Positions 1-64,000 of a stretch of 64,000 nt of DNA are shown piece by piece. Both the position numbers and the translations under genes were made by a program. The DNA is from Chimonanthus salicifolius. Taxonomy: Eukaryota; Streptophyta; Magnoliopsida; Laurales; Calycanthaceae. The notes beneath the pieces were generated by a model. That model made no database searches, was not told where the DNA came from, and saw nothing but the letters and a program-made list of their open reading frames with translations. The DNA lies in the NCBI GenBank assembly GCA_013350335.1, contig CM023535.1, forward strand, positions 24,211,746 through 24,275,745, given 5' to 3'. Positions within the stretch are counted from its first letter, which is position 1, and each line of letters starts with the position of its first letter.

Positions 1-310
1 GTTGATACACACGGATAGAGAGATACCAGAGATAGTTGTGTATAACCATGATGATGGTTCCCATGTGGTGTGACTTGATGTCAGGTATTGGTATCATGGT
101 AGATATGTTAGTAGTATGATGGACCTTTTGGTCTCATAGTTGACATATTGCCTTAATGATTGGGTCATGTTTTGATTTACATCCCACGTTTTAAGGAAAG
201 TTGGTATTGAGAGATACTCAACATCGTAGAAGTTTTTGAATAAAGGTTGTTAGTCACATAGAGACTTATGTGCAAGGGAGGATGTACTTAGTGGAAAAGT
301 TAAGAGTCTA
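1..310 (+). repeat. Fragment of family-X LTR
   Basis: No coding potential. The sequence resembles 33833-33857 joined to 37435-37560: it shares the 'taccag.gat' stretch, then 'tgtata', 'gatggttccc' and several TGGTAGA..TTGGT units. It is therefore a second copy of the X LTR segment that elsewhere is interrupted by solo LTR Tk-4. Homology to chromovirus pol begins abruptly at about 311, so gag and the protease active site of Tk-1 are replaced by this sequence. Inference: deletion or recombination junction at 310 +/- 5. Confidence 0.55.
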
Positions 311-3300
311 GTGAATACTAAACTAGCTGGACTCAGATTTGAGTTCAAGTATCTAGTACTCGACATGTCTGAGTATGATATAATATTCGGCATGGATTGG
401 TTGGCTAAGTTTCATGCCAACCTCGACTGTTATCGTCGAAGAGTGACATTTATGTCGCCCGAGGGCAAGCAATACGTAGTTCGTGCAGATAAACAAAGTG
501 GATTGCAGGAAGGGTTAAACCACGTGGTATTGAATAATATCACCATAAACAAAGCTCCAGTTACTGAACTTCCGGCAATTGTACAAGAATTTGCGGATGT
601 ATTTCCAAAGGAACTCCCTGGTTTACCACCTATGAGGGAGATTAACTTCGAGATCAAGTTGTACCCTGGCACAGTACCAGTGTCGTTACCACACTATCGG
701 ATGGCACCAGCAACAATGTCGGAGCTAAAGAAGCAGATTGACGAACTGCTTAGGCTGGGTTGCATCCGGAACAGTGCATCATCATGGGGAGCACCAGTGC
801 TATTTGTGAAGAAGAAGGATGGTTCATTACGAATGTGCGTGGACTACCGGAAGCTGAATCAACTAACAGTCCGGAACAAGTATCCTCTGCCCAGGATCAA
901 TGATTTATTCGATCAATTGAAGGGTTCTAGCCATTTTTCGAAGATAGATCTGATGTCTGGGTACCATCAAATACGGGTTAGGGAGGAAGATATAGAGAAG
1001 ACGGCCTTCCGGACACGGTATGGACTATACGAGTTTGTAGTCATGCCATTCGGACTCACTAATGCGCCGGCGGTGTTCAGGGATTTGATGAACAAAATCT
1101 TCCGTCCCTATCTAGATCAATTTGTAATTGTATTCATTGACGACATTCTGATATATTCCAAGAGTCAGAAGGAACATGGAGAGCATTTACGGATAGTTTT
1201 GAATATTTTGAGGCAGAATAAACTATATGCCAAGGCTAGTAAATGTGAATTCTGGCTATCCGAGGTCAATTTCTTGGGACATGTGATATCTGAGGGAGGT
1301 ATAGCCGTGGACCCGGCTAAGGTGGCAGCCGTAAAAGAATGGAAAGCACCCAATAATGTAACTGAAATTCGTAGCTTCTTGGGATTGGCTGGTTATTATA
1401 GAAGATTTATCATGGATTTTTCCAAAATTGCATCTCCATTGACTCAACTCACTCAGAAGGGAGTCAAGTACGAGTGGACAAATCTATGCAATCAAAGGTT
1501 TGAAGAGCTGAAGACAAGACTTACCACTGCCCCTATTTTAGTTTTGCCAGTAAGTGGCAAGTGTTACGAGGTATATTGCGATGCCTCGTGAGAGGGACTG
1601 GGTTGTACACTCAGTCAGAGTAATTGTGTGGTGGCGTATGGTTCAAGGCAGTTAAAAATACATGAACGCCTTTATCCCACACATGATTTGGAATTAGCTG
1701 CAGTGGTTTTCGCTCTCAAGAGTTGGAGACACTATCTCTATGGCGAGAGATTTGAGGTATTTTCTGATCACAAGAGCTTAAAATATCTTTTTGATCAGAA
1801 AGAACTCAACCTCAGGCAGCGAAGATGGATGGAGTATCTGGCGGATTATGAGTTTTTGCTTAGATATCATCCAGGCAAGGCAAACAAGGTAGCGGATGCC
1901 CTCAGCCGTATACCACATGCATCCGTGGCATGTTTGATCAGATCGGAATGGGAGATGTTGAATACCATCCGAGAGTTTAAACTCTACTATAACAACAGTG
2001 GGACCATATACAATCTGGTGATACAATCGAACATAGTCAACAAGATTGAACAAGAACAACGTATGGATCCGGAAGTGGAGGACATTTGGGCCAAGATGTC
2101 TACTAGCACCGTTGTACCGGAATGGGAATTACGACCCGGATAGGGTCTTGTATACCGGGGAAGAACATATGTGCCAAAGAGTTGCAGGAAAGAGCTACTG
2201 ATTGAGGCACATTAGTCCAAGCTCTCTATCCATCCGGGCAGCACCAAAATGTACCATGACTTAAAGAGGCATTATTGGTGGCATGGACTGAAAAGGGATG
2301 TGGCAGAATTCATGGCACATTGTCTAACTTGTCAGCAAGTCAAGACTGAACACCAAAAGCCACCAGGGTTACTCAAACCCTTAGCAGTGCTAGAATGGAA
2401 ATGGGAACACATTTCCATGGACTTTGTATCGGGGTTGCCGAGGTCTTCAAGGGGCAATGACGCCATATGGGTCGTAGTCGACCGACTGACCAAATCCGCA
2501 CATTTCATTCCTATCAAGATGACGGAAGCGTTTGAAACGTTGGGTCGGCGGTACATTAAAGAAATCATTCGACTACATGGCATTCCTCGAACAATAGTAT
2601 TGGACAGAGATGGCCGTTTTACCAGTAGGGTATGGCAAAGCATGCAGTCAGCCATGGGGACAAACTTATTGACTAGCACCGCTTTCCATCCACAGACTGA
2701 TGAACAGTCAGAAAGGACGATACAAACTTTGGAAGACATGCTGAGAGCATGTATGTTAGATTTCAAAGGAGGATGGGAGGACCATTTACCACTGGTGGAG
2801 TTCTCCTATAATAACAGCTATCAGGCAAGCCTTCAAATGACTCCTTATGAGGCTTTATATGGTAGACCGTGTAGGTCGCTGGTATGTTGGACAGAGGCTG
2901 GAGAGCCTGCATTGATCGAACCAGAACTAGTCGCGGAGACTACTGCGCAAATAAAGTTGATATGTCAACACTTACTGACTGCACAGAGTCGGCAGAAAAG
3001 TTATGCTGATAAAAGGAGACGGTTTCTGGAATTTGAAGTGGGAGACTTGGTATTCCTAAAGGTCTCGCCACGGAAGGGACATATGAGGTTCGGAAAGAAA
3101 GGAAAACTGTCACCAAGATTTGTAGGACCGTTTTCCATCATGAGAAGAGTGGGGGAGGTGGCTTATCAGATAGCACTCCCATCACAATTAGCAGCTCTAC
3201 AAGATGTGTTCCACGTGTCGATGCTAAGGAAATACAATCCGGATCCGTCCCATGTTTTAAATGTTCAAGATATTGAAGTACAAAGCGACGTGACGTACGT

Positions 3301-3457
3301 CGAGAAGCCGGTCAGGATAGTAGAGACCGAACAAAGGGTGTTGCGAAACAGAGCGATTCAGTTCGTAAAAGTGGTATGGGACCGTCATGGTGATGAAGAG
3401 GCCACGTGGGAACTTGAGTCGGAGATGAGAACAGCTTACCCCGAATTATTTGTGTAA
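311..3457 (+). pseudogene. Tk-1 Ty3/gypsy chromovirus pol, three in-frame stops
   Basis: Polyprotein of a Tekay/Del-like chromovirus, all in one frame. Order: protease C-terminus ([10 protein letters not shown]), reverse transcriptase ([23 protein letters not shown], catalytic FIDD), RNase H, integrase (zinc-binding CLTCQ, first Asp in ISMDFV, second in LDRDGRF, Glu in QSERT) and a C-terminal chromodomain ending EEATWELE. Compared with intact Tk-6, stops replace Gly at 1589-1591 (TGA), Gln at 2141-2143 (TAG) and Gln at about 2215 (TAG). No frameshift is needed, so decay is recent and by point mutation. The N-terminus (gag, protease DSG) is missing. The first codons GTG AAT are not a true start. 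TDG in the integrase is TDE here. Confidence 0.93.
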
Positions 3458-4749
3458 TTTAATTTGAGAACCCTACTTCACTCGATTTTCGGGACGAAAA
3501 TTTTAAAAAGAGGGTTATATTGTAACATCCCAATTTCTCAATGAAGTGGAAAATTACCAAAATGCCCCTGAGTTGTTAAATTAATTAGTTTGTGATGTTA
3601 AGTAAGGAAATAGTGGGGCCCATTGCTCAAATTAAAATCATATGAGCATATTATGAATGTTAAGTTTGATTGGTTGGGTAATTTTCATCATTTGGGTCAA
3701 AAATAGCTAAATGGGTCAAAGGGCCCAAATGGGACCCATCGGGTCAAAATGGATGATTTGACCGTTTTGTGAACTTAAATTAAATGGGGTTAGGCTAATT
3801 TGATTGGAAATCAAGTAGAGAAAAAATGGGTAGGCCTGATCCACATGCAAAAACCAATTACAAATGACCAAAATACCCATAATTGGGTCATGAAGTCAAA
3901 AATGGGTCAAGGAGCCAAAAGTGGACCCAACGGGTCGGATTGACTAGTTTGACCACGGATGACCGTGTGGGCCCTCAATTGAACTCAAGTATGAGATAAA
4001 TCAGCTTGAGTTGGTCTGATTTGGAGTGAGTCTAAATTAAGAAAAGAGTTGACTCAAAGATGGAGCATTAAATGTGATGAGTTGGGTTGGAATAAAAATA
4101 TCTTGAGTTGGGTGAGTCAAAATGGAAATCCAAGGGACTGTAAATCAGTGAGTTTAATGGTAATTTGAAGAGGTTGGCTGGTCTCAAACCAACCAAAACA
4201 AGTCCCACACGTTGGGGACTTGTTTTTGTGAGTTCAATGGTGTATGATTAATGGAAAAACATGGGTCTTGAGATGAGTTGCTTGGGGATCTGAATGGCTG
4301 CATGGGTAGCTGCCAAGGGGTGCCTTAGAGGGCACCCAATGCCCATCGTTTTGTGCATGAGTTGATGAGGAAGTGGAGGGGTGTTGATGGCTGAAATACA
4401 AAACCAATGAACACCATCATTTGGCCAATTTATCATTGCAAAGCCTAAGATTTTTCTCATCTCTCTCTTCCTCTCTCCTCTCTCCAATTCGTTGTTCTTC
4501 TTGGCTGGAACAGCAGAGGTTTTGGCATTAAATATTCAAGCACAAAACAACAAAAGAAAAGAAGAAATAAAAGGGAGAAAACAAGGATCAAAGACAAGGA
4601 GGAAGTTTGGAAAATTTGGTAAGTATCTTTATGATATTTTGGTTTAAAAACATAAAACAAGTAGGGTATGTATTGGGCCATGGTCATGGCCGAATACACC
4701 AATGTTTAACCTTGATTATGGAGGATTTAAAATGGTGAAAATAACCATT

Positions 4750-5890
4750 GGGTTCGGCCACCATGGAGGGCCGAACCCCATGTAAAAGATTGCATGGTTT
4801 TCATGTTTTGGAAACATGAAAACCATGGGTTTTATGGACTGATTTTTGGGTCATTTTGTGGCCGAAATAAGCAAGGTTTTAAAGTGTGATGATAAGGTTT
4901 AAAGGATGGAAATTGAAAACATGGAGTTCGGCCACTTTGGATGGCCGAACCCCATGGAAACAATTGGTTGATTTGGATGGTTTTTGGAATTTAAAACCAT
5001 ACAAGTATAGGACTGTTTTTAGATGTTTTATTGGACATAAAATGTATGTTTTAAAAAGGTTAAAACATGGACTTGAAGGTCATCAAGGACTGAAGTTTAT
5101 ATGGTCTAAATCAGTGGATTAAAGGAGTGAAAATGGACCATTGGGTTTGGCCACTTTGGGTGGCTGAACCCCATGGAAAAAGTTGATTAGTGTGTATGGT
5201 TTTAGAAATTTAAAACCATGCACGTTGGACTGTTTTTACATGTGTTATTAGATTTAAAATACATGTTTTAAAGAGGGTTTCTAAGAGGTATAAAGGCAGC
5301 AAAAAGGGTACTGATATTGCATGATTTAAATAACACCTAATGCATGTTTGAAGGATCAATTCATGGACATAGGGTTCGGCCAACTTGAATGGCCGAACCC
5401 CATGAAAGAGATTGATGATTGTTGTGAAATTAAAGAGTTAGAAACCATGCAATACCATGGGGTTTCTATAGGATTTTAAATAGAATTATGTTTGCTGTTT
5501 TTATGCCAAAGATACATGATAAATGATGAAAGATCATTAGAAGAATTGGATTCAAAGAACCATGAGGTTCGGCCATGTGAGTGGCCGAACCCCATGGGTT
5601 ACTTTATGGTTTTTATTTGGTTTATATACGGTTATGCTTACTGATTGAGTTGTATGATTTTGACTCAAGAATCATGTATGTAACTATGTACTTAATATCA
5701 GTAAATAACCAAGCATGTTGATGGACTTTATGCTAATTCATGGTGAATGGGTTAAATAGGCTAAACTTATGAGTAGTAGTTGGTAATGGTTCTATATTGA
5801 TTTAAAAGGTTTAAGATACCCTAATGGAGAACCATATGGTAATGGATAAAAGAACCATTGGGTTCGGCCAAATGTATTGCTGATCCCCAT
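4750..5890 (+). repeat. Hairpin array in Tk-1 LTR (6 copies)
   Basis: Near-palindromes with arms GGGTTCGGCC and GGCCGAACCCC at about 4750-4779, 4925-4953, 5145-5175, 5371-5400, 5565-5598 and 5857-5890, spaced about 175-290 bp. The third and sixth are degenerate (TTTGG, GGCTGA), consistent with CpG loss. The intervening DNA is not obviously repeated. Confidence 0.85.
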
Positions 5891-6310
5891 GGTGTAAGTT
5901 TGGTGGATTAAAGATTGGATGACTAAGTAGATTGGTTGGAACCAATGGCAAAAATTGTAAATATGGGCAATAATGGAAGGACTTGAAAGAAGGACCAAAT
6001 CAAGATGTTTTGGGTCTTATATGTGAATGGACATTTAAGTGACAATATGATTTACTGATAATCGTATCACAAGGTGACGAGAGTTGAACGACGAACGAGT
6101 CGTGACCGGATAAAGCCTAAGAAAGAACGGACGCTGAAGTGATTCTTCAGTAGGTTTCCTACCTACTTGTAACCACGGTTTTTACCCAGTTTTTCTTATG
6201 ATACTCTTGTTTTAATGTATGTGTTTCAAATGATATATTATGCATTGACAAATGGCATATAGGCATTGACATCTCATGCATAGTTATGGGATAATGAATG
6301 AAGTTTTACA

Positions 6311-6575
6311 GTGATGGCTACGAATGTACATGATGGGGGTTGCTCATTGCATGTACATATTTTATAGAAGAGATGAAAGTGTGTTGTAATTTACCTTGTC
6401 AGTGCAAGGCACATCAAGTGATGGCTACGAATGTACATGATGGGGGTTGCTCATTGCATGTACATAGAAGAGATGAAAGTGTGTTGTAATTTACCTTGTC
6501 GGTGCAAGGCACGTCAAGTGATGGCTATGAAAGTACATAATGGGGGATGCCCATTGCATGTGCATATTTCATAGC
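6311..6575 (+). repeat. Tandem repeat in Tk-1 LTR
   Basis: Three units starting GTGATGGCTA at 6311, 6418 and 6518 (periods 107 and 100), the last one partial. Each holds a short inverted repeat around ATGTACAT. It occupies the position of the ~78-bp block of the other Tk LTRs but has a different sequence. Confidence 0.85.
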
Positions 6576-7155
6576 ATTGTTTTAACTGTTTTTAATGATC
6601 ATGTATTATGATATATATGCATGTTTTATATGCTGACATGTGGTAGCCCTGATTCGGGAACCTACTGGGCGCGTTGATCTAACGCCCTAATTCTATCCTC
6701 AGAGGAGATTGCAGGTACAAGCAAAGGGAAAGGAAAGATCGTTGACCGGGAGGGGAGCCAAGCCTAAGTGCTTGAATGAAGGACTGAACTACTTTATATT
6801 ACTGTCTTTTGAATACTTTTGTGGGACATGTAATAATTCACTACTTGCTATGGTTTGATTAGGTTGATAACGTTTGGATGGTTGATCTATGTTAAATAAT
6901 GTTTAAGACTGTTACTTGCTATCTGGTCTTTCTATTCCGCAATTAATCTAGGTTATTCCGCATGTTGATGTTAGTTCCATGTGTGATTCGTAATCATGGT
7001 CTAGTCCATGTACACATGGGTGGCCAGTTAAGGTTCAGCCTTGGGTAGTCTGAACTTAACTCGCGTCGTGACGCCGCCCGCTCTCTTTCGATGTTTTATT
7101 ATAATTTTAAAAAAAAAATTAGACTCTGAAATTCTCGGAAAAGGCGGGGCGTTAC

Positions 7156-8450
7156 AGTGTGTGTATGCTGGGCAACCGAATATTGTTAAAGATGAATAAT
7201 TCACATCTTTACATGTCCATACCTCTTCTGCAACCTTTAAGTTGATTGCTGTATTTGGTGACATGTTGACCACATAACATGCATGGTTGATTGTTTCTGC
7301 CCAAGAACCTTTGGACAAGCCTGCATGCAATCTGATGCTCCTCATTCTCTCCAGAAGACTCATGTTCATCCTTTCTGCAACTCCATTTTGCTGATGAGTC
7401 TTGGGAACTGTGAAATGCATTGTGATCCTTTCATCTTTGTAACATTTTAGAAATCTACTGTGTTTGTATTGACCACCATTGTTTGTTATCAAATACTTGA
7501 TTATTCTACCTGTTTGATTTTCTACTTTTGCCTTTCACTCTTTGAACTTAGTGAAGACTTTTGGTTTTTCCTTCATGAAGTAGATCCAAAGCTTTCTTGA
7601 AAAATCATCTATGAATGTCACAAAGAAGGAAGCTCCACCTTTTGACTTAATCGGGGTTGATTCCTACAAGTTTGAGTGAATATAGTCCAGAATACCACTA
7701 CTTCTACAATCCTTCCCTACAATTTTAAAAGCCACATTCCTTGTTTGCCAAGCACACAAAATTTGCAGAATTCTAACATGAATTACTTTACCCCCTTTAG
7801 CAACTGTCGTTTATGGAGTTCTCTCATGTCTTTCTCACTCATATGCCTTAGCCACATATGCCACAATTGAGACTCAATTGCACTGCTATTTTTTTTTTTT
7901 TTTCTATGGAGACTGCTGCTCCACTTGAAACTATATTCACTTTCAGTTTGTACAGGTTGTTGCCCAATCTAGTGTCTTTCATTAACACCATTGTTCCCTT
8001 AAACAATTCGAGTGTATCTTCCTTTCCTGAGAATGTGCACCTTTTGATTCCAGTTTGCCTGAGGATATCAAATTTTTCTTGAGTACTGGCACATGTTTCA
8101 CATCTCCCAAAGTTTTCACAACTCCATCAAACATTTTAATTTTTATGGTGCTTATTTCAATCGCCTTACAGGGTGCATCATTTCCAATTAGAACACTAAC
8201 ACCATTATATGACTCATGTATAAAAAAAGTCACGGTTAAGGCACATATGATACGAACAATCGGAATCTAAGATCCAAGCATCGAATAGAAGTGTAATTGA
8301 GAGAAAGCTAGGACTTCCATCTCACGTTTTGAAGCAACACTAGCTGTGTCATCCTCTTTAGTCTTCTTCCCATAGTGTTATTCGCCCTATATTCCCCCAA
8401 TCTCTTTTCCAGTGTCCCTTTTTACCATAGTATAAACATTTTAAGTCATT
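7156..8450 (-). pseudogene. Co-1: Ty1/copia gag-protease-integrase remnant
   Basis: Read on the reverse strand from about 8441. First a gag zinc knuckle CLYYGKKGHWKRDW, with two of three Cys lost. Then a protease site WILDSDCSYHMC near 8270 (DSG changed to DSD), and the conserved copia stretch LTDVRHVP-like plus KKNLIS (8233-7982). Then a GAG-pre-integrase segment (LWHMRLRHM, FCKFCVLGKQ; about 7860-7700), followed by the integrase core: FVTFIDDFSRKLWIYF (first Asp), TNNGGQY (second Asp now Asn) and QQNGVAERMN (Glu kept). Several stops and frame changes. The rest of pol is cut off at 7155 by Tk-1 and should continue to the left of Tk-1, outside the window. Confidence 0.88.
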
Positions 8451-9639
8451 TTGGTTCCTTGACTCTGACCTGGTGTGCCTGGATATTAATTTAGAATTGC
8501 TAAATTACCGAGATATTGGTTCATTATGGCACATGTTATCATATTTTGGATCTCCATATTTTATTTGGTCATGGTATTCATGCATGGCTTATTATTATTT
8601 GTGATCATGCATGAGCATCCATAGTTTGGGTGGGTGCTAGAGATTTTGGGATGTGAACCCTTATATTTTGTGTTGGTGACTTTTGAGTCAGAGACCAACA
8701 TAGGACTAGTTGGGTCAGATTGTTCCTTGGATTACTGGGACCGGTTTGGTCATGTCGTTGGATGTTCGGTTGATGACCAGAGGGGATGAACCTCTACGAC
8801 CATCAACTTAAGCTGTTGGCCGATGAGGGTTGCGTTACGGGACATGCCTATGCTGGTGACTGAGAGGTAATCATGTCGTTTGACAAGCTGTTATTGGATA
8901 GTACGTTGTAGCGAGCAGCTTAGCTTGTGGTTGACGAGCTAGGTCTACAAACCATGTTTTTATGCGCGCTGGAGTTTGGATGATGGCATGGGATTGGGAT
9001 TCATGCACCATCTTGACATTATTTATATTAAATGTATTATTTGCATATATTTTATGAACCTTGATCTATGAGGAATTCATGTACAACTACATTGCATGCT
9101 TTTGTTTGTTTCTCTCACTGGGCATGGAGTTCATTCCCCTACATTTCAGGAGTTTCGTTGGATTTAGATCAGGGAGCAGTGCAGAGATAAGACTAGATCT
9201 TGGAGTCGTTAGAAGTAAGTCTTAGACTATTTATTTTTAGAACAAAAATTAACAGTTTAGTTTATTTTGGTTTGTTTTGAGGCATCTTTAAGTGTCATTT
9301 GAGGATGGTAATAACTTAGATGGTTTACGACTAAGATATTATTATTATTATTTGCCGCCGGTGTGAGACAGATAGATTTAGTTATAATTCTCATTAGTTA
9401 TTTATTTTGTTGTGGTTTGGCTTGATAATTCATACATGTTAATGGGCAAATTTAATGTGGGATGTTATGTGTTCGACCATGGTTAAATTGAGATTATTTC
9501 GCAACTTTGAATTTATTGTGAGCCATGTGAGTGTTCTCATATTTATGATTATTAAGAAAAAGATAATTAGAAGCCATGTTGGACGTCCCACATTATTTGG
9601 TCTTTTATCAGTGTGAGGACTCGTTTATTGAGGTTAAAC
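8451..9639 (+). repeat. LTR-like sequence of an unassigned gypsy element
   Basis: No credible ORF. 'CTCACTGGGCATG' near 9117 and the acceptor-like ACATTTCAG|G near 9150 match the layout near the end of LTR C (28272-28309), so I read it as the 3' half of a forward-strand LTR. I could not define TG/CA ends. It joins the broken ends of Co-1 and Gy-B. Confidence 0.35.
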
Positions 9640-11990
9640 AGGCAGAGCTTACACCTTGGGTGATCTCAGAAGTCCAGTCACAAAATCTATGGTGATGTGC
9701 TCCCACTTCCACTCAGATATCGGAAGCGATTGCTCTACATCAGCTGGTCTCCTGTGCTTGAACTTGACATGCTGACATGTCAAACATCAGGCCACAAACT
9801 TAGCTACTGCCCTCTTCATGTCAACCCAATAATACTAACGACTCAGATCATTGTACATCTTAGCACATCCAGGGTGTACTACAAATCTCGAATGATGGAA
9901 GTATAGTAAAATGACCTCAGGACACTGCTCGGGCACATACAATCAGTCGTCGAATGTCACTACACCATCTGCTATAACTACACAACCATTTGGCCCGTCC
10001 TCTTCAGCTACCTGATCTCGATACCGTGCCGAATCTGTATAGTCTGTTGTGCCCTCAGCACCAAATCATGCAACTTCGGTCACACTTCCATGTTGTGCAA
10101 CGCTACCACTCTGGCCTCACCTATCAAGCTTTCCAAAACTCCTCGGGATCTCCTGCTCAAGGAGGAACGCAACCACGTTTGCCTTGGCGGGATGATAAGA
10201 GACTACGAAGTCATAGTCCCCGATGTACTCCATCCACTGAAGTTGCCTCATGTTCAGTTCTTTCTGTGTGAAAAAAATACTTGAGGCTTTGGTGGTCCGA
10301 GAGTACCTTGAACTTCTCCCCATAAAGATAGTGCCACCAAATCTTAAGTGCGAAGGCCACTGCCGCCAACTCCGAGTCATGGGTGGGATAGTTCTGTTCA
10401 TGAGTCTTATGTTGTCAAGAACCATACGCCACCACATGACCATTCTGCATCAAGACGCAACCGAATCCATCTCCGGAAGCATCACAATAGACTGCATAAC
10501 CTTGTCCTTCTCTGGTACAACTAACACTGGGGTGGTTGTTAGTTTCTTCTTCAGTTCGAAGAAGGTCAACTCACAATCCTCGGTCCAAATGTAGGGCTCA
10601 TCCTTACGAGTTAGTCTCGCCATAGGGGTAGCTATCATGGAAAAATCCTTTATCAAACGCCGGTAGTAGTCTGCTAGATCCAAGAAACTACAGATCTCGG
10701 TCACACTACACGGTCTCGTCCAACTCATCACGGCCTCCACCTTGCTAGGTCAACAACCACCCCCTCCGCTGTCACCACATTCCTAAAAACTGAACCTTTA
10801 AAAACCAAAACTCATACTTGTTGTACTTCGTAAACAACTTGTGATCCCTCAAAGTGTGTAGTAGAGTCCTCAAGTGTTGCTCATGATCCTCCTCTGGCGC
10901 CAAATAGACAAGGATGTCATCTATAAGTTCATCTACGAACCAATCCAGATAAGGTCTGAAGATCCAATTCATGAGATCCATAAAGGTAGCCACGACATTG
11001 GTCATCCCAAAAGGCATCACCACAAACTCATAGTGTACAAACCTAAGTCACAATCCTACACCCTCACCTGGTGATAACCTGAACGAAGATCAATCTTTGA
11101 GAAACACCTGGATCCTTTTAGCTGATCAAACAGGTCGTCCAATCTTAGGCAGTGGATACTTGTTATTTACAGTCCCTTATTCAGTTGCTAGTAATCTATG
11201 CACAACCTCATAGTCCCGTCCTTCTTCTTAGCAAACAAAGCTAGGGCACCCCAAGGGGATGTACAAAGATAGATAAAACCAAGGGACTACAGCACTGTAA
11301 GTTGCTTCCCCAATTCCAACATCTCAGCTAGCGCCCTCCGATAGGGTGTGATAGAGATGGGGAGGTATCGGGGAGCAAGTCTATAACGAACTCCACCTCC
11401 CAACATGACTGCAGGTCAGCGAGCCTCTATAGAAAGACATCTTGGAACTCACACACCATGCGAGGCATCTCAGCACCGACCAGCCTCGAACCCTCGTAGC
11501 TCAAACTTGCCACAAATCAGCCAACTCATCTGCACTCGGACAAACGGCGGTACTCAACCGTTCAACAAAAGTCCAGTATGAAACAGTGCTACTTGAAACC
11601 CTCATGCGGTAACAGTCAATGACGATCCGGTGGGAGTACAACCAGTCCATCCCAAGGATAACATCAAACTCTGACATATCCAAGATATGCATATCAAACG
11701 TAAGGTGTAAGCGACCAATAGATAAAACACAACCTTGACAAATCTGATCCACAACTACCTCTACCAAAGGGAATTTGATCAAAGGTACCTCAGTCCTCTC
11801 TACTCTCAAACTAGAACTAAGGGCAAAATCCAATGCAACATAAGAGTGCGAGGCACCATAATCAAACAAAACACGAGCTAAAGAACCATGAAGAACCAAC
11901 ATACTTTGCAAAATTGCTAGCGACACAAACTCCTTCAGCTATTGCATGAGGGCATACATCCTACCAGGAGTTGACTCGTTGGACATGCCT
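9640..11990 (-). pseudogene. Gy-B: Ty3/gypsy protease-RT-RNase H-integrase remnant
   Basis: Reverse-strand pol in pieces. Protease 11926-11501: the active site reads FDYGASHS (DSG changed to DYG), then DVILGMDWL. RT about 11350-10772: [12 protein letters not shown], catalytic LIDD, CKYEFW-like. RT connection and RNase H start 10740-10450 (SFLDLADYYRR, TTTPVLVVPE). RNase H about 10420-10117 ([22 protein letters not shown]) in shifted frames. Integrase zinc region about 9870-9740 (HPGCAKMYNDL with a zinc His now Asn, two stops, CLTCQHVK), ending in WKWEHITIDFVTGL near 9650. A different family from Tk. Truncated at about 9640. The 5' side continues across solo LTR Tk-2 into 15440-16334. Confidence 0.85.
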
Positions 11991-12410
11991 TGTAATACCC
12001 CGGATTTTCAATTTGTTATTTTATATAAAAATTATCCATTTTTAATTGTGAATTTTAGATTGGATCTTATATGGATAAGGAATTGGGCCATGACCCAATT
12101 AGGACCCAATTAAATTGTGGTATTGGTTTTTATCAAAAATTAAATAAGAGAGTACAAGGCCGTGTATGGAGATAATAATATCCATATTATGCGCATGGGA
12201 TATTTTAAAAGGGAATGTATATTGTCTTCAATTAAATTAAAAGATTACTTAGATTATGATTAATGTTATGCGCATAGTACTTGCTAATTAGAATTAAAGG
12301 AAGGTCTTAAATTAAGCAAGGGAGGTCAGCATTGCCATCTAAGGCAAGGGATGGGAGCACGGCACTCACATCACCATCTTAGAACCTTCTAAGATTAGAC
12401 ATTGGAAAAT

Positions 12411-12417
12411 TATAAAG
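12411..12417 (+). promoter_or_regulatory. TATA-like box of LTR Tk-2
   Basis: TATAAAG lies about 185 bp upstream of the donor-like GT at 12596, leaving a purine-rich leader of about 150 nt if transcription starts about 30 bp downstream. Position and sequence only. Confidence 0.45.
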
Positions 12418-12628
12418 AGGAGAGGTAGCAAGGGGCGCATGGTTTATAGCGCCCCTTAGCCGAATTTTATCTCTCTTCTCTCAAGGCTCATATACGGCAA
12501 TACACAAAGAGAAGGCAGCAACAAGAAGGTGTTCTTGGTTGGAGGAAAATTAAGAAGAAAGAAGAAAGATTGGAAGAGCAAAAAGGTTAGTATCTTGAAT
12601 AATTTTATTTATGAAACAAAAGAACCAT

Positions 12629-14336
12629 AGGGTTCGGCCATGGTGGTTGGCCGAACCCCATGGAGAAAGATTGAAGATGATATAATGATTTAAATGGAAG
12701 AAGAATGGGAGATCATCTTGATAAATTTTAATAGAAAAAAAAAGGGATGAGGTTCGGCCATGGTGTATGGCCGAACCCCATCAAATACAATTATGGATTT
12801 GGGGTTCCTAAGACTTTGAATCATGTGGATTGATTTATGAATTGTAAAGGATTGAAAACCCCCATGGAAAGGATATCAATAAGGTGGTTTGATTAATTGG
12901 ATGATCATGGTTTAATTAAATGGAGATATGGTAGAGATGTGTGGGTCGGCCATGGCATGGCCGAACCATGATTGTTTTTATTGGTTAAGTTGTTGGATCT
13001 AAAATAAAAAAAAGGGGTGAGGCCAAACATTTTTATGGATTGGTGATGGATTTTAATTGGATCTAAACCAATGGCCAAGATCATGAACCATAGGGTTCGG
13101 CCATGGTGTAGGGCCGAACCCCATGGGGTAATTTTGGAATGGTGGATGGATTTGGAATGGAGAATAAAATAGGAAATTATCTAATTTTAGAATTGGTTGC
13201 TAAAATTGGAAAGCATCCAAATATGAAAGGAGTTGCTAAACTTGGAAGGCATCCAATAATGGAAAGATAGTTTCTAATTTAGGAAACTATCTATCTATAG
13301 AAGTTTGTTTAATATAGGAAAATGTCTATTCTTGGAAAGTGGATATTGAAATTAGAAAATATCTAATTATAGACCATGAAGATTAATTATGGAAACTACT
13401 CAAGAATGGAAGGTGGAGATTAATTCTGGAACTTAGATCAATTGAATGAATTGGTTGCCATGAGTGAGGTTCGGCCATGGTGTATGGCCGAACCCCACTA
13501 GGGTTTACTTTTGGGAAACCTTTTTAATTATGGAATATGATATCTAATTATGGAATCTATATTTGGAAAGCATTCAATTAAGGAAAGGTGGTTTCTAATC
13601 TAGGAAACTATATAAGTATGGAGAATGGTTATTAATTGGGAAGTTTCTATTTTGGAAGAAGTTGGCTAAATTAGAAAGCTTCTAATTTGGGATGGTAAAT
13701 ATGGAAACCTTCTAATAATAGAAGGTGGAGTCTAATTAAGGAAACCTTCCAATTATGGAAAGGTGTAGGTTATTTATGGAAACAACCTAAGTATGGAAGA
13801 ATTATAGTACATATGGAAACCATAGGGTTTGGCCATGGGTATGGCTGAACCCCATGGAATTGGTTTGGTATTTTTAGTGTAAATGAATATATGGTTATTA
13901 ATTTAGAAAGTGGAGATAAGATTGGAAACAAAGGTATCATGGGTTCGGCCATGTGTATGGCCGAACTCCATGAATAAAAAATTATGGGTTAGGCTTCGTG
14001 TTTTGTTAAATCATGTAAAGGGTTAATGACTTTAAAAGAAGCTATGGGTTATGTAAGCCATGAGTGGCAAAGTTGTAATACTTGTTAAAAAAATGGAAAC
14101 TTAGCTTTGTATGGCGATAAGGTAAATATATGAGGAATTATTTGGAGAACTTAGATGTTTAGGATCTATGTAGTTGGATCTAAACATGGGAATTGATTAG
14201 CGAACCTAGGGTTATGTACTTTGGATGAAAATAAATAGAATGTTAACTAAGGTTTGACCAATGGCATTATTGTAATTATGGACAAAAAAAATGGTAGACC
14301 ATGGGTTTCGGCCATGGTGTATGGCCGAACCCCATG
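12629..14336 (+). repeat. Hairpin array in Tk-2 (8 copies)
   Basis: Copies at about 12629, 12750, 12942, 13092, 13467, 13823, 13940 and 14303. The best have arms CCATAGGGTTCGGCCAT and ATGGCCGAACCCCATGG around loop GGTGT: 17-nt arms with one fixed A/C mismatch. Between copies (13140-13800) run loose repeats of GGAAACTTTCTAATTATGG type. Confidence 0.9.
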
Positions 14337-14722
14337 GGGTTTTGTTTATGAACTTAGAACCTTGTAATCAAGTTGGACTTGGTGTTGATTTATTATTATA
14401 TTATAAGGTAACGGAATCTCGCAAGCGGTGCGCAATCGGTGATCGAATCTTGGACGGAAACGCAATGACTCGTGAACGGTCTTTGGTAGGATTCCACCTC
14501 TTTGAAACCATGGATTATGTACTTTGTTTTATCTTATGTTTGATGAAAATATGTTTCAAAGGATATGCTTTATTATTGAATTCCAAATGCTATGTTTAAA
14601 TTATTTAAATAACATGGATTGATTATTTTTCAAAAGGTGATTTTAAATGCTATGTTTACCTTATTAAAATAGCATGTGTTTCATTGGCATCTCATACATG
14701 GCACGGGGTGGAGGATTTATAA

Positions 14723-14850
14723 CCGGAGGGGTCACACTCCATCGGGGCATCCGAAAAACCTATGTGCGGTACCTTGATGTGCTTTTCCATCAGGAAGAAA
14801 CCGGAGGGTCCACACTCCGCCGGGGCGTCCGGAAGACCTATGTGGTGGGT
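14723..14850 (+). repeat. 78-bp tandem repeat in Tk-2
   Basis: Two units starting CCGGAGGG at 14723 and 14801 (period 78), each with CACACTCC and CGGGGC(A/G)TCCG. Between them is a mini-stem CTTGATG..CATCAGG (14773-14794). The same block occurs in Tk-3, -4, -5 and -6. Confidence 0.85.
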
Positions 14851-15488
14851 ACATTTATGTACATGTGATGGGTGAGGCTCATTGTATTTGTCATCATTGC
14901 ATGGCATGGATTTTACCTGGTTTTATATATTATGTTATAATATATGTTTTGTACTAACTATGTGTTAGCCGTAACTGGAATACCTACTGGGTGCATTGTT
15001 CTAACGCCCTACTTCTACCCTAGTTGATGATACAGGTATTCAGGGGAACGAGGAACGTAAGACGGGGCAGGCTTAGGAACTTGGAAGACTTATTTTACAT
15101 GTTTTGAATAAAGTTACTCATAAACTGTATTTGAGTATTTGGATTTTGGAATGTAATAACTTAGATGGTCGAATGATTTAGTTTGATGATTATGACGTTT
15201 TAATAATGATTAAGGACTTGACGTACTTTGCTATCTGAATGGAGTAGAACTTGGTTCTATTATGATTCCGCATTTTGATGTTATGATTCCGCAGGTTATG
15301 ATTTTATTCCGCAAGTTGATATTGCTATGTGAACCATTTTCCATGGACTTGATCCATGCACACATAGGGTTGGCCAGTTAAAAAAAAAATATACTCTGAA
15401 TTTACGGGAAGAAGCAAGTGAAAAAGGGAGGGCGTTACATGCCTCTCTGTGGAGGCGCTGCTCCCTGTGATGGAGGTCTAGTAGGTAC

Positions 15489-15702
15489 GGTAACCACCCA
15501 CCCACATGGGGGTGTGGGAAAAAGTCCCACATCGCCCATGAGGTGGAAGGGGTGTGGGGTTATAAGAGAGTGCTCCCCTCTCCTTAAAACACAAGGCCTT
15601 TTGGGCCTGGTCTTGTGGGCCTGGCTCAATGTAAAGCCGTGCGGGCAGCCCCACGTGGGGTCCAAAGTGGACAATATTGTGTTGAAGGGACGGGTTGTTA
15701 CA
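15489..15702 (+). repeat. TRIM 5' LTR
   Basis: 214 bp, starting GGTAAC (TG mutated to GG) and ending GTTACA. It contains the AGTCCCACATCG stretch and a TTATAAGAG TATA-like site, and matches the right repeat closely. Confidence 0.92.
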
Positions 15703-15704
15703 TT

Positions 15705-15716
15705 TGGTATTAGAGC
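15705..15716 (+). other. TRIM primer-binding site
   Basis: TGGTATTAGAGC, two bases after the LTR. It differs by one base from TGGTATCAGAGC, the complement of the plant initiator tRNA-Met 3' end. Confidence 0.88.
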
Positions 15717-15836
15717 ATAGTTCAACTTTCGGACTGTGTGGGCCCTCTACCCTTCTGTGTTGTGTTGCTTGTGTAAACCCCTTGTCAGTGTGACGTGACA
15801 GAGCCAGGGATGGCTCTGGTCTTAAGGGAGGTGGAT

Positions 15837-16047
15837 TGTAACACCTCACTCATATGGGGGTGTGGGAAAAAGTCCCACATCGCCTATGAGGCGGAAGGGG
15901 TGTGGGCTTATAAGAGGGTGCTCCCCTCTCCTTTGCACAAGGCATTTTGGGCCTGGTCTTGTGGGCCAGGCTCAATGCAAAGCCGTGAGGGCAGCCCTAC
16001 GTGGGGTCCAAAGTGGACATATTGTGCTGAAGGGACAGGTTGTTACA
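15837..16047 (+). repeat. TRIM 3' LTR
   Basis: 211 bp, TGTAACACCTC...TTGTTACA. Intact TG..CA ends, unlike the left copy. Confidence 0.92.
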
Positions 16048-16334
16048 AGTACCATCTAACCGTAAACGGGTGCGGGTACCATCACTTAATGGGGAGCTAC
16101 AACTGTGCCTCGGCCGCCCCTCTGAGGACAGTATTGTGAGATGCACCCAGTATCTGTGGAGATGTAGCAATGAAAGGTCCTGGCTCACTGTTGGGGTTGA
16201 GGGAAATCCCTCCGAATGTGACCGGTCTGGCCACATTCGGAACACCTGCCGGCCCCGAGCTGACCACCCACAGCCGACACAACAGAACCGGGCTACGGTC
16301 GCCCAAACGTAGTCCCTCTGTATGTTAAGGCGCT

Positions 16335-16641
16335 TGTATAATGACCTGACCCAATTTTTCAGGATTTTAGGGTTTGGTACCAGTAGGGAGAGTGTGGGCT
16401 CCGTGGTGGGCCCCGATTTGTCCGATTTCAAGTTTGGAAACCTAAAGGGCATATTGGTAATTTTGAATTATTGAATATTTTATCATGCAAAAAGTTTGAA
16501 ACCACGTTTTCTTCTCCAATGTTCGACGCTTGATTTTTTTAATGGGTTTTAAATTAATTTTGTAAATTTAAGATTCTGATTTTTTTTTTGCATTTTAAAG
16601 TTTTGAAAAAAAAGCAAACGTCAAAACCCTAGACCCCAAGC
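16335..16641 (+). repeat. Start of a C-like LTR (truncated)
   Basis: TGTATAATGACCTGACCC followed by GTGGGCTCCGTGGTGGGCCCC, a GGTAATTTTG-like stretch and TGTTCGACGCTTGATTTT parallels LTR C at 24997-25210. Cut off at 16641, where the S1 LTR starts. It abuts the decayed Gy-B gag. Confidence 0.65.
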
Positions 16642-17960
16642 TGTTAGTGCCCCGACTTGTCCTAGTCACCCATATTGTCAATTATGTGAATCACTTGGAC
16701 CTTGCCTTGGATGAATGTGAAGATGCCCGAAGATCTACTGAGCATTGAAGAGTCCACACCGAATATGTGATTGGCACACAGGTAAGTAAACCTTAATGGA
16801 CCTTAGGTTAAGCCTAAAAACCGTAGGAGTCAATGGTTAATAAATTACAAAACTGAAAATGTTTGACTTTCGGCTTCGAGGCCTCAATCATTTTGTCGAG
16901 GCCTCAAAGACTGTCAACAACTGAGCAAAGATTGAGATAGCTGGATTTCAGCGTGCGCTCTAAGTGACATCTGTCCTTTGACCAAAAGCTTACAAATGTA
17001 GTAAAGAACTCGTGAAAAGAGGGAAATGCTCTTCATGATCACTGAGTATTTTTTGCCACATCATGATTGGAATATGTGTGGGTATAAGAAGATCCTAGAA
17101 GGCTCCTTGGATTTGATGTGTCGAATTGTCATCTCATAGTTGTCAACAAATCTTTTAAGAAAGTCAAAAGTTCATAGATGGAATCTTGCATGTATTTGGA
17201 AAGGCTCCTCATAAGTTTAAATAATAATTGTTTGCCACCTCATAATTGATATTATGGGATAATATCTTTCAAGATAGGAAATTTGATACATGTAGCAAAA
17301 CTATTGTGTTGGCCTTTGACCAAAGATATCTGAAAAATCTTAAAGAGGCTCCTTCTAGATTACGGAAAATATGTTTGCCACTTCATGACTTTTTAATCAA
17401 ATATCCTGATTGGCAATCACAGAATTATCACGAATTAGTGAGCTGGTTTTTGACTGAATATCATTAAAAGCAAAGTTTGAATTTTAAGAATTCAGTGTGT
17501 TGTATTACCAAATACAAGCTCGAGGCCTCGAAGAAAATCTAGAGGCCTCGAGACTTAGCTGTTGCAAATTTGTATTATAAATACAAGGCTGACTAAATTC
17601 AAAGTACAGGGCTGAACATTGGAAAATTGAAAACAGTAACTAGAGACCTTTCTCATCCCTTGTCACACCATCTTTATCTTCCTTTGACAAGGATATGGTT
17701 AAGTATTCAATACTGGTTTGTGATGAAGATGATAATGTTTCTCTAGGACCCAAAACCAGTTATACTACTGTCCTAGCACCCTTCCGTTGTGCCTAAACTC
17801 ACTGAAGAATGGACCAGATCTGAAGGTAGAAGGCGCGGAAACAACTACAAGAAGAACACACATTTTGAAGAATTGTTAAGGCCCAAGGAAAGTGTTTCTC
17901 TTAGTCTTTTTATTTGATTAAAGTTGTAAGGTGGATTAGAACATTGTGTTGGAACCACCC
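16642..17960 (+). mobile_element. S1: Sirevirus-like copia LTR, truncated
   Basis: Starts TGTTAGTGCCCCGACTTG, the same start as S2r and S2f (AGTGYCCCGRCTTGCTGAGTC). Palindromic AGGCCT-centred motifs (GAGGCCTC near 16877, 16898, 17519 and 17541) lie upstream of TATAAATA at 17576. Downstream sequence to about 17960 resembles 55400-55530 of S2f. The right edge against S2r is approximate. Confidence 0.6.
17576..17583 (+). promoter_or_regulatory. TATA box of S1 LTR
   Basis: TATAAATA, about 30 bp downstream of the last AGGCCT palindromes. It corresponds to TATAAATA at 55133 in S2f. Confidence 0.6.
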
Positions 17961-18077
17961 AAAAAAATAGACGTCGAGGATTAAACCATGGGGGTCGAAC
18001 CTCTATAAAAAGTTAGGGTGCAATCACAATCCTTGGGAGGGTTCTAGGATAGAAGATGTTCCAATTGTAATCCTAGA

Positions 18078-18109
<32 letters not shown>

Positions 18110-18766
18110 TAATCTAAATAAAAAAGATTGGATCTCAAAAGATTCACCTAGTGAAGTTCCTAGAGAGGAGGGAGATCTTTGGAAATGCCTTGGTTTTTCT
18201 ACACAAGAGTGTCCAACCAAAACCCAACAAGGTTTTCAGTTTAAATAGGCAAACAGAGAAAATTCGACCATACAACGAGTGATTGATCGCAGTTTGGCGA
18301 TTGATCGTGTATTAAAATAGTGTTGTTGTAATGTGACCGTTGCGCATTAATTGTTTTCCAACGAATAAAAAATGGTCACGGGTGATTGATCGTCCCTCAT
18401 GATTGATAGTGGATACCTAATGGCGATTGATTGTGGGATGGCGAATGTATCGGCTTGAGGCTAACCCTGAGACCCAGGGTGATTGGTCGTGCGCTCGATG
18501 TGTCGGCCATGTCCATATGATTGATCGTGCAACCGATTGATTGTATATGATTATGATTCCCGATCAATGTTTAAGTCTACCCATTGTCCTGTCTCAGTGA
18601 TAGATCTCCCAAACGATTGTATCGTCAGTGTACCAGACGATTGATCATGGCCACGAATGTATCGCCTTGAGACCACAGGTGTTTGACAGTCCATTCAAAC
18701 TAGAACCTTGGATTTTCCATATGATGCATCGCTGAACCACGATTGATCGTATGTGCTGTTGAGACA
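17961..18766 (-). mobile_element. S2r: Sirevirus-like LTR, downstream part (reverse)
   Basis: The reverse complement matches S2f 54700-55390: a run of CGATYRATCGT-type motifs (18280-18760), TATTTAAA near 18250, and CTCCCAAGGATTGTG near 18030. The LTR start is found at 48668-48278, so element Y (18767-48277) sits inside this LTR. The left edge against S1 is approximate. Confidence 0.6.
18083..18109 (+). repeat. (TC)n microsatellite
   Basis: About 13 uninterrupted TC units inside the S2r LTR. Confidence 0.95.
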
Positions 18767-21090
18767 TGAAAAATGACATTTTTACCCTTGTTATTTAATT
18801 TAGTTAGCTCTTGATTTTTTTTATATTAGAAGCATATAATGTTGTTTTTAGTTTTGTAAAGAAAAATTGGAGAAATTAGAATACCAACCTAAAACTCAGA
18901 AATGTTGCAAATAATGAGCTTAATTTGGAAGAATTGGAACTTTGATAATTATTCCACCATTTTAGGAATATAATTGTAAATTGTTAGTCTGGATCCAGTT
19001 ATGAGTGTTCGGATTAGTCCAATATTTTTAAGATAATGGTGGATACATTATTGGATTCCAAAAGATTGAAGAAAACTTGCTAAAGTTTGCTAAGTCTGAA
19101 GTCCAAGAGCCAGAATGCCAATCCATTGGGCCAGGCTTGAGTCCACAGTCCACAAGCCAGAGTCCAAATCTATGAAGTTCAAGTCGATGAGTCAAGTTAG
19201 AATTTTATCTGAAGCCCAATTGCATTAAAGCCCAGTCCAAATCCCATCTCCATATGGCCCACACCTCTCCATTCGAAAATACCATTATGAAATTCTAACT
19301 TTTCCACTCCATTCAATCCTACATACACTCACACCCTATATCTAAATCCCAATAATTTAGCACCCATACACGATTTCCATCTCATCCAATCTACCTTAAT
19401 CTTTCATAACTTGATACACACTCCAAACCCTACATTCATTATCTCATACGGCCATACCTCATCCCAATCCTTGCCATTTGCATGAAACAATTCCAAAACC
19501 AATCCCATCCACCTAACCAAAATCCCTATATCTTCTCCTCAATTCATTCACACGATTTTAGCACATCTAAACCTTAGGAAAAACACACTCATTCAGCCAT
19601 CATCTAACCATCCATTCAGGTTAACATTAGATCTTAACCCCCTAATCCATACACACAAACCTTAACCCAAAAACGCTTCATTCGGCCAAAACCTATAATC
19701 TCTCCCCATTTGATTACTACCCTATCTTTCCTCTCACATTCGTATATCCCTTTCACTCATACACGACACCTCCATAATCCTTAGCCGATCCCAGTTGCCT
19801 ATTCCCCAAGATTCTCCACTTAATCTCATCCATCCACTTGTCCACCCTATGTTTCAATTAATCCCATCCATCCATTCTTGCCCTGAATATTATATAGATG
19901 CACAAGGCTAGGGTGGAATTTGAATTTGACTCTAGAAGTTCAAGCTTTGGCGTGGATCAAGAGGAAGAGAAGAAAAGAAGATAAGGAAAAATCGAGTGCT
20001 TAAAGGGTTAGTTGGTTTGATATTATTATTTTTCTCAATATTTCTTTTATTCAATTCCAAGTTATGTAATTCAAAATTCAAAGTTTAGTAATAAGCTTCA
20101 AAGTACAAATTCTTTTAGTCTCTGGCTTTCCAATTAATTTATGTTTATGTTATGATTGTTTTGATTTGTTTTTATTTTCATTATTAACTTTGTGATTAGA
20201 TTTATTTTATTAAATGCAAGAAAACTTTTTAGCTTGTTTGATCCCCAAATTTGGTTGCTAAGCCTCTTAGTATTAAGAGTGCAATGTTCTTTTAGTGCTA
20301 AGAAAAGGGCTAAGGATAGTCATTCAAGTCTAAGGTCTGATGTTTTGAGAGATATTTTAATGAACATCATGGATTTAATATATGAAATAACTATGAATGA
20401 TAACATGAATGTATGCATGATTAATTTACGCGAGCTCTGGATTCTAGGCTTTAATCATAATATGAGATTTTGGAAATTAATGCCAACTTGAAATTTAGAT
20501 TCAATTCCAATGTACTGAATTTATTCAACTTGTTTTATTTGATTTATTTGATTTACTTGTTTTATTTACTTGGTTTATTGTTTGAGTTATTTGTTTTACT
20601 TGTTTTATTTTATTTACTTTTTTTGTTTTTATTATATGATTCTTTAATTCTTTGTTGTATTTTCCCACTCCCTCACATAAGGTTAAACTAATTTTAGATC
20701 AATTTAATTGTATATAAATTATGTTTTTCTTAAATTGGTTAGAGTTTGTTTATGAAATTTGAGATCTAAGCCATTGCTTTAATTTGAACTTCAATTGGAA
20801 TAATGAAATTGGTTAAGTTTTGATTTTAAATGACGTTTACATCTTTTAGATTTATTTATTAGAACTAGATTATTATTAATTAAGAGCTATATTTTTAAGG
20901 ATCGAATTTAATTATCATGATTGGATTACTTTTCAAATCTATATTTGCATAAAATAATAACAATTTCAATCTCATATATTATGTTTTTTTTCATATAACT
21001 TGTTCCTTGTGGGATCGACCTCGCACTCATAACCTTATAGTATTAAATGGTTCGTACGCTTGTGAGTAATAATTTAAAATTTGCATAACA
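18767..21090 (+). mobile_element. Y 5' LTR (Athila/Tat-like), about 2.3 kb
   Basis: Starts TGAAAAATGA and ends TTGCATAACA. It matches 24000-24996 plus 47351-48277, with the segment equivalent to 19755-20161 missing from the 3' copy. The right edge is fixed by the primer-binding site seven bases on. The left edge is placed by alignment with the 3' copy (TGAAAAAAATGA at 24000). No clean duplication seen. Confidence 0.75.
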
Positions 21091-21096
21091 AGTTTT

Positions 21097-21116
21097 TGGC
21101 GCCGTTGTTGGAGAAC
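21097..21116 (+). other. Y primer-binding site, tRNA-Asp type
   Basis: TGGCGCCGTTGTTGGAGAAC differs at a few positions from TGGCGCCGTTGCCGGGGATC, the complement of the plant tRNA-Asp 3' end and the usual Athila-type site. Confidence 0.85.
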
Positions 21117-22600
21117 ATGAAATTATGTGGAACATCCTATTATATGTTTTTGAAATTTTATCATTTTATGTAAATACTTCTGTTTTTGGAATCTTCTAAT
21201 TTAAGCAACTCTTTAAAATCTGAAAGTTCTATTTTTATAGATCCCAATTTTAGAAGGTTACCTAAAATTAAAATTTTCTTTAAAATAACAGAGATCTTTG
21301 AATTTTTCTAAACGTGAAAATTTTGCTAAACTTAAACACTTGTTGAATTTAGAAGTTTCTATTTTTGTAGACATTTCTATTTTTGGAAATCCGATAAATT
21401 CAACCACTTTCTTTTTTAGCCCTTTTTCTAATCTTATAAATATATTTTATTTTAATAACACTCTAATTTTAGAAAACAAATCTAATTTTGGAAAGCTTTA
21501 GAACTTCTGTCTAAGGAATGTTTTAAAATCATCTAATTTAAGAAACATCTTATTTTTAGAAAATTGTCCAACTTTGGAGACGTCTAATTTTGAATAATTT
21601 ATAAACTTAGGAAGTTTTTAATTTAGAACTTCATTTAAATTTAAAAAGTTTCTAAAAAAAGAAATATATCTTCAAGTTTCAGTTAGTCAATGGCACTTGA
21701 TGTAGAAATTTATTTATGATCTTACACTAATTTAGGAGACTTAATTTGAATACAATTATTTTAATCTCTCTTAGTTATAGTTTAGGACTTTGCGTTTAGT
21801 TAGTTCATGCATTTTTTAGTTAGAATCTTCACCTAGATTCATGTGTTGTACTTTACAGGAATTTTAAAAATCATGAGTTAAGATTGCTGGAAAATACGCT
21901 TATAGGCTAAGCTAAGTGCTTAACTACTTTATTTTGATTTTATCTTTCTCATGCACACATATAGAATTTTATTTTTTGGTGTTTTCATTTATTTCTTTTT
22001 ATTTCATTTAAAAAAAATATTGCATATTTGTTTTGCTCATGCATTTAGGTTGTTAGTTTCATGCATTAACTTAGGTTGCTTGGTTAATTGTTTGCATATT
22101 TGTTTTGAGTATTGCAGTGTTAGATTTAGGATTGCATTCGCATAAAAATAGAAAAATAAAAAAGATTAGTAAATAAAAATGGTTCATGCACTTAAATTAA
22201 AATCAATTTAGAAACCATTAGTTAGATTTTAGGGTCTTTCATGCTCATTAGGATCATTTTTAATTCAATTAATTTTAGATCACCAGTCTTAGTTTTTTCT
22301 TCAATCAAGGTGTCTAAGGCTAGTTCTGTCACCAAGACATGAGGTTGAGCACGTTAAATGATAAGTTGGGACGAGATGTCTTCTGTGCTCCCCCACTTAC
22401 ATGGGAACTTACCTGGCTGCGATTGAAGTTAAACTTCTATTGGAAGTTTAAATTTTTCTGGAGAAAAGATTAGGAGCAGTCTAGTTTTTAGGATCCGTGT
22501 GTTGGTTTTGATTTAGGACATTTTATTGTTTGATTTTTGTTTGTTCTTGTTTGGTCTTGAGTGAAAATGAACATTTGGAGATGCGATTTGACCAAGCGAT

Positions 22601-22900
22601 TTGTTAGAATTGAGCATGAGTCATCAATCCATTATGGACGACAGTAGAGTCTATGAGGTAATGTCAATTTCAACGGTAGAACCTTCACTGAATCCCAATA
22701 GTTGCACCCATGGTGAGGAGAGTTTGACTAAAAATTGTGAGAATGTGAACGTTATTGGTAATAATGAACACCCTAACATTGAGGAAAGGCCTACTCAAAA
22801 CTTTATCCCTTTTGATATTACTGATCCATGGGCATTCATTTTACCAGTAAGTGAGAATATGTGGGAAAAGAGATATTACGCTCATGATGCTATGTACTGA
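22601..22900 (+). CDS. Small ORF in Y, unrecognised
   Basis: 99 codons, acidic and Asn/Glu-rich, containing PFDITDPWAFILPVSENMW. No domain recognised. It lies where gag would start in an Athila/Tat element, so it could be a gag N-terminal remnant or chance. Confidence 0.25.
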   Translation: MLELSMSHQSIMDDSRVYEVMSISTVEPSLNPNSCTHGEESLTKNCENVNVIGNNEHPNIEERPTQNFIPFDITDPWAFILPVSENMWEKRYYAHDAMY

Positions 22901-23999
22901 CTCGAACGCATTCTTCACCACCAATTGCCGCATAGAATGGAACTCACTCAGGAAGGTCTAGGTTGTTTACTGTGTTAAAAAATAATTGAATCTGCGTCTT
23001 TCGTAGGATGTTTTTAGGAAGAGTCAGTCTAGTGTAGGAATTTCATTGAGTCAGTCTAGGATTTTTTTTAGAGACATTTTAGGATTTTTATTGTTATTAG
23101 AGTCAGTCTAGCATAGGAATTTCATTGAGTCAGTCTAGGTTATGATTTTGCTTTTAGGTTTGTTGTGAGTGAACCTTCTAGGTACGTCTAAACCCAAAGT
23201 TAGCATTGTCCCGATATTTTTCTAAATTGCACCAGATCGCTGAATATTGAGGACAATGTCTGATTTAAGTTTGGGGGTATTAATGGGTTACACTTGAGTC
23301 CAATAAAAAGTTCTGTGTTTTTCATCTGAAATTTTTTTATCAAGGGAAGAGTAAGTTCGTACTGAGACTCCTTGTAAAAAAAAAAAATATATAGTTGAAA
23401 TGATTTTTTTAGCATTAATGGGTAATTAATAATTTTTATATCATACCATTTCACAAAGATTTTTATAGACTTTATACTCGGAACAATTTTTACATATTAA
23501 TATTTGGAAAAAGAAAAATATTTATTGAATCTAGTAATCACCAGAAGAATACTAGTGGAGACTTATTGTCAGTGAACTTTAGTGCCTTTCGATTTTTCTG
23601 AGGTTATAAGTCAACTCTAATTTTCTTTGTTTTCGCATTAAGTCGTCGTTGATCTCATTATTCTTTGTCTTGGCCATATTACTGAGAACGCCGTTAAAAT
23701 TGGGTTAGTACACTTAAATTTTTTCTAAATTTATTTGAAAGAACGAAATTACCGTATGAAGCTTAGGATATGATATAGGCCATTTTTTATTGTTTGAGCC
23801 TTTGTTCCTACCTATTTTTGGTCATTTTATCTTGATAGTTCACAGTTGAGGCTTACTGATAAATTAACATGTTTTTTTGTTTAGCCACGTTTATCGTACC
23901 TAATTCCGGTTGTGGACTTTGAGCCTCATTGAAATATCTATGACCTATTCTAGGAGCTCAGAAAATGTTAGAGATGAAATAAATATTGGGGTGGCACTC

Positions 24000-24996
24000 T
24001 GAAAAAAATGAATGAAGTAGAAAAATTATTTATTTAATTTAGTTAGCCCTTGATTTTATTTATATTAGATGCATTCAATGTTGTTTTTAGTTTTGTAGAG
24101 AAAAATTGGAGAAATCATAATATCATCCTAAAACCCAGAAATATTGCAAGTAATGAGCTTAATTTGGAAGAACTTGAACTTTGATAATTATTCCACCATT
24201 TTAGATATATAATTGTAAATTGGTTAGTCTGGATCTAGTTATGAGAGTCCAGATTAATCCAATTTTTTTAGGATAATGGTGGATTAATTATTGGATTCCA
24301 AAAGAAAAAAGGAAGCTTGCTAAAGTTTGCTAAGTCTGAAGTCCAAGAACCAGAATGCCAATCCATTGGGCCAGGCTTGAGTCCACAGTCCACAGGCCAG
24401 AGTCCAAATCCATGAAGTCCAAGTGGATGAGTCAAGTTAGAATTTTATTTAAAGCTCAATTGCATTAAAGCCCAGACCAAATCCCATATCCATATGGCCC
24501 ACACCTCTCCATTCGAAAATACCATTAGGAAACCCTAACTTTTCCACTCCATTCAATCCTGCATCCACTCACACGTTATATCTAAATCTCAAAAATTTAG
24601 CACCCATACACGATTTCCATCACATCCAATCTACCTTAATCTTTCATAACTTGATACACACTCCAAACCCTACATTCACTATCTCATACGACCATACCTC
24701 ATCCCAATCATTGCCATTCGCATGAAACAATCCCAAAACCAATCCCATCCACCTAACCAAAATCCCTATATCTTCTCCTCAATTCATTCACACGATTTTA
24801 GCATATCTAAACCTTAGGAAAAACACACTCATTCAGCCATCATCTAACCATCCATTCAGGTTAACATTAGATCTTAACCCCCTAATCCATACACAAAAAC
24901 CCTAACCCAAAAACGCTTCATTTGGCCAACACCTATAACCTCTCCTCCATTCGATCACTACCCTATCTTTCCTCTCCCATTCTCATATCCCTATCT
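24000..24996 (+). mobile_element. Y 3' LTR, first part
   Basis: Matches 18767-19754. Ends abruptly at CCCTATC, where C begins (TGTAACAACCC at 24997). Confidence 0.78.
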
Positions 24997-25789
24997 GTAA
25001 CAACCCGACCCGATTCGTAGAGATTGTAGGGCCTCAGTAGTAGTGGAAAGAATGTGGGCCCCATGGTGGACCCCAGTTTACCTAGTTTCGAGTCCGGAGA
25101 GTCGGAGGACGTTTAAGTAATTTTGGATTATTAAATATTTTGCCATTTAAAATGTTTGAAAATTTCACGACTTTTCTCTGTCGATGTTCGACGTTTGATT
25201 TTAACAAGTTTTAACTTATTTTCGAAAATTTAAGATATTAAAATATTAAAAAAAAAAGGAAAATAACCTAAAACCCTAAAGCCTTAAAATAAAAACCCCC
25301 CATTCTTTCCCCACCCAGCGTGCTACAGTGCCAGTTCCTCTCTCCCATGTCTCTTTCTATTCTAACCCTAATCCTAAACTCCCCTCCCCCCTTGGTGCCA
25401 CCGCCGCCGCCGCCACTCCCTTTTCTCTCTCTCTCGACCCCCCTCTCATCTTCCTCTCTCGTATCTCTCCCCTCTCTCTATCCCGACTCATTCTTCTTCC
25501 TTTTTCTTTATTCTCTTTCCTAACCCTAAGTGTTGCCACCACCATCTCTTTGATCTCTCTTCTCTCCTGTCGCTGCTTCGTCTCGACTCGCCCCTTCTCG
25601 CCGTTCAGATTCTCTCCTCGTCGCCGACCCAGGTACTCCATTTTCTTTTCCTTCTCCATTTTCCCTTCTTCCTCCTCTTTCCCTATTTTCCTCCATTTTC
25701 CTCTCTTTTCCCCCTCTTTCCCTCGGTTTCCCTAGTGGCAGAGTCAACTCAACCGAGTCGGTGAGTTGACTTGGCCGAGTTTAGTTTTG

Positions 25790-26010
25790 GATCTGGGCCA
25801 TTTCTGGCCCAGTTTTGGGTTCGGCCCAATCCTGGTTTGGCCTAGTTCGCCAGACCAGTCCGGCCCAACTCTGCTCGGCCTGGCCCAGTTCGGTCCAACT
25901 CTGCTCGGCCCAGCCCAGTTCGACCCAATTTTCAGGCCTGGCCTAGTTTTAGGCCCTGATTTCAGTTTTAGACCCAACTTTCATTTTCGAGCCCGGCTTG
26001 GGCCCGGCCC
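25790..26010 (+). repeat. GGCCCA-rich degenerate repeat in LTR C
   Basis: Many copies of GGCCCAGTT / GGCCCAAC / CTCGGCCCAG, about every 15-25 bp. GGCCCA is a known plant promoter element (site II/TCP), but here it lies in a degenerate repeat. Confidence 0.7.
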
Positions 26011-26660
26011 GTTTCAGACCCATTTACAACCCATATTTGTTTTGGCAGTTTTAACCCATTTACTTATCCTTATATTCCCCTTTTCAAGAGTTGGAGCTTC
26101 CTTTAACCCAGTGGACCCGTTTTCTCACTTTGGATTTCAATAACACGCATACAGGTGAGGGGACTCATCACATTTATTTTAGCATGCATGAAAGCATATT
26201 ATCCTGTAATCATTGGACACAAAGTACGAGGAATGGGGCCCTTATATGAACTGAGCCACTAGGTAAAGGAAAGCGTTGTGGTGATTAATGTGGCAAGGGA
26301 CCTCTCCGGGCGTACTCGTGTCAGATTACCTGTGATAGCATGTTGGTTGGGTAATATGATAACGTGATGATTTGTATCTTGATAATTTGTTGGTTGGATT
26401 GATGCGCGTTATGCGATAACATGCTATTTGATTTCATAATAACCTGTTGAATTGCCAAATGTTATAACATGCTGGATGGACTGTGTAGTATCATGATGTG
26501 TACAACCTGTAGCAATAAATGATATGTTTTAGATAATAACATGTTACCTGTTGGTTTGATAGCATGTGATAGATGATAGTATATATTTGATTATTATGTG
26601 ATATGCTATATTGATAACATGCATAGAGATAACTTGTGAGGCAGTCATGGAATCTTCAGG

Positions 26661-27233
26661 GATGATGCGGTGAGGGACAACTCCCGCTGGTGTGACTTGT
26701 GATCCCCGGATGACTGAGTAGGCTGAGGAGGTGCTCGCTCACTCATTGGTCGAGGGATGATGCGGTGAGGGACAGCTCCCGCTGGTGTGACTTTTGATCC
26801 CCTGATGACCGAGTAGGCTGAGGAGGTGCTCGCCCGCTCATTGGTCGAGGGATGATGCGGTGAGGGACAGCTCCCGCTAGTATGGTTTGTGATTCCTCGG
26901 ATGACTGAGTAGGCTAAGGATGTGTTCGCCCGCTCATTGGTCGAGGGATGATGCAGTGAGGGACAGCTCCCGCTAGTGTGACTTTTGATCCCCTGATGAC
27001 CGAGTAGGCTGAGGAGGTGCCCGCCCGCTCATTGGTCGAGGGATAATGCAGTGAGCGATAGCTCCCGCTAGTATGGTTTGTGATTCCCCGGATGACTGAG
27101 TAGGCTAAGGATGTGCTCGCCCGCTCATTGGTCGAGGGATGATACGATGAGGGACAGCTTCCGTTGGTATGGTTTGTGATTCCCCGGATGACTAAGTAGG
27201 CTGAGGATGTGCTCACCCGCTCATTGGTTGAGG
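26661..27233 (+). repeat. 95-bp tandem array in LTR C (6 units)
   Basis: Units start at 26661, 26756, 26851, 26947, 27042 and 27138 (periods 95-96). Each begins GATGATGCGGTGAGGGACA and ends CTCATTGGTCGAGG. Confidence 0.95.
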
Positions 27234-27240
27234 GATACTG

Positions 27241-27632
27241 TGATGAGATATTCCAGGCTAGGATACCTGTAGGGTGGGGACAGCCTGCGACGTGATATGA
27301 TGAGATATTCCAGGCTAGGACACCTGTAGGATGGGGACAGCCTGTGACGTGATGTGATGAGATATTCCAGGCTAGGACACCTCTAGGGTGAGGACATCAT
27401 GCGGTGTGATGTGATGAGATATTCCATGCTAGGACACCTGTAGGGTGGAGACAACCTGCGGTATGAAGTGATGAGATATTCCAGGCTAGGACCCCTATAG
27501 GGTGCGGACAACCTGCGGTGTGATGTGATGAGATGTTCCAGGCTATGACACCTCCAAGGTGGGTACAGTCTGAGTTATGGTATTCCAGACTAAGACACCT
27601 GTATGGTGGGAATAACCTATGGTGTGATGTGG
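27241..27632 (+). repeat. 57-bp tandem array in LTR C (about 7 units)
   Basis: Units start TGATGAGATATTCCAGGCTA at 27241, 27298, 27355, 27412, 27469 and 27526, exactly 57 bp apart, followed by one more diverged unit. Confidence 0.95.
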
Positions 27633-29047
27633 TAGTGTGTTTACCCGCGATTATGGCTTTTGGGGTTCATTGTTGAGACTTGTGTTGTGGGTGTTGACTC
27701 ACCAGGAATTTATGGGCACCTAACAAATGAGTTCAGCCTGCTTACTCGGTAGAAGACTTATAGAATTCTGTGAGGGGTGGATACACCAGTCGTGTGGAGA
27801 CCAACGGATGAGGTCCAAAGGTTATAGGTTTGATTATCGAGAGTCTAGTGCTTGGTGGAGGAGACCATAGATGAATCTGGTTGGCAGTCCTTTGAGGACT
27901 GGTGGGGTGGTTACTCCCGTGTAGTAACAGGTTTGGGACTCTAGTGAGCCCGACTCTTGGGTTGGTCGTGATATTTGTGCGGGTTGTCATGAGACGGTCA
28001 TAGGTCTGGTCGAGGATTATGGATTCTGATCCTGTTGGAGATTAGTCTGAGTACCCGACGGTGGGTGGACTGCAGCGGATGGGCACATGAGGGAGTTGCC
28101 ATAGAGTTGTATTGGGTTTGTTAGAGGATGTGCTGGAGGCCAGACAGATGTGGGCCCGTGTGTTAGGGGTAGGCCACCCGCTTGCATAGTTATGCATGTA
28201 GACATCATAGACATTGATGTGCTCATATGATCATATACAGTGTGTGCTTGGTGACATGATGCGTGTTTTTCCCTCACTGGGCATGTAGAGCTCACCACTT
28301 GCCTCACAGGTACTTCATAAAGGAAGGGTCAGCGGGACCCTCAATCGGGTGTTGGGTGTGGAGCTACAGCTTTGTACTTGGTCATAGTTCCATTTTGTAA
28401 TGTAACACCCTGCCCTTTTTCACTTGCTTCTTCCCGTAAATCAGAGTCTATTTTTTTTTATAACAGAGTAGAGTGATAGAGCGCGGGACGTCACGACGTG
28501 AGCTAAGTCCGAACTTCTAAAGTCCGACCCTTAACTGGCCAACCCAATGTGTGCATGGACTAAGTCCATGAAAAACGGTTCACACATAACAATATCAAGT
28601 TGCGGAATTAAAATCATAACGTGCGGAAATAATAATAGAACCAAATTCTATTCCATTCAGATAGCAAAGTACGTCAAGTCCTTAATCATCATTCAAATAC
28701 CATAATTATCAAAATTAACATCCAACCATCTAAGTTATTACATTCTGAAATCTACATACTCAAAATACAAGTCCATGAGTAACTTTATTAAAAATTATAA
28801 ACTAAATCATCCAAGCTCCTATGCCTGGCCTGTCTTGTGTTCATCGTTCCCCTGATTTCCTGTGTCATCCACTAGGGTAGAAGTAGGGCGTTAGTACAAC
28901 GCACCAAGTAGGTATTCCAGTTACGGCTAACACATGGTTAATACAAAACATATATAATAATATCGTAATGTCAAAAACCATATAAACCATGCCATGCAAT
29001 GATGACAAATGCAATGAGTCCCACCCATCACATGTACATAACAGAAC

Positions 29048-29176
29048 CCACCACATAGGTCTTTCAGACGCCCCGACGGAGTGTGGGCCCTTCGGTTTCT
29101 TTCTGATGAAAAATCACATCAAGGTACCCCACATAGGTTTTTCGGACGCCCCGACGGAGTGTGGCCCCTCCGGTTA
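29048..29176 (-). repeat. ~78-bp tandem block in Tk-3
   Basis: Two units with CACATAGGT.TTTC(A/G)GACG and CCCCGACGGAGTGTGG. Same block as in Tk-2. Confidence 0.82.
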
Positions 29177-29551
29177 CAAATCCTTCACCCCATGCCATGC
29201 ATGAGATGCCAATGAAACACATGCTATTTTAATAACATAAACATAGCATTTAAAATCATATTAAAACAAATGATATTTCCTCATATAAACATAGCATTTA
29301 AAAGTCATCATTTAATACATATCCTTTGCAGCATAAATTCATCAAAAATAAGATAAACACAATGTACGTAAACCCATGGTTTCAAAGAGGTGGAATCCTA
29401 CCAAAGACCGCTAACGTGTCCTTGCGTCTTTCGTCCGGTAACCGCTCACGATCGTAAGCACCTTGTGAGGTCCCGTTACCTTATATACATCAATTAATCA
29501 AAACCATGTCCCATTTGATTTAACATTATGTTTAAGTCCATAAACAATTCC

Positions 29552-30921
29552 TCATGGCCGAACCCATGATCCTTCAGTTTTGCTTTGTATTTACAACAAT
29601 GCCATTCATGGATAACATAACCATAATCCAATCCTTTTCCTCCATTAATAAATGCCTAAGTCCATGTCTTGATCCACAAATCCATCTCATGGGGTTCGGT
29701 CGTACATCATGGCCGAACCCATGATCTTTCAATTTAGGCGATATTTACAAAATTGTCATTGGTTCCATCAACTTATATTTGAGTTCTAACACATAGTTCC
29801 ATTCATTTATTTAAACATTCATAACACTCCCATTAACCCTTTAAAATAATTCATAACCGATTTCTTTAAACATATTAGGTCCCTACTTGACCCATAAAAA
29901 TACTTAACCACTTAAGTCCATAAAGAACCTCATGGGGTTCGGCCATACACCATGGCCGAACCCATGATCCTCCATTTTGGCCTTTATTACCAAATTGTCA
30001 TTACCTCATGTTCAATTCCAATCCGATCCTTAATCTAAACATGATCCATAAGAATTGGTTCATGGGGTTCGGCCAAGCACCATGGCTGAACCCTATGATG
30101 TCTAAGTTTCCATTTTCATCAATAATCCATTATTAACAAATCCATAATTAATCAGTCCATAATTAAAAGGTCCATATTTAGAAACTTTCTAAATTCCATA
30201 TCCAACTTCCATACTTAGAAAGTCCCTAAATAGAAACTTTCTAAATTTATCAATTCCTATTCTTGGATCCCTAACTCCAAGTTCTTTCCATAATTTTAAA
30301 GCTTCCAAATTAAAATTCCATAATTAGAAAGTTCCTAATTAAAACTTTCTAATTTAGTCTCCACCTTCCAAAAATAGAAACTTTCCCATTTTAATCTCCT
30401 CCTTTTATTTTTTTAGAAACTTTCTAAATAAACAAACTTCCATAAATAAACTTTAGTGGGGTTCGGCCATACACCATGGCCGAACCTCACCCATAGAAAC
30501 AAATCTAACCCTTTCCATTATTTTCTAAATTAATAACATCCTCCATGGGGTTCTGCCATACACCATGGCCGAACCCTATGGTTCATGATCTTGACCATTA
30601 TTTACTCCTTGATCCTCCATTATTTAATCCCATTAAAATTCAATGATAATACTAACACCACTCCATGGGGTTCGGCCATACCCATAGCCGAACCCTATGG
30701 TTCATAATCTTCCTCTAAAAAAAATTATTAACAATAACATTCATCCCTTCAAAACATTGGTATTCCTTCCATGGTTTTTATCATTCAAACCTTCATTAAA
30801 TAAACCATGTCCTTCCATTGCATGGCCGAACCCTATGGTTCATCATTCCATTAAAATCATCAAACCATCTCCCAATCTTCTTCCATGGGGTTCGGCCATA
30901 CACCATGGCTGAACCCTATGG
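29552..30921 (-). repeat. Hairpin array in Tk-3 (7 full, 2 half copies)
   Basis: Full copies at about 29688, 29932, 30061, 30457, 30543, 30662 and 30883. Half copies (right arm only) at 29552 and 30818. The loop reads ACACC on the plus strand. The 30457 copy has outer pair GTG/CAC instead of CCAT/ATGG. Confidence 0.9.
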
Positions 30922-31855
30922 TTCTTTTATTTTAAAACAAATTTATCAAATAAAAATACCAACCGGTTCCGATTGATTCTTGCTCTTCCAATCCTTCTCC
31001 TTTCTTCTTAATTTTTTTCTCCAAAACTGAAAACACCTCTTGCTGGCTGCCTTCTCCTTCTCCTTGTTCTTGCCGTGAATGAGAACTTGAGAGAGGGAGA
31101 GAGAGATGTGCAATCCGTGCGCCCTTGTCCTTCTCTCCTTTTATTACTTACAATTAAACCTAACTTAGAAGGTGCTTAAGATAGCCAATTCCCCTTAGGC
31201 CGTGTACCCTTGCTGTCCTTCTCTTAAAACCTCCACTCGGCCATCTCATTTAGACAATGCCGAGTGCACCTTTCCTTCCTCTCTTTTCTAGTTTCCAATT
31301 GATCCAATCTATACTTAGATAATACCAATATACAATTGCCGTGTGCCCTTCCTTGTGCCCTAATTGGAAGTTGCCGACCTTCCCACTTTAGCAATGTCAC
31401 ACACGGCCACACAATCTCTATTTAATTAGACATCTTCTTTATTTAATTTTAGACAATTTGCACACCCTTTTTAAATGATCTCATGTGCCCAACATAGATA
31501 TGGTAATCCCTATACACGGCCAATGTAATCTTCATTTGATTTTTAAACATCTCTTTGGATATTCAAATCCAATATTCGGCCATGTACAATCATCCCTTTC
31601 CTTATTTATTTAATATTGCATTATTAATTAAATTCAATCTCATTTAATTTTTATTGAAACCAATTCCAAAACCGTTGGGTCCCAATTGGGCCAATGACCC
31701 AACTCATTACCCAATTTAAGATCCATAATGAATATTCACAAATTAAATGGATTATTTTCATACAAAATAATAAATTGAAAATCCGGGGTGTTACAATACA
31801 ACCCTCTTTTTAAAATTTTCGTCCCGAAAATCAAGTGAAGTAGGGTTTCAAACAT

Positions 31856-32191
31856 TTACATAAATAGCTCAGGATGAGCTTTTCTCATTTCTGACTCGAG
31901 TTCCCATGTAGCTTCCTCAATGCCATGTCGATCCCATACCACCTTGACAAACTGGATCGTTCGGTTCCGTAATACCCTTTGTTCTGTGTCCACCACTCGG
32001 ATAGGTTTCTCGACGTATGTCACGTCACTCTGGACCTCTATGTCTTGTACATTCAGTACGTGAAAAGGATCAGGATTATACTTCCTCAACATCGATATAT
32101 GGAACACATCGGGTAAAGATGCCAACTGTGATGGGAGTGTCAATTGATAAGCCACATCCCCCATCCTTCTTATGATTGAAAACGGTCCCAC
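31856..32191 (-). pseudogene. Tk-3 integrase C-terminus and chromodomain fragment
   Basis: 111 codons, uninterrupted, matching residues 1072-1182 of Tk-6 pol: [28 protein letters not shown], then the chromodomain with [19 protein letters not shown]. Only the last tenth of pol survives; the sequence changes to X LTR at 32192 within the codons for a conserved VGPF-type segment. The apparent GTG start is not real. Not functional alone. Confidence 0.9.
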
Positions 32192-32192
32192 G

Positions 32193-33857
32193 CATGATGA
32201 ATGCGTTTTAATGCCATGCTTGGATTAATTGGTGATGTGTACATCACTAGTGAGTGCCTATGTTGATAACGGTTGTGGTGGATTGTCCTAACCATGTGTA
32301 GAACGAATTTTCCTGATTTGAAGTGGAACTTGGTAAAGAGTTAGACTAACTGATATGGGTGAGTTAAGGTCAAGTATCCTTTTTTACTTCTGCTACAATG
32401 GGGATGGGCTAGCATGATTGAGAATGCATGGAATGCAATGTAAATGCCAAGAAAGTCTTGTTTGATTTCCCCAAAGTAAAAGTATGATCACTCCCCAATG
32501 TCAACCCAAATATGAAAATAATGAACTACGGTTGATCTGATCCACTATGTGGTACATAGGCAACTGAGATCATTGTGCCTCAACTCGATCAAAAGATGCA
32601 TTGTGTCATCCATTTATATTAAGGATGATGTAAGATGTTGAGCAAATGTGAAAGGTAGAAAGGGATTGGTGAGACATACCTTCCCTAATATAGGCCCTAA
32701 TGCAGATGTTGGATCCCTCAAAGGCGGCCCGAAGAGGTTACGATCCCTTGGGAGTTCTGTTATGATGAGAAATATATGTTTGTTACTCGAGTAAAGCCTA
32801 GAGTTGCAAGAGAACTGTGAAAATTCTTAAGATGGATAGATGAGGACTTTGGCACTGAGATGTATGTGACTAGGTCACTTGATTATATTGAGATGTGGTA
32901 TGGGTGGTCTCTCACGTGATATTGTTGATTGATACGTGGTATGGGTGCGTCCCTCATGTGATATTGATTATATTGAGACGTGGTATGGGTGTGTCCCTCA
33001 CGTGATATTGATGATTGAGACGTGGTATGGGTATGTCCCTCACATGATATTGATAGCGTTATGCCTTAGTTCGTTGAAAAATGAAACTGTCCGATCAGTA
33101 GATCATTGGGTCTCACCATTGTATAGTTAAAAGGATGAGATAAGTATACAGATTCCATGAGTAAGGCCTAGAGTAGCCGTGAGACCGTGGGAGCCTCGAT
33201 ATGAACATACGGAGACTGTGGCATTGAGATGTATATGTGACTTGGTCACTTGATATTGAAACGTGGTATGGGTATGTCTCTCACGTGATTATGATGGTTG
33301 AGTGACCGTTTTAGAGAGGTATTTGAGAAGGTGGAGGTCGGCTACAGAGACTTGATTCCTTAGGGTTGCCATCGAGGAGTAGGTCCCTCACATGCCACGC
33401 GCTGGAGGGCGCTCTCACGGGTATTTAGCACACTTGATGTGTGTTGATGCGCAGAGTTGGATACTATTTTACCCCATGACGGTGATTCTAACTTCGTTAA
33501 CGCGGTCCGACCGCCGTAGAGCTTGATTGAATCACCCTTGAGGTGAAGGGATGGAGGGCGAGGTAGACTTGATCACGCTAGTCATGGGTCTCCAGCGTAG
33601 CAAGTCATGAGCCCTAAGTCTTGCTAGGGGTCGTGGTATATTTATGATATGATATGATGATTTGATATTGTTGCCACATTCACGTAGTGATTCATTCGAG
33701 TGTTGTTCCTATGGATAGAAGATCTAATGGTAGATGATGTGCCCCTGGATTTGTTATGCCCATAGATGGATCATGTCTATGGAGGGATTATATTCATGGA
33801 TGGTTATTACCCATGGATAGATGATACTCACTGATAGAGTGTTACCAGGGATGGATC
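32193..33857 (+). mobile_element. X 5' LTR, first part (5' truncated)
   Basis: Begins GCATGATGAATGCG and matches 42341-43296 of the 3' LTR, so about 546 bp of LTR start is missing. It contains a ~42-bp tandem array. Interrupted at 33857 by Tk-4. Confidence 0.75.
32890..33056 (+). repeat. ~42-bp tandem array in X 5' LTR
   Basis: Four units GAGACGTGGTATGGGT..CCCTCACGTGATATTG starting at 32890, 32931, 32975 and 33017. A stray unit lies near 33258. The palindromic CACGTG core recurs in each. Confidence 0.9.
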
Positions 33858-34504
33858 TGTAACGCCCCGCCCTTTTTCACTCGTTTTCCCTTCCGAAAAT
33901 CAAAGTCTATTTTTTTTTTTTATAAACAAAGAGTGATAGAAAACAGGACGTTACGACGCGAGGTAAGTCCGAACTTCTAAAGTTCGACCCGTAACTGGCC
34001 AACCATATGTGTGTATGGACTAAGTCCATGAAAATGATTCACACATAACAATATAAACATGCGGAATAAAGATCATAACATGCAGAATTAAGATCATAAC
34101 ATGCAGAATAATAATAGAACCCAGTTCTATTCCATTTCAGATAGCAAAGTACGTCAAGTCTTTATCCATAATTAAAATATCATAATTATCAAAATAAACA
34201 TCCAACCATAGCCAACCATCTAAATTACTACATGTCCGAAGACTAGTTAATCAAAATATAAACTAAATCATCCAAGCTCCTATGCCTGGCCCGTTTCGCG
34301 TTTATCGTTCCCCTCGTTTCTTATATCATCCACTAGGGTAGAAGTAGGGGGTTAGAACAACGCACCCAGTAGGTATTCCAATTAGGGCTAACACATGGTT
34401 AGTACGAAACATGCATATAACATAATAATAAATCCATATAAAAACAATGCCACGACATATGTAGTATACAATGAGTCCCACCCATCATAAACACATGTAT
34501 CATT

Positions 34505-34741
34505 TTGATGGAATTCTCATCATCAAGGTACCCCCACATAGGTCTTTTGGACGAACCGACCGAGTGTGGCCCCTCCAGTTTCTTCTTGATGGGATTCTCA
34601 CTATCAAGGTATCCCACATAGGTTTTTCGGACGCCTCGACGGAGTGTGGCCCCTCTGGTTTCTTCTTGGTGGAAAAACACATCAAGATATCCCACATAGG
34701 TTTTTCGGAAGCCCCGACGGAGTGTGGCCCCTTCGGTTACA
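34505..34741 (-). repeat. ~79-bp tandem block in Tk-4 (3 units)
   Basis: ACATAGGT.TTT.GGA units at about 34536, 34615 and 34694, each with GAGTGTGGCCCCT. Between units are mini-stems TTGATG/CATCAA (34505-34526), CTTGATG/TATCAAG and CTTGGTG/CATCAAG. Confidence 0.85.
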
Positions 34742-35059
34742 TATCCTTCCCCATGCCATGCATGAGATGCCAATGAAACACATGCTATTTTATCATATAA
34801 ACATAGCATTAAAACTTACATTTAAAACATATCTTTTTCCACATAAAATCATCAAATAAGATAAGAAACATTGTACATAAACCCATGGTTTCAAAGAGGT
34901 GGAATCCTACCAAAGACCATTATGTGTCCTTGCGCTTTCGTCCGGTAACCGCTCACGATCGTACACACCTTGTGAGGTCCCTTTACCTTATAATATAATA
35001 ACAATTAAAACCAAGTCCCACTTGATTTACAATAATGTCCAAGTCTATAAACCAAACTT

Positions 35060-36661
35060 GTGGGGTTCGGCCATACACCATGGCCGAACCTCACCCCTTT
35101 TTGTTTTAGTTTCCTTTTTGCTCATTTATTCAATTAAGTCCACACCCATGCCATCCTTGATTCATAAAACCAAACATTTAATCACTTCCCTTTTATTTAA
35201 TCCAACATACATAAACCCTAAGTCCATCAAAACAATCCCCATAGGGTTCGGCCACACACCATGGCCGAACCCATGGTCTTTCATTTTTTACCATATTTAC
35301 ATTTATGCCATTCATACCACTTTTATTCATTAATCTAATGATAAACCAATTAATCATCTAAGATACATCAGACCTTAAGTTCAACAAACATTGCCCATGG
35401 GGTTCGGCCATGGTGTATGGCCGAACCCATGGTCCAATGATTTCACTTAATTACCATTTTGCCATTATACATATCCATAGCCATTTACCTTGCTTATGTT
35501 CCAAAATAATCCATACATAGTTCTTTAATCCAAACACATAATCCAACACATAGTTCATGGGGTTCTGCCATACACCATGGCCGAACCCATGGTCCCTTAT
35601 TTCCATTTAAATTACAATATTGTCATTCATGACTAACCTTCCATTTTGGCATGTATTTACAACTTTGCCATTACCTTAGGTTTATGTCTCTCCATTAATC
35701 CAATCACCATATTAAGTCCATACATGATCCATAAAGTTGATTCATGGGGTTCGGCCAAACACCATGGCCGAACCCTATGATGTCTAACTTTCCAAATATA
35801 GCAATTGCCATCCTTGAATCCTTAAATCAAGGTTCCTTCCCAAAACAATCCAAGAGTCCATAATTAGAAACTTTCCAAATTTAGCAATTCCATTCTTGAA
35901 TCTATAATTCAAGGTTCCTTCCATAATTAGAAACTTTCCAATTTTAATAACCACCTTCCATGGTCTCCATTTAATCAATCACCAAAATAAGTCCATCTAT
36001 TTTTTTCCATGGGGTTCGGCCACACACCATGGTCGAACCCTATGGTTCCAAATCCTCTCTTTAAAAATTATTAATAACATTCCATGTATCTAAAAACCAT
36101 CAACCATACATCCATTTAAAATTATCATAATTGTTCACTAATTCTCTTTCATGTAAATCATTATTTCCATTAAACTAAATGATAACTCCCTTTAAAATAT
36201 AACCAATCTCTTTCCATGGGGTTTGGCCATACAACATGGCCGACCCCTATGGTTCATCATCTTCCCTTAAAATTATTTTATTCATCTCCCAACTTTCTTC
36301 CATTTAATCCCTTCAAAAGCATTGGTATTCCTTCCATGGTTTCCATCCTTAAATCCATAAATTAAACCATGTCTTCCATGGTTTCTAATCCATAGAAATA
36401 ACCAAAGTTCCTCCATGGGGTTCGGCCCTTCATCATGGTTGAACCCTATGGTTCAACAACTTCTCTCTAAACCATTTAAACCCTTTTAAAAATCATAAGC
36501 ATACATCTATAATTTTTCCATCATTTAAATCCATTATCATTCACTAATGACCTTCCATGGGGTTCGGCCATGGTGGTTCATCATTCCATTAAAATTATCA
36601 TATTCATTCCCTCAATTTTCTTCAATGGGGTTCGGCCATACACCATGGCCAAACCCTATGG
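35060..36661 (-). repeat. Hairpin array in Tk-4 (10 copies)
   Basis: Copies at about 35060, 35239, 35396, 35557, 35743, 36008, 36215, 36413, 36554 (half) and 36625. This is the richest array. Most have arms GGGGTTCGGCCAT and ATGGCCGAACCC with loop ACACC; single-base decay is mostly at CpG. Confidence 0.92.
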
Positions 36662-36878
36662 TTCCTTATCTTAAACAAAAATATCAAAAGTACTTACCGG
36701 TTCCACCACTCCTCCGGTTTTCTTTTGGTTGTTCTTGTTTTTCCAATCCTTCCCCTTCTCTTGATGTATGCCGTGAACACCTTCTTGCCAATGTGCAAAC
36801 CAGCGTCAATCCTTGCTGATTTTGTGTAATGCCGTGTGCACTACCTTTCCTTGATGTATGTCGTGTGCACTACCTTAA

Positions 36879-36885
36879 TTTTATA
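36879..36885 (-). promoter_or_regulatory. TATA-like box of LTR Tk-4
   Basis: TATAAAA on the reverse strand, about 185 bp upstream of the donor at 36697. Same spacing as in Tk-2. Confidence 0.45.
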
Positions 36886-37434
36886 GAAGTTCCACTCGGT
36901 TCCATATTTAGACAATGCCATGCGATCCTTGTGTTGCCTCTTTATAAAACCTTCCAATTAATTCTATCTTAGAAGGTGCCGACCTTCCTCTTTATCTTAT
37001 AAGGCTCCACACGGTCCTACATATTTTTAGAAGATGCCAAGCCCTTTCATTTAGCAATTTCCATTCAATCCTAAATATTTTTAGAAGGTGCCATGCGCCC
37101 CTTCTTTCTTGCAAATCCCTAGTATCTCTCTTAATAAAAGAAAGGACTCCTTTTAAAGATACTCCACACCTCATGCGCATATCTCATGGATATGCGTATG
37201 TCACACACGGCCATGCAAACTATATCCAATCCTCACCATGCGCATAATCATGGATTGCATTACTAATTTAACTCGGCCCCATTTAATTTTTATTAGAACC
37301 ATTTCCACAATCCGTTGGGTCTTAATTCGGCAATGACCCAACATTTTACCCATATAAGGTACATATCTAATAATTCACAATTTAAATGGGTAATTTTCAT
37401 ATATATTAATAACTTGAAAATCCGGGGTGTTACA

Positions 37435-38584
37435 TGATGTGTATACCTATGGTGATGGTTCCCATGGTGGTTTGGATTCATGCCTGGATGTTGATCTTAT
37501 GGTAGACCTATTGGTCTCATAGTAGACGTATTGGTCTTATTTTAGACATATTGGTTCCATGGTAGATATATTGGTATTATGGTAGACCTGTTGGTCTCAT
37601 AGTAAACTTATTGGTCTTATGTTAGACATGTTGGTCCCATGGTAGACGCATTGATATTATGGTAGACATGTTGGTCCCATAGTAGACGTATAGGTCTTAT
37701 GTTAGACTTGTTGGTCCCATGATAGACATATTGGTTCTACGAATGTATGAGTTATGCCCATTGATGGATTATACCCATGGAGTGATTATATTCATGGATG
37801 GTTATTATCCATGGATAGATGATACTCACTGATGGAGAGTTATCAGGGATGGATGATGAATCCCATGGATGTTGTTTCCATGGTAGACATATTGGATTCA
37901 TACCTAGATATTGATTATATGGTGGCATATTGATCCCATGATAGATATAGTGGTCCCATGGTAGACGTATTGGTCTCATGGTGGACGTGATAGTTCTATG
38001 GATAGATATTATTTTCCCATGGATGGTTATTCCCATGGAGGGCTTTGTGACCATGGATGAGTGTTGTATACTATGGATTGATATTCCCACAGAGGGCATT
38101 GATTCCATAGAGGAGTGGACCCATATTTAGAGTATTGTCCCCTAGGAGGGATGTATTTATGTTCGGGTATAGGTCGCATGGTTGAGGTTTATCCCATGTG
38201 TGACATTGACCCCATGGTTGACAGTGTTCCCATGGTTGGTATAGACCCGTGATTGGTTAGATCCGTGATAAATGAGATGTATTCTATTGATGAGGCCCAC
38301 GATAGGGTAATTAAAATGTCTTGATGTGACATCATGAATAGCACGAGGTTAGTGCCATGAAATAAATGAATTGAGAACTACGTAGGATCTGATCTTTATT
38401 GAAGTACATAGGCAGTTGATAATTTAGTTCGATCAAATCAAGGATCTAATAAGTCGTACGATCCGTAGGGATCTCACAACACATGTAGGTGTCACGTGTT
38501 TTGGACTATGAGTTATGCATGCTTCAGAGTTAAAAAAAAAATAATATTATTTTTCTCACGTGTCCGTTGAGTCGGGGAGTGACA
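37435..38584 (+). mobile_element. X 5' LTR, second part
   Basis: Continues X after Tk-4 and ends GGGGAGTGACA directly before the primer-binding site. The last ~350 bp match 43297-43366 joined to 47061-47350 of the 3' LTR. The middle (37435-38230) has no counterpart in the 3' LTR, which carries a ~1.5-kb deletion. Confidence 0.78.
37500..37739 (+). repeat. 20-bp tandem array in X LTR (12 units)
   Basis: Twelve units of exactly 20 bp, consensus TGGTAGACATATTGGTCYYA, without indels. Related units recur at 37880-37990 and 90-160. Confidence 0.93.
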
Positions 38585-38586
38585 TT

Positions 38587-38598
38587 TGGTATCAGAGC
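38587..38598 (+). other. X primer-binding site, initiator tRNA-Met type
   Basis: TGGTATCAGAGC, a perfect match, two bases after the LTR end ACA. Confidence 0.93.
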
Positions 38599-41500
38599 TT
38601 AGGCTCAATTTCCCTGAGGACTGTGTGTATGGGGTTCATAACTCTGTTGAAAGCTTGAGATTGTTTTGGGTCGCAATGGGGTGAGCAAGATTTAAAGTGA
38701 GGTTGAGACCTTTTCTTGCCACCATATTTTCTTGCCACCATATTTAAGCGACTAATGTTTAGACTGTACTTCAAACGGGGTGACCAGAGTGATATTATAG
38801 CATGAACTGGACCAATGAGGATTAGACTCACATGGACCCCGAGTTGTGAGGTGCTGGATATGGTTGGACTTGGAAAGGCGCGAAGAAATGATTAAGCTCA
38901 TTGAGTGGAAAACTTTGGAATTCCTCTAAGACTGTATGCGAACCACCTTGTGACGTGTAGATGATCCTGTCTTCTCAGGAAGTCAAAGTGAGACCATTAG
39001 GTCGAGGGTCCTGTGATGGGGGTTTGATAGACCGGACGATGATACGCTAGCAGGTAACCACCGGACGGACATTGGTGATGTGAGGTCGTCACTGTTATCA
39101 CGTTGGAGAAGGACTAGAGGGACATGTGTATTTGTGGCATCGGTTGAGAATGATTGGTACTGTAAACTAGTATTTGCTTGAAATGTGACTTTTAGTCTAT
39201 ATCAAGAGGTTGATGTCTATAGTTGGCTAAAAGAAGTGGTAATGGTAGATCATTAATTTTGTTTAGAAACTGTTTAGGATGACCGAGGGCATCCTCGTGA
39301 AGTGAGTCATATTTGATTTATGACTCTAGAAAGTTTGAGCCTAGGATTGTGGACTCGAAGAACTCAGGAGAGGTTGGTAAAACCGTCAAGGGTGTTCCCT
39401 GAGGAAATGATGAGTGGGTCCAAGAGGCCAGACATATATAGATATTTTCTGAGGAGAGTTGCCCTATGATGAGAGGGATTGTTTTCCCCAAGTCTTTGAA
39501 CACGGAGTACGTTGGCCCTTGATATCGACGATAGCAATGATTAGGCAATGTGATGCTTGTACTAAAAGGCTTAACGTAATGCACTAGAGTGTAAATGGTT
39601 TGAATACCCCTTGTGTAGTGAATAAGTGTTTAAAGCCTAGTTGCTCGTGTGAAAAATGCTAGCCACCTTGTATGGATGGTTGTGGGCTAGTAAGATATCT
39701 TGGAATCGTTGGATTGTTTGTGCGCTCAATTGCATAATGGTCTAGATTGTTACTTCATGCCTTATGAGTAAAAATTTTGTGTTTGTGTATGGATTCCATT
39801 TTGTTTAATGATGTAATTATGACGTACAAGGTATGTGGAATTACCTTATGATGATTTGAGAGATATGATTGTCTAGTATGATGGAGGAATTGATGTGGAA
39901 TGAGAGGGCTTTGATTTGACATGAAAGGAGTAGTCTGGCTAGATATAATTTGTTGTATGGGAATCTGTTGGCATGGATATGAATGGCGAGGTCATAGATG
40001 AATTTCCGAAGGCAATTGAAGTCTATCTCCTAATGTCAACCCCATATGGAATAATAGTTGTGAATATATGTGGAAATTGCTATGCATGCTATTTTATTAG
40101 AAAACTAGCATTTATTTGATCAAATTGCTCATTGTATCTACCATGGCATTCCATCTACATCACAAATTCAAGTTGGCCTCAAAGTCGGTCAACTTTGAAG
40201 TGAATAAGAGGATGTATAGATTGAGCATTTGGATGTTTTAACACTAGAGTGGAGTGGTTGTCAAATGTATATAGAGGATATGAGTATAATACCTCCCCAT
40301 TGGAACTCCCAAGTGTAGTAGTTGTACTCCTTGTTGGAGATTGATGTGTGATATCTTTTAATAAGGAGTATACCCTCGTGTTAGTGATTTTTTCCTCTCC
40401 TAGCCTCGTGTTGGGCATTTGTAAGCAAGAGAACAGAGATAGATTCGTCTCAAGCTTTCTCTCTCTTGGATTTTCTCTCCCTAAAAGTAATCCTTTCGCT
40501 CTTCCACCTTGGTATTTTTATTGGGATATTCCTGGGTGGAATAGATCTTGGTAGCGATATTTATGTGGGAAGGAGAAATATCCATAGATTTGAGTAGGGA
40601 GTTGGTGTTTAAAGCTTTGCAGGGGTTTGACTATCCTTGTTATGAGATGATATCATGATTTGCATAGCCTTTCTTATATCTCATTTCATATAGAACCATG
40701 TGGTACAAGTAGACATGGTTGGGATTTTGCTTTAATGGTAAATTATGTCGCGATTGGAGTGGGAGAACAATGTGCAATTGTCCCCTTGAGGGATTAGACC
40801 CCTTCCATGGATGGACACCTATGAGTATATTGTAGCATTTTCTACATTTCTATGTTGAGCCGCATAGCTTTGTCCATGTTGGATATGTGTCGAGTCGCTT
40901 TGCGTAGGCCACATCTGTATATGATTTTTGAGACAATGAGCTTATGTGCAGTTGATGTTTGTGATTGTTTATGACGAGTCGGTGACAAGTTGGAGTTAAT
41001 ACTTGCCCGAGATAAGCCCTAGGATCACTTTTGTGCACAGTTGGGATGTACTTTGTAGTGATAAAGACTCCATATGCCGCGAAGGTGGCTTGGGTTGTAT
41101 GAGTACCCGTGAAACCATGGCACACTTTTGGAGTTTTCTGACCACTGCTGTTGGCAAGCACGATTTTGTGTAAGGTCGTGATGTGATTTGTTAAAGAAGT
41201 ATTAATCTCCAGATTATTGATTGTAGAGCGCCGAGAGTTAGTGATCTCTCATGATTGGGATTATATATGGGTATCTCGAACTCTTCGATGTTGTTGTTTA
41301 GAGGTCTGTGAGACTCCTAGTTTGGTAGAGTACCATGATGAGATGTACCCAAATTTTGTAAACCATATGTTGAGTTGTGGAATCATGTAACCACTTGAGG
41401 ATGTTTGTTTTGGTTCGAGCTGCTGATCTCAGTGTGATGTGACACTACTTCATGTGTGAGCCACGTGAGAGGGTCATTTATTTGAGTGATGAGCCCCCCG

Positions 41501-41778
41501 TATTGTTCACATTTGATGTATGTTATAGTCAGCATCGCCAAATGAGTTATGAATATTTGTTTGCCACGTGTTGAGCTGCAATATGAGAGCCATTATGTAG
41601 GTATTATTGCGTTGTCCATGTGTGATGTGAGCTTGTTGATGGCTTAGTAGTCGAGTCCAAAGTAATTTGTGATCAGTAGCTGCCTTTGGAGGATCCTTTG
41701 GGTGAAGCTCTACGAGACTTGTGAGTGTTGAGACCTTGCCCGGAGCCCTAGAATGATTGAATTTCTAGGACGAAATTC

Positions 41779-41794
41779 TTTTAAGGGGGTGGAA
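41779..41794 (+). other. X polypurine tract
   Basis: TTTTAAGGGGGTGGAA directly before LTR start TGTAATGGTCC at 41795. Confidence 0.8.
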
Positions 41795-43366
41795 TGTAAT
41801 GGTCCAGGTCAACAAAATGGTTATGGGAATAAGATGATATATGAATCGTACGATTTTACAATTTTCGATTCACGATTTACACCCTTAGACCAATTTCGAT
41901 AAGATTCGAGTTTGATAACATTGGGTAAAATTGGAGAATGCCATACACTTAGAGCATTGGGAATATTTGTAAAATTCCATTTTCACAAGGTGCGTGATAA
42001 TATGTTTGAGTGAATGTTGCCTTGTGCACATTCCAATGCATAGTTAGGTAAGGTTATGGTTTGGCCTCTTTATGCCTATGTGTGATTGATGTGAATATAT
42101 TGTAATTAGATACATATGTATGAGTTTCCCAAGTTCCGTATGATTAGATGTTTACTATAATTGAGAATTCATAGATTTGTGATGTGTTAAAGTATGATAG
42201 AATGTATGATAAATCAAGATTACCCAAGATGTGTAATATAGGACGTTGATAACTTTCCATACTTGTGTATGATTATGAGTAATGTATGTATCAAATGAAT
42301 TCTCATGATTGTGAATTCTTAGATGGGTAACTCATATAATACGCATGATGAATGCGTTTTAATGTCATGCTTGGATTAATTGATGATGTGTACATCACTA
42401 GTGAGTACCTATGTTGATAATGGTTGTGGTGGATTGACCTAACCATGTGTAGAACGAATTTTCATGATTTGAATAGGAACTTGGTAAAGGGTTAGACTAA
42501 GTGTTATGCGTGACTTAAGGTCAAGTATCTTAGAACCCAAGGGGGTTAACTTATGCTAAAATGGGGATGGGCTAGCATGATTGAGAATGCATGGAATGCA
42601 ATGTAAATGCTAAGAAAGTCTTGTTTGATTTTTCCAAAGTAAAAGTATGACTACTCCCCAATGTCAACCCAAATGTGAAAATAATGAACTACAATTGATC
42701 TGATCCATTATGTGGTACGTAGGCAGCTGAGAGAATTGTGCCTCAGCTCGATCAAAATATGCATTGTGTCATCCATTTATATTAAGGATGATGATTTAAG
42801 ATGTTGAGCAAATGTGAAGGTAGAAAGGGATTGGTGAGATATACCTTCCCTAATATAGACCCTAATGCAGATGTTGGATCCCTCGAAGGCGGCCCGAAGA
42901 GGTTATAATGACTTGAGAGTTCCGATATGATGAGGCATATATGTTGGTTACTCGAGTATACTCGAGTAAAGCCTAGAGTTACGAGAGAACTGTGAAAATT
43001 CTTAAGATGGACAGATGAGGACTTTGGCACTGAGATGTATGTGACTAGGTCACTTGATTATATTGAGACGTGGTATGGGTGTGTCCCTCACGTGATATTG
43101 TTGATTGAGACGTGGTATGGGTGCGTCCCTCACGTGATATTGATTATATTGAGACGTGGTATGGGTGTGTCCCTCACGTGATATTGATGATTGAGTCGTG
43201 GTAAGGGTATGTCCCTCACGTGATGTTGATAGCATTATGCTTAGTTCGATGAAAAAGGAAACTGTCCGATCAGTAGATCATTGTGTCTCACCTTTGTTCC
43301 GTGGTTGGTATAGACTCGTGATTGGCTAGACCCGTGATAGATGAGATCTATTCTATTGATGAGGCC
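41795..43366 (+). mobile_element. X 3' LTR, first part
   Basis: Starts TGTAATGGTCCAGG. From 42341 it matches 32193 onward. At about 43296 it jumps to sequence matching 38230, marking a deletion relative to the 5' LTR. Interrupted by Tk-5. Confidence 0.8.
43066..43230 (+). repeat. ~42-bp tandem array in X 3' LTR
   Basis: Four units starting at about 43066, 43108, 43151 and 43193 (period 42-43), counterpart of 32890-33056. Confidence 0.9.
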
Positions 43367-44257
43367 TGTAACACCCCGGATTTTCAAGTTATAAATATTT
43401 AAGGAAATTACCCATTTAATTTGTGAATTTTAGATATGGATTTTATATGGGTAAAGTGTTGGGTCTTTGCCCAATTAAAATCCAACAGATATGTTCTAGT
43501 TTCAATTTAAAATAAATGGGTAAGATGTGTTTAATTGGGTCAAGGTTGTTATTTGGGTCAAAATGTCCAATTGGGACCCAATGGGTCATGGTTAACTTGG
43601 TTGACCACCAAGTAGATTCAACCCTAAATAAATGAGGCTGAATTAAATTAGTAATGCAAGGGATATAAATGAATTGTTATGCACATGATGTGTTAGAATA
43701 TCTTGAGAAGATATCTAAGATTAATTTGAAAGGATGCATGGCCGAATATGGGGTGTGCAAACCTATGATTCTGTGCATAAAGGGATCATGGAAAGATTTT
43801 AGAAATGATAAATATTATTTGGCCGTGTATGTGAGGTGTATAGAGGATATGCGCATGAGCACTTTCTAAGTTAGGACCCATTGGAGATTAATAAGGAAAG
43901 GTAGTATACACGGCATACATGAAGGAAAGTTGGTGAAACACGGCATTGTCTAAGATGGGATTAAAGGGCAGCCGACCAAAGGAAGGGAGCTTTAGCAATT
44001 GCTATCTTGGCACCTTTTAAAGTGGGACAAATTAGTAGTAATAAAAGGAGAGAAGGAGAGGCACACGGCATACACCAAATCAGCAAGGATTGGCACTGGT
44101 TTGCTCTTGACAAAAAGGTGTTTTCAGCTTGTGAAAGATCAAGGAGGAGAAGAGGCTAAGGAAGAAGAAGGATTGGAAGAACAAGCGAAGGAAAAACCAA
44201 AGGAGTCGCGTAAACGGTTAGTAGTTTGATTTTATATTTTTGTTTAAAAGAAAAGAA

Positions 44258-45664
44258 CCATAGGGTTCGGCCAAGGTGTATGGCCGAACCCCATGGAAGA
44301 GAATTGGTACATGGAAGAAGAATGGGGCATTGATTTTAAATAATTTTAAGGAAAAGGGCTGAACCATAGGGTTCGGCCATGCAATGGAAGGGTTTTGGTG
44401 ATTTTAATGGAGGAACATGGGTCATATTTTTATGGATGATGATTGGTAAATTTAATTTGATCTATGGGTTGGAAAACCATGGAAGGACATTGTTTGGTTT
44501 AATGGATTTCAAAAGGATTTAAATGGAATTATGTTAATGCAATTAGATCATTAAATTAATGGAAGCATGAACCATAGGGTTCGGCCACAATGCATGGTCG
44601 AACCCCATGTAAGAATATTGGTTAAATGTATGGATTTAAAATGGTAGTTAAATGGTTCAAGAGGAAATTAAAGGACCATAGGGTTCGGCCATGGTGTATG
44701 GCCGAACCCCATGGAGTTGGATTGATATTTTTAATGTATTTTAATTGATTTAATGGAAGGTTGGATCCTAGGTTTGTAAACTTTCTAATTATGGAGTTGG
44801 ATATTTAATTTAGAAAGTTTCTATTTAAGGACTTTCTAATTATGGAGTTGGATATTAATTTGGAAAGGATCCAAGAATGGAAGGAATTAATTGTTTTTGG
44901 AAGGTAGAGATTAAATTGGAAAGTCTCTAATTTTGGAAGGAAGAGATTAAATTGGAAAGTCTTTAATTTTGGAAGGTAGAGATTAAATTGGAAAACCTTC
45001 TAATTATGAAAGGATGGATGCAAAGTTTGGAAACTTTCTAATTATGGAATTTATATATTAAATTTAGGAAATTTCTATTTATAAACCAATAAAGGGATCA
45101 TATGGGTTTTATGGATCGGTTTTGGACATAAACCTAAGGATGGCAAAGATGTAAATGTATGCTAAAAATTGGAACTTAGACATCATGGCCGAACCCCATG
45201 AACCAATTTTTATGGGTCATGTATGGATTTAATATTTAAATGAATGGTGGACCAATTAGAGAATGCAAATAAATGAATTATGGATTATGTTATGGGATTA
45301 GGGTTTTATTTTATGAACCATGAATCAATGATGGATTATGTTTTGGAATCTAGGCCTAAGTTGTTGGAGGCAATGGTAAAGTGGTAAATAAGAGTGAAAG
45401 TGCTAGACCATGGGAATTATTTGGTGAACTTAGATGTTTATGAATTTGTTTCTAACCTAAACAAGAAGAATGTTTTGGTTATGATTAGACCAATGGCAAG
45501 GTTGTAAATACTTGCTAAAATGGAAGGTTAGACCAATGGCAATTTGGTAAAAAATGTGAAAATGGTAGGTCATGGGTTATGTTACCCATGGATGGCATTG
45601 TTGTAATTATGGTAAAAAATAAGGGACCATGGCTTTGGCCATGGTGTGTGGCTGAACCCTATGG
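44258..45664 (+). repeat. Hairpin array in Tk-5 (4 full, 2 half copies)
   Basis: Full copies at about 44258, 44573, 44673 and 45627; half copies at 44365 and 45181. Between them (44770-45080) run GGAAAGTTTCTAATTATGG-type loose repeats. Confidence 0.88.
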
Positions 45665-46055
45665 GGATTGGTGTATGGACTTAAAATATTGTAAATCAAG
45701 TGGGACTTGGTTTTGATTGATTAATATGTAATAAGGTAACGGGATCTTACAAGATGTGTACGATCATGAGCTGTTACCGGACGAAAGACGCAAGGACACG
45801 TTAGCGGTCTTTGGTAGGATTCCACCTCTTTGAAACCATGGTTTTATGTACATTGTTTTTATCTTAATTTTGATGAATTTATGTTGCAAAGGATATGTTT
45901 CAAATGGTGATTTTAAATGCTATGTTTATATGATTAAAATAGCATGTGTTGAATACGTTTCAAAATGTGATTTTTAATGCTACGTTTATATGATAAAATA
46001 GTATGTATTTTCATTGGCATTTGCATCTCATGCATGGCATGGGAGGGATGATATG

Positions 46056-46325
46056 TAGCCGGGGACCCACACTCCGTCGGGGCGTCCGTAAAGCACTTGT
46101 GGGGGATTACCTTGATGAGGAGAATTCCATCAAAAGGATACTATGTGTGAAATGTAGCCGGAGATCCACCACTCCGTTGGGGCATCCGTAAAACAATCGT
46201 GGGGGATACCTTGATGTGATTGCCATCAAGAAGATTCCGGAGATCCACCACTATGTCGGGGCGTCCGTAAAATAATCGTGGGGGATACCTTGATGAGGAG
46301 CTTTCCATCAAGAGGATATTTTGTG
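46056..46325 (+). repeat. Tandem block in Tk-5 (3 units)
   Basis: Units with CCACTCCGTYGGGGCGTCCG and GTGGGGGATACC, separated by mini-stems CTTGATG/CATCAAG at 46111, 46210 and 46289. Confidence 0.87.
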
Positions 46326-47060
46326 ATGGGTGGGACTCATTGCATATGATAGCATGGCATGGCATTGAATCGGCATGATTATGACTTTTATTATCATGCA
46401 AGGTTTCTGGTTTTTATCTGTATGATTGGATCTCTATTATCATACATTGTTTTGGATACGATGTTTTATAAGTATGGTATGATTTATTATAACTGGTTTT
46501 GATATATTTATTATATCTGGATTTTTGGTACTAACCCATGTGTAAACCCTACTTGGAATATCTACTGGGCGCGTTGTTCTAACGCCCTACTTCTACCCTA
46601 GTTGATGATACATGAAACGAGGGGAACGATGAACTCGAAGAGGGACAAGCATAGGACCTTGGATGCTTTTAGTTTATATTTTGTTTAAGATACTCATGGG
46701 CTTGTATTTTGAGTATCTAGAATTCAGATTGTAATAACTTAGATGAATTTGCTATGGTTGGATGTTTTGTTGGATAATTGCGTTATGATAATGATTATTA
46801 AGGACTTGACGTACTTTGCTATCTGAATGGAATAGAATTGTGTTCTATTATGTTTCCGCATGTTTATGTTGCTATGTGTGAACCGTTTTCTTAGACTAAG
46901 TCCAAGCACACATAGGGTTAGCCAGTTAAGGGTCGGACTTTAAAAGTTCGGACTTAACTCGCATCGTGACGTCCTGCTCTCTATCACTCTACTCTGTTAT
47001 AAAAAAAAATAGACTCTGATTTTACGGGAAAAAGCGAGTGAAAAAGGGCAGGGCGTTATA

Positions 47061-47350
47061 AGGCCCACGCTAGGGTAATTAGAATGCCTTAATGTGATAT
47101 CATGAATAGCATGAGGTTAGTGCCGTGAAATAAATGAATTGAGAGCTACGTAGAATCTAATCTCCATTGAAGTACGTAGGCAGGTGACAATTCAGTTCAA
47201 TCAAATCAAGGGACCAATAAGTCCTAGGATCCGTAGGGATCTCGCAACACGTGTAGGTGTCACGTGTTTGGACTATGAGTTATGCATGCATTAGAGTTAA
47301 AAATAATAATATTATTGTTTCTCACGTGTCCGTTGAGTCAGGGCATGACA
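47061..47350 (+). mobile_element. X 3' LTR, second part
   Basis: Resumes at AGGCCCACG and ends CAGGGCATGACA at 47350, matching 38285-38584. The following TGATT is the expected right duplication; the left is lost because X is truncated. Confidence 0.83.
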
Positions 47351-48277
47351 TGATTTGTTTTTATTTTCATTATTAACTTCATGCTTGAATTTATTTTATT
47401 AATTGCAATGTTGGATGGAAAGCTTTTTAGATTGTTTGATCCCAATTTTGGTTAATAATGCTCTTATTATTAAGAGTGCAATGTCTTTTTAGTGCTAAGA
47501 AACGGGCTAAGGATAGTCATTCAAGTCTAAGGTCTGATGTTGTGAGAGATATATTAATGAACATCATGGATTTAATATATGAAAAAACTATGAATGATAG
47601 CATGATTGTATGCATGATTAATTTACGCGAGCTCTGGATTCTAGGCTTTAATCATAGTATGAGATTTTGGAAATTAATGCCAACTTGAAATTTAGATTCA
47701 ATTCCAATGTACTATATGTATTCAACTTGTTTTATTTGATTTACTTGTTTTATTTACTTGATTTATTGTTCGATTTATTTGCTTTACTTTTTTTATTTTA
47801 TTTACTTGTTTTGTTTTTATTATTTGATTCTTTAATTCTTTGTTGTATTTTCCAACTCCCTCACATAACGTTAAGCTAGTTTTAGATCAATTTAATTGTA
47901 TATAAATTATGTTTTTCTTAAATTGGTTAGAGATTGTTTATGAAATTTGAGATCTAAGCCATTGCTTTAATTTGAACTTCAATTGGAATAATGAAATTAG
48001 TCAAGTTTTGATTTTAAATGACGTTTACATCTTTTGGATTTATTTATTAGAACTAGATTGTTATTAATTAAAAACTATATTTTTGAGGATAGAATTTTAT
48101 TATCCTGATTGAGTTACTTTTCAAATCTGTATTTACATAAAATAATAACAATTTCAATCTCATATATTATATTTTTTCATATAACTTGTTCCTTGTGGGA
48201 TCGACCTCACACTCATAACTCTATATTATTAAATGGTTTGTGTGCTTGCGGGTAATAAATTTAAAATTTGCAAAACA
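47351..48277 (+). mobile_element. Y 3' LTR, second part
   Basis: Matches 20162-21090 of the Y 5' LTR, ending TTGCAAAACA. The gap relative to 24996 is about 407 bp of lost LTR. Confidence 0.83.
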
Positions 48278-48668
48278 TGCATTACTGTCGTTGATCGCCT
48301 GACACAATGTGTCGCCATACGAGTAAACTCAATGGTTTTCATATTTTTTAGTTTCGTTCCATTGGTTCTGATTTGGTGTCAAACACACACTAGGCTTCTT
48401 ATGATTATCTAGATGTGATTTCTAAGCCTAAACAAGGTCATCCTATGGTGTTGGGTTCCACCTAAAGTCATCTATGGCCATTTTACATTTGTGATTGTCA
48501 TACACATAGTGAAACTTGAATCTTGCACTTGATCTTCTTTCTTTGAGCTCTGGATTCAATCTTCTTCACTCTTTGAGACTTGATTCATTGCTTCAATCTT
48601 CCAAGGCAAGGCTTCACCTAAGTCATGAAATTAACAAATAGGTGACTCAGCAAGTCGGGGCACTAATA
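48278..48668 (-). mobile_element. S2r: Sirevirus-like LTR start (reverse)
   Basis: The reverse complement begins TATTAGTGCCCCGACTTGCT and matches S2f 54262-54605, including GACACATTGTGT. It continues at 18766 on the far side of Y. Confidence 0.72.
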
Positions 48669-48927
48669 CCCTCCAAATGTTAAGGTTAAAAAACATCGAC
48701 CAAATCCAAATGTTAAGCCTAAAATGCATCCACCAAGGCCTAATGTTAAAACACATGTACCCCCAAGGAAGGTGGACACAAGGCAAGACTCCTTGTTGAG
48801 ACAATTAGATCATGTCTTGAAGGAGTTAAAGCATCCAATGTTTGGACCCCCAAGGTATGCCCAAAGGAATGTCTATGGGAGACCTAACTCAACCATTTGG
48901 GTACCTAGGAGATACACCACCATTTAA
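48669..48927 (+). pseudogene. Pro/Lys-rich coding fragment, retroelement-associated
   Basis: Open from the S2r edge to TAA at 48927. It begins with Asn-Pro-x-Val-Lys repeats (PRPNVK), then RKVDTRQDSLLRQLDHVLKE and TIWVPRRYTTI. No domain recognised; the WVP ending resembles linker regions in copia polyproteins. S2r inserted into it. The following 48928-49589 has no clear gene but includes a patch of S2-type CGATCAATCA motifs (49390-49560). Confidence 0.35.
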
Positions 48928-49589
48928 TCATGTTTTGTTTTGGTTTAAGATTCACTTTCATACCTTAAACCAATACAAATTAGACTCTTGTGGCAAGTGA
49001 GTTCAAATAGCCCAAGTGCTATGACATGAAATAGAAAATTGGTGACTATCAGCTTAGACTATGCTTTTCCTGGCTATAGCACTAGTCTTTTTTGGAAAAC
49101 CATACATTCCTTGGAAACTCACTTTTCAAGTGGTATATTTCTGTTTCAATATGCTAAACATGATCATTTGTTTGCATAAGTTGAATGTGTATGGTTTGAT
49201 TGTTTATCATTGCATAGATTTGATCAAATGCTCTTAAGTTGAACATGTAAATTTTGATTTGATCAATTGCAAGGTATATGTAATGCCTATCATGTTGTAT
49301 ATGATGTGTGTATTCCATATGTGTTTTTGAAAAACTAGTGGGGAGTTTTCAAAACAAAATCAAATTTTAGGAAAAAAATCTGTTGCTGGTATTGTGACAC
49401 ATCGCAAGCTAGCGATGCTTCGGCAGAGCGATCAATCATCAAGTGACGATGTATCGGCCTTATTTAGAAAGGGACTTAAGAAGAAATCCTGTATTTGTCA
49501 TGGCGATCAATCACCAAATGTCTTTGCATTGCAGGACGACCCATCGTCCGTGTAGAATTGGGTATTTTAAGTTAAAACCCTTGCTGAAA

Positions 49590-50432
49590 TGGAGATGATC
49601 AAGGAGGAAATGGAGGTGAAAATGAAAGTAGATCAAGAAGGTGGTCAAAATGAGGATGAGGAAGAAGAAGAAGATGATGATCACGAAGAAGAAAATGATC
49701 AAGGGGTTAAGAGAAGAATATGAAGAAGTAGTGGAAGAAGAAGAAGAAGAAGAAGCGGACTATGATGCTCCTCTTCTCATGCCTCTCACACCATACCCAT
49801 CCTTTGAAGAGCTCAACATAGAGAGGACAGTCGATTCGGAAATCTTTGAAAAATTCAAAGTTCTTAAGCACATAAGGAACGCAAGATGGATGAACCTTCT
49901 CAAGGGGGGCGAAAAGTTTACCCCAGGATGGCCAAAAAGATGTTTTGCTCAATCAAACCCCATAAAAAAAAAAACTGGTTTTGGCTCTACTTCCAAAACT
50001 TTGAGCCTGTAGAGGTTGGCCCCCCTTTGGTTACTAAGTTGCTTGGGATTCCTATTGTCAAGAATGGATACTTACCCATTGTCCATGAAAATTTTGAAGA
50101 AATGGAGAGACAATAGAAGTATGTGAACAAATTCTCTGGAAAATGGAAGTGAGTTGAATGGAGAACTAAGATTTGGCTCATGAAAACCGCTATGCTTCCA
50201 GAGTACAGGTTGTTGCATTTGTTCTTCTACTAGAATGTCTACTCCTGACATGGAAATTGTGGAGACCTGAACTAGCTTATGTTGGTCCACATGTATGCAG
50301 TAGTGACCGGGAATAGGTTTTGCTTGTCTACACTCATGTGCAAGACAATCATCAAATACATTAACTCTTCCATGACGAGTTATCCTCCCTTCTGCTACCT
50401 TATGTATAGGATAGCCCTGAATTTTGGAGTGA
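49590..50432 (+). pseudogene. Plant-transposon-type protein, N-terminal part
   Basis: Starts Glu/Lys-rich, with a (GAA)n-derived acidic run (49725-49760), then YPSFEELNIERTVDSEIFEKF. The frame shifts near a G run at about 49905 and goes on with PRMAKKMFCSI, VGPPLVTKLLGIPI, LPEYRLLHLFFY and LMLVHMYAVVTGNRFCLSTL. The W-x-L-L-P...LLLY-x-I-V-x-G pattern resembles the 'putative plant transposon protein' domain of Athila- and env-like retroelement ORFs. At least four stops. Interrupted by solo LTR W after IALNFGV and continues at 53012 in frame. Confidence 0.5.
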
Positions 50433-53006
50433 TGTCACACCCTAACCCAAAACATAGGCACGTGACGCGGTATAATTTTACTTTTTTGAATATCACACAT
50501 GGGAAACACACGTGTACTCACCACTCAATTATCGAGGTCATAAATGAACTCAAATACCATTAATATCTCAAAGGGGATATAAATTCTCTACCATAAATGT
50601 TATCAAATATTCTAGAATTTATTACAACCAGATCCACAATGAATAAAATGGTATAAATAGCATCACCAACTCAAATCAAATAAATAAAACAATTAACTCA
50701 ATATGTAGGGCGTATCAAGCAACATGATAAACTAAGCACTTCGTCGAGGTCCCTCGGACCCAGCCGGTACAACGTTACTTAAAATTGCAAGGACATGAGT
50801 ATAAACAATACTCAATGAGGAAATATGCATGCTACACACTCACGCACCCACATAATAATAATGTATGAACTGGAATATAATAAGGCTATGTTATCATGTT
50901 ATGCTATCGATCTCATCAACAGAAACCAATGTCCACCCAAGGACACCAATCTCATCAACATGAACACAATCTCCACCCAAGGATACCTTTATGGAACGGG
51001 CTGTCAAACATCATGATCCCTTGAGGGACATAGGCCACGACTTACAAGTGAGAGATCTCCACACAACATAGATAATCTACCTCACCCTGCATCCCTTCAC
51101 CACTCTAGTGATTAAGTCAGGTCTAAGGTGATCAGTATACAACTTACCAAGTTAGTACAGTCCAAGTAGGGCTCACAAGTATCTAACCCCACACAACCCA
51201 TCTTACTAAGTCAGTACCGCCCGTATAGGCTTACGAGTATCTAACCCTATGCAATGCGTCTTACTAAGTTAGTACCGCTCGCATAGGCTCACGAGTATCT
51301 GACCCTGTGTAGTCCATCTTACTAAGTCAGAACCGCCCGGATAGGCTCACGAGTATCTAACCCTGCACAATGCGTCTTACTAAGTTAGTACCACTCGCTT
51401 AGGCTCACGAGTATTTGACCTTGCGTGAACTGTACACCACATGTACAAAAATAGTCGTGAGAGCGACCTACAGCGTAACACATGTGAGTGGCTATATTCC
51501 TCAACGACAACCACAAACAGTTGTGAGAGCGACCTACAGCGCGAAGTCACATAGCTGACGCCACCGTTCCAAGATGGTTCCTTAAACAAAACCATTATCC
51601 TGTCACACCAACCTCCTCTAGGGAGTGGGGACTCATACTAGTGGAGCACAAACAAGAGAAAGATACATCAAGTCCTATAAGCTCTTTGGGTCTCATCCCA
51701 ACACCAGTAATTATCAATATCATCATGCCTACTAATACAATATCTCATACTCACGTTCTAGATAACCTCCTAAGCACATATCAATGAGTAATACAAAAAG
51801 GATCATATTCACAATTACATAGGCAACATATATATCATAGTCACATAATGACCATTATTTCATAATGATAGCAGCATAGCACATTCCATTACATTCAACA
51901 TAATTAGCACATTGGGTTATTTTAGGGACTGAACTACACACCAACCTTGAGATACATACATCGGGTTTATTTACACATATTCTTAGTCCTTACAATTTAT
52001 TCAACCCGTCTCATAGTGGTTTAACATCTTAAGTCCAATAACTCCCTTTTTACAGCATAAACCCAATTAAATTCATCAATAAATCATCTCAGCCCTTCAC
52101 AAAGGTCTCAAATAATTATCACAAATTTTCTATCATCATAACAAGATAATAGACATGCTATAGATCACATAATAGGGAATTAATAACATCTCATGCATAA
52201 CATAGGGCACATCCATCCTATTTATCATGCATTAAACACATCAATAACCCAATACGTTCCCTAAATCAATATACTAGCATATAAACATTCATACAATATG
52301 TGTGTAGCAATCCTCACCTCAAAATCACGATGTCTCGGGTTGATCTTCGGGTCGTACCTCAATGGTCGAGATTCAAAGGCTCTAATCAATCAAAAAGAAC
52401 ATAATACATCCCTATTAGTTCATCGATTAGGCCAAGTCAAAGCTTAGAAGCAAAATCCCCAAATCTAGACCCAAGATTTACCCCTAATCCAAATTAACCC
52501 CTTCAATCTAAGGGTAATCCCCAAATCTCCTCCCATGAATCATCTTCAAAAATAGCATATACCATTTTCCCTAATTTACTTCCCTTCCCATGGGTTCAAA
52601 ACTCAATTTCAATTCAGATCTACACCCAAACAAGGTTCCATAACAAAAATCCTCAATTACTTCCATGAATTCCTCTCCAAATAAGCCATTACATACTATA
52701 TTCTCAACACATCCCATTAAGATCTCATCAAATAAGAAGAAAGGAAAAGAGAAGTATCATAGATCTTACCTTTGGATGAGACGGATCCGTTCAAAGGGGC
52801 GGTCCAAGTGTAAGAAATCCGAATCCAAAGCCTTTAGTGGGTGGAAATCAATAGCGGGAAGGTAGATGAAGCAAGGTTTTGCTGTTAGGGAAGAAGGGTT
52901 GGTTGTTTGGAAGAGGAAGGAGGTGAAATATGCCTAATTTTGTCCAAACACAGACTTATGTATGGACTTAATATTTTAAATTTTTTTTTAGGGTTGGGCC
53001 ATTACA
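50433..53006 (-). mobile_element. Solo LTR W (2,574 bp, reverse), TSD AGTGA
   Basis: Reverse strand TGTAATGGCCCAACCC...GGGTGTGACA. Perfect duplications AGTGA at 50428-50432 and 53007-53011. Removing it joins two coding segments in frame. No coding content. Orientation is inferred from TGTAAT at the start and GTGACA at the end, as in X. Confidence 0.93.
51144..51425 (-). repeat. 58-bp tandem array in LTR W (5 units)
   Basis: TTACTAAGTYAGTACCGC units start at 51144, 51203, 51261, 51319 and 51377 (periods 58-59), each with AGGCTCACGAGTATCTAACC. A separate pair of TGAGAGCGACCTACAGCG lies at about 51460 and 51523. Confidence 0.93.
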
Positions 53007-53011
53007 AGTGA

Positions 53012-53350
53012 ATCCCTCCAAGGGCGATGTGCCCAAGTGTGTCCGGCCAATCAATGCCACTACTTTTTGTAAGTCCCTTGGGAAGGACTTGTATGAAGAA
53101 ATCCTTAGCACCGGACCCTCCAAGTCTGCGACTCAAGCCTCCTCCTCCACCTCAGCCCCTGCAATGTAAGAAGAAGTAGCAGAGGAAGAAGATGAAGAAC
53201 TAGAGCTCGAACCAGCTAGTCGAAGGTTCTTTGAGGATCGTCTTCAAGCTCTACAAGACATGCAAATTGCAAGACACAATGCCTTGGAAGCCAAATTGGA
53301 AAGCAAGTTTGAAGCTTGGCCAACACTGTGAAGGAGACCCTTCAGGGCTT
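53012..53350 (+). pseudogene. Plant-transposon-type protein, C-terminal part
   Basis: Continues the frame cut at 50427: NPSKGDVPKCVRPINATTF, KSLGKDLYEEIL, then a Ser/Ala linker, an acidic stretch, and RRFFEDRLQALQDMQIARHN with coiled-coil-like heptads. TAA at about 53168 and TGA at about 53330 interrupt it. Probably the C-terminal tail of the same ORF. Confidence 0.48.
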
Positions 53351-53773
53351 CCTCTCAGCCATTTGCTGCAGAAGAGTTGTCACTGTCCCTCGTCGTAGAT
53401 CTCCTACTCCACCTCCTCCTCCTCCAGCTGGCACAACTTAGGATAGTTTTTCATGTGGTGTTGTTTTATTTGAAAAACTATGTATTTTGGCATGTAAGCA
53501 CCCTTGGTGCAAAAACCTTTGATCATGGAATGATAATGTTTTATCAATGCAATGGTTTATTCTATATATTTGTGATTGATGCCATGATATTTTATCACTC
53601 TATCTCTCTCCAAGTATGATGTATGCCATGATGGATATTTTTTTGTTGCTCGTGTGTATTGACTGGTATTTGTCAATATGGATGCATGGATGTGTAATGA
53701 CATGTTATGGTTTGGTTATTCAAGTTTGGAAAGCACAGACTATGTACGTATTTAGCCTAAATCAATTGTTGAC

Positions 53774-54261
53774 AAAATGGGGGAGAACCTTGAGAAGCTA
53801 TTTGCCTGCGGGGGAGAGAAAATTAAATTAAAACTTGTATGCTTGGTGTATGGGGGAGATCCGTTGAGATGCATTATGAGTAAAGTGGAGAAATTGCAAG
53901 CTTGGAGTATGGGGGAGAAAATTTTGAAAATGTTCATTGAAGTATGAGGGAGATCATTGAAGTATGGGGGAGTGTAAATGAATGAGTTTGAAATTTAGGT
54001 CCATGGATACATGTATTATGTTTGGACAAACATTACTGATGATTTTCTAGTCTTTGGTAGCTTGCTTGTGTTTACAGGTTTTCTTTTTTAAATAAAGCAA
54101 GAATATGGTGGAAGACTAAAGTCCATTTTGTCATTTAAATGTAATTTAGAATTTGTATATTTATTGGTTCAAATGATGTATAATTGGGTTTGGGGGAAAA
54201 TTCATCGAGTCTGTAATTTTGTAGCTTCTACGTTTTGTTACGAATTGACAAAGGAGGAGAT
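53774..54261 (+). repeat. Multiple polypurine tracts before S2f LTR
   Basis: ATGGGGGAGA-type tracts at 53774, 53810, 53850, 53909, 53944 (ATGAGGGAGAT), 53964 and 54190, and the LTR-proximal AAAGGAGGAGAT at 54250. Several are preceded by 'TTGGAGT' or 'TTGAAGT'. Reiterated polypurine tracts are a known feature of Sireviruses. Confidence 0.75.
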
Positions 54262-54579
54262 TTTTAGTGTCCCGGCTTGCTGAGTCACCTATTTGTCAAG
54301 TTCATGACTTAGGTGAAGTATTGTCTTGAAGAGAAAAGCTCAAGACTCAAAATCTCAAGATTGGTTGAAGTTTGAAGACTCAACGGATCAACAATGTATG
54401 GCAATCACAGATGGTAAGTGAACATAGATGAGCTTAGGTGGAACCCATACCTTAGGTTGACATTGCCTAGGCTTAGAGATCACATCGAGATAATTATTCA
54501 AGCCTAACTTTTGTTTAACACCAAATCGGAACCAAACTTGGAAATATGAATTCATTGTGAGGACGACACATTGTGTTGG

Positions 54580-55105
54580 CGATCATTCATCAGTGACAGA
54601 CGATGACCAATCGTGCCTTTGCAATCAGTCGTGTAGAAAATCAAAGGTTCTGGATGGACTGGATTGTTAAACACAAGTGGTCTCTAGATGATACAATCGT
54701 GGCCACGATCGATCGTCTGATACCTTGACGAGTCAATCATGTAGGCAATCTATCGCTGAGATAGGACATCGGCTGAACTTAAACAAGGCTGGAAATCTTG
54801 ATCACAAATGATCAATCGGGTATACGATCGATCGTGTGTACAGGGCTGGAACACATCGGCATCACGATCAGTCGCCCTGGGTCTGGATAAGACTTAACAC
54901 TGAAAAATAAAGTTAGTCTGAGGCCGATACATTCATCAACCCATGATTTGTCGCCAGGATACACAGACGATCAGTCGTGTGTTACGATCAATCGTAGGTT
55001 ACCGTTTTTGTGCCGTTACTGTGCATTAAATGCACAATGGTCGAGTTGGTGAAAGTAATTCAAACATGGACAATCGATCTCTAGGACACGATCAATCGTG
55101 TGTTT
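54580..55105 (+). repeat. Palindrome cluster in S2f U3
   Basis: More than ten variants of ACGATCAATCGT, for example CACGATCGATCGTC, TACGATCGATCGTGTG and GACACGATCAATCGTG, ending about 30 bp upstream of the TATA box. Matching clusters are in S2r (18280-18760). Confidence 0.82.
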
Positions 55106-55132
55106 CTGAGATTCGAAAAATTCCAGTTTACC

Positions 55133-55140
55133 TATAAATA
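55133..55140 (+). promoter_or_regulatory. TATA box of S2f LTR
   Basis: CCTATAAATACTGCA directly after the palindrome cluster. Confidence 0.6.
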
Positions 55141-55885
55141 CTGCACTGTTTGGTGTGTTTGAGTGGTTGGAAACAAGAGATCTGTTCTTCATCTACTAGA
55201 GTTAATCCCTCAAAACACCAAGGCATTAGTGGCTTATTCTCTCTTGGCAATTCATTTGCAAAATCATTCAAGTATCCAATCGGTTTAGATTGAGATTAAG
55301 AGAGAAGGATTAAGCCCACTTCTAGGATAGAAATTGTGACCTCAATTTTCTATGAGCCCTCCCAAGGAAGGATTGTGGTTACTCTACACGGCGGATCGTC
55401 AGGACTGTACGAACTCACATTGGGAGTAATTCAAGGAGCACATCTACATTTGCAAAGTTCTTCAAAGTCAAGTGCTTCTTAGTTTGATTTTACTTTAAAA
55501 ATCATTCATCATTGTGAAGTGGATTGAAGAGATTGTTATTCTCTTGAACCACTACAAAAAGTAGTGGGATAAGAATTGGGTGAAAGTCGCAATCAATTGG
55601 ATAGGTGGAAGTCCTATTCTATTGTGTTGGTGTAATTTCAACATAATAGCCCAAGGTTGGGTGAGTCACAACAGTGGATGTAGGTTGTTTAACCAAACCA
55701 CTATACATCTTGTCCAATGGTGTTTACTTGTGTGATTGTTTATAATCTTGCACACTTGGAAATCACACACTTGATTAATTTTTTTTATTCCCAATACATT
55801 TCATATTAATCAAAGAAATTTGCAAAAGGGCATAAAATTTGTGATTACCCTATTCATCCCCTCTAGGGTTAATATGATTCTAGCA

Positions 55886-56294
55886 CAAGTGAACTTTCAA
55901 TTCTCAAATATAAGCATGTTTTCTGATTATATGTTTCCAAATAGTTCAAATGAAGTATGTTAGCATTTCAGAAATCAACTTGCATAATTTTAAAAGAAAA
56001 CAATACACAATTGTCATAGTAATAGCCAAAAATATTGGTGGAATACACACTAGTGCTTCAATAATGTAGGACAACCTACCTGGTTGGAGATGATCAACAA
56101 GGGGATCATTCACAAAGTCGCACGAACGGTGTCGGGTTATCCTTGTTTCCTTCATTCGTACACGTGTCAAAACATTAATAATCATATCATTAACTTAATT
56201 AAGTCAAATGTCCTTAATTTCTTATCTTTCCATTAAAACTTTCATATATAAGCTCTAAACAGGGCTTAGGAACCAAGTGGGTGATACTTGGTGA
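55886..56294. other. Unassigned spacer
   Basis: 409 bp, AT-rich, no ORF with a recognisable motif and no match to the other repeats here. Its last five bases, GGTGA, should be one copy of the Tk-6 duplication. Confidence 0.4.
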
Positions 56295-57011
56295 TGTAAC
56301 ACCCCGCCCTTTTCACTCTAAATTTTCAGAGTTTATTTTTTTTTTTATCAATAAGTGATCGGGGCGGAATGTCACGATGCGAGTTAAGTTCGGATCTCTA
56401 AATCCGACCCTTAACTGGCCAAGCCCATGTGCGTATGAACTAAGTCCATAAAACTGATCCGCACATGGTACATATTTACTTAGCGGAATAAACTTAGTCT
56501 AGATCTAACTGAGGTTATAATAGAACCTATGATTAATCCAATTTCCATTTTTAGATAGCAAAGTACCTTATTTATTTTCCAAAATTATTATATAACCTTA
56601 GTCTACTATTCATTCCAAACCATTCAAATAAATCCAACCATAGCATCTACTTAACTACTTATTACATGCCAACATCTAATTTAACAAATTACATTGTTCC
56701 AAATAAATCAACTAACAAATCCATAAATAATCCGTTCATAGTCTATTGCAATCATTCAAATCGCCCAAGTTTTCGTACTTGGTCCTCTTCTCCAACCACG
56801 TTCTTTCCTTTCCCTGCATCATCCACTAAAGATATAGATAGGGCGTTAGATCAACGCGCCCAGTAGTGTTTCCGAATAGGGCTACCACATGGTTAGTCAA
56901 AATCATGCAAATAGGATAATAGTTATACATGTGTGACAAATTCTATAAAAATATGCTATGTATGAAATGAACATGTAATGAGTCCCACCCATCACCATTC
57001 AACATAGCCAT

Positions 57012-57165
57012 CACTTGACGGGATTCTCATCGTCAAGGTAACCCACAGTGGTCTTTCGGACGCCCCGACGGAGTGTGGCCTCCGGATTCCTCCTGATGGG
57101 ATTCTCATCATCAGGGTACCCCACAATGGTCTTTCGGACGCCCCGACGGAGTGTGGCCTCCGGTT
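57012..57165 (-). repeat. Tandem block in Tk-6 (2 units)
   Basis: Two units with GGTCTTTCGGACGCCCCGAC and GGAGTGTGGCCTCCGG. Mini-stems CTTGACG/CGTCAAG (57014-57037) and CCTGATG/CATCAGG (57092-57115) show compensated changes. Confidence 0.9.
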
Positions 57166-57463
57166 ACTTCCCCATCATCCCATGCTATGCATGAGATGTC
57201 TATGCAAACATGCCATTTGTAAATATAACATTTGATTCAAATAACTTATTCAAATAAACATAAAACAGCGAATAAGTTGTGTGGTTACAACAAGGTAGGA
57301 AACCTACAATATTTTTACTTTGTTCGACCCTTCCTTTGGACCGTCTTTCGATCATGACTTTGTACACCGTTCTAGAAATCCGAATACCCTATATACATGG
57401 CAGCAAGTTAATCATTTGACCATATGATTCTAATTTGATTTAAATCCCAAAAATCCACTTTGT

Positions 57464-58660
57464 GGGGTTCGGCCATACCCCATGGCCGAACCTCACCCAT
57501 TTAAACTTTGATAAATCTTTTATTTACTTAATACCCTCTAAGTATCCCAAACTTTTCAAATGACACTTGGTAGGGTTCGGCCATACTACATGGCCGAATC
57601 TTACCGCCTTAGGTTTTGGCTCATAAATCCATTCTTTTGATCATTTCATCTTTTCATCCTTATTTACAATAATGCCATTATGCTATCCTTAGCCTAATTT
57701 AGACAACAAAGTCCATTACATGACAATTGGTGGGGTTCGGCCACATAACATGGCCGAGCCTCACCCTAAAGATTTTAATCCTATTTTCCATCATCTTAAT
57801 ACCAAATCCATAATTGATGTGATTTCCATCTTTTTGAAAGCCAATCCAAACAACCAAATACTTACATGGGGTTCGGCCATCCAAGGTGGCCGAACCCTAT
57901 GTCCATGTTTTGGTCTTCTAAAACATGTGTTTGATGTTATTTAAACATACAAAATCAATATAATATTGCTGCCATTATACCTCTTAAACACCATCTAAAT
58001 CAGTTCATCTACTTGTCCCAAATGACCATATTAATTCATGAAATTCGGCAATCCAAAATGGCCGATCCAAATGATCCATTTCATCAGTTTTGGACCACTG
58101 TTTTAAACCATATTAACTTCAGTCCTTTGTCATACAGATCCATGCTTTTAACCCTTTCCAAAGCATGTATTTGAATCTTAAATAATAACCCAAAACAGTC
58201 CACATATTTCATGGCTTATATGTTTCAAATACATCACAACCATACCTTTATTTGCATGGGGTTCGGCCCTCCATGGTGGCCGAACCCTATGTCCTTTGGT
58301 TTTGAGTCTCTTAATCATTCATCTATGTCCAAAATAACTTCCTTATTTATGTTTTTACCTTTTTAAAATACACACTTAAAATCATCTAAATCAGTCCATG
58401 GGGTTCGGCCATACACATGGCCGAACCCTATGGTTCTCTTAATGGAAATCCACCCATATTTATCTATGAAATTAATCAGTAAATTAACATAAGATAAATA
58501 TGGTTTAGTCATGTCATATCCACTCCAAAACAGCAAGCTTAATTCCATATAAAAATCTTTTAAAATCCTCACTCCAAAATATGGATTTTTGACTTTCAAA
58601 TACCATAGAATCCACCAAGTTTTTCCATGGGGTTCGGCCATCCAATGGGGCCGAACCCTA
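57464..58660 (-). repeat. Hairpin array in Tk-6 (8 copies)
   Basis: Copies at about 57464, 57571, 57731, 57867, 58042 (degenerate), 58256, 58398 and 58626. Two have outer pair GTGGGG/CCTCAC rather than CCATGGGG/CCCTATGG. A weak ninth candidate is at 58716. Confidence 0.9.
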
Positions 58661-60366
58661 TGGTCCATATTTTATCGTTTTGAACATCATAATTCTAGGT
58701 CCAAACCATTGATGGATCTGGCCATTCAATGGCCAAATCTCATTTTCTTAACCAATCTATTAAACAAGGGTTCAAAATGCACTTACTAATACCGCGTCTC
58801 CTTCGGTTCCTTTGACTCCTTCTTTGCCCCTTTATCTCCTTGACCTCTCCTTCTTTCTTACTGTTCTTTGGGCTGAGACTGATCTTGATGCAAGCTCCTT
58901 GAGATAATTCAGCCAGGTGACAAGGACTTAAGAGAGTGAGAGAGAGAGAAAGGGAACTTTGGTCTTGAATAAAATTGCTATCCTTGTTGCCAAAACCCTT
59001 TTGCTGATTTTTGTCTAGATGAAAGAATTACCCAAAACTAATTGAAAAATAAACAACCAGCTGCTGCTCTTGGTTTAGAAAGATAGAGGACGTCTATGAG
59101 TGATAGAGGGATAGAGAGATAGAGAGAGTAAAAATGAAAATCCTTTCCTTGACCAAAAACAGCCCAAGGTTAATCCTTGTGTAACTCCCTCTCTACAATC
59201 AAGGTTCTTTATGTTACTTGGGGGTTTCATCTATGAAATGAAACACCCCAAGCAACCAACGTCCCTTGTGGTTGGACTAGTGTAACCCCCCTTTTCCTTA
59301 GATTCTCACATGGGAGTTTCATATTGAGATGTAACTCCCATGTGCTGCACCATTCTCCATTGTTTGCCTCTATGTTTTGGCCTATGTAACAGCCACCATT
59401 CCTATGTGTAACTCCACAAACAGCAGCTCCATTCAGCCCTCATCAACGTCCCATGTGGGAGTTCTATCATGGGAATAAAACTCCCCTCCTCCAAGTGTGA
59501 ACACACTTTGTAACCCCCATTGGTTTAGTATCTAATTTGAATTTGGAATGCCATAGAATGCCATAATCTATTGTGTGTAACTCCTCCAATAAGCTACCCA
59601 TTTTATTCTCCAACCTTGGAGTTACATGCATGAACCATTAATCCATGCATTGGCTGTCTTTTGGAGACCCAAGCAAGGCATAAACCCTATACCATCTTCA
59701 ATGTGCACAATGATTTGAAAACTCAATTCTCACCCATGTAACTCCATGTAACGTCATTTCCATTCTTAACTTGGGTGGGAGTTACATGCACATAAGTTTC
59801 CCATGCAGCCAACGTTTTTAGTGTTTGAATTTGAATCAGCCTACAATCCTTCTATCTCTACATCTTACTCATTTAAAAATACATATTCATTCAACTCATT
59901 TAATCAACTCACCCAACCTAACTCATTCATTTAATTTAACTTAACTAATAAATTCAACTCAACTTAACCAACCATTCATTTCAACTCAACCAAACTCAAA
60001 TAATTAATAGACTTAAATTAAATAAGCTTGAACTCAATCCATGGTTAATCATGCCATTCACACGACCCATTGGGTCCCATCTAGCCATTTTGACCCATTT
60101 AACCAAATTTGACCCAAATATGCTTCTTGACCCGTTTAAATTTATCTTACCCATTTATTTGTTTTGTAAACCAACTATCATCCTTTGGGTCTTGATTGAG
60201 CCATTGACCCATTTAAATTCAAATCAATTTTTATCACAATGGCAATTCCGTAAATATGAATATTTTCATATAAACTGATAACTTTGAAATTCCAGGGTGT
60301 TACAATACAATAATCTTTTTATAATTTTCGTCCCGAAAATCGAACGAAGTAGGATTTCAAAGTAAA

Positions 60367-63300
60367 TCATACAAACAATTCAGGGTGAGACGTTCTCATC
60401 TCCGATTCCAATTCCCAAGTGGCCTCCTCAACACCATGTCGATCCCAAACCACCTTGACGAACTGAATCGCTCGGTTACGCAACACCCTTTGCTCACTCT
60501 CCAATATTCCGACCGGCTTCTCGACATAAGTGACGTCGCTTTGCACATCTATATCTTGCACATTCAAAACATGAGACGGATCAGGGTTGTACTTCCTCAG
60601 CATCGACACATGGAATACATCATGTAGAGACGCCAATTGCGAAGGAAATGCCAACTGATAGGCCACATCTCCCATCCTTCTGATAATTGAAAACGGTCCC
60701 ACATATCTTGGCGACAATTTTCCTTTCTTCCCAAATCTCATGTGCCCTTTTCGTGGCGAGACCTTCAAGAATACCATGTCTCCCACTTCAAATTCGAGAA
60801 ACCTCCTCCTCTTATCAGCATAGCTCTTTTGCCGACTCTGTGCGGTCAACAAATGTTGACGTATCAACTGGATCTGTGCAGTAGTTTCTGCAACCAACTC
60901 AGGTCCTATCAGTGCAGGTTCGCCGACCTCGGTCCAGCACACTGGTGACCTGCATGGTCTACCATACAAAGCTTCGAATGGTGCCATCTGGAGGCTTGCC
61001 TGGTAGCTATTGTTATAAGAAAATTCCACCAATGGCAAATGATCCTCCCATCCACCTTTGAAGTCTAGCATGCATGCCCTCAACATGTCCTCCAACGTTT
61101 GTATTGTTCTTTCCGATTGTCCATCGGTCTGTGGATGGAATGCTGTACTAATAAGTAGATCGGTTCCCATGACCGACTGCATACTCTGCCATACCCTGCC
61201 GGTAAATCGGCCATCTCTATCAGACACTATAGTCTGTGGGATACCATGTAGTCTGATGATGTCTTTGATATATCTCCGACCCAATGTCTCTGATGAATCC
61301 GTCATCTTAATAGGAATAAAATGCGCGGACTTGGTCAATCGGTCTACCACAACCCATATAGCGTCATTGCCCTTTGAGGACCTCAGCAACCCCGTCACAA
61401 AGTCCATGGAAATGTGCTCCCATTTCCATTCTGGCACTGCTAAGGGTTTGAGTAACCCTGGTGGCTTCTGATGTTCCGTCTTAACCTGCTGACAAGTTAA
61501 ACAATGAGCCACGTAGTCTGCAACATCCTTCTTGAGTCCATGCCACCAATAATGTCTTTTTAAGTCATGATACATTTTTGTGCTACCCGGATGAATGGAC
61601 AACTTGCTCTGATGTGCCTCTATCAATAATTCTTTTCTGCAGCTTCTTGGCACATATATTCTACCCCGGAACATAAGACCCTGTCCTGGTCGTAATTCCC
61701 AATCCGGTACAACCTCGCCATTAGACATTTTGGCCCATGTCTCTGCCATTTCCGGATCTGTTCGTTGCTCCTGTTCAATCTTTGTAACCATGTTGGATCG
61801 TATGATCAAATTGTACATACTCCCATGGTTTGTGATGTATAGATTAAACTCACGAATGGAATTCAACATCTCCCATTCAGTCCTGATCAAACATGCCACT
61901 GATGCATGAGACATGCGGCTGAGAGCATCCGCCACTTTGTTGGCCTTTTCCGGATGATATCGAAGCGCAAATTCATAGTCCGCCAGATATTCCATCCATC
62001 TGCGCTGCCTCAGGTTGAGCTCTTTCTGATCAAATAAATACTTCAAGCTCTTGTGATCTGAAAATACTTCAAACTTCTCCCCATATAGATAGTGTCTCCA
62101 GCTTTTGAGAGCAAAGACCACCGCAGCTAATTCCAAATCATGTGTGGGGTAGAGGCGTTCATGTATCTTTAGTTGTCTTGAACCATATGCCACCACCCGA
62201 TTACGTTGCATGAGTGAACATCCCAGTCCCTCTCCTGATGCATCACATTGTACTTCATAACCTTTGCCCCTTTCCGGCAAAACTAGAATAGGAGCAGTTG
62301 TAAGTCTCTCTTTCAGCTCCTCAAATCTCTGATTGCACAGCTCTGACCATTCATATTTGACTCCTTTCTGCGTGAGTCGAGTCAATGGGGATGCAATTTT
62401 GGAGAAGTCCATGATAAACTTCCTATAATATCCAGCCAAACCCAGAAAACTACGGATTTCGATGACATTCTTTGGTGCTTTCCACTCACTTACTGCTGCC
62501 ACCTTAGCCGGATCAACGGCTATACCATCTGCTGTTATAACATGCCCTAAGAATTTGACCTCAGGTAGCCAAAATTCGCATTTGCTTGCTTTGGCATACA
62601 GCTGGTTCTGTCTCAAGGTGTTCAATACTATTCGAAGATGCTCAGCATGATCCTCCTGACTCTTGGAATAGATCAGGATATCGTCAATGAACACTATAAC
62701 AAACCAATCCAAATATGGACGAAATATTCTGTTCATTAAGTCCATGAACACAGCCGGTGCGTTGGTAAGCCCAAATGGCATGACTACAAATTCAAATAGT
62801 CCATACCGTGTTCTGAAAGCTGTTTTCTCGATGTCTTCCTCTTTGACCCGGATTTGATGATAACCGGACATCAGATCAATCTTGGAAAAATGACTGGATC
62901 CCCTCAACTGATCGAATAAATCATCGATCCTGGGTAGAGGATACTTGTTCCGGACAGTTAGCTGATTCAACTTCCGGTAGTCCACACACATTCTAAGTGA
63001 ACCATCCTTCTTTTTCACGAACAACACTGGAGCTCCCCATGACGATGTGCTGTTCCGAATGCAACCCAGTCTGAGTAATTCATCAAGCTGCTTCTTCAAC
63101 TCGGACATTTCTGCTGGTGCCATTCGATAATGGGGTAGAGACACTGGTGAGGTACCAGGATATAGCTTGATCTCAAAATTGAGCTCCCTCATGGGCGGTA
63201 TACCAGGAAGTTCTTTTGGAAAGACATCAACAAATTCTTTCACAATTGCTGGAAGTTCAGTGACTGGTGCTTTGTTGATGACAATATTGTTCAACACCAA

Positions 63301-64000
63301 GTGATGCAACCCTTCCTGCAATCTGCTTTGCTTGTCGGCACGAACTATATACTGCTTTCCCTCGGGTGACCAAAATGTCACTCTTCGGCGATAACAATCA
63401 ATATTGGCTTCATAACTAGCCAACCAGTCCATGCCAAATATAATATCGTACTCAGTCATGTCGAGTACCAAATAATTGAACTCAAATCTGAGTCCAGCGA
63501 GTTCTGTATTTATGGCCGTGCATATGAGTCCCAAAGACGTGTCTCCGACAGGGGATACTACTGTGAGTGTGGTGGACAGCTTTTGTACTAGTGTTCCAGT
63601 AGCAGTTATAAAGGATGCAGATATAAAAGAGTGCGATGCTCCAGAATCAAACAATGCATAAGCATAAGAACTATTGACAACGGCCATACCTTGAATCACA
63701 GAATGATCCACATCCTCAGGAGGTTCCAGAGCAAATAGTCGTCCAGATCCGGTAGGAGTAGGCGCCCGTCCCGCCTGATTATATGTCCTGCCTCCTCGGG
63801 AGTTAGCTGGCCTAGCTGGTGGACGGAAAGATCCTCTGGAATATGAGAGCCTATTGAGCTTTGGACAGTCTCTTTTGAAGTGACCCGGCTGGTTACAGTG
63901 GAAACAGTTGTTCACCCCTTTGAATGACTGGGTGACTGATGCAGATGGGGAGGGCTGGTTGGGACGAAAGCTCCCCGCGGACCCAGTAGATGGTGAGGGT
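60367..64000 (-). CDS. Tk-6 chromovirus Gag(C-term)-Pol polyprotein, open, 5' partial
   Basis: Gag-Pol of a Tekay/Del-like Ty3/gypsy chromovirus, uninterrupted to the window edge; it also stays open from 63916 to 63999, so the GTG at 63915 is not the start. Numbering from that GTG: zinc knuckle [14 protein letters not shown] (4-17); protease DSGASHS (90-96) and FGMDWL; RT 260-460 with FIDD at 409-412; RNase H with D558, E595, D620 and D663; integrase zinc H775/H783/C805/C808 and catalytic D838, D899, E935 (35-residue spacing); chromodomain about 1133-1172. All catalytic residues are present. The chromodomain of this clade directs insertion to heterochromatin, which fits the nesting seen here. 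Most of gag and the 5' LTR are off-window. Confidence 0.97.

Follow-up and report, generated by a model that had tools for sequence, protein, structure and literature searches.

The transcript of a retroelement must serve as both message and genome, and the locus described here raises the question of whether a plant element could divide these two roles by splicing inside its own long terminal repeat (LTR). The window, by which we mean the whole 64,000-nt stretch of DNA that was analyzed, is a nest of plant retrotransposons in which an initial annotation had picked out six related LTRs, each with an intron-like arrangement of features. This arrangement is real and conserved. As far as the sequence allows a judgment, we give an LTR intron in actual use a little less than an even chance.

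Six LTRs with a common interval

Complete LTRs of one Ty3/gypsy family, which the initial annotation called Tekay-type, were found at all six of the starts first proposed (A to F, 3395–4010 bp each; Table 1). They begin with TGTAA and end with GTTACA, or GTTATA in E. By reading frames and Pfam matches, A, C, and F come after the 3′ end of pol, and none of the six is followed within the window by an internal region of its own. LTRs B to E are 66–73% identical to one another, whereas A and F are only 52–58% identical to B to E and to each other, so that the six copies amount to about three independent lineages. At least one family member looks recently intact, because the element ending in LTR F has a 1210-codon open frame that continues to the window edge. 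This frame has the protease–RT–RNase H–integrase order of Ty3/gypsy chromoviruses, and a Chromo domain (PF00385) was matched at the C end in three of three elements, below the curated cut-off (E 0.018–0.12). Protein searches returned plant relatives among their matches. No relatives were recovered by the acceptor-block pattern in viral and genome contig collections or by the hairpin pattern in the viral contig collection, integrase searches of viral and genome contig collections gave no confirmed relative, and one 234-base stretch of LTR E had no match among plasmids.

Several insertions are nested. Element X (about 32190–47351) has a primer-binding motif at 38587, and its 5′ and 3′ LTRs appear to house LTR D and solo LTR E, respectively. 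The target into which LTR B inserted (15439–15716) ends in GTTACA and is followed by a primer-binding-like TGGTATTAGAGC at 15705; thus, LTR B probably lies inside the LTR of yet another element. A pair of direct repeats (18791–19754 and 24030–24995; 93% identical and about 5 kb apart) may be the LTRs of a separate short-LTR element.

Table 1. Coordinates of the LTRs, candidate introns and associated features in the window
Feature	Position	Strand	Remarks
LTR A	3521..7156	+	3′ LTR; own element's pol at 254-3454; TGTAAC..GTTACA ends; AGAGGG purine tract upstream; pol frames and Pfam matches upstream
LTR B	11991..15439	+	Solo LTR; 5-bp flanking repeat TGCCT
LTR C	28401..31795	-	pol 3′ end and AGAGGG purine tract immediately upstream
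LTR D	33858..37434	-	Apparently within 5′ LTR of element X; flanking repeat not clear
LTR E	43367..47060	+	Solo LTR; flanking repeat AGGCC; apparently within 3′ LTR of element X
LTR F	56295..60304	-	3′ LTR of the element with the long open frame
Element F open frame	60370..63999	-	1210 codons, to window edge; zinc knuckle, protease, RT, RNase H, integrase, SH3, sub-threshold chromodomain (Pfam)
A candidate intron	4619..6702	+	GTAAGT..CAG, 2084 nt
B candidate intron	12586..15023	+	GTTAGT..TAG, 2438 nt; donor corrected
C candidate intron	28872..30963	-	GTTGGT..TAG, 2092 nt
D candidate intron	34333..36697	-	GTAAGT..TAG, 2365 nt; copy named in the initial annotation
E candidate intron	44217..46601	+	GTTAGT..TAG, 2385 nt
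F candidate intron	56826..58786	-	GTAAGT..TAG, 1961 nt
A ATG-free run across donor	4407..4631	+	Putative leader exon; longest of LTR A
B ATG-free run across donor	12439..12611	+	Longest of LTR B; TATAAAGAGG at 12411 just ahead
C ATG-free run across donor	30904..31242	-	Longest of LTR C
D ATG-free run across donor	36644..36903	-	Longest of LTR D; TATA-like at 36885 and 36946
E ATG-free run across donor	43955..44280	+	Longest of LTR E
F ATG-free run across donor	58741..59228	-	Longest of LTR F; 487 nt
Alternative YAG (G of GCCAG/TTA)	A 7027 (+), B 15377, C 28535, D 33995, E 46925, F 56415		Conserved 6/6; 62-137 nt before LTR end
TGTAATAA, putative polyadenylation-like signal	A 6829..6836 (+), B 15152, C 28742 (-), D 34232 (-) as TGTAGTAA, E 46730, F 56666 (-)

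The common order, including a donor-like GTNNGT, a hairpin array, CTAAC, and AG, is present in all six full LTRs. The acceptors lie where they had been placed, as do five of the six donors; in B, the GT is at 12586 rather than 12596, a shift of 10 bp. The enclosed intervals measure 1961–2438 nt, in agreement with the 2.0–2.4 kb originally estimated. Each has GT–AG ends and a U1-like donor (GTAAGT in three copies, GTTAGT in two, and GTTGGT in one), and each has a branch-type CTRAY before the AG, inside the range of about 18–60 nt expected of a plant U2-type intron. The regular CTAAC spacing also held up, with the branch-type A 19–20 nt before the G of the AG in every copy, and the one copy reported to read TACTAAC is C. 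A second CTAAC or CTGAC lies 66–67 nt before the AG in five of six. The tract ahead of the acceptor is a mixture of C and T, with T making up 30–35% of the last 40 nt.

When the full LTRs were aligned with E-INS-i, all six donors fell in one column, as did the acceptors, except that A is shifted by one base, so that the aligned acceptor column is not AG in all six. When L-INS-i was used for the full LTRs, the donors of A and F stayed apart from those of B to E; 12 of 12 alignments of shorter segments cut around the donor placed all six donors in a single column. We scored the alignment columns with plant splice matrices against either the LTR's own base composition or a uniform background. With LTR composition, none of the 1703 sense columns scores higher as a donor than the candidate, which is also the sole one with GTNNGT in all six copies, and the acceptor is the best sense acceptor column (score 6.1) if one column of slack is allowed. 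Permutation of the matrices nevertheless gave equally good results 99 times out of 300 for the donor and 84 times out of 150 for the acceptor, and antisense donor columns reached 7.5, compared with 7.0 for the candidate. On a uniform background, the donor (7.8) is again the best sense donor column, yet it ranks fourth of 24 relabelled matrices and compares with scores of 8.6 for the complemented alignment, 7.3 for the reversed one, and 6.5 for the antisense strand, and the acceptor is absent from the five best sense columns. Because permuted, relabelled, and complemented controls often score as well, the splice motifs alone prove nothing. Scored in this way they do not clearly exceed chance, and we rejected the matrices as proof of splice sites.

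A putative ATG-free, U-poor leader ending at the donor-like site

Two features that do not depend on splice matrices mark the same position. In every LTR, the donor lies within the longest ATG-free run (172–487 nt; rank 1 of 135–172 runs), and these runs stop 12–63 nt beyond it. ATG is the most depleted of the 64 trinucleotides before the donor and, of 29 trinucleotides tested, the only one that ranks first in all six LTRs. The 170 nt upstream of the donor contain a single ATG over the six copies, compared with 12.8–15.0 expected from block shuffles, and AT is followed by G in 1 of 45 cases before the donor, whereas the corresponding counts are 154 of 500 for U3 and 672 of 1579 for the interval. 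The desert is strand-specific, and CAT is not depleted there (14 occurrences, or 14 of 45, vs 9.7–10.4 in block shuffles). Part of the effect is compositional, since TGA is scarce as well (4 vs 12.8 expected in the 160 nt before the donor). In single copies, the shortage does not reach significance (P 0.05–0.30), and its weight comes from the agreement among copies, not all of which are independent; the chance that a random point falls inside the longest run of one LTR is 0.05–0.12, estimated as run length over LTR length. Across the window and both strands, the six runs rank 2, 7, 11, 23, 33, and 76 of 3491 ATG-free runs, and in the parts of element X at 32190–33857 and 37435–39300 the longest ATG gaps are 98 and 117 nt.

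The ATG desert exceeds chance, and on the exon 1 side the sense strand avoids ATG as a non-coding leader would. Ribosome scanning could account for it. The longest ATG-free run of the window is a different one, on the forward strand at 25347–26184 (837 nt, GC 0.51), and 96-bp and 57-bp tandem arrays follow it at 26658–27572.

The second feature is base composition. The 52-nt flanks, taken before the donor and after the acceptor, contain 9.6–17.3% U and the interval 30.3–33.5%, so that the candidate intron is 1.9- to 3.2-fold richer in U. For comparison, the BARE1 intron, whose splicing was shown by experiment, has 37.5% U vs 13.5% in its flanks (PMC3735527, excerpt). The pair formed by the exact GT and AG has rank 229 among the 853,448 column pairs separated by 500 nt or more, rising to 24 when the acceptor end is moved by 2 columns and to 24–32 for shifts of 2 to 4 columns; joining column 4255 to the same acceptor side gives an equally good contrast. 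Because the pairs are strongly autocorrelated, we estimate their effective number at some hundreds. The U-contrast, too, exceeds chance. A donor-side leader exon, free of ATG, poor in U, and ending at a conserved GTNNGT, is therefore well supported.

TATA-like boxes had been noted upstream of the donor in two copies, and a strict pattern finds them in two of six (B, −175; D, −188 and −249), with TAATAAAAGG at the matching place in C and E. Taken together with the ATG-free run, the boxes in B and D suggest that transcription would begin about 150–200 nt before the donor. A reading that would dispense with splicing in the LTR gives each copy two promoters in the manner of BARE, with an upstream start producing a long hairpin RNA for packaging and a start at the conserved block near the acceptor producing the message. 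BARE has two TATA boxes for two RNA pools (PMC3735527, excerpt), and TATA-like boxes stand at both places in B and D. However, an RNA made only to be packaged need not avoid ATGs up to a GT, and by the strict pattern the upstream box is missing from four of six copies; we consider this reading very improbable.

The candidate acceptor and the sequence beyond it

Support for the acceptor is moderate and comes from the CTAAC at a fixed distance and the drop in U. The same region could also be taken for a core promoter. No other 100-column stretch of the LTR is as conserved as the block before the acceptor (0.72), and a TATA starts 82–101 nt before the AG in all six copies, for which a random LTR position has a probability of 0.08, although this range was chosen after looking. 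TGTARTAA follows 101–160 nt after the acceptor in all six, which would give the usual short R and U5. These observations, like the unexceptional splice motif scores, are consistent with an ordinary LTR whose U3 is long. Transcription would then start within the conserved block immediately ahead of the "acceptor," R would extend to TGTARTAA, the hairpins and tandem block would be regulatory repeats of U3, and the likeness to splice sites would be incidental. Such an LTR does not predict a strand-specific ATG desert that ends at the donor in six of six copies, nor U-poor segments that end at a GT and start at an AG. Moreover, its TATA is weak in F (score 5.3, TATAACTA) and in D (outside its 12 best), and its leader too would carry 13–17 ATGs. 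On balance, we think it somewhat unlikely.

These remaining ATGs are also a difficulty for the candidate intron. The initial annotation had splicing remove nearly all upstream ATGs, which is too strong: the interval holds 84–136 per copy, and 13–17 stay after the acceptor, where ATG is not avoided as in a non-coding leader. We do not read the enrichment of ATG in the interval as a sign of selection, because CAT is enriched there as well. Nearly all of the ATGs after the acceptor (93 of 94 in the six copies) precede the LTR tail. The segment from the acceptor to GCCAG/TTA has 93 over six copies compared with 50 expected, and the tail beyond has 1 in 717 nt compared with 11.0 expected. With 13–17 ATGs left beyond this acceptor, only an acceptor near or past the LTR end could yield a clean Gag leader.

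One possibility is that the leader exon and donor are real and that the mRNA is joined to GCCAG/TTA, or to an acceptor in the internal leader before gag, with the AG after CTAAC being alternative or unused. The ATG counts on the two sides of GCCAG/TTA favor such a junction, its YAG is one of two YAG columns present in all six copies, and the ATG-free tail ranks 2–7 among the runs of each LTR. The shortage in the tail is weak evidence, however, because CAT is low there too (3 vs 8.9 expected) and the tail is one conserved sequence. By eye, there is no pyrimidine run or good branch site ahead of GCCAG/TTA, and the U-contrast is smaller, with flanks of 17–21%. This reading seems improbable to us.

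Other interpretations of the region were rejected or found nothing. A small ORF that begins 4 nt after the acceptor (26–28 codons in B, C, E, and F, 2 in D, and absent from A) is not coding, because its variable sites by codon position number 15, 20, and 16 in B to F and 6, 15, and 11 in B to E. An unspliced reading with a protein from the first ATG past the donor gives only 5–36 codons in the six copies. No conserved GT for a second intron was seen by eye after the short U-poor start of exon 2 in the six LTRs. Separately, alignment columns 4187–4260 form a conserved U-poor block in all six LTRs, of which column 4187 is the best acceptor column on the uniform background; the block holds a palindromic GGTAGGWTTCC(T)ACC and could serve as an internal exon or have a structural role.

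Hairpins, possible splicing, and the two roles of the transcript

The interval was initially said to enclose every hairpin. This is true of the GGTTCGGCC..GGCCGAACC family, with all 40 of its LTR copies inside the interval (up to 2 mismatches per arm) and one weak copy outside the LTRs in the window, but not of perfect stems of at least 8 bp in general, of which 46 of 53 lie inside. Each LTR has 4–9 such hairpins, with near-identical GGTTCGGCC..GGCCGAACC arms and variable loops and positions. Many of the changes in the arms resemble, by eye, CpG decay rather than compensation. A known RNA family was also considered and rejected, since the window gave a single match with an E-value of 5 or less, which is at chance level (E 3.3) and under its gathering score.

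In the model that we prefer, the first exon of every LTR would be non-coding and would be followed by an intron of spliceosomal type, about 2.0–2.4 kb long, and by the beginning of a second exon. The leader, poor in U, rich in purines, and free of ATG, would run up to the conserved GTNNGT, and the hairpin- and ATG-rich segment would be spliced out of the message, with the AG after CTAAC or one farther downstream as the acceptor. If splicing occurs, the template for reverse transcription must be unspliced RNA, because all six LTRs keep the interval. We infer separate pools, in which spliced RNA would serve translation or another use and unspliced, hairpin-bearing RNA would serve replication; in that case, the hairpins would distinguish the RNA used as genome, and the leader exon would distinguish the message.

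Several known systems resemble parts of this model. In HTLV-1 and BLV, the donor lies in R and the acceptors lie outside the LTR. Caulimovirus leaders combine many short ORFs with hairpins, with acceptors outside the LTR, and CaMV uses shunting in place of LTR splicing. The enhancing 5′ UTR introns of plants are long, promoter-proximal, and preceded by a short non-coding exon, as the candidate would be, and the enhancing motif TTNGATYTG is present in only one of the six LTRs. An engineered lentiviral vector has reportedly been described with the words "intron in the LTR." In foamy viruses, the LTR holds the major splice donor, which precedes the polyadenylation signal, and U1 binding at that donor suppresses early polyadenylation (PMC3694450, excerpt). 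The donor is upstream of TGTARTAA in all six copies here, and U1 at the donor could act in the same way on a signal that would lie downstream of it. The foamy viruses differ in being retroviruses, and the candidate has an acceptor in the LTR as well.

Among plant elements, introns are generally missing from LTR retrotransposons, with Ogre and EVADE as named exceptions (PMC12786077, excerpt). Both Ogre (Ty3/gypsy) and EVADE (Ty1/copia) have introns that are functional (PMC6317226 and PMC12786077, excerpts), and in this they resemble what is proposed here, but the intron of Ogre lies between coding regions (PMC6317226, excerpt). The barley Ty1/copia element BARE1 is similar to the proposed system in having separate RNA pools, partial splicing, and exclusion of the spliced RNA from replication, whereas its intron is 104 nt long and lies at the end of gag, outside the LTR (PMC3735527, excerpt). 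Some expressed sunflower elements are alternatively spliced, and Tekay members are absent from the expressed set (PMC7730604, excerpt). ONSEN LTRs may contain splice sites (PMC12112155, excerpt). We found no description of an intron wholly inside the LTR of a plant element in the open-access literature, among the matches listed, and the excerpted text of Neumann 2011 on centromeric retrotransposons is without "intron" or "splic."

The fullest form of the proposal is a plant Ty3/gypsy element with a complete intron in its LTR, which would make the LTR a two-exon unit. Its hairpins would be present only in unspliced RNA, in the manner of a retroviral packaging signal located beyond the major donor. 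Whether an RNA became genome or message would be decided by splicing alone, and the intron would survive because spliced RNA is never copied. We regard this combination as fairly unlikely to hold in its entirety. If it is true, an intron wholly in the LTR would be copied to both ends of each new insertion, and the choice between genome and message would be coupled to leader splicing. Such an intron could also account for the retention of hairpin arrays, and of about 100 upstream ATGs apiece, by very long plant LTRs. Finally, every solo LTR would offer a first exon with a donor, able to splice into neighboring genes.
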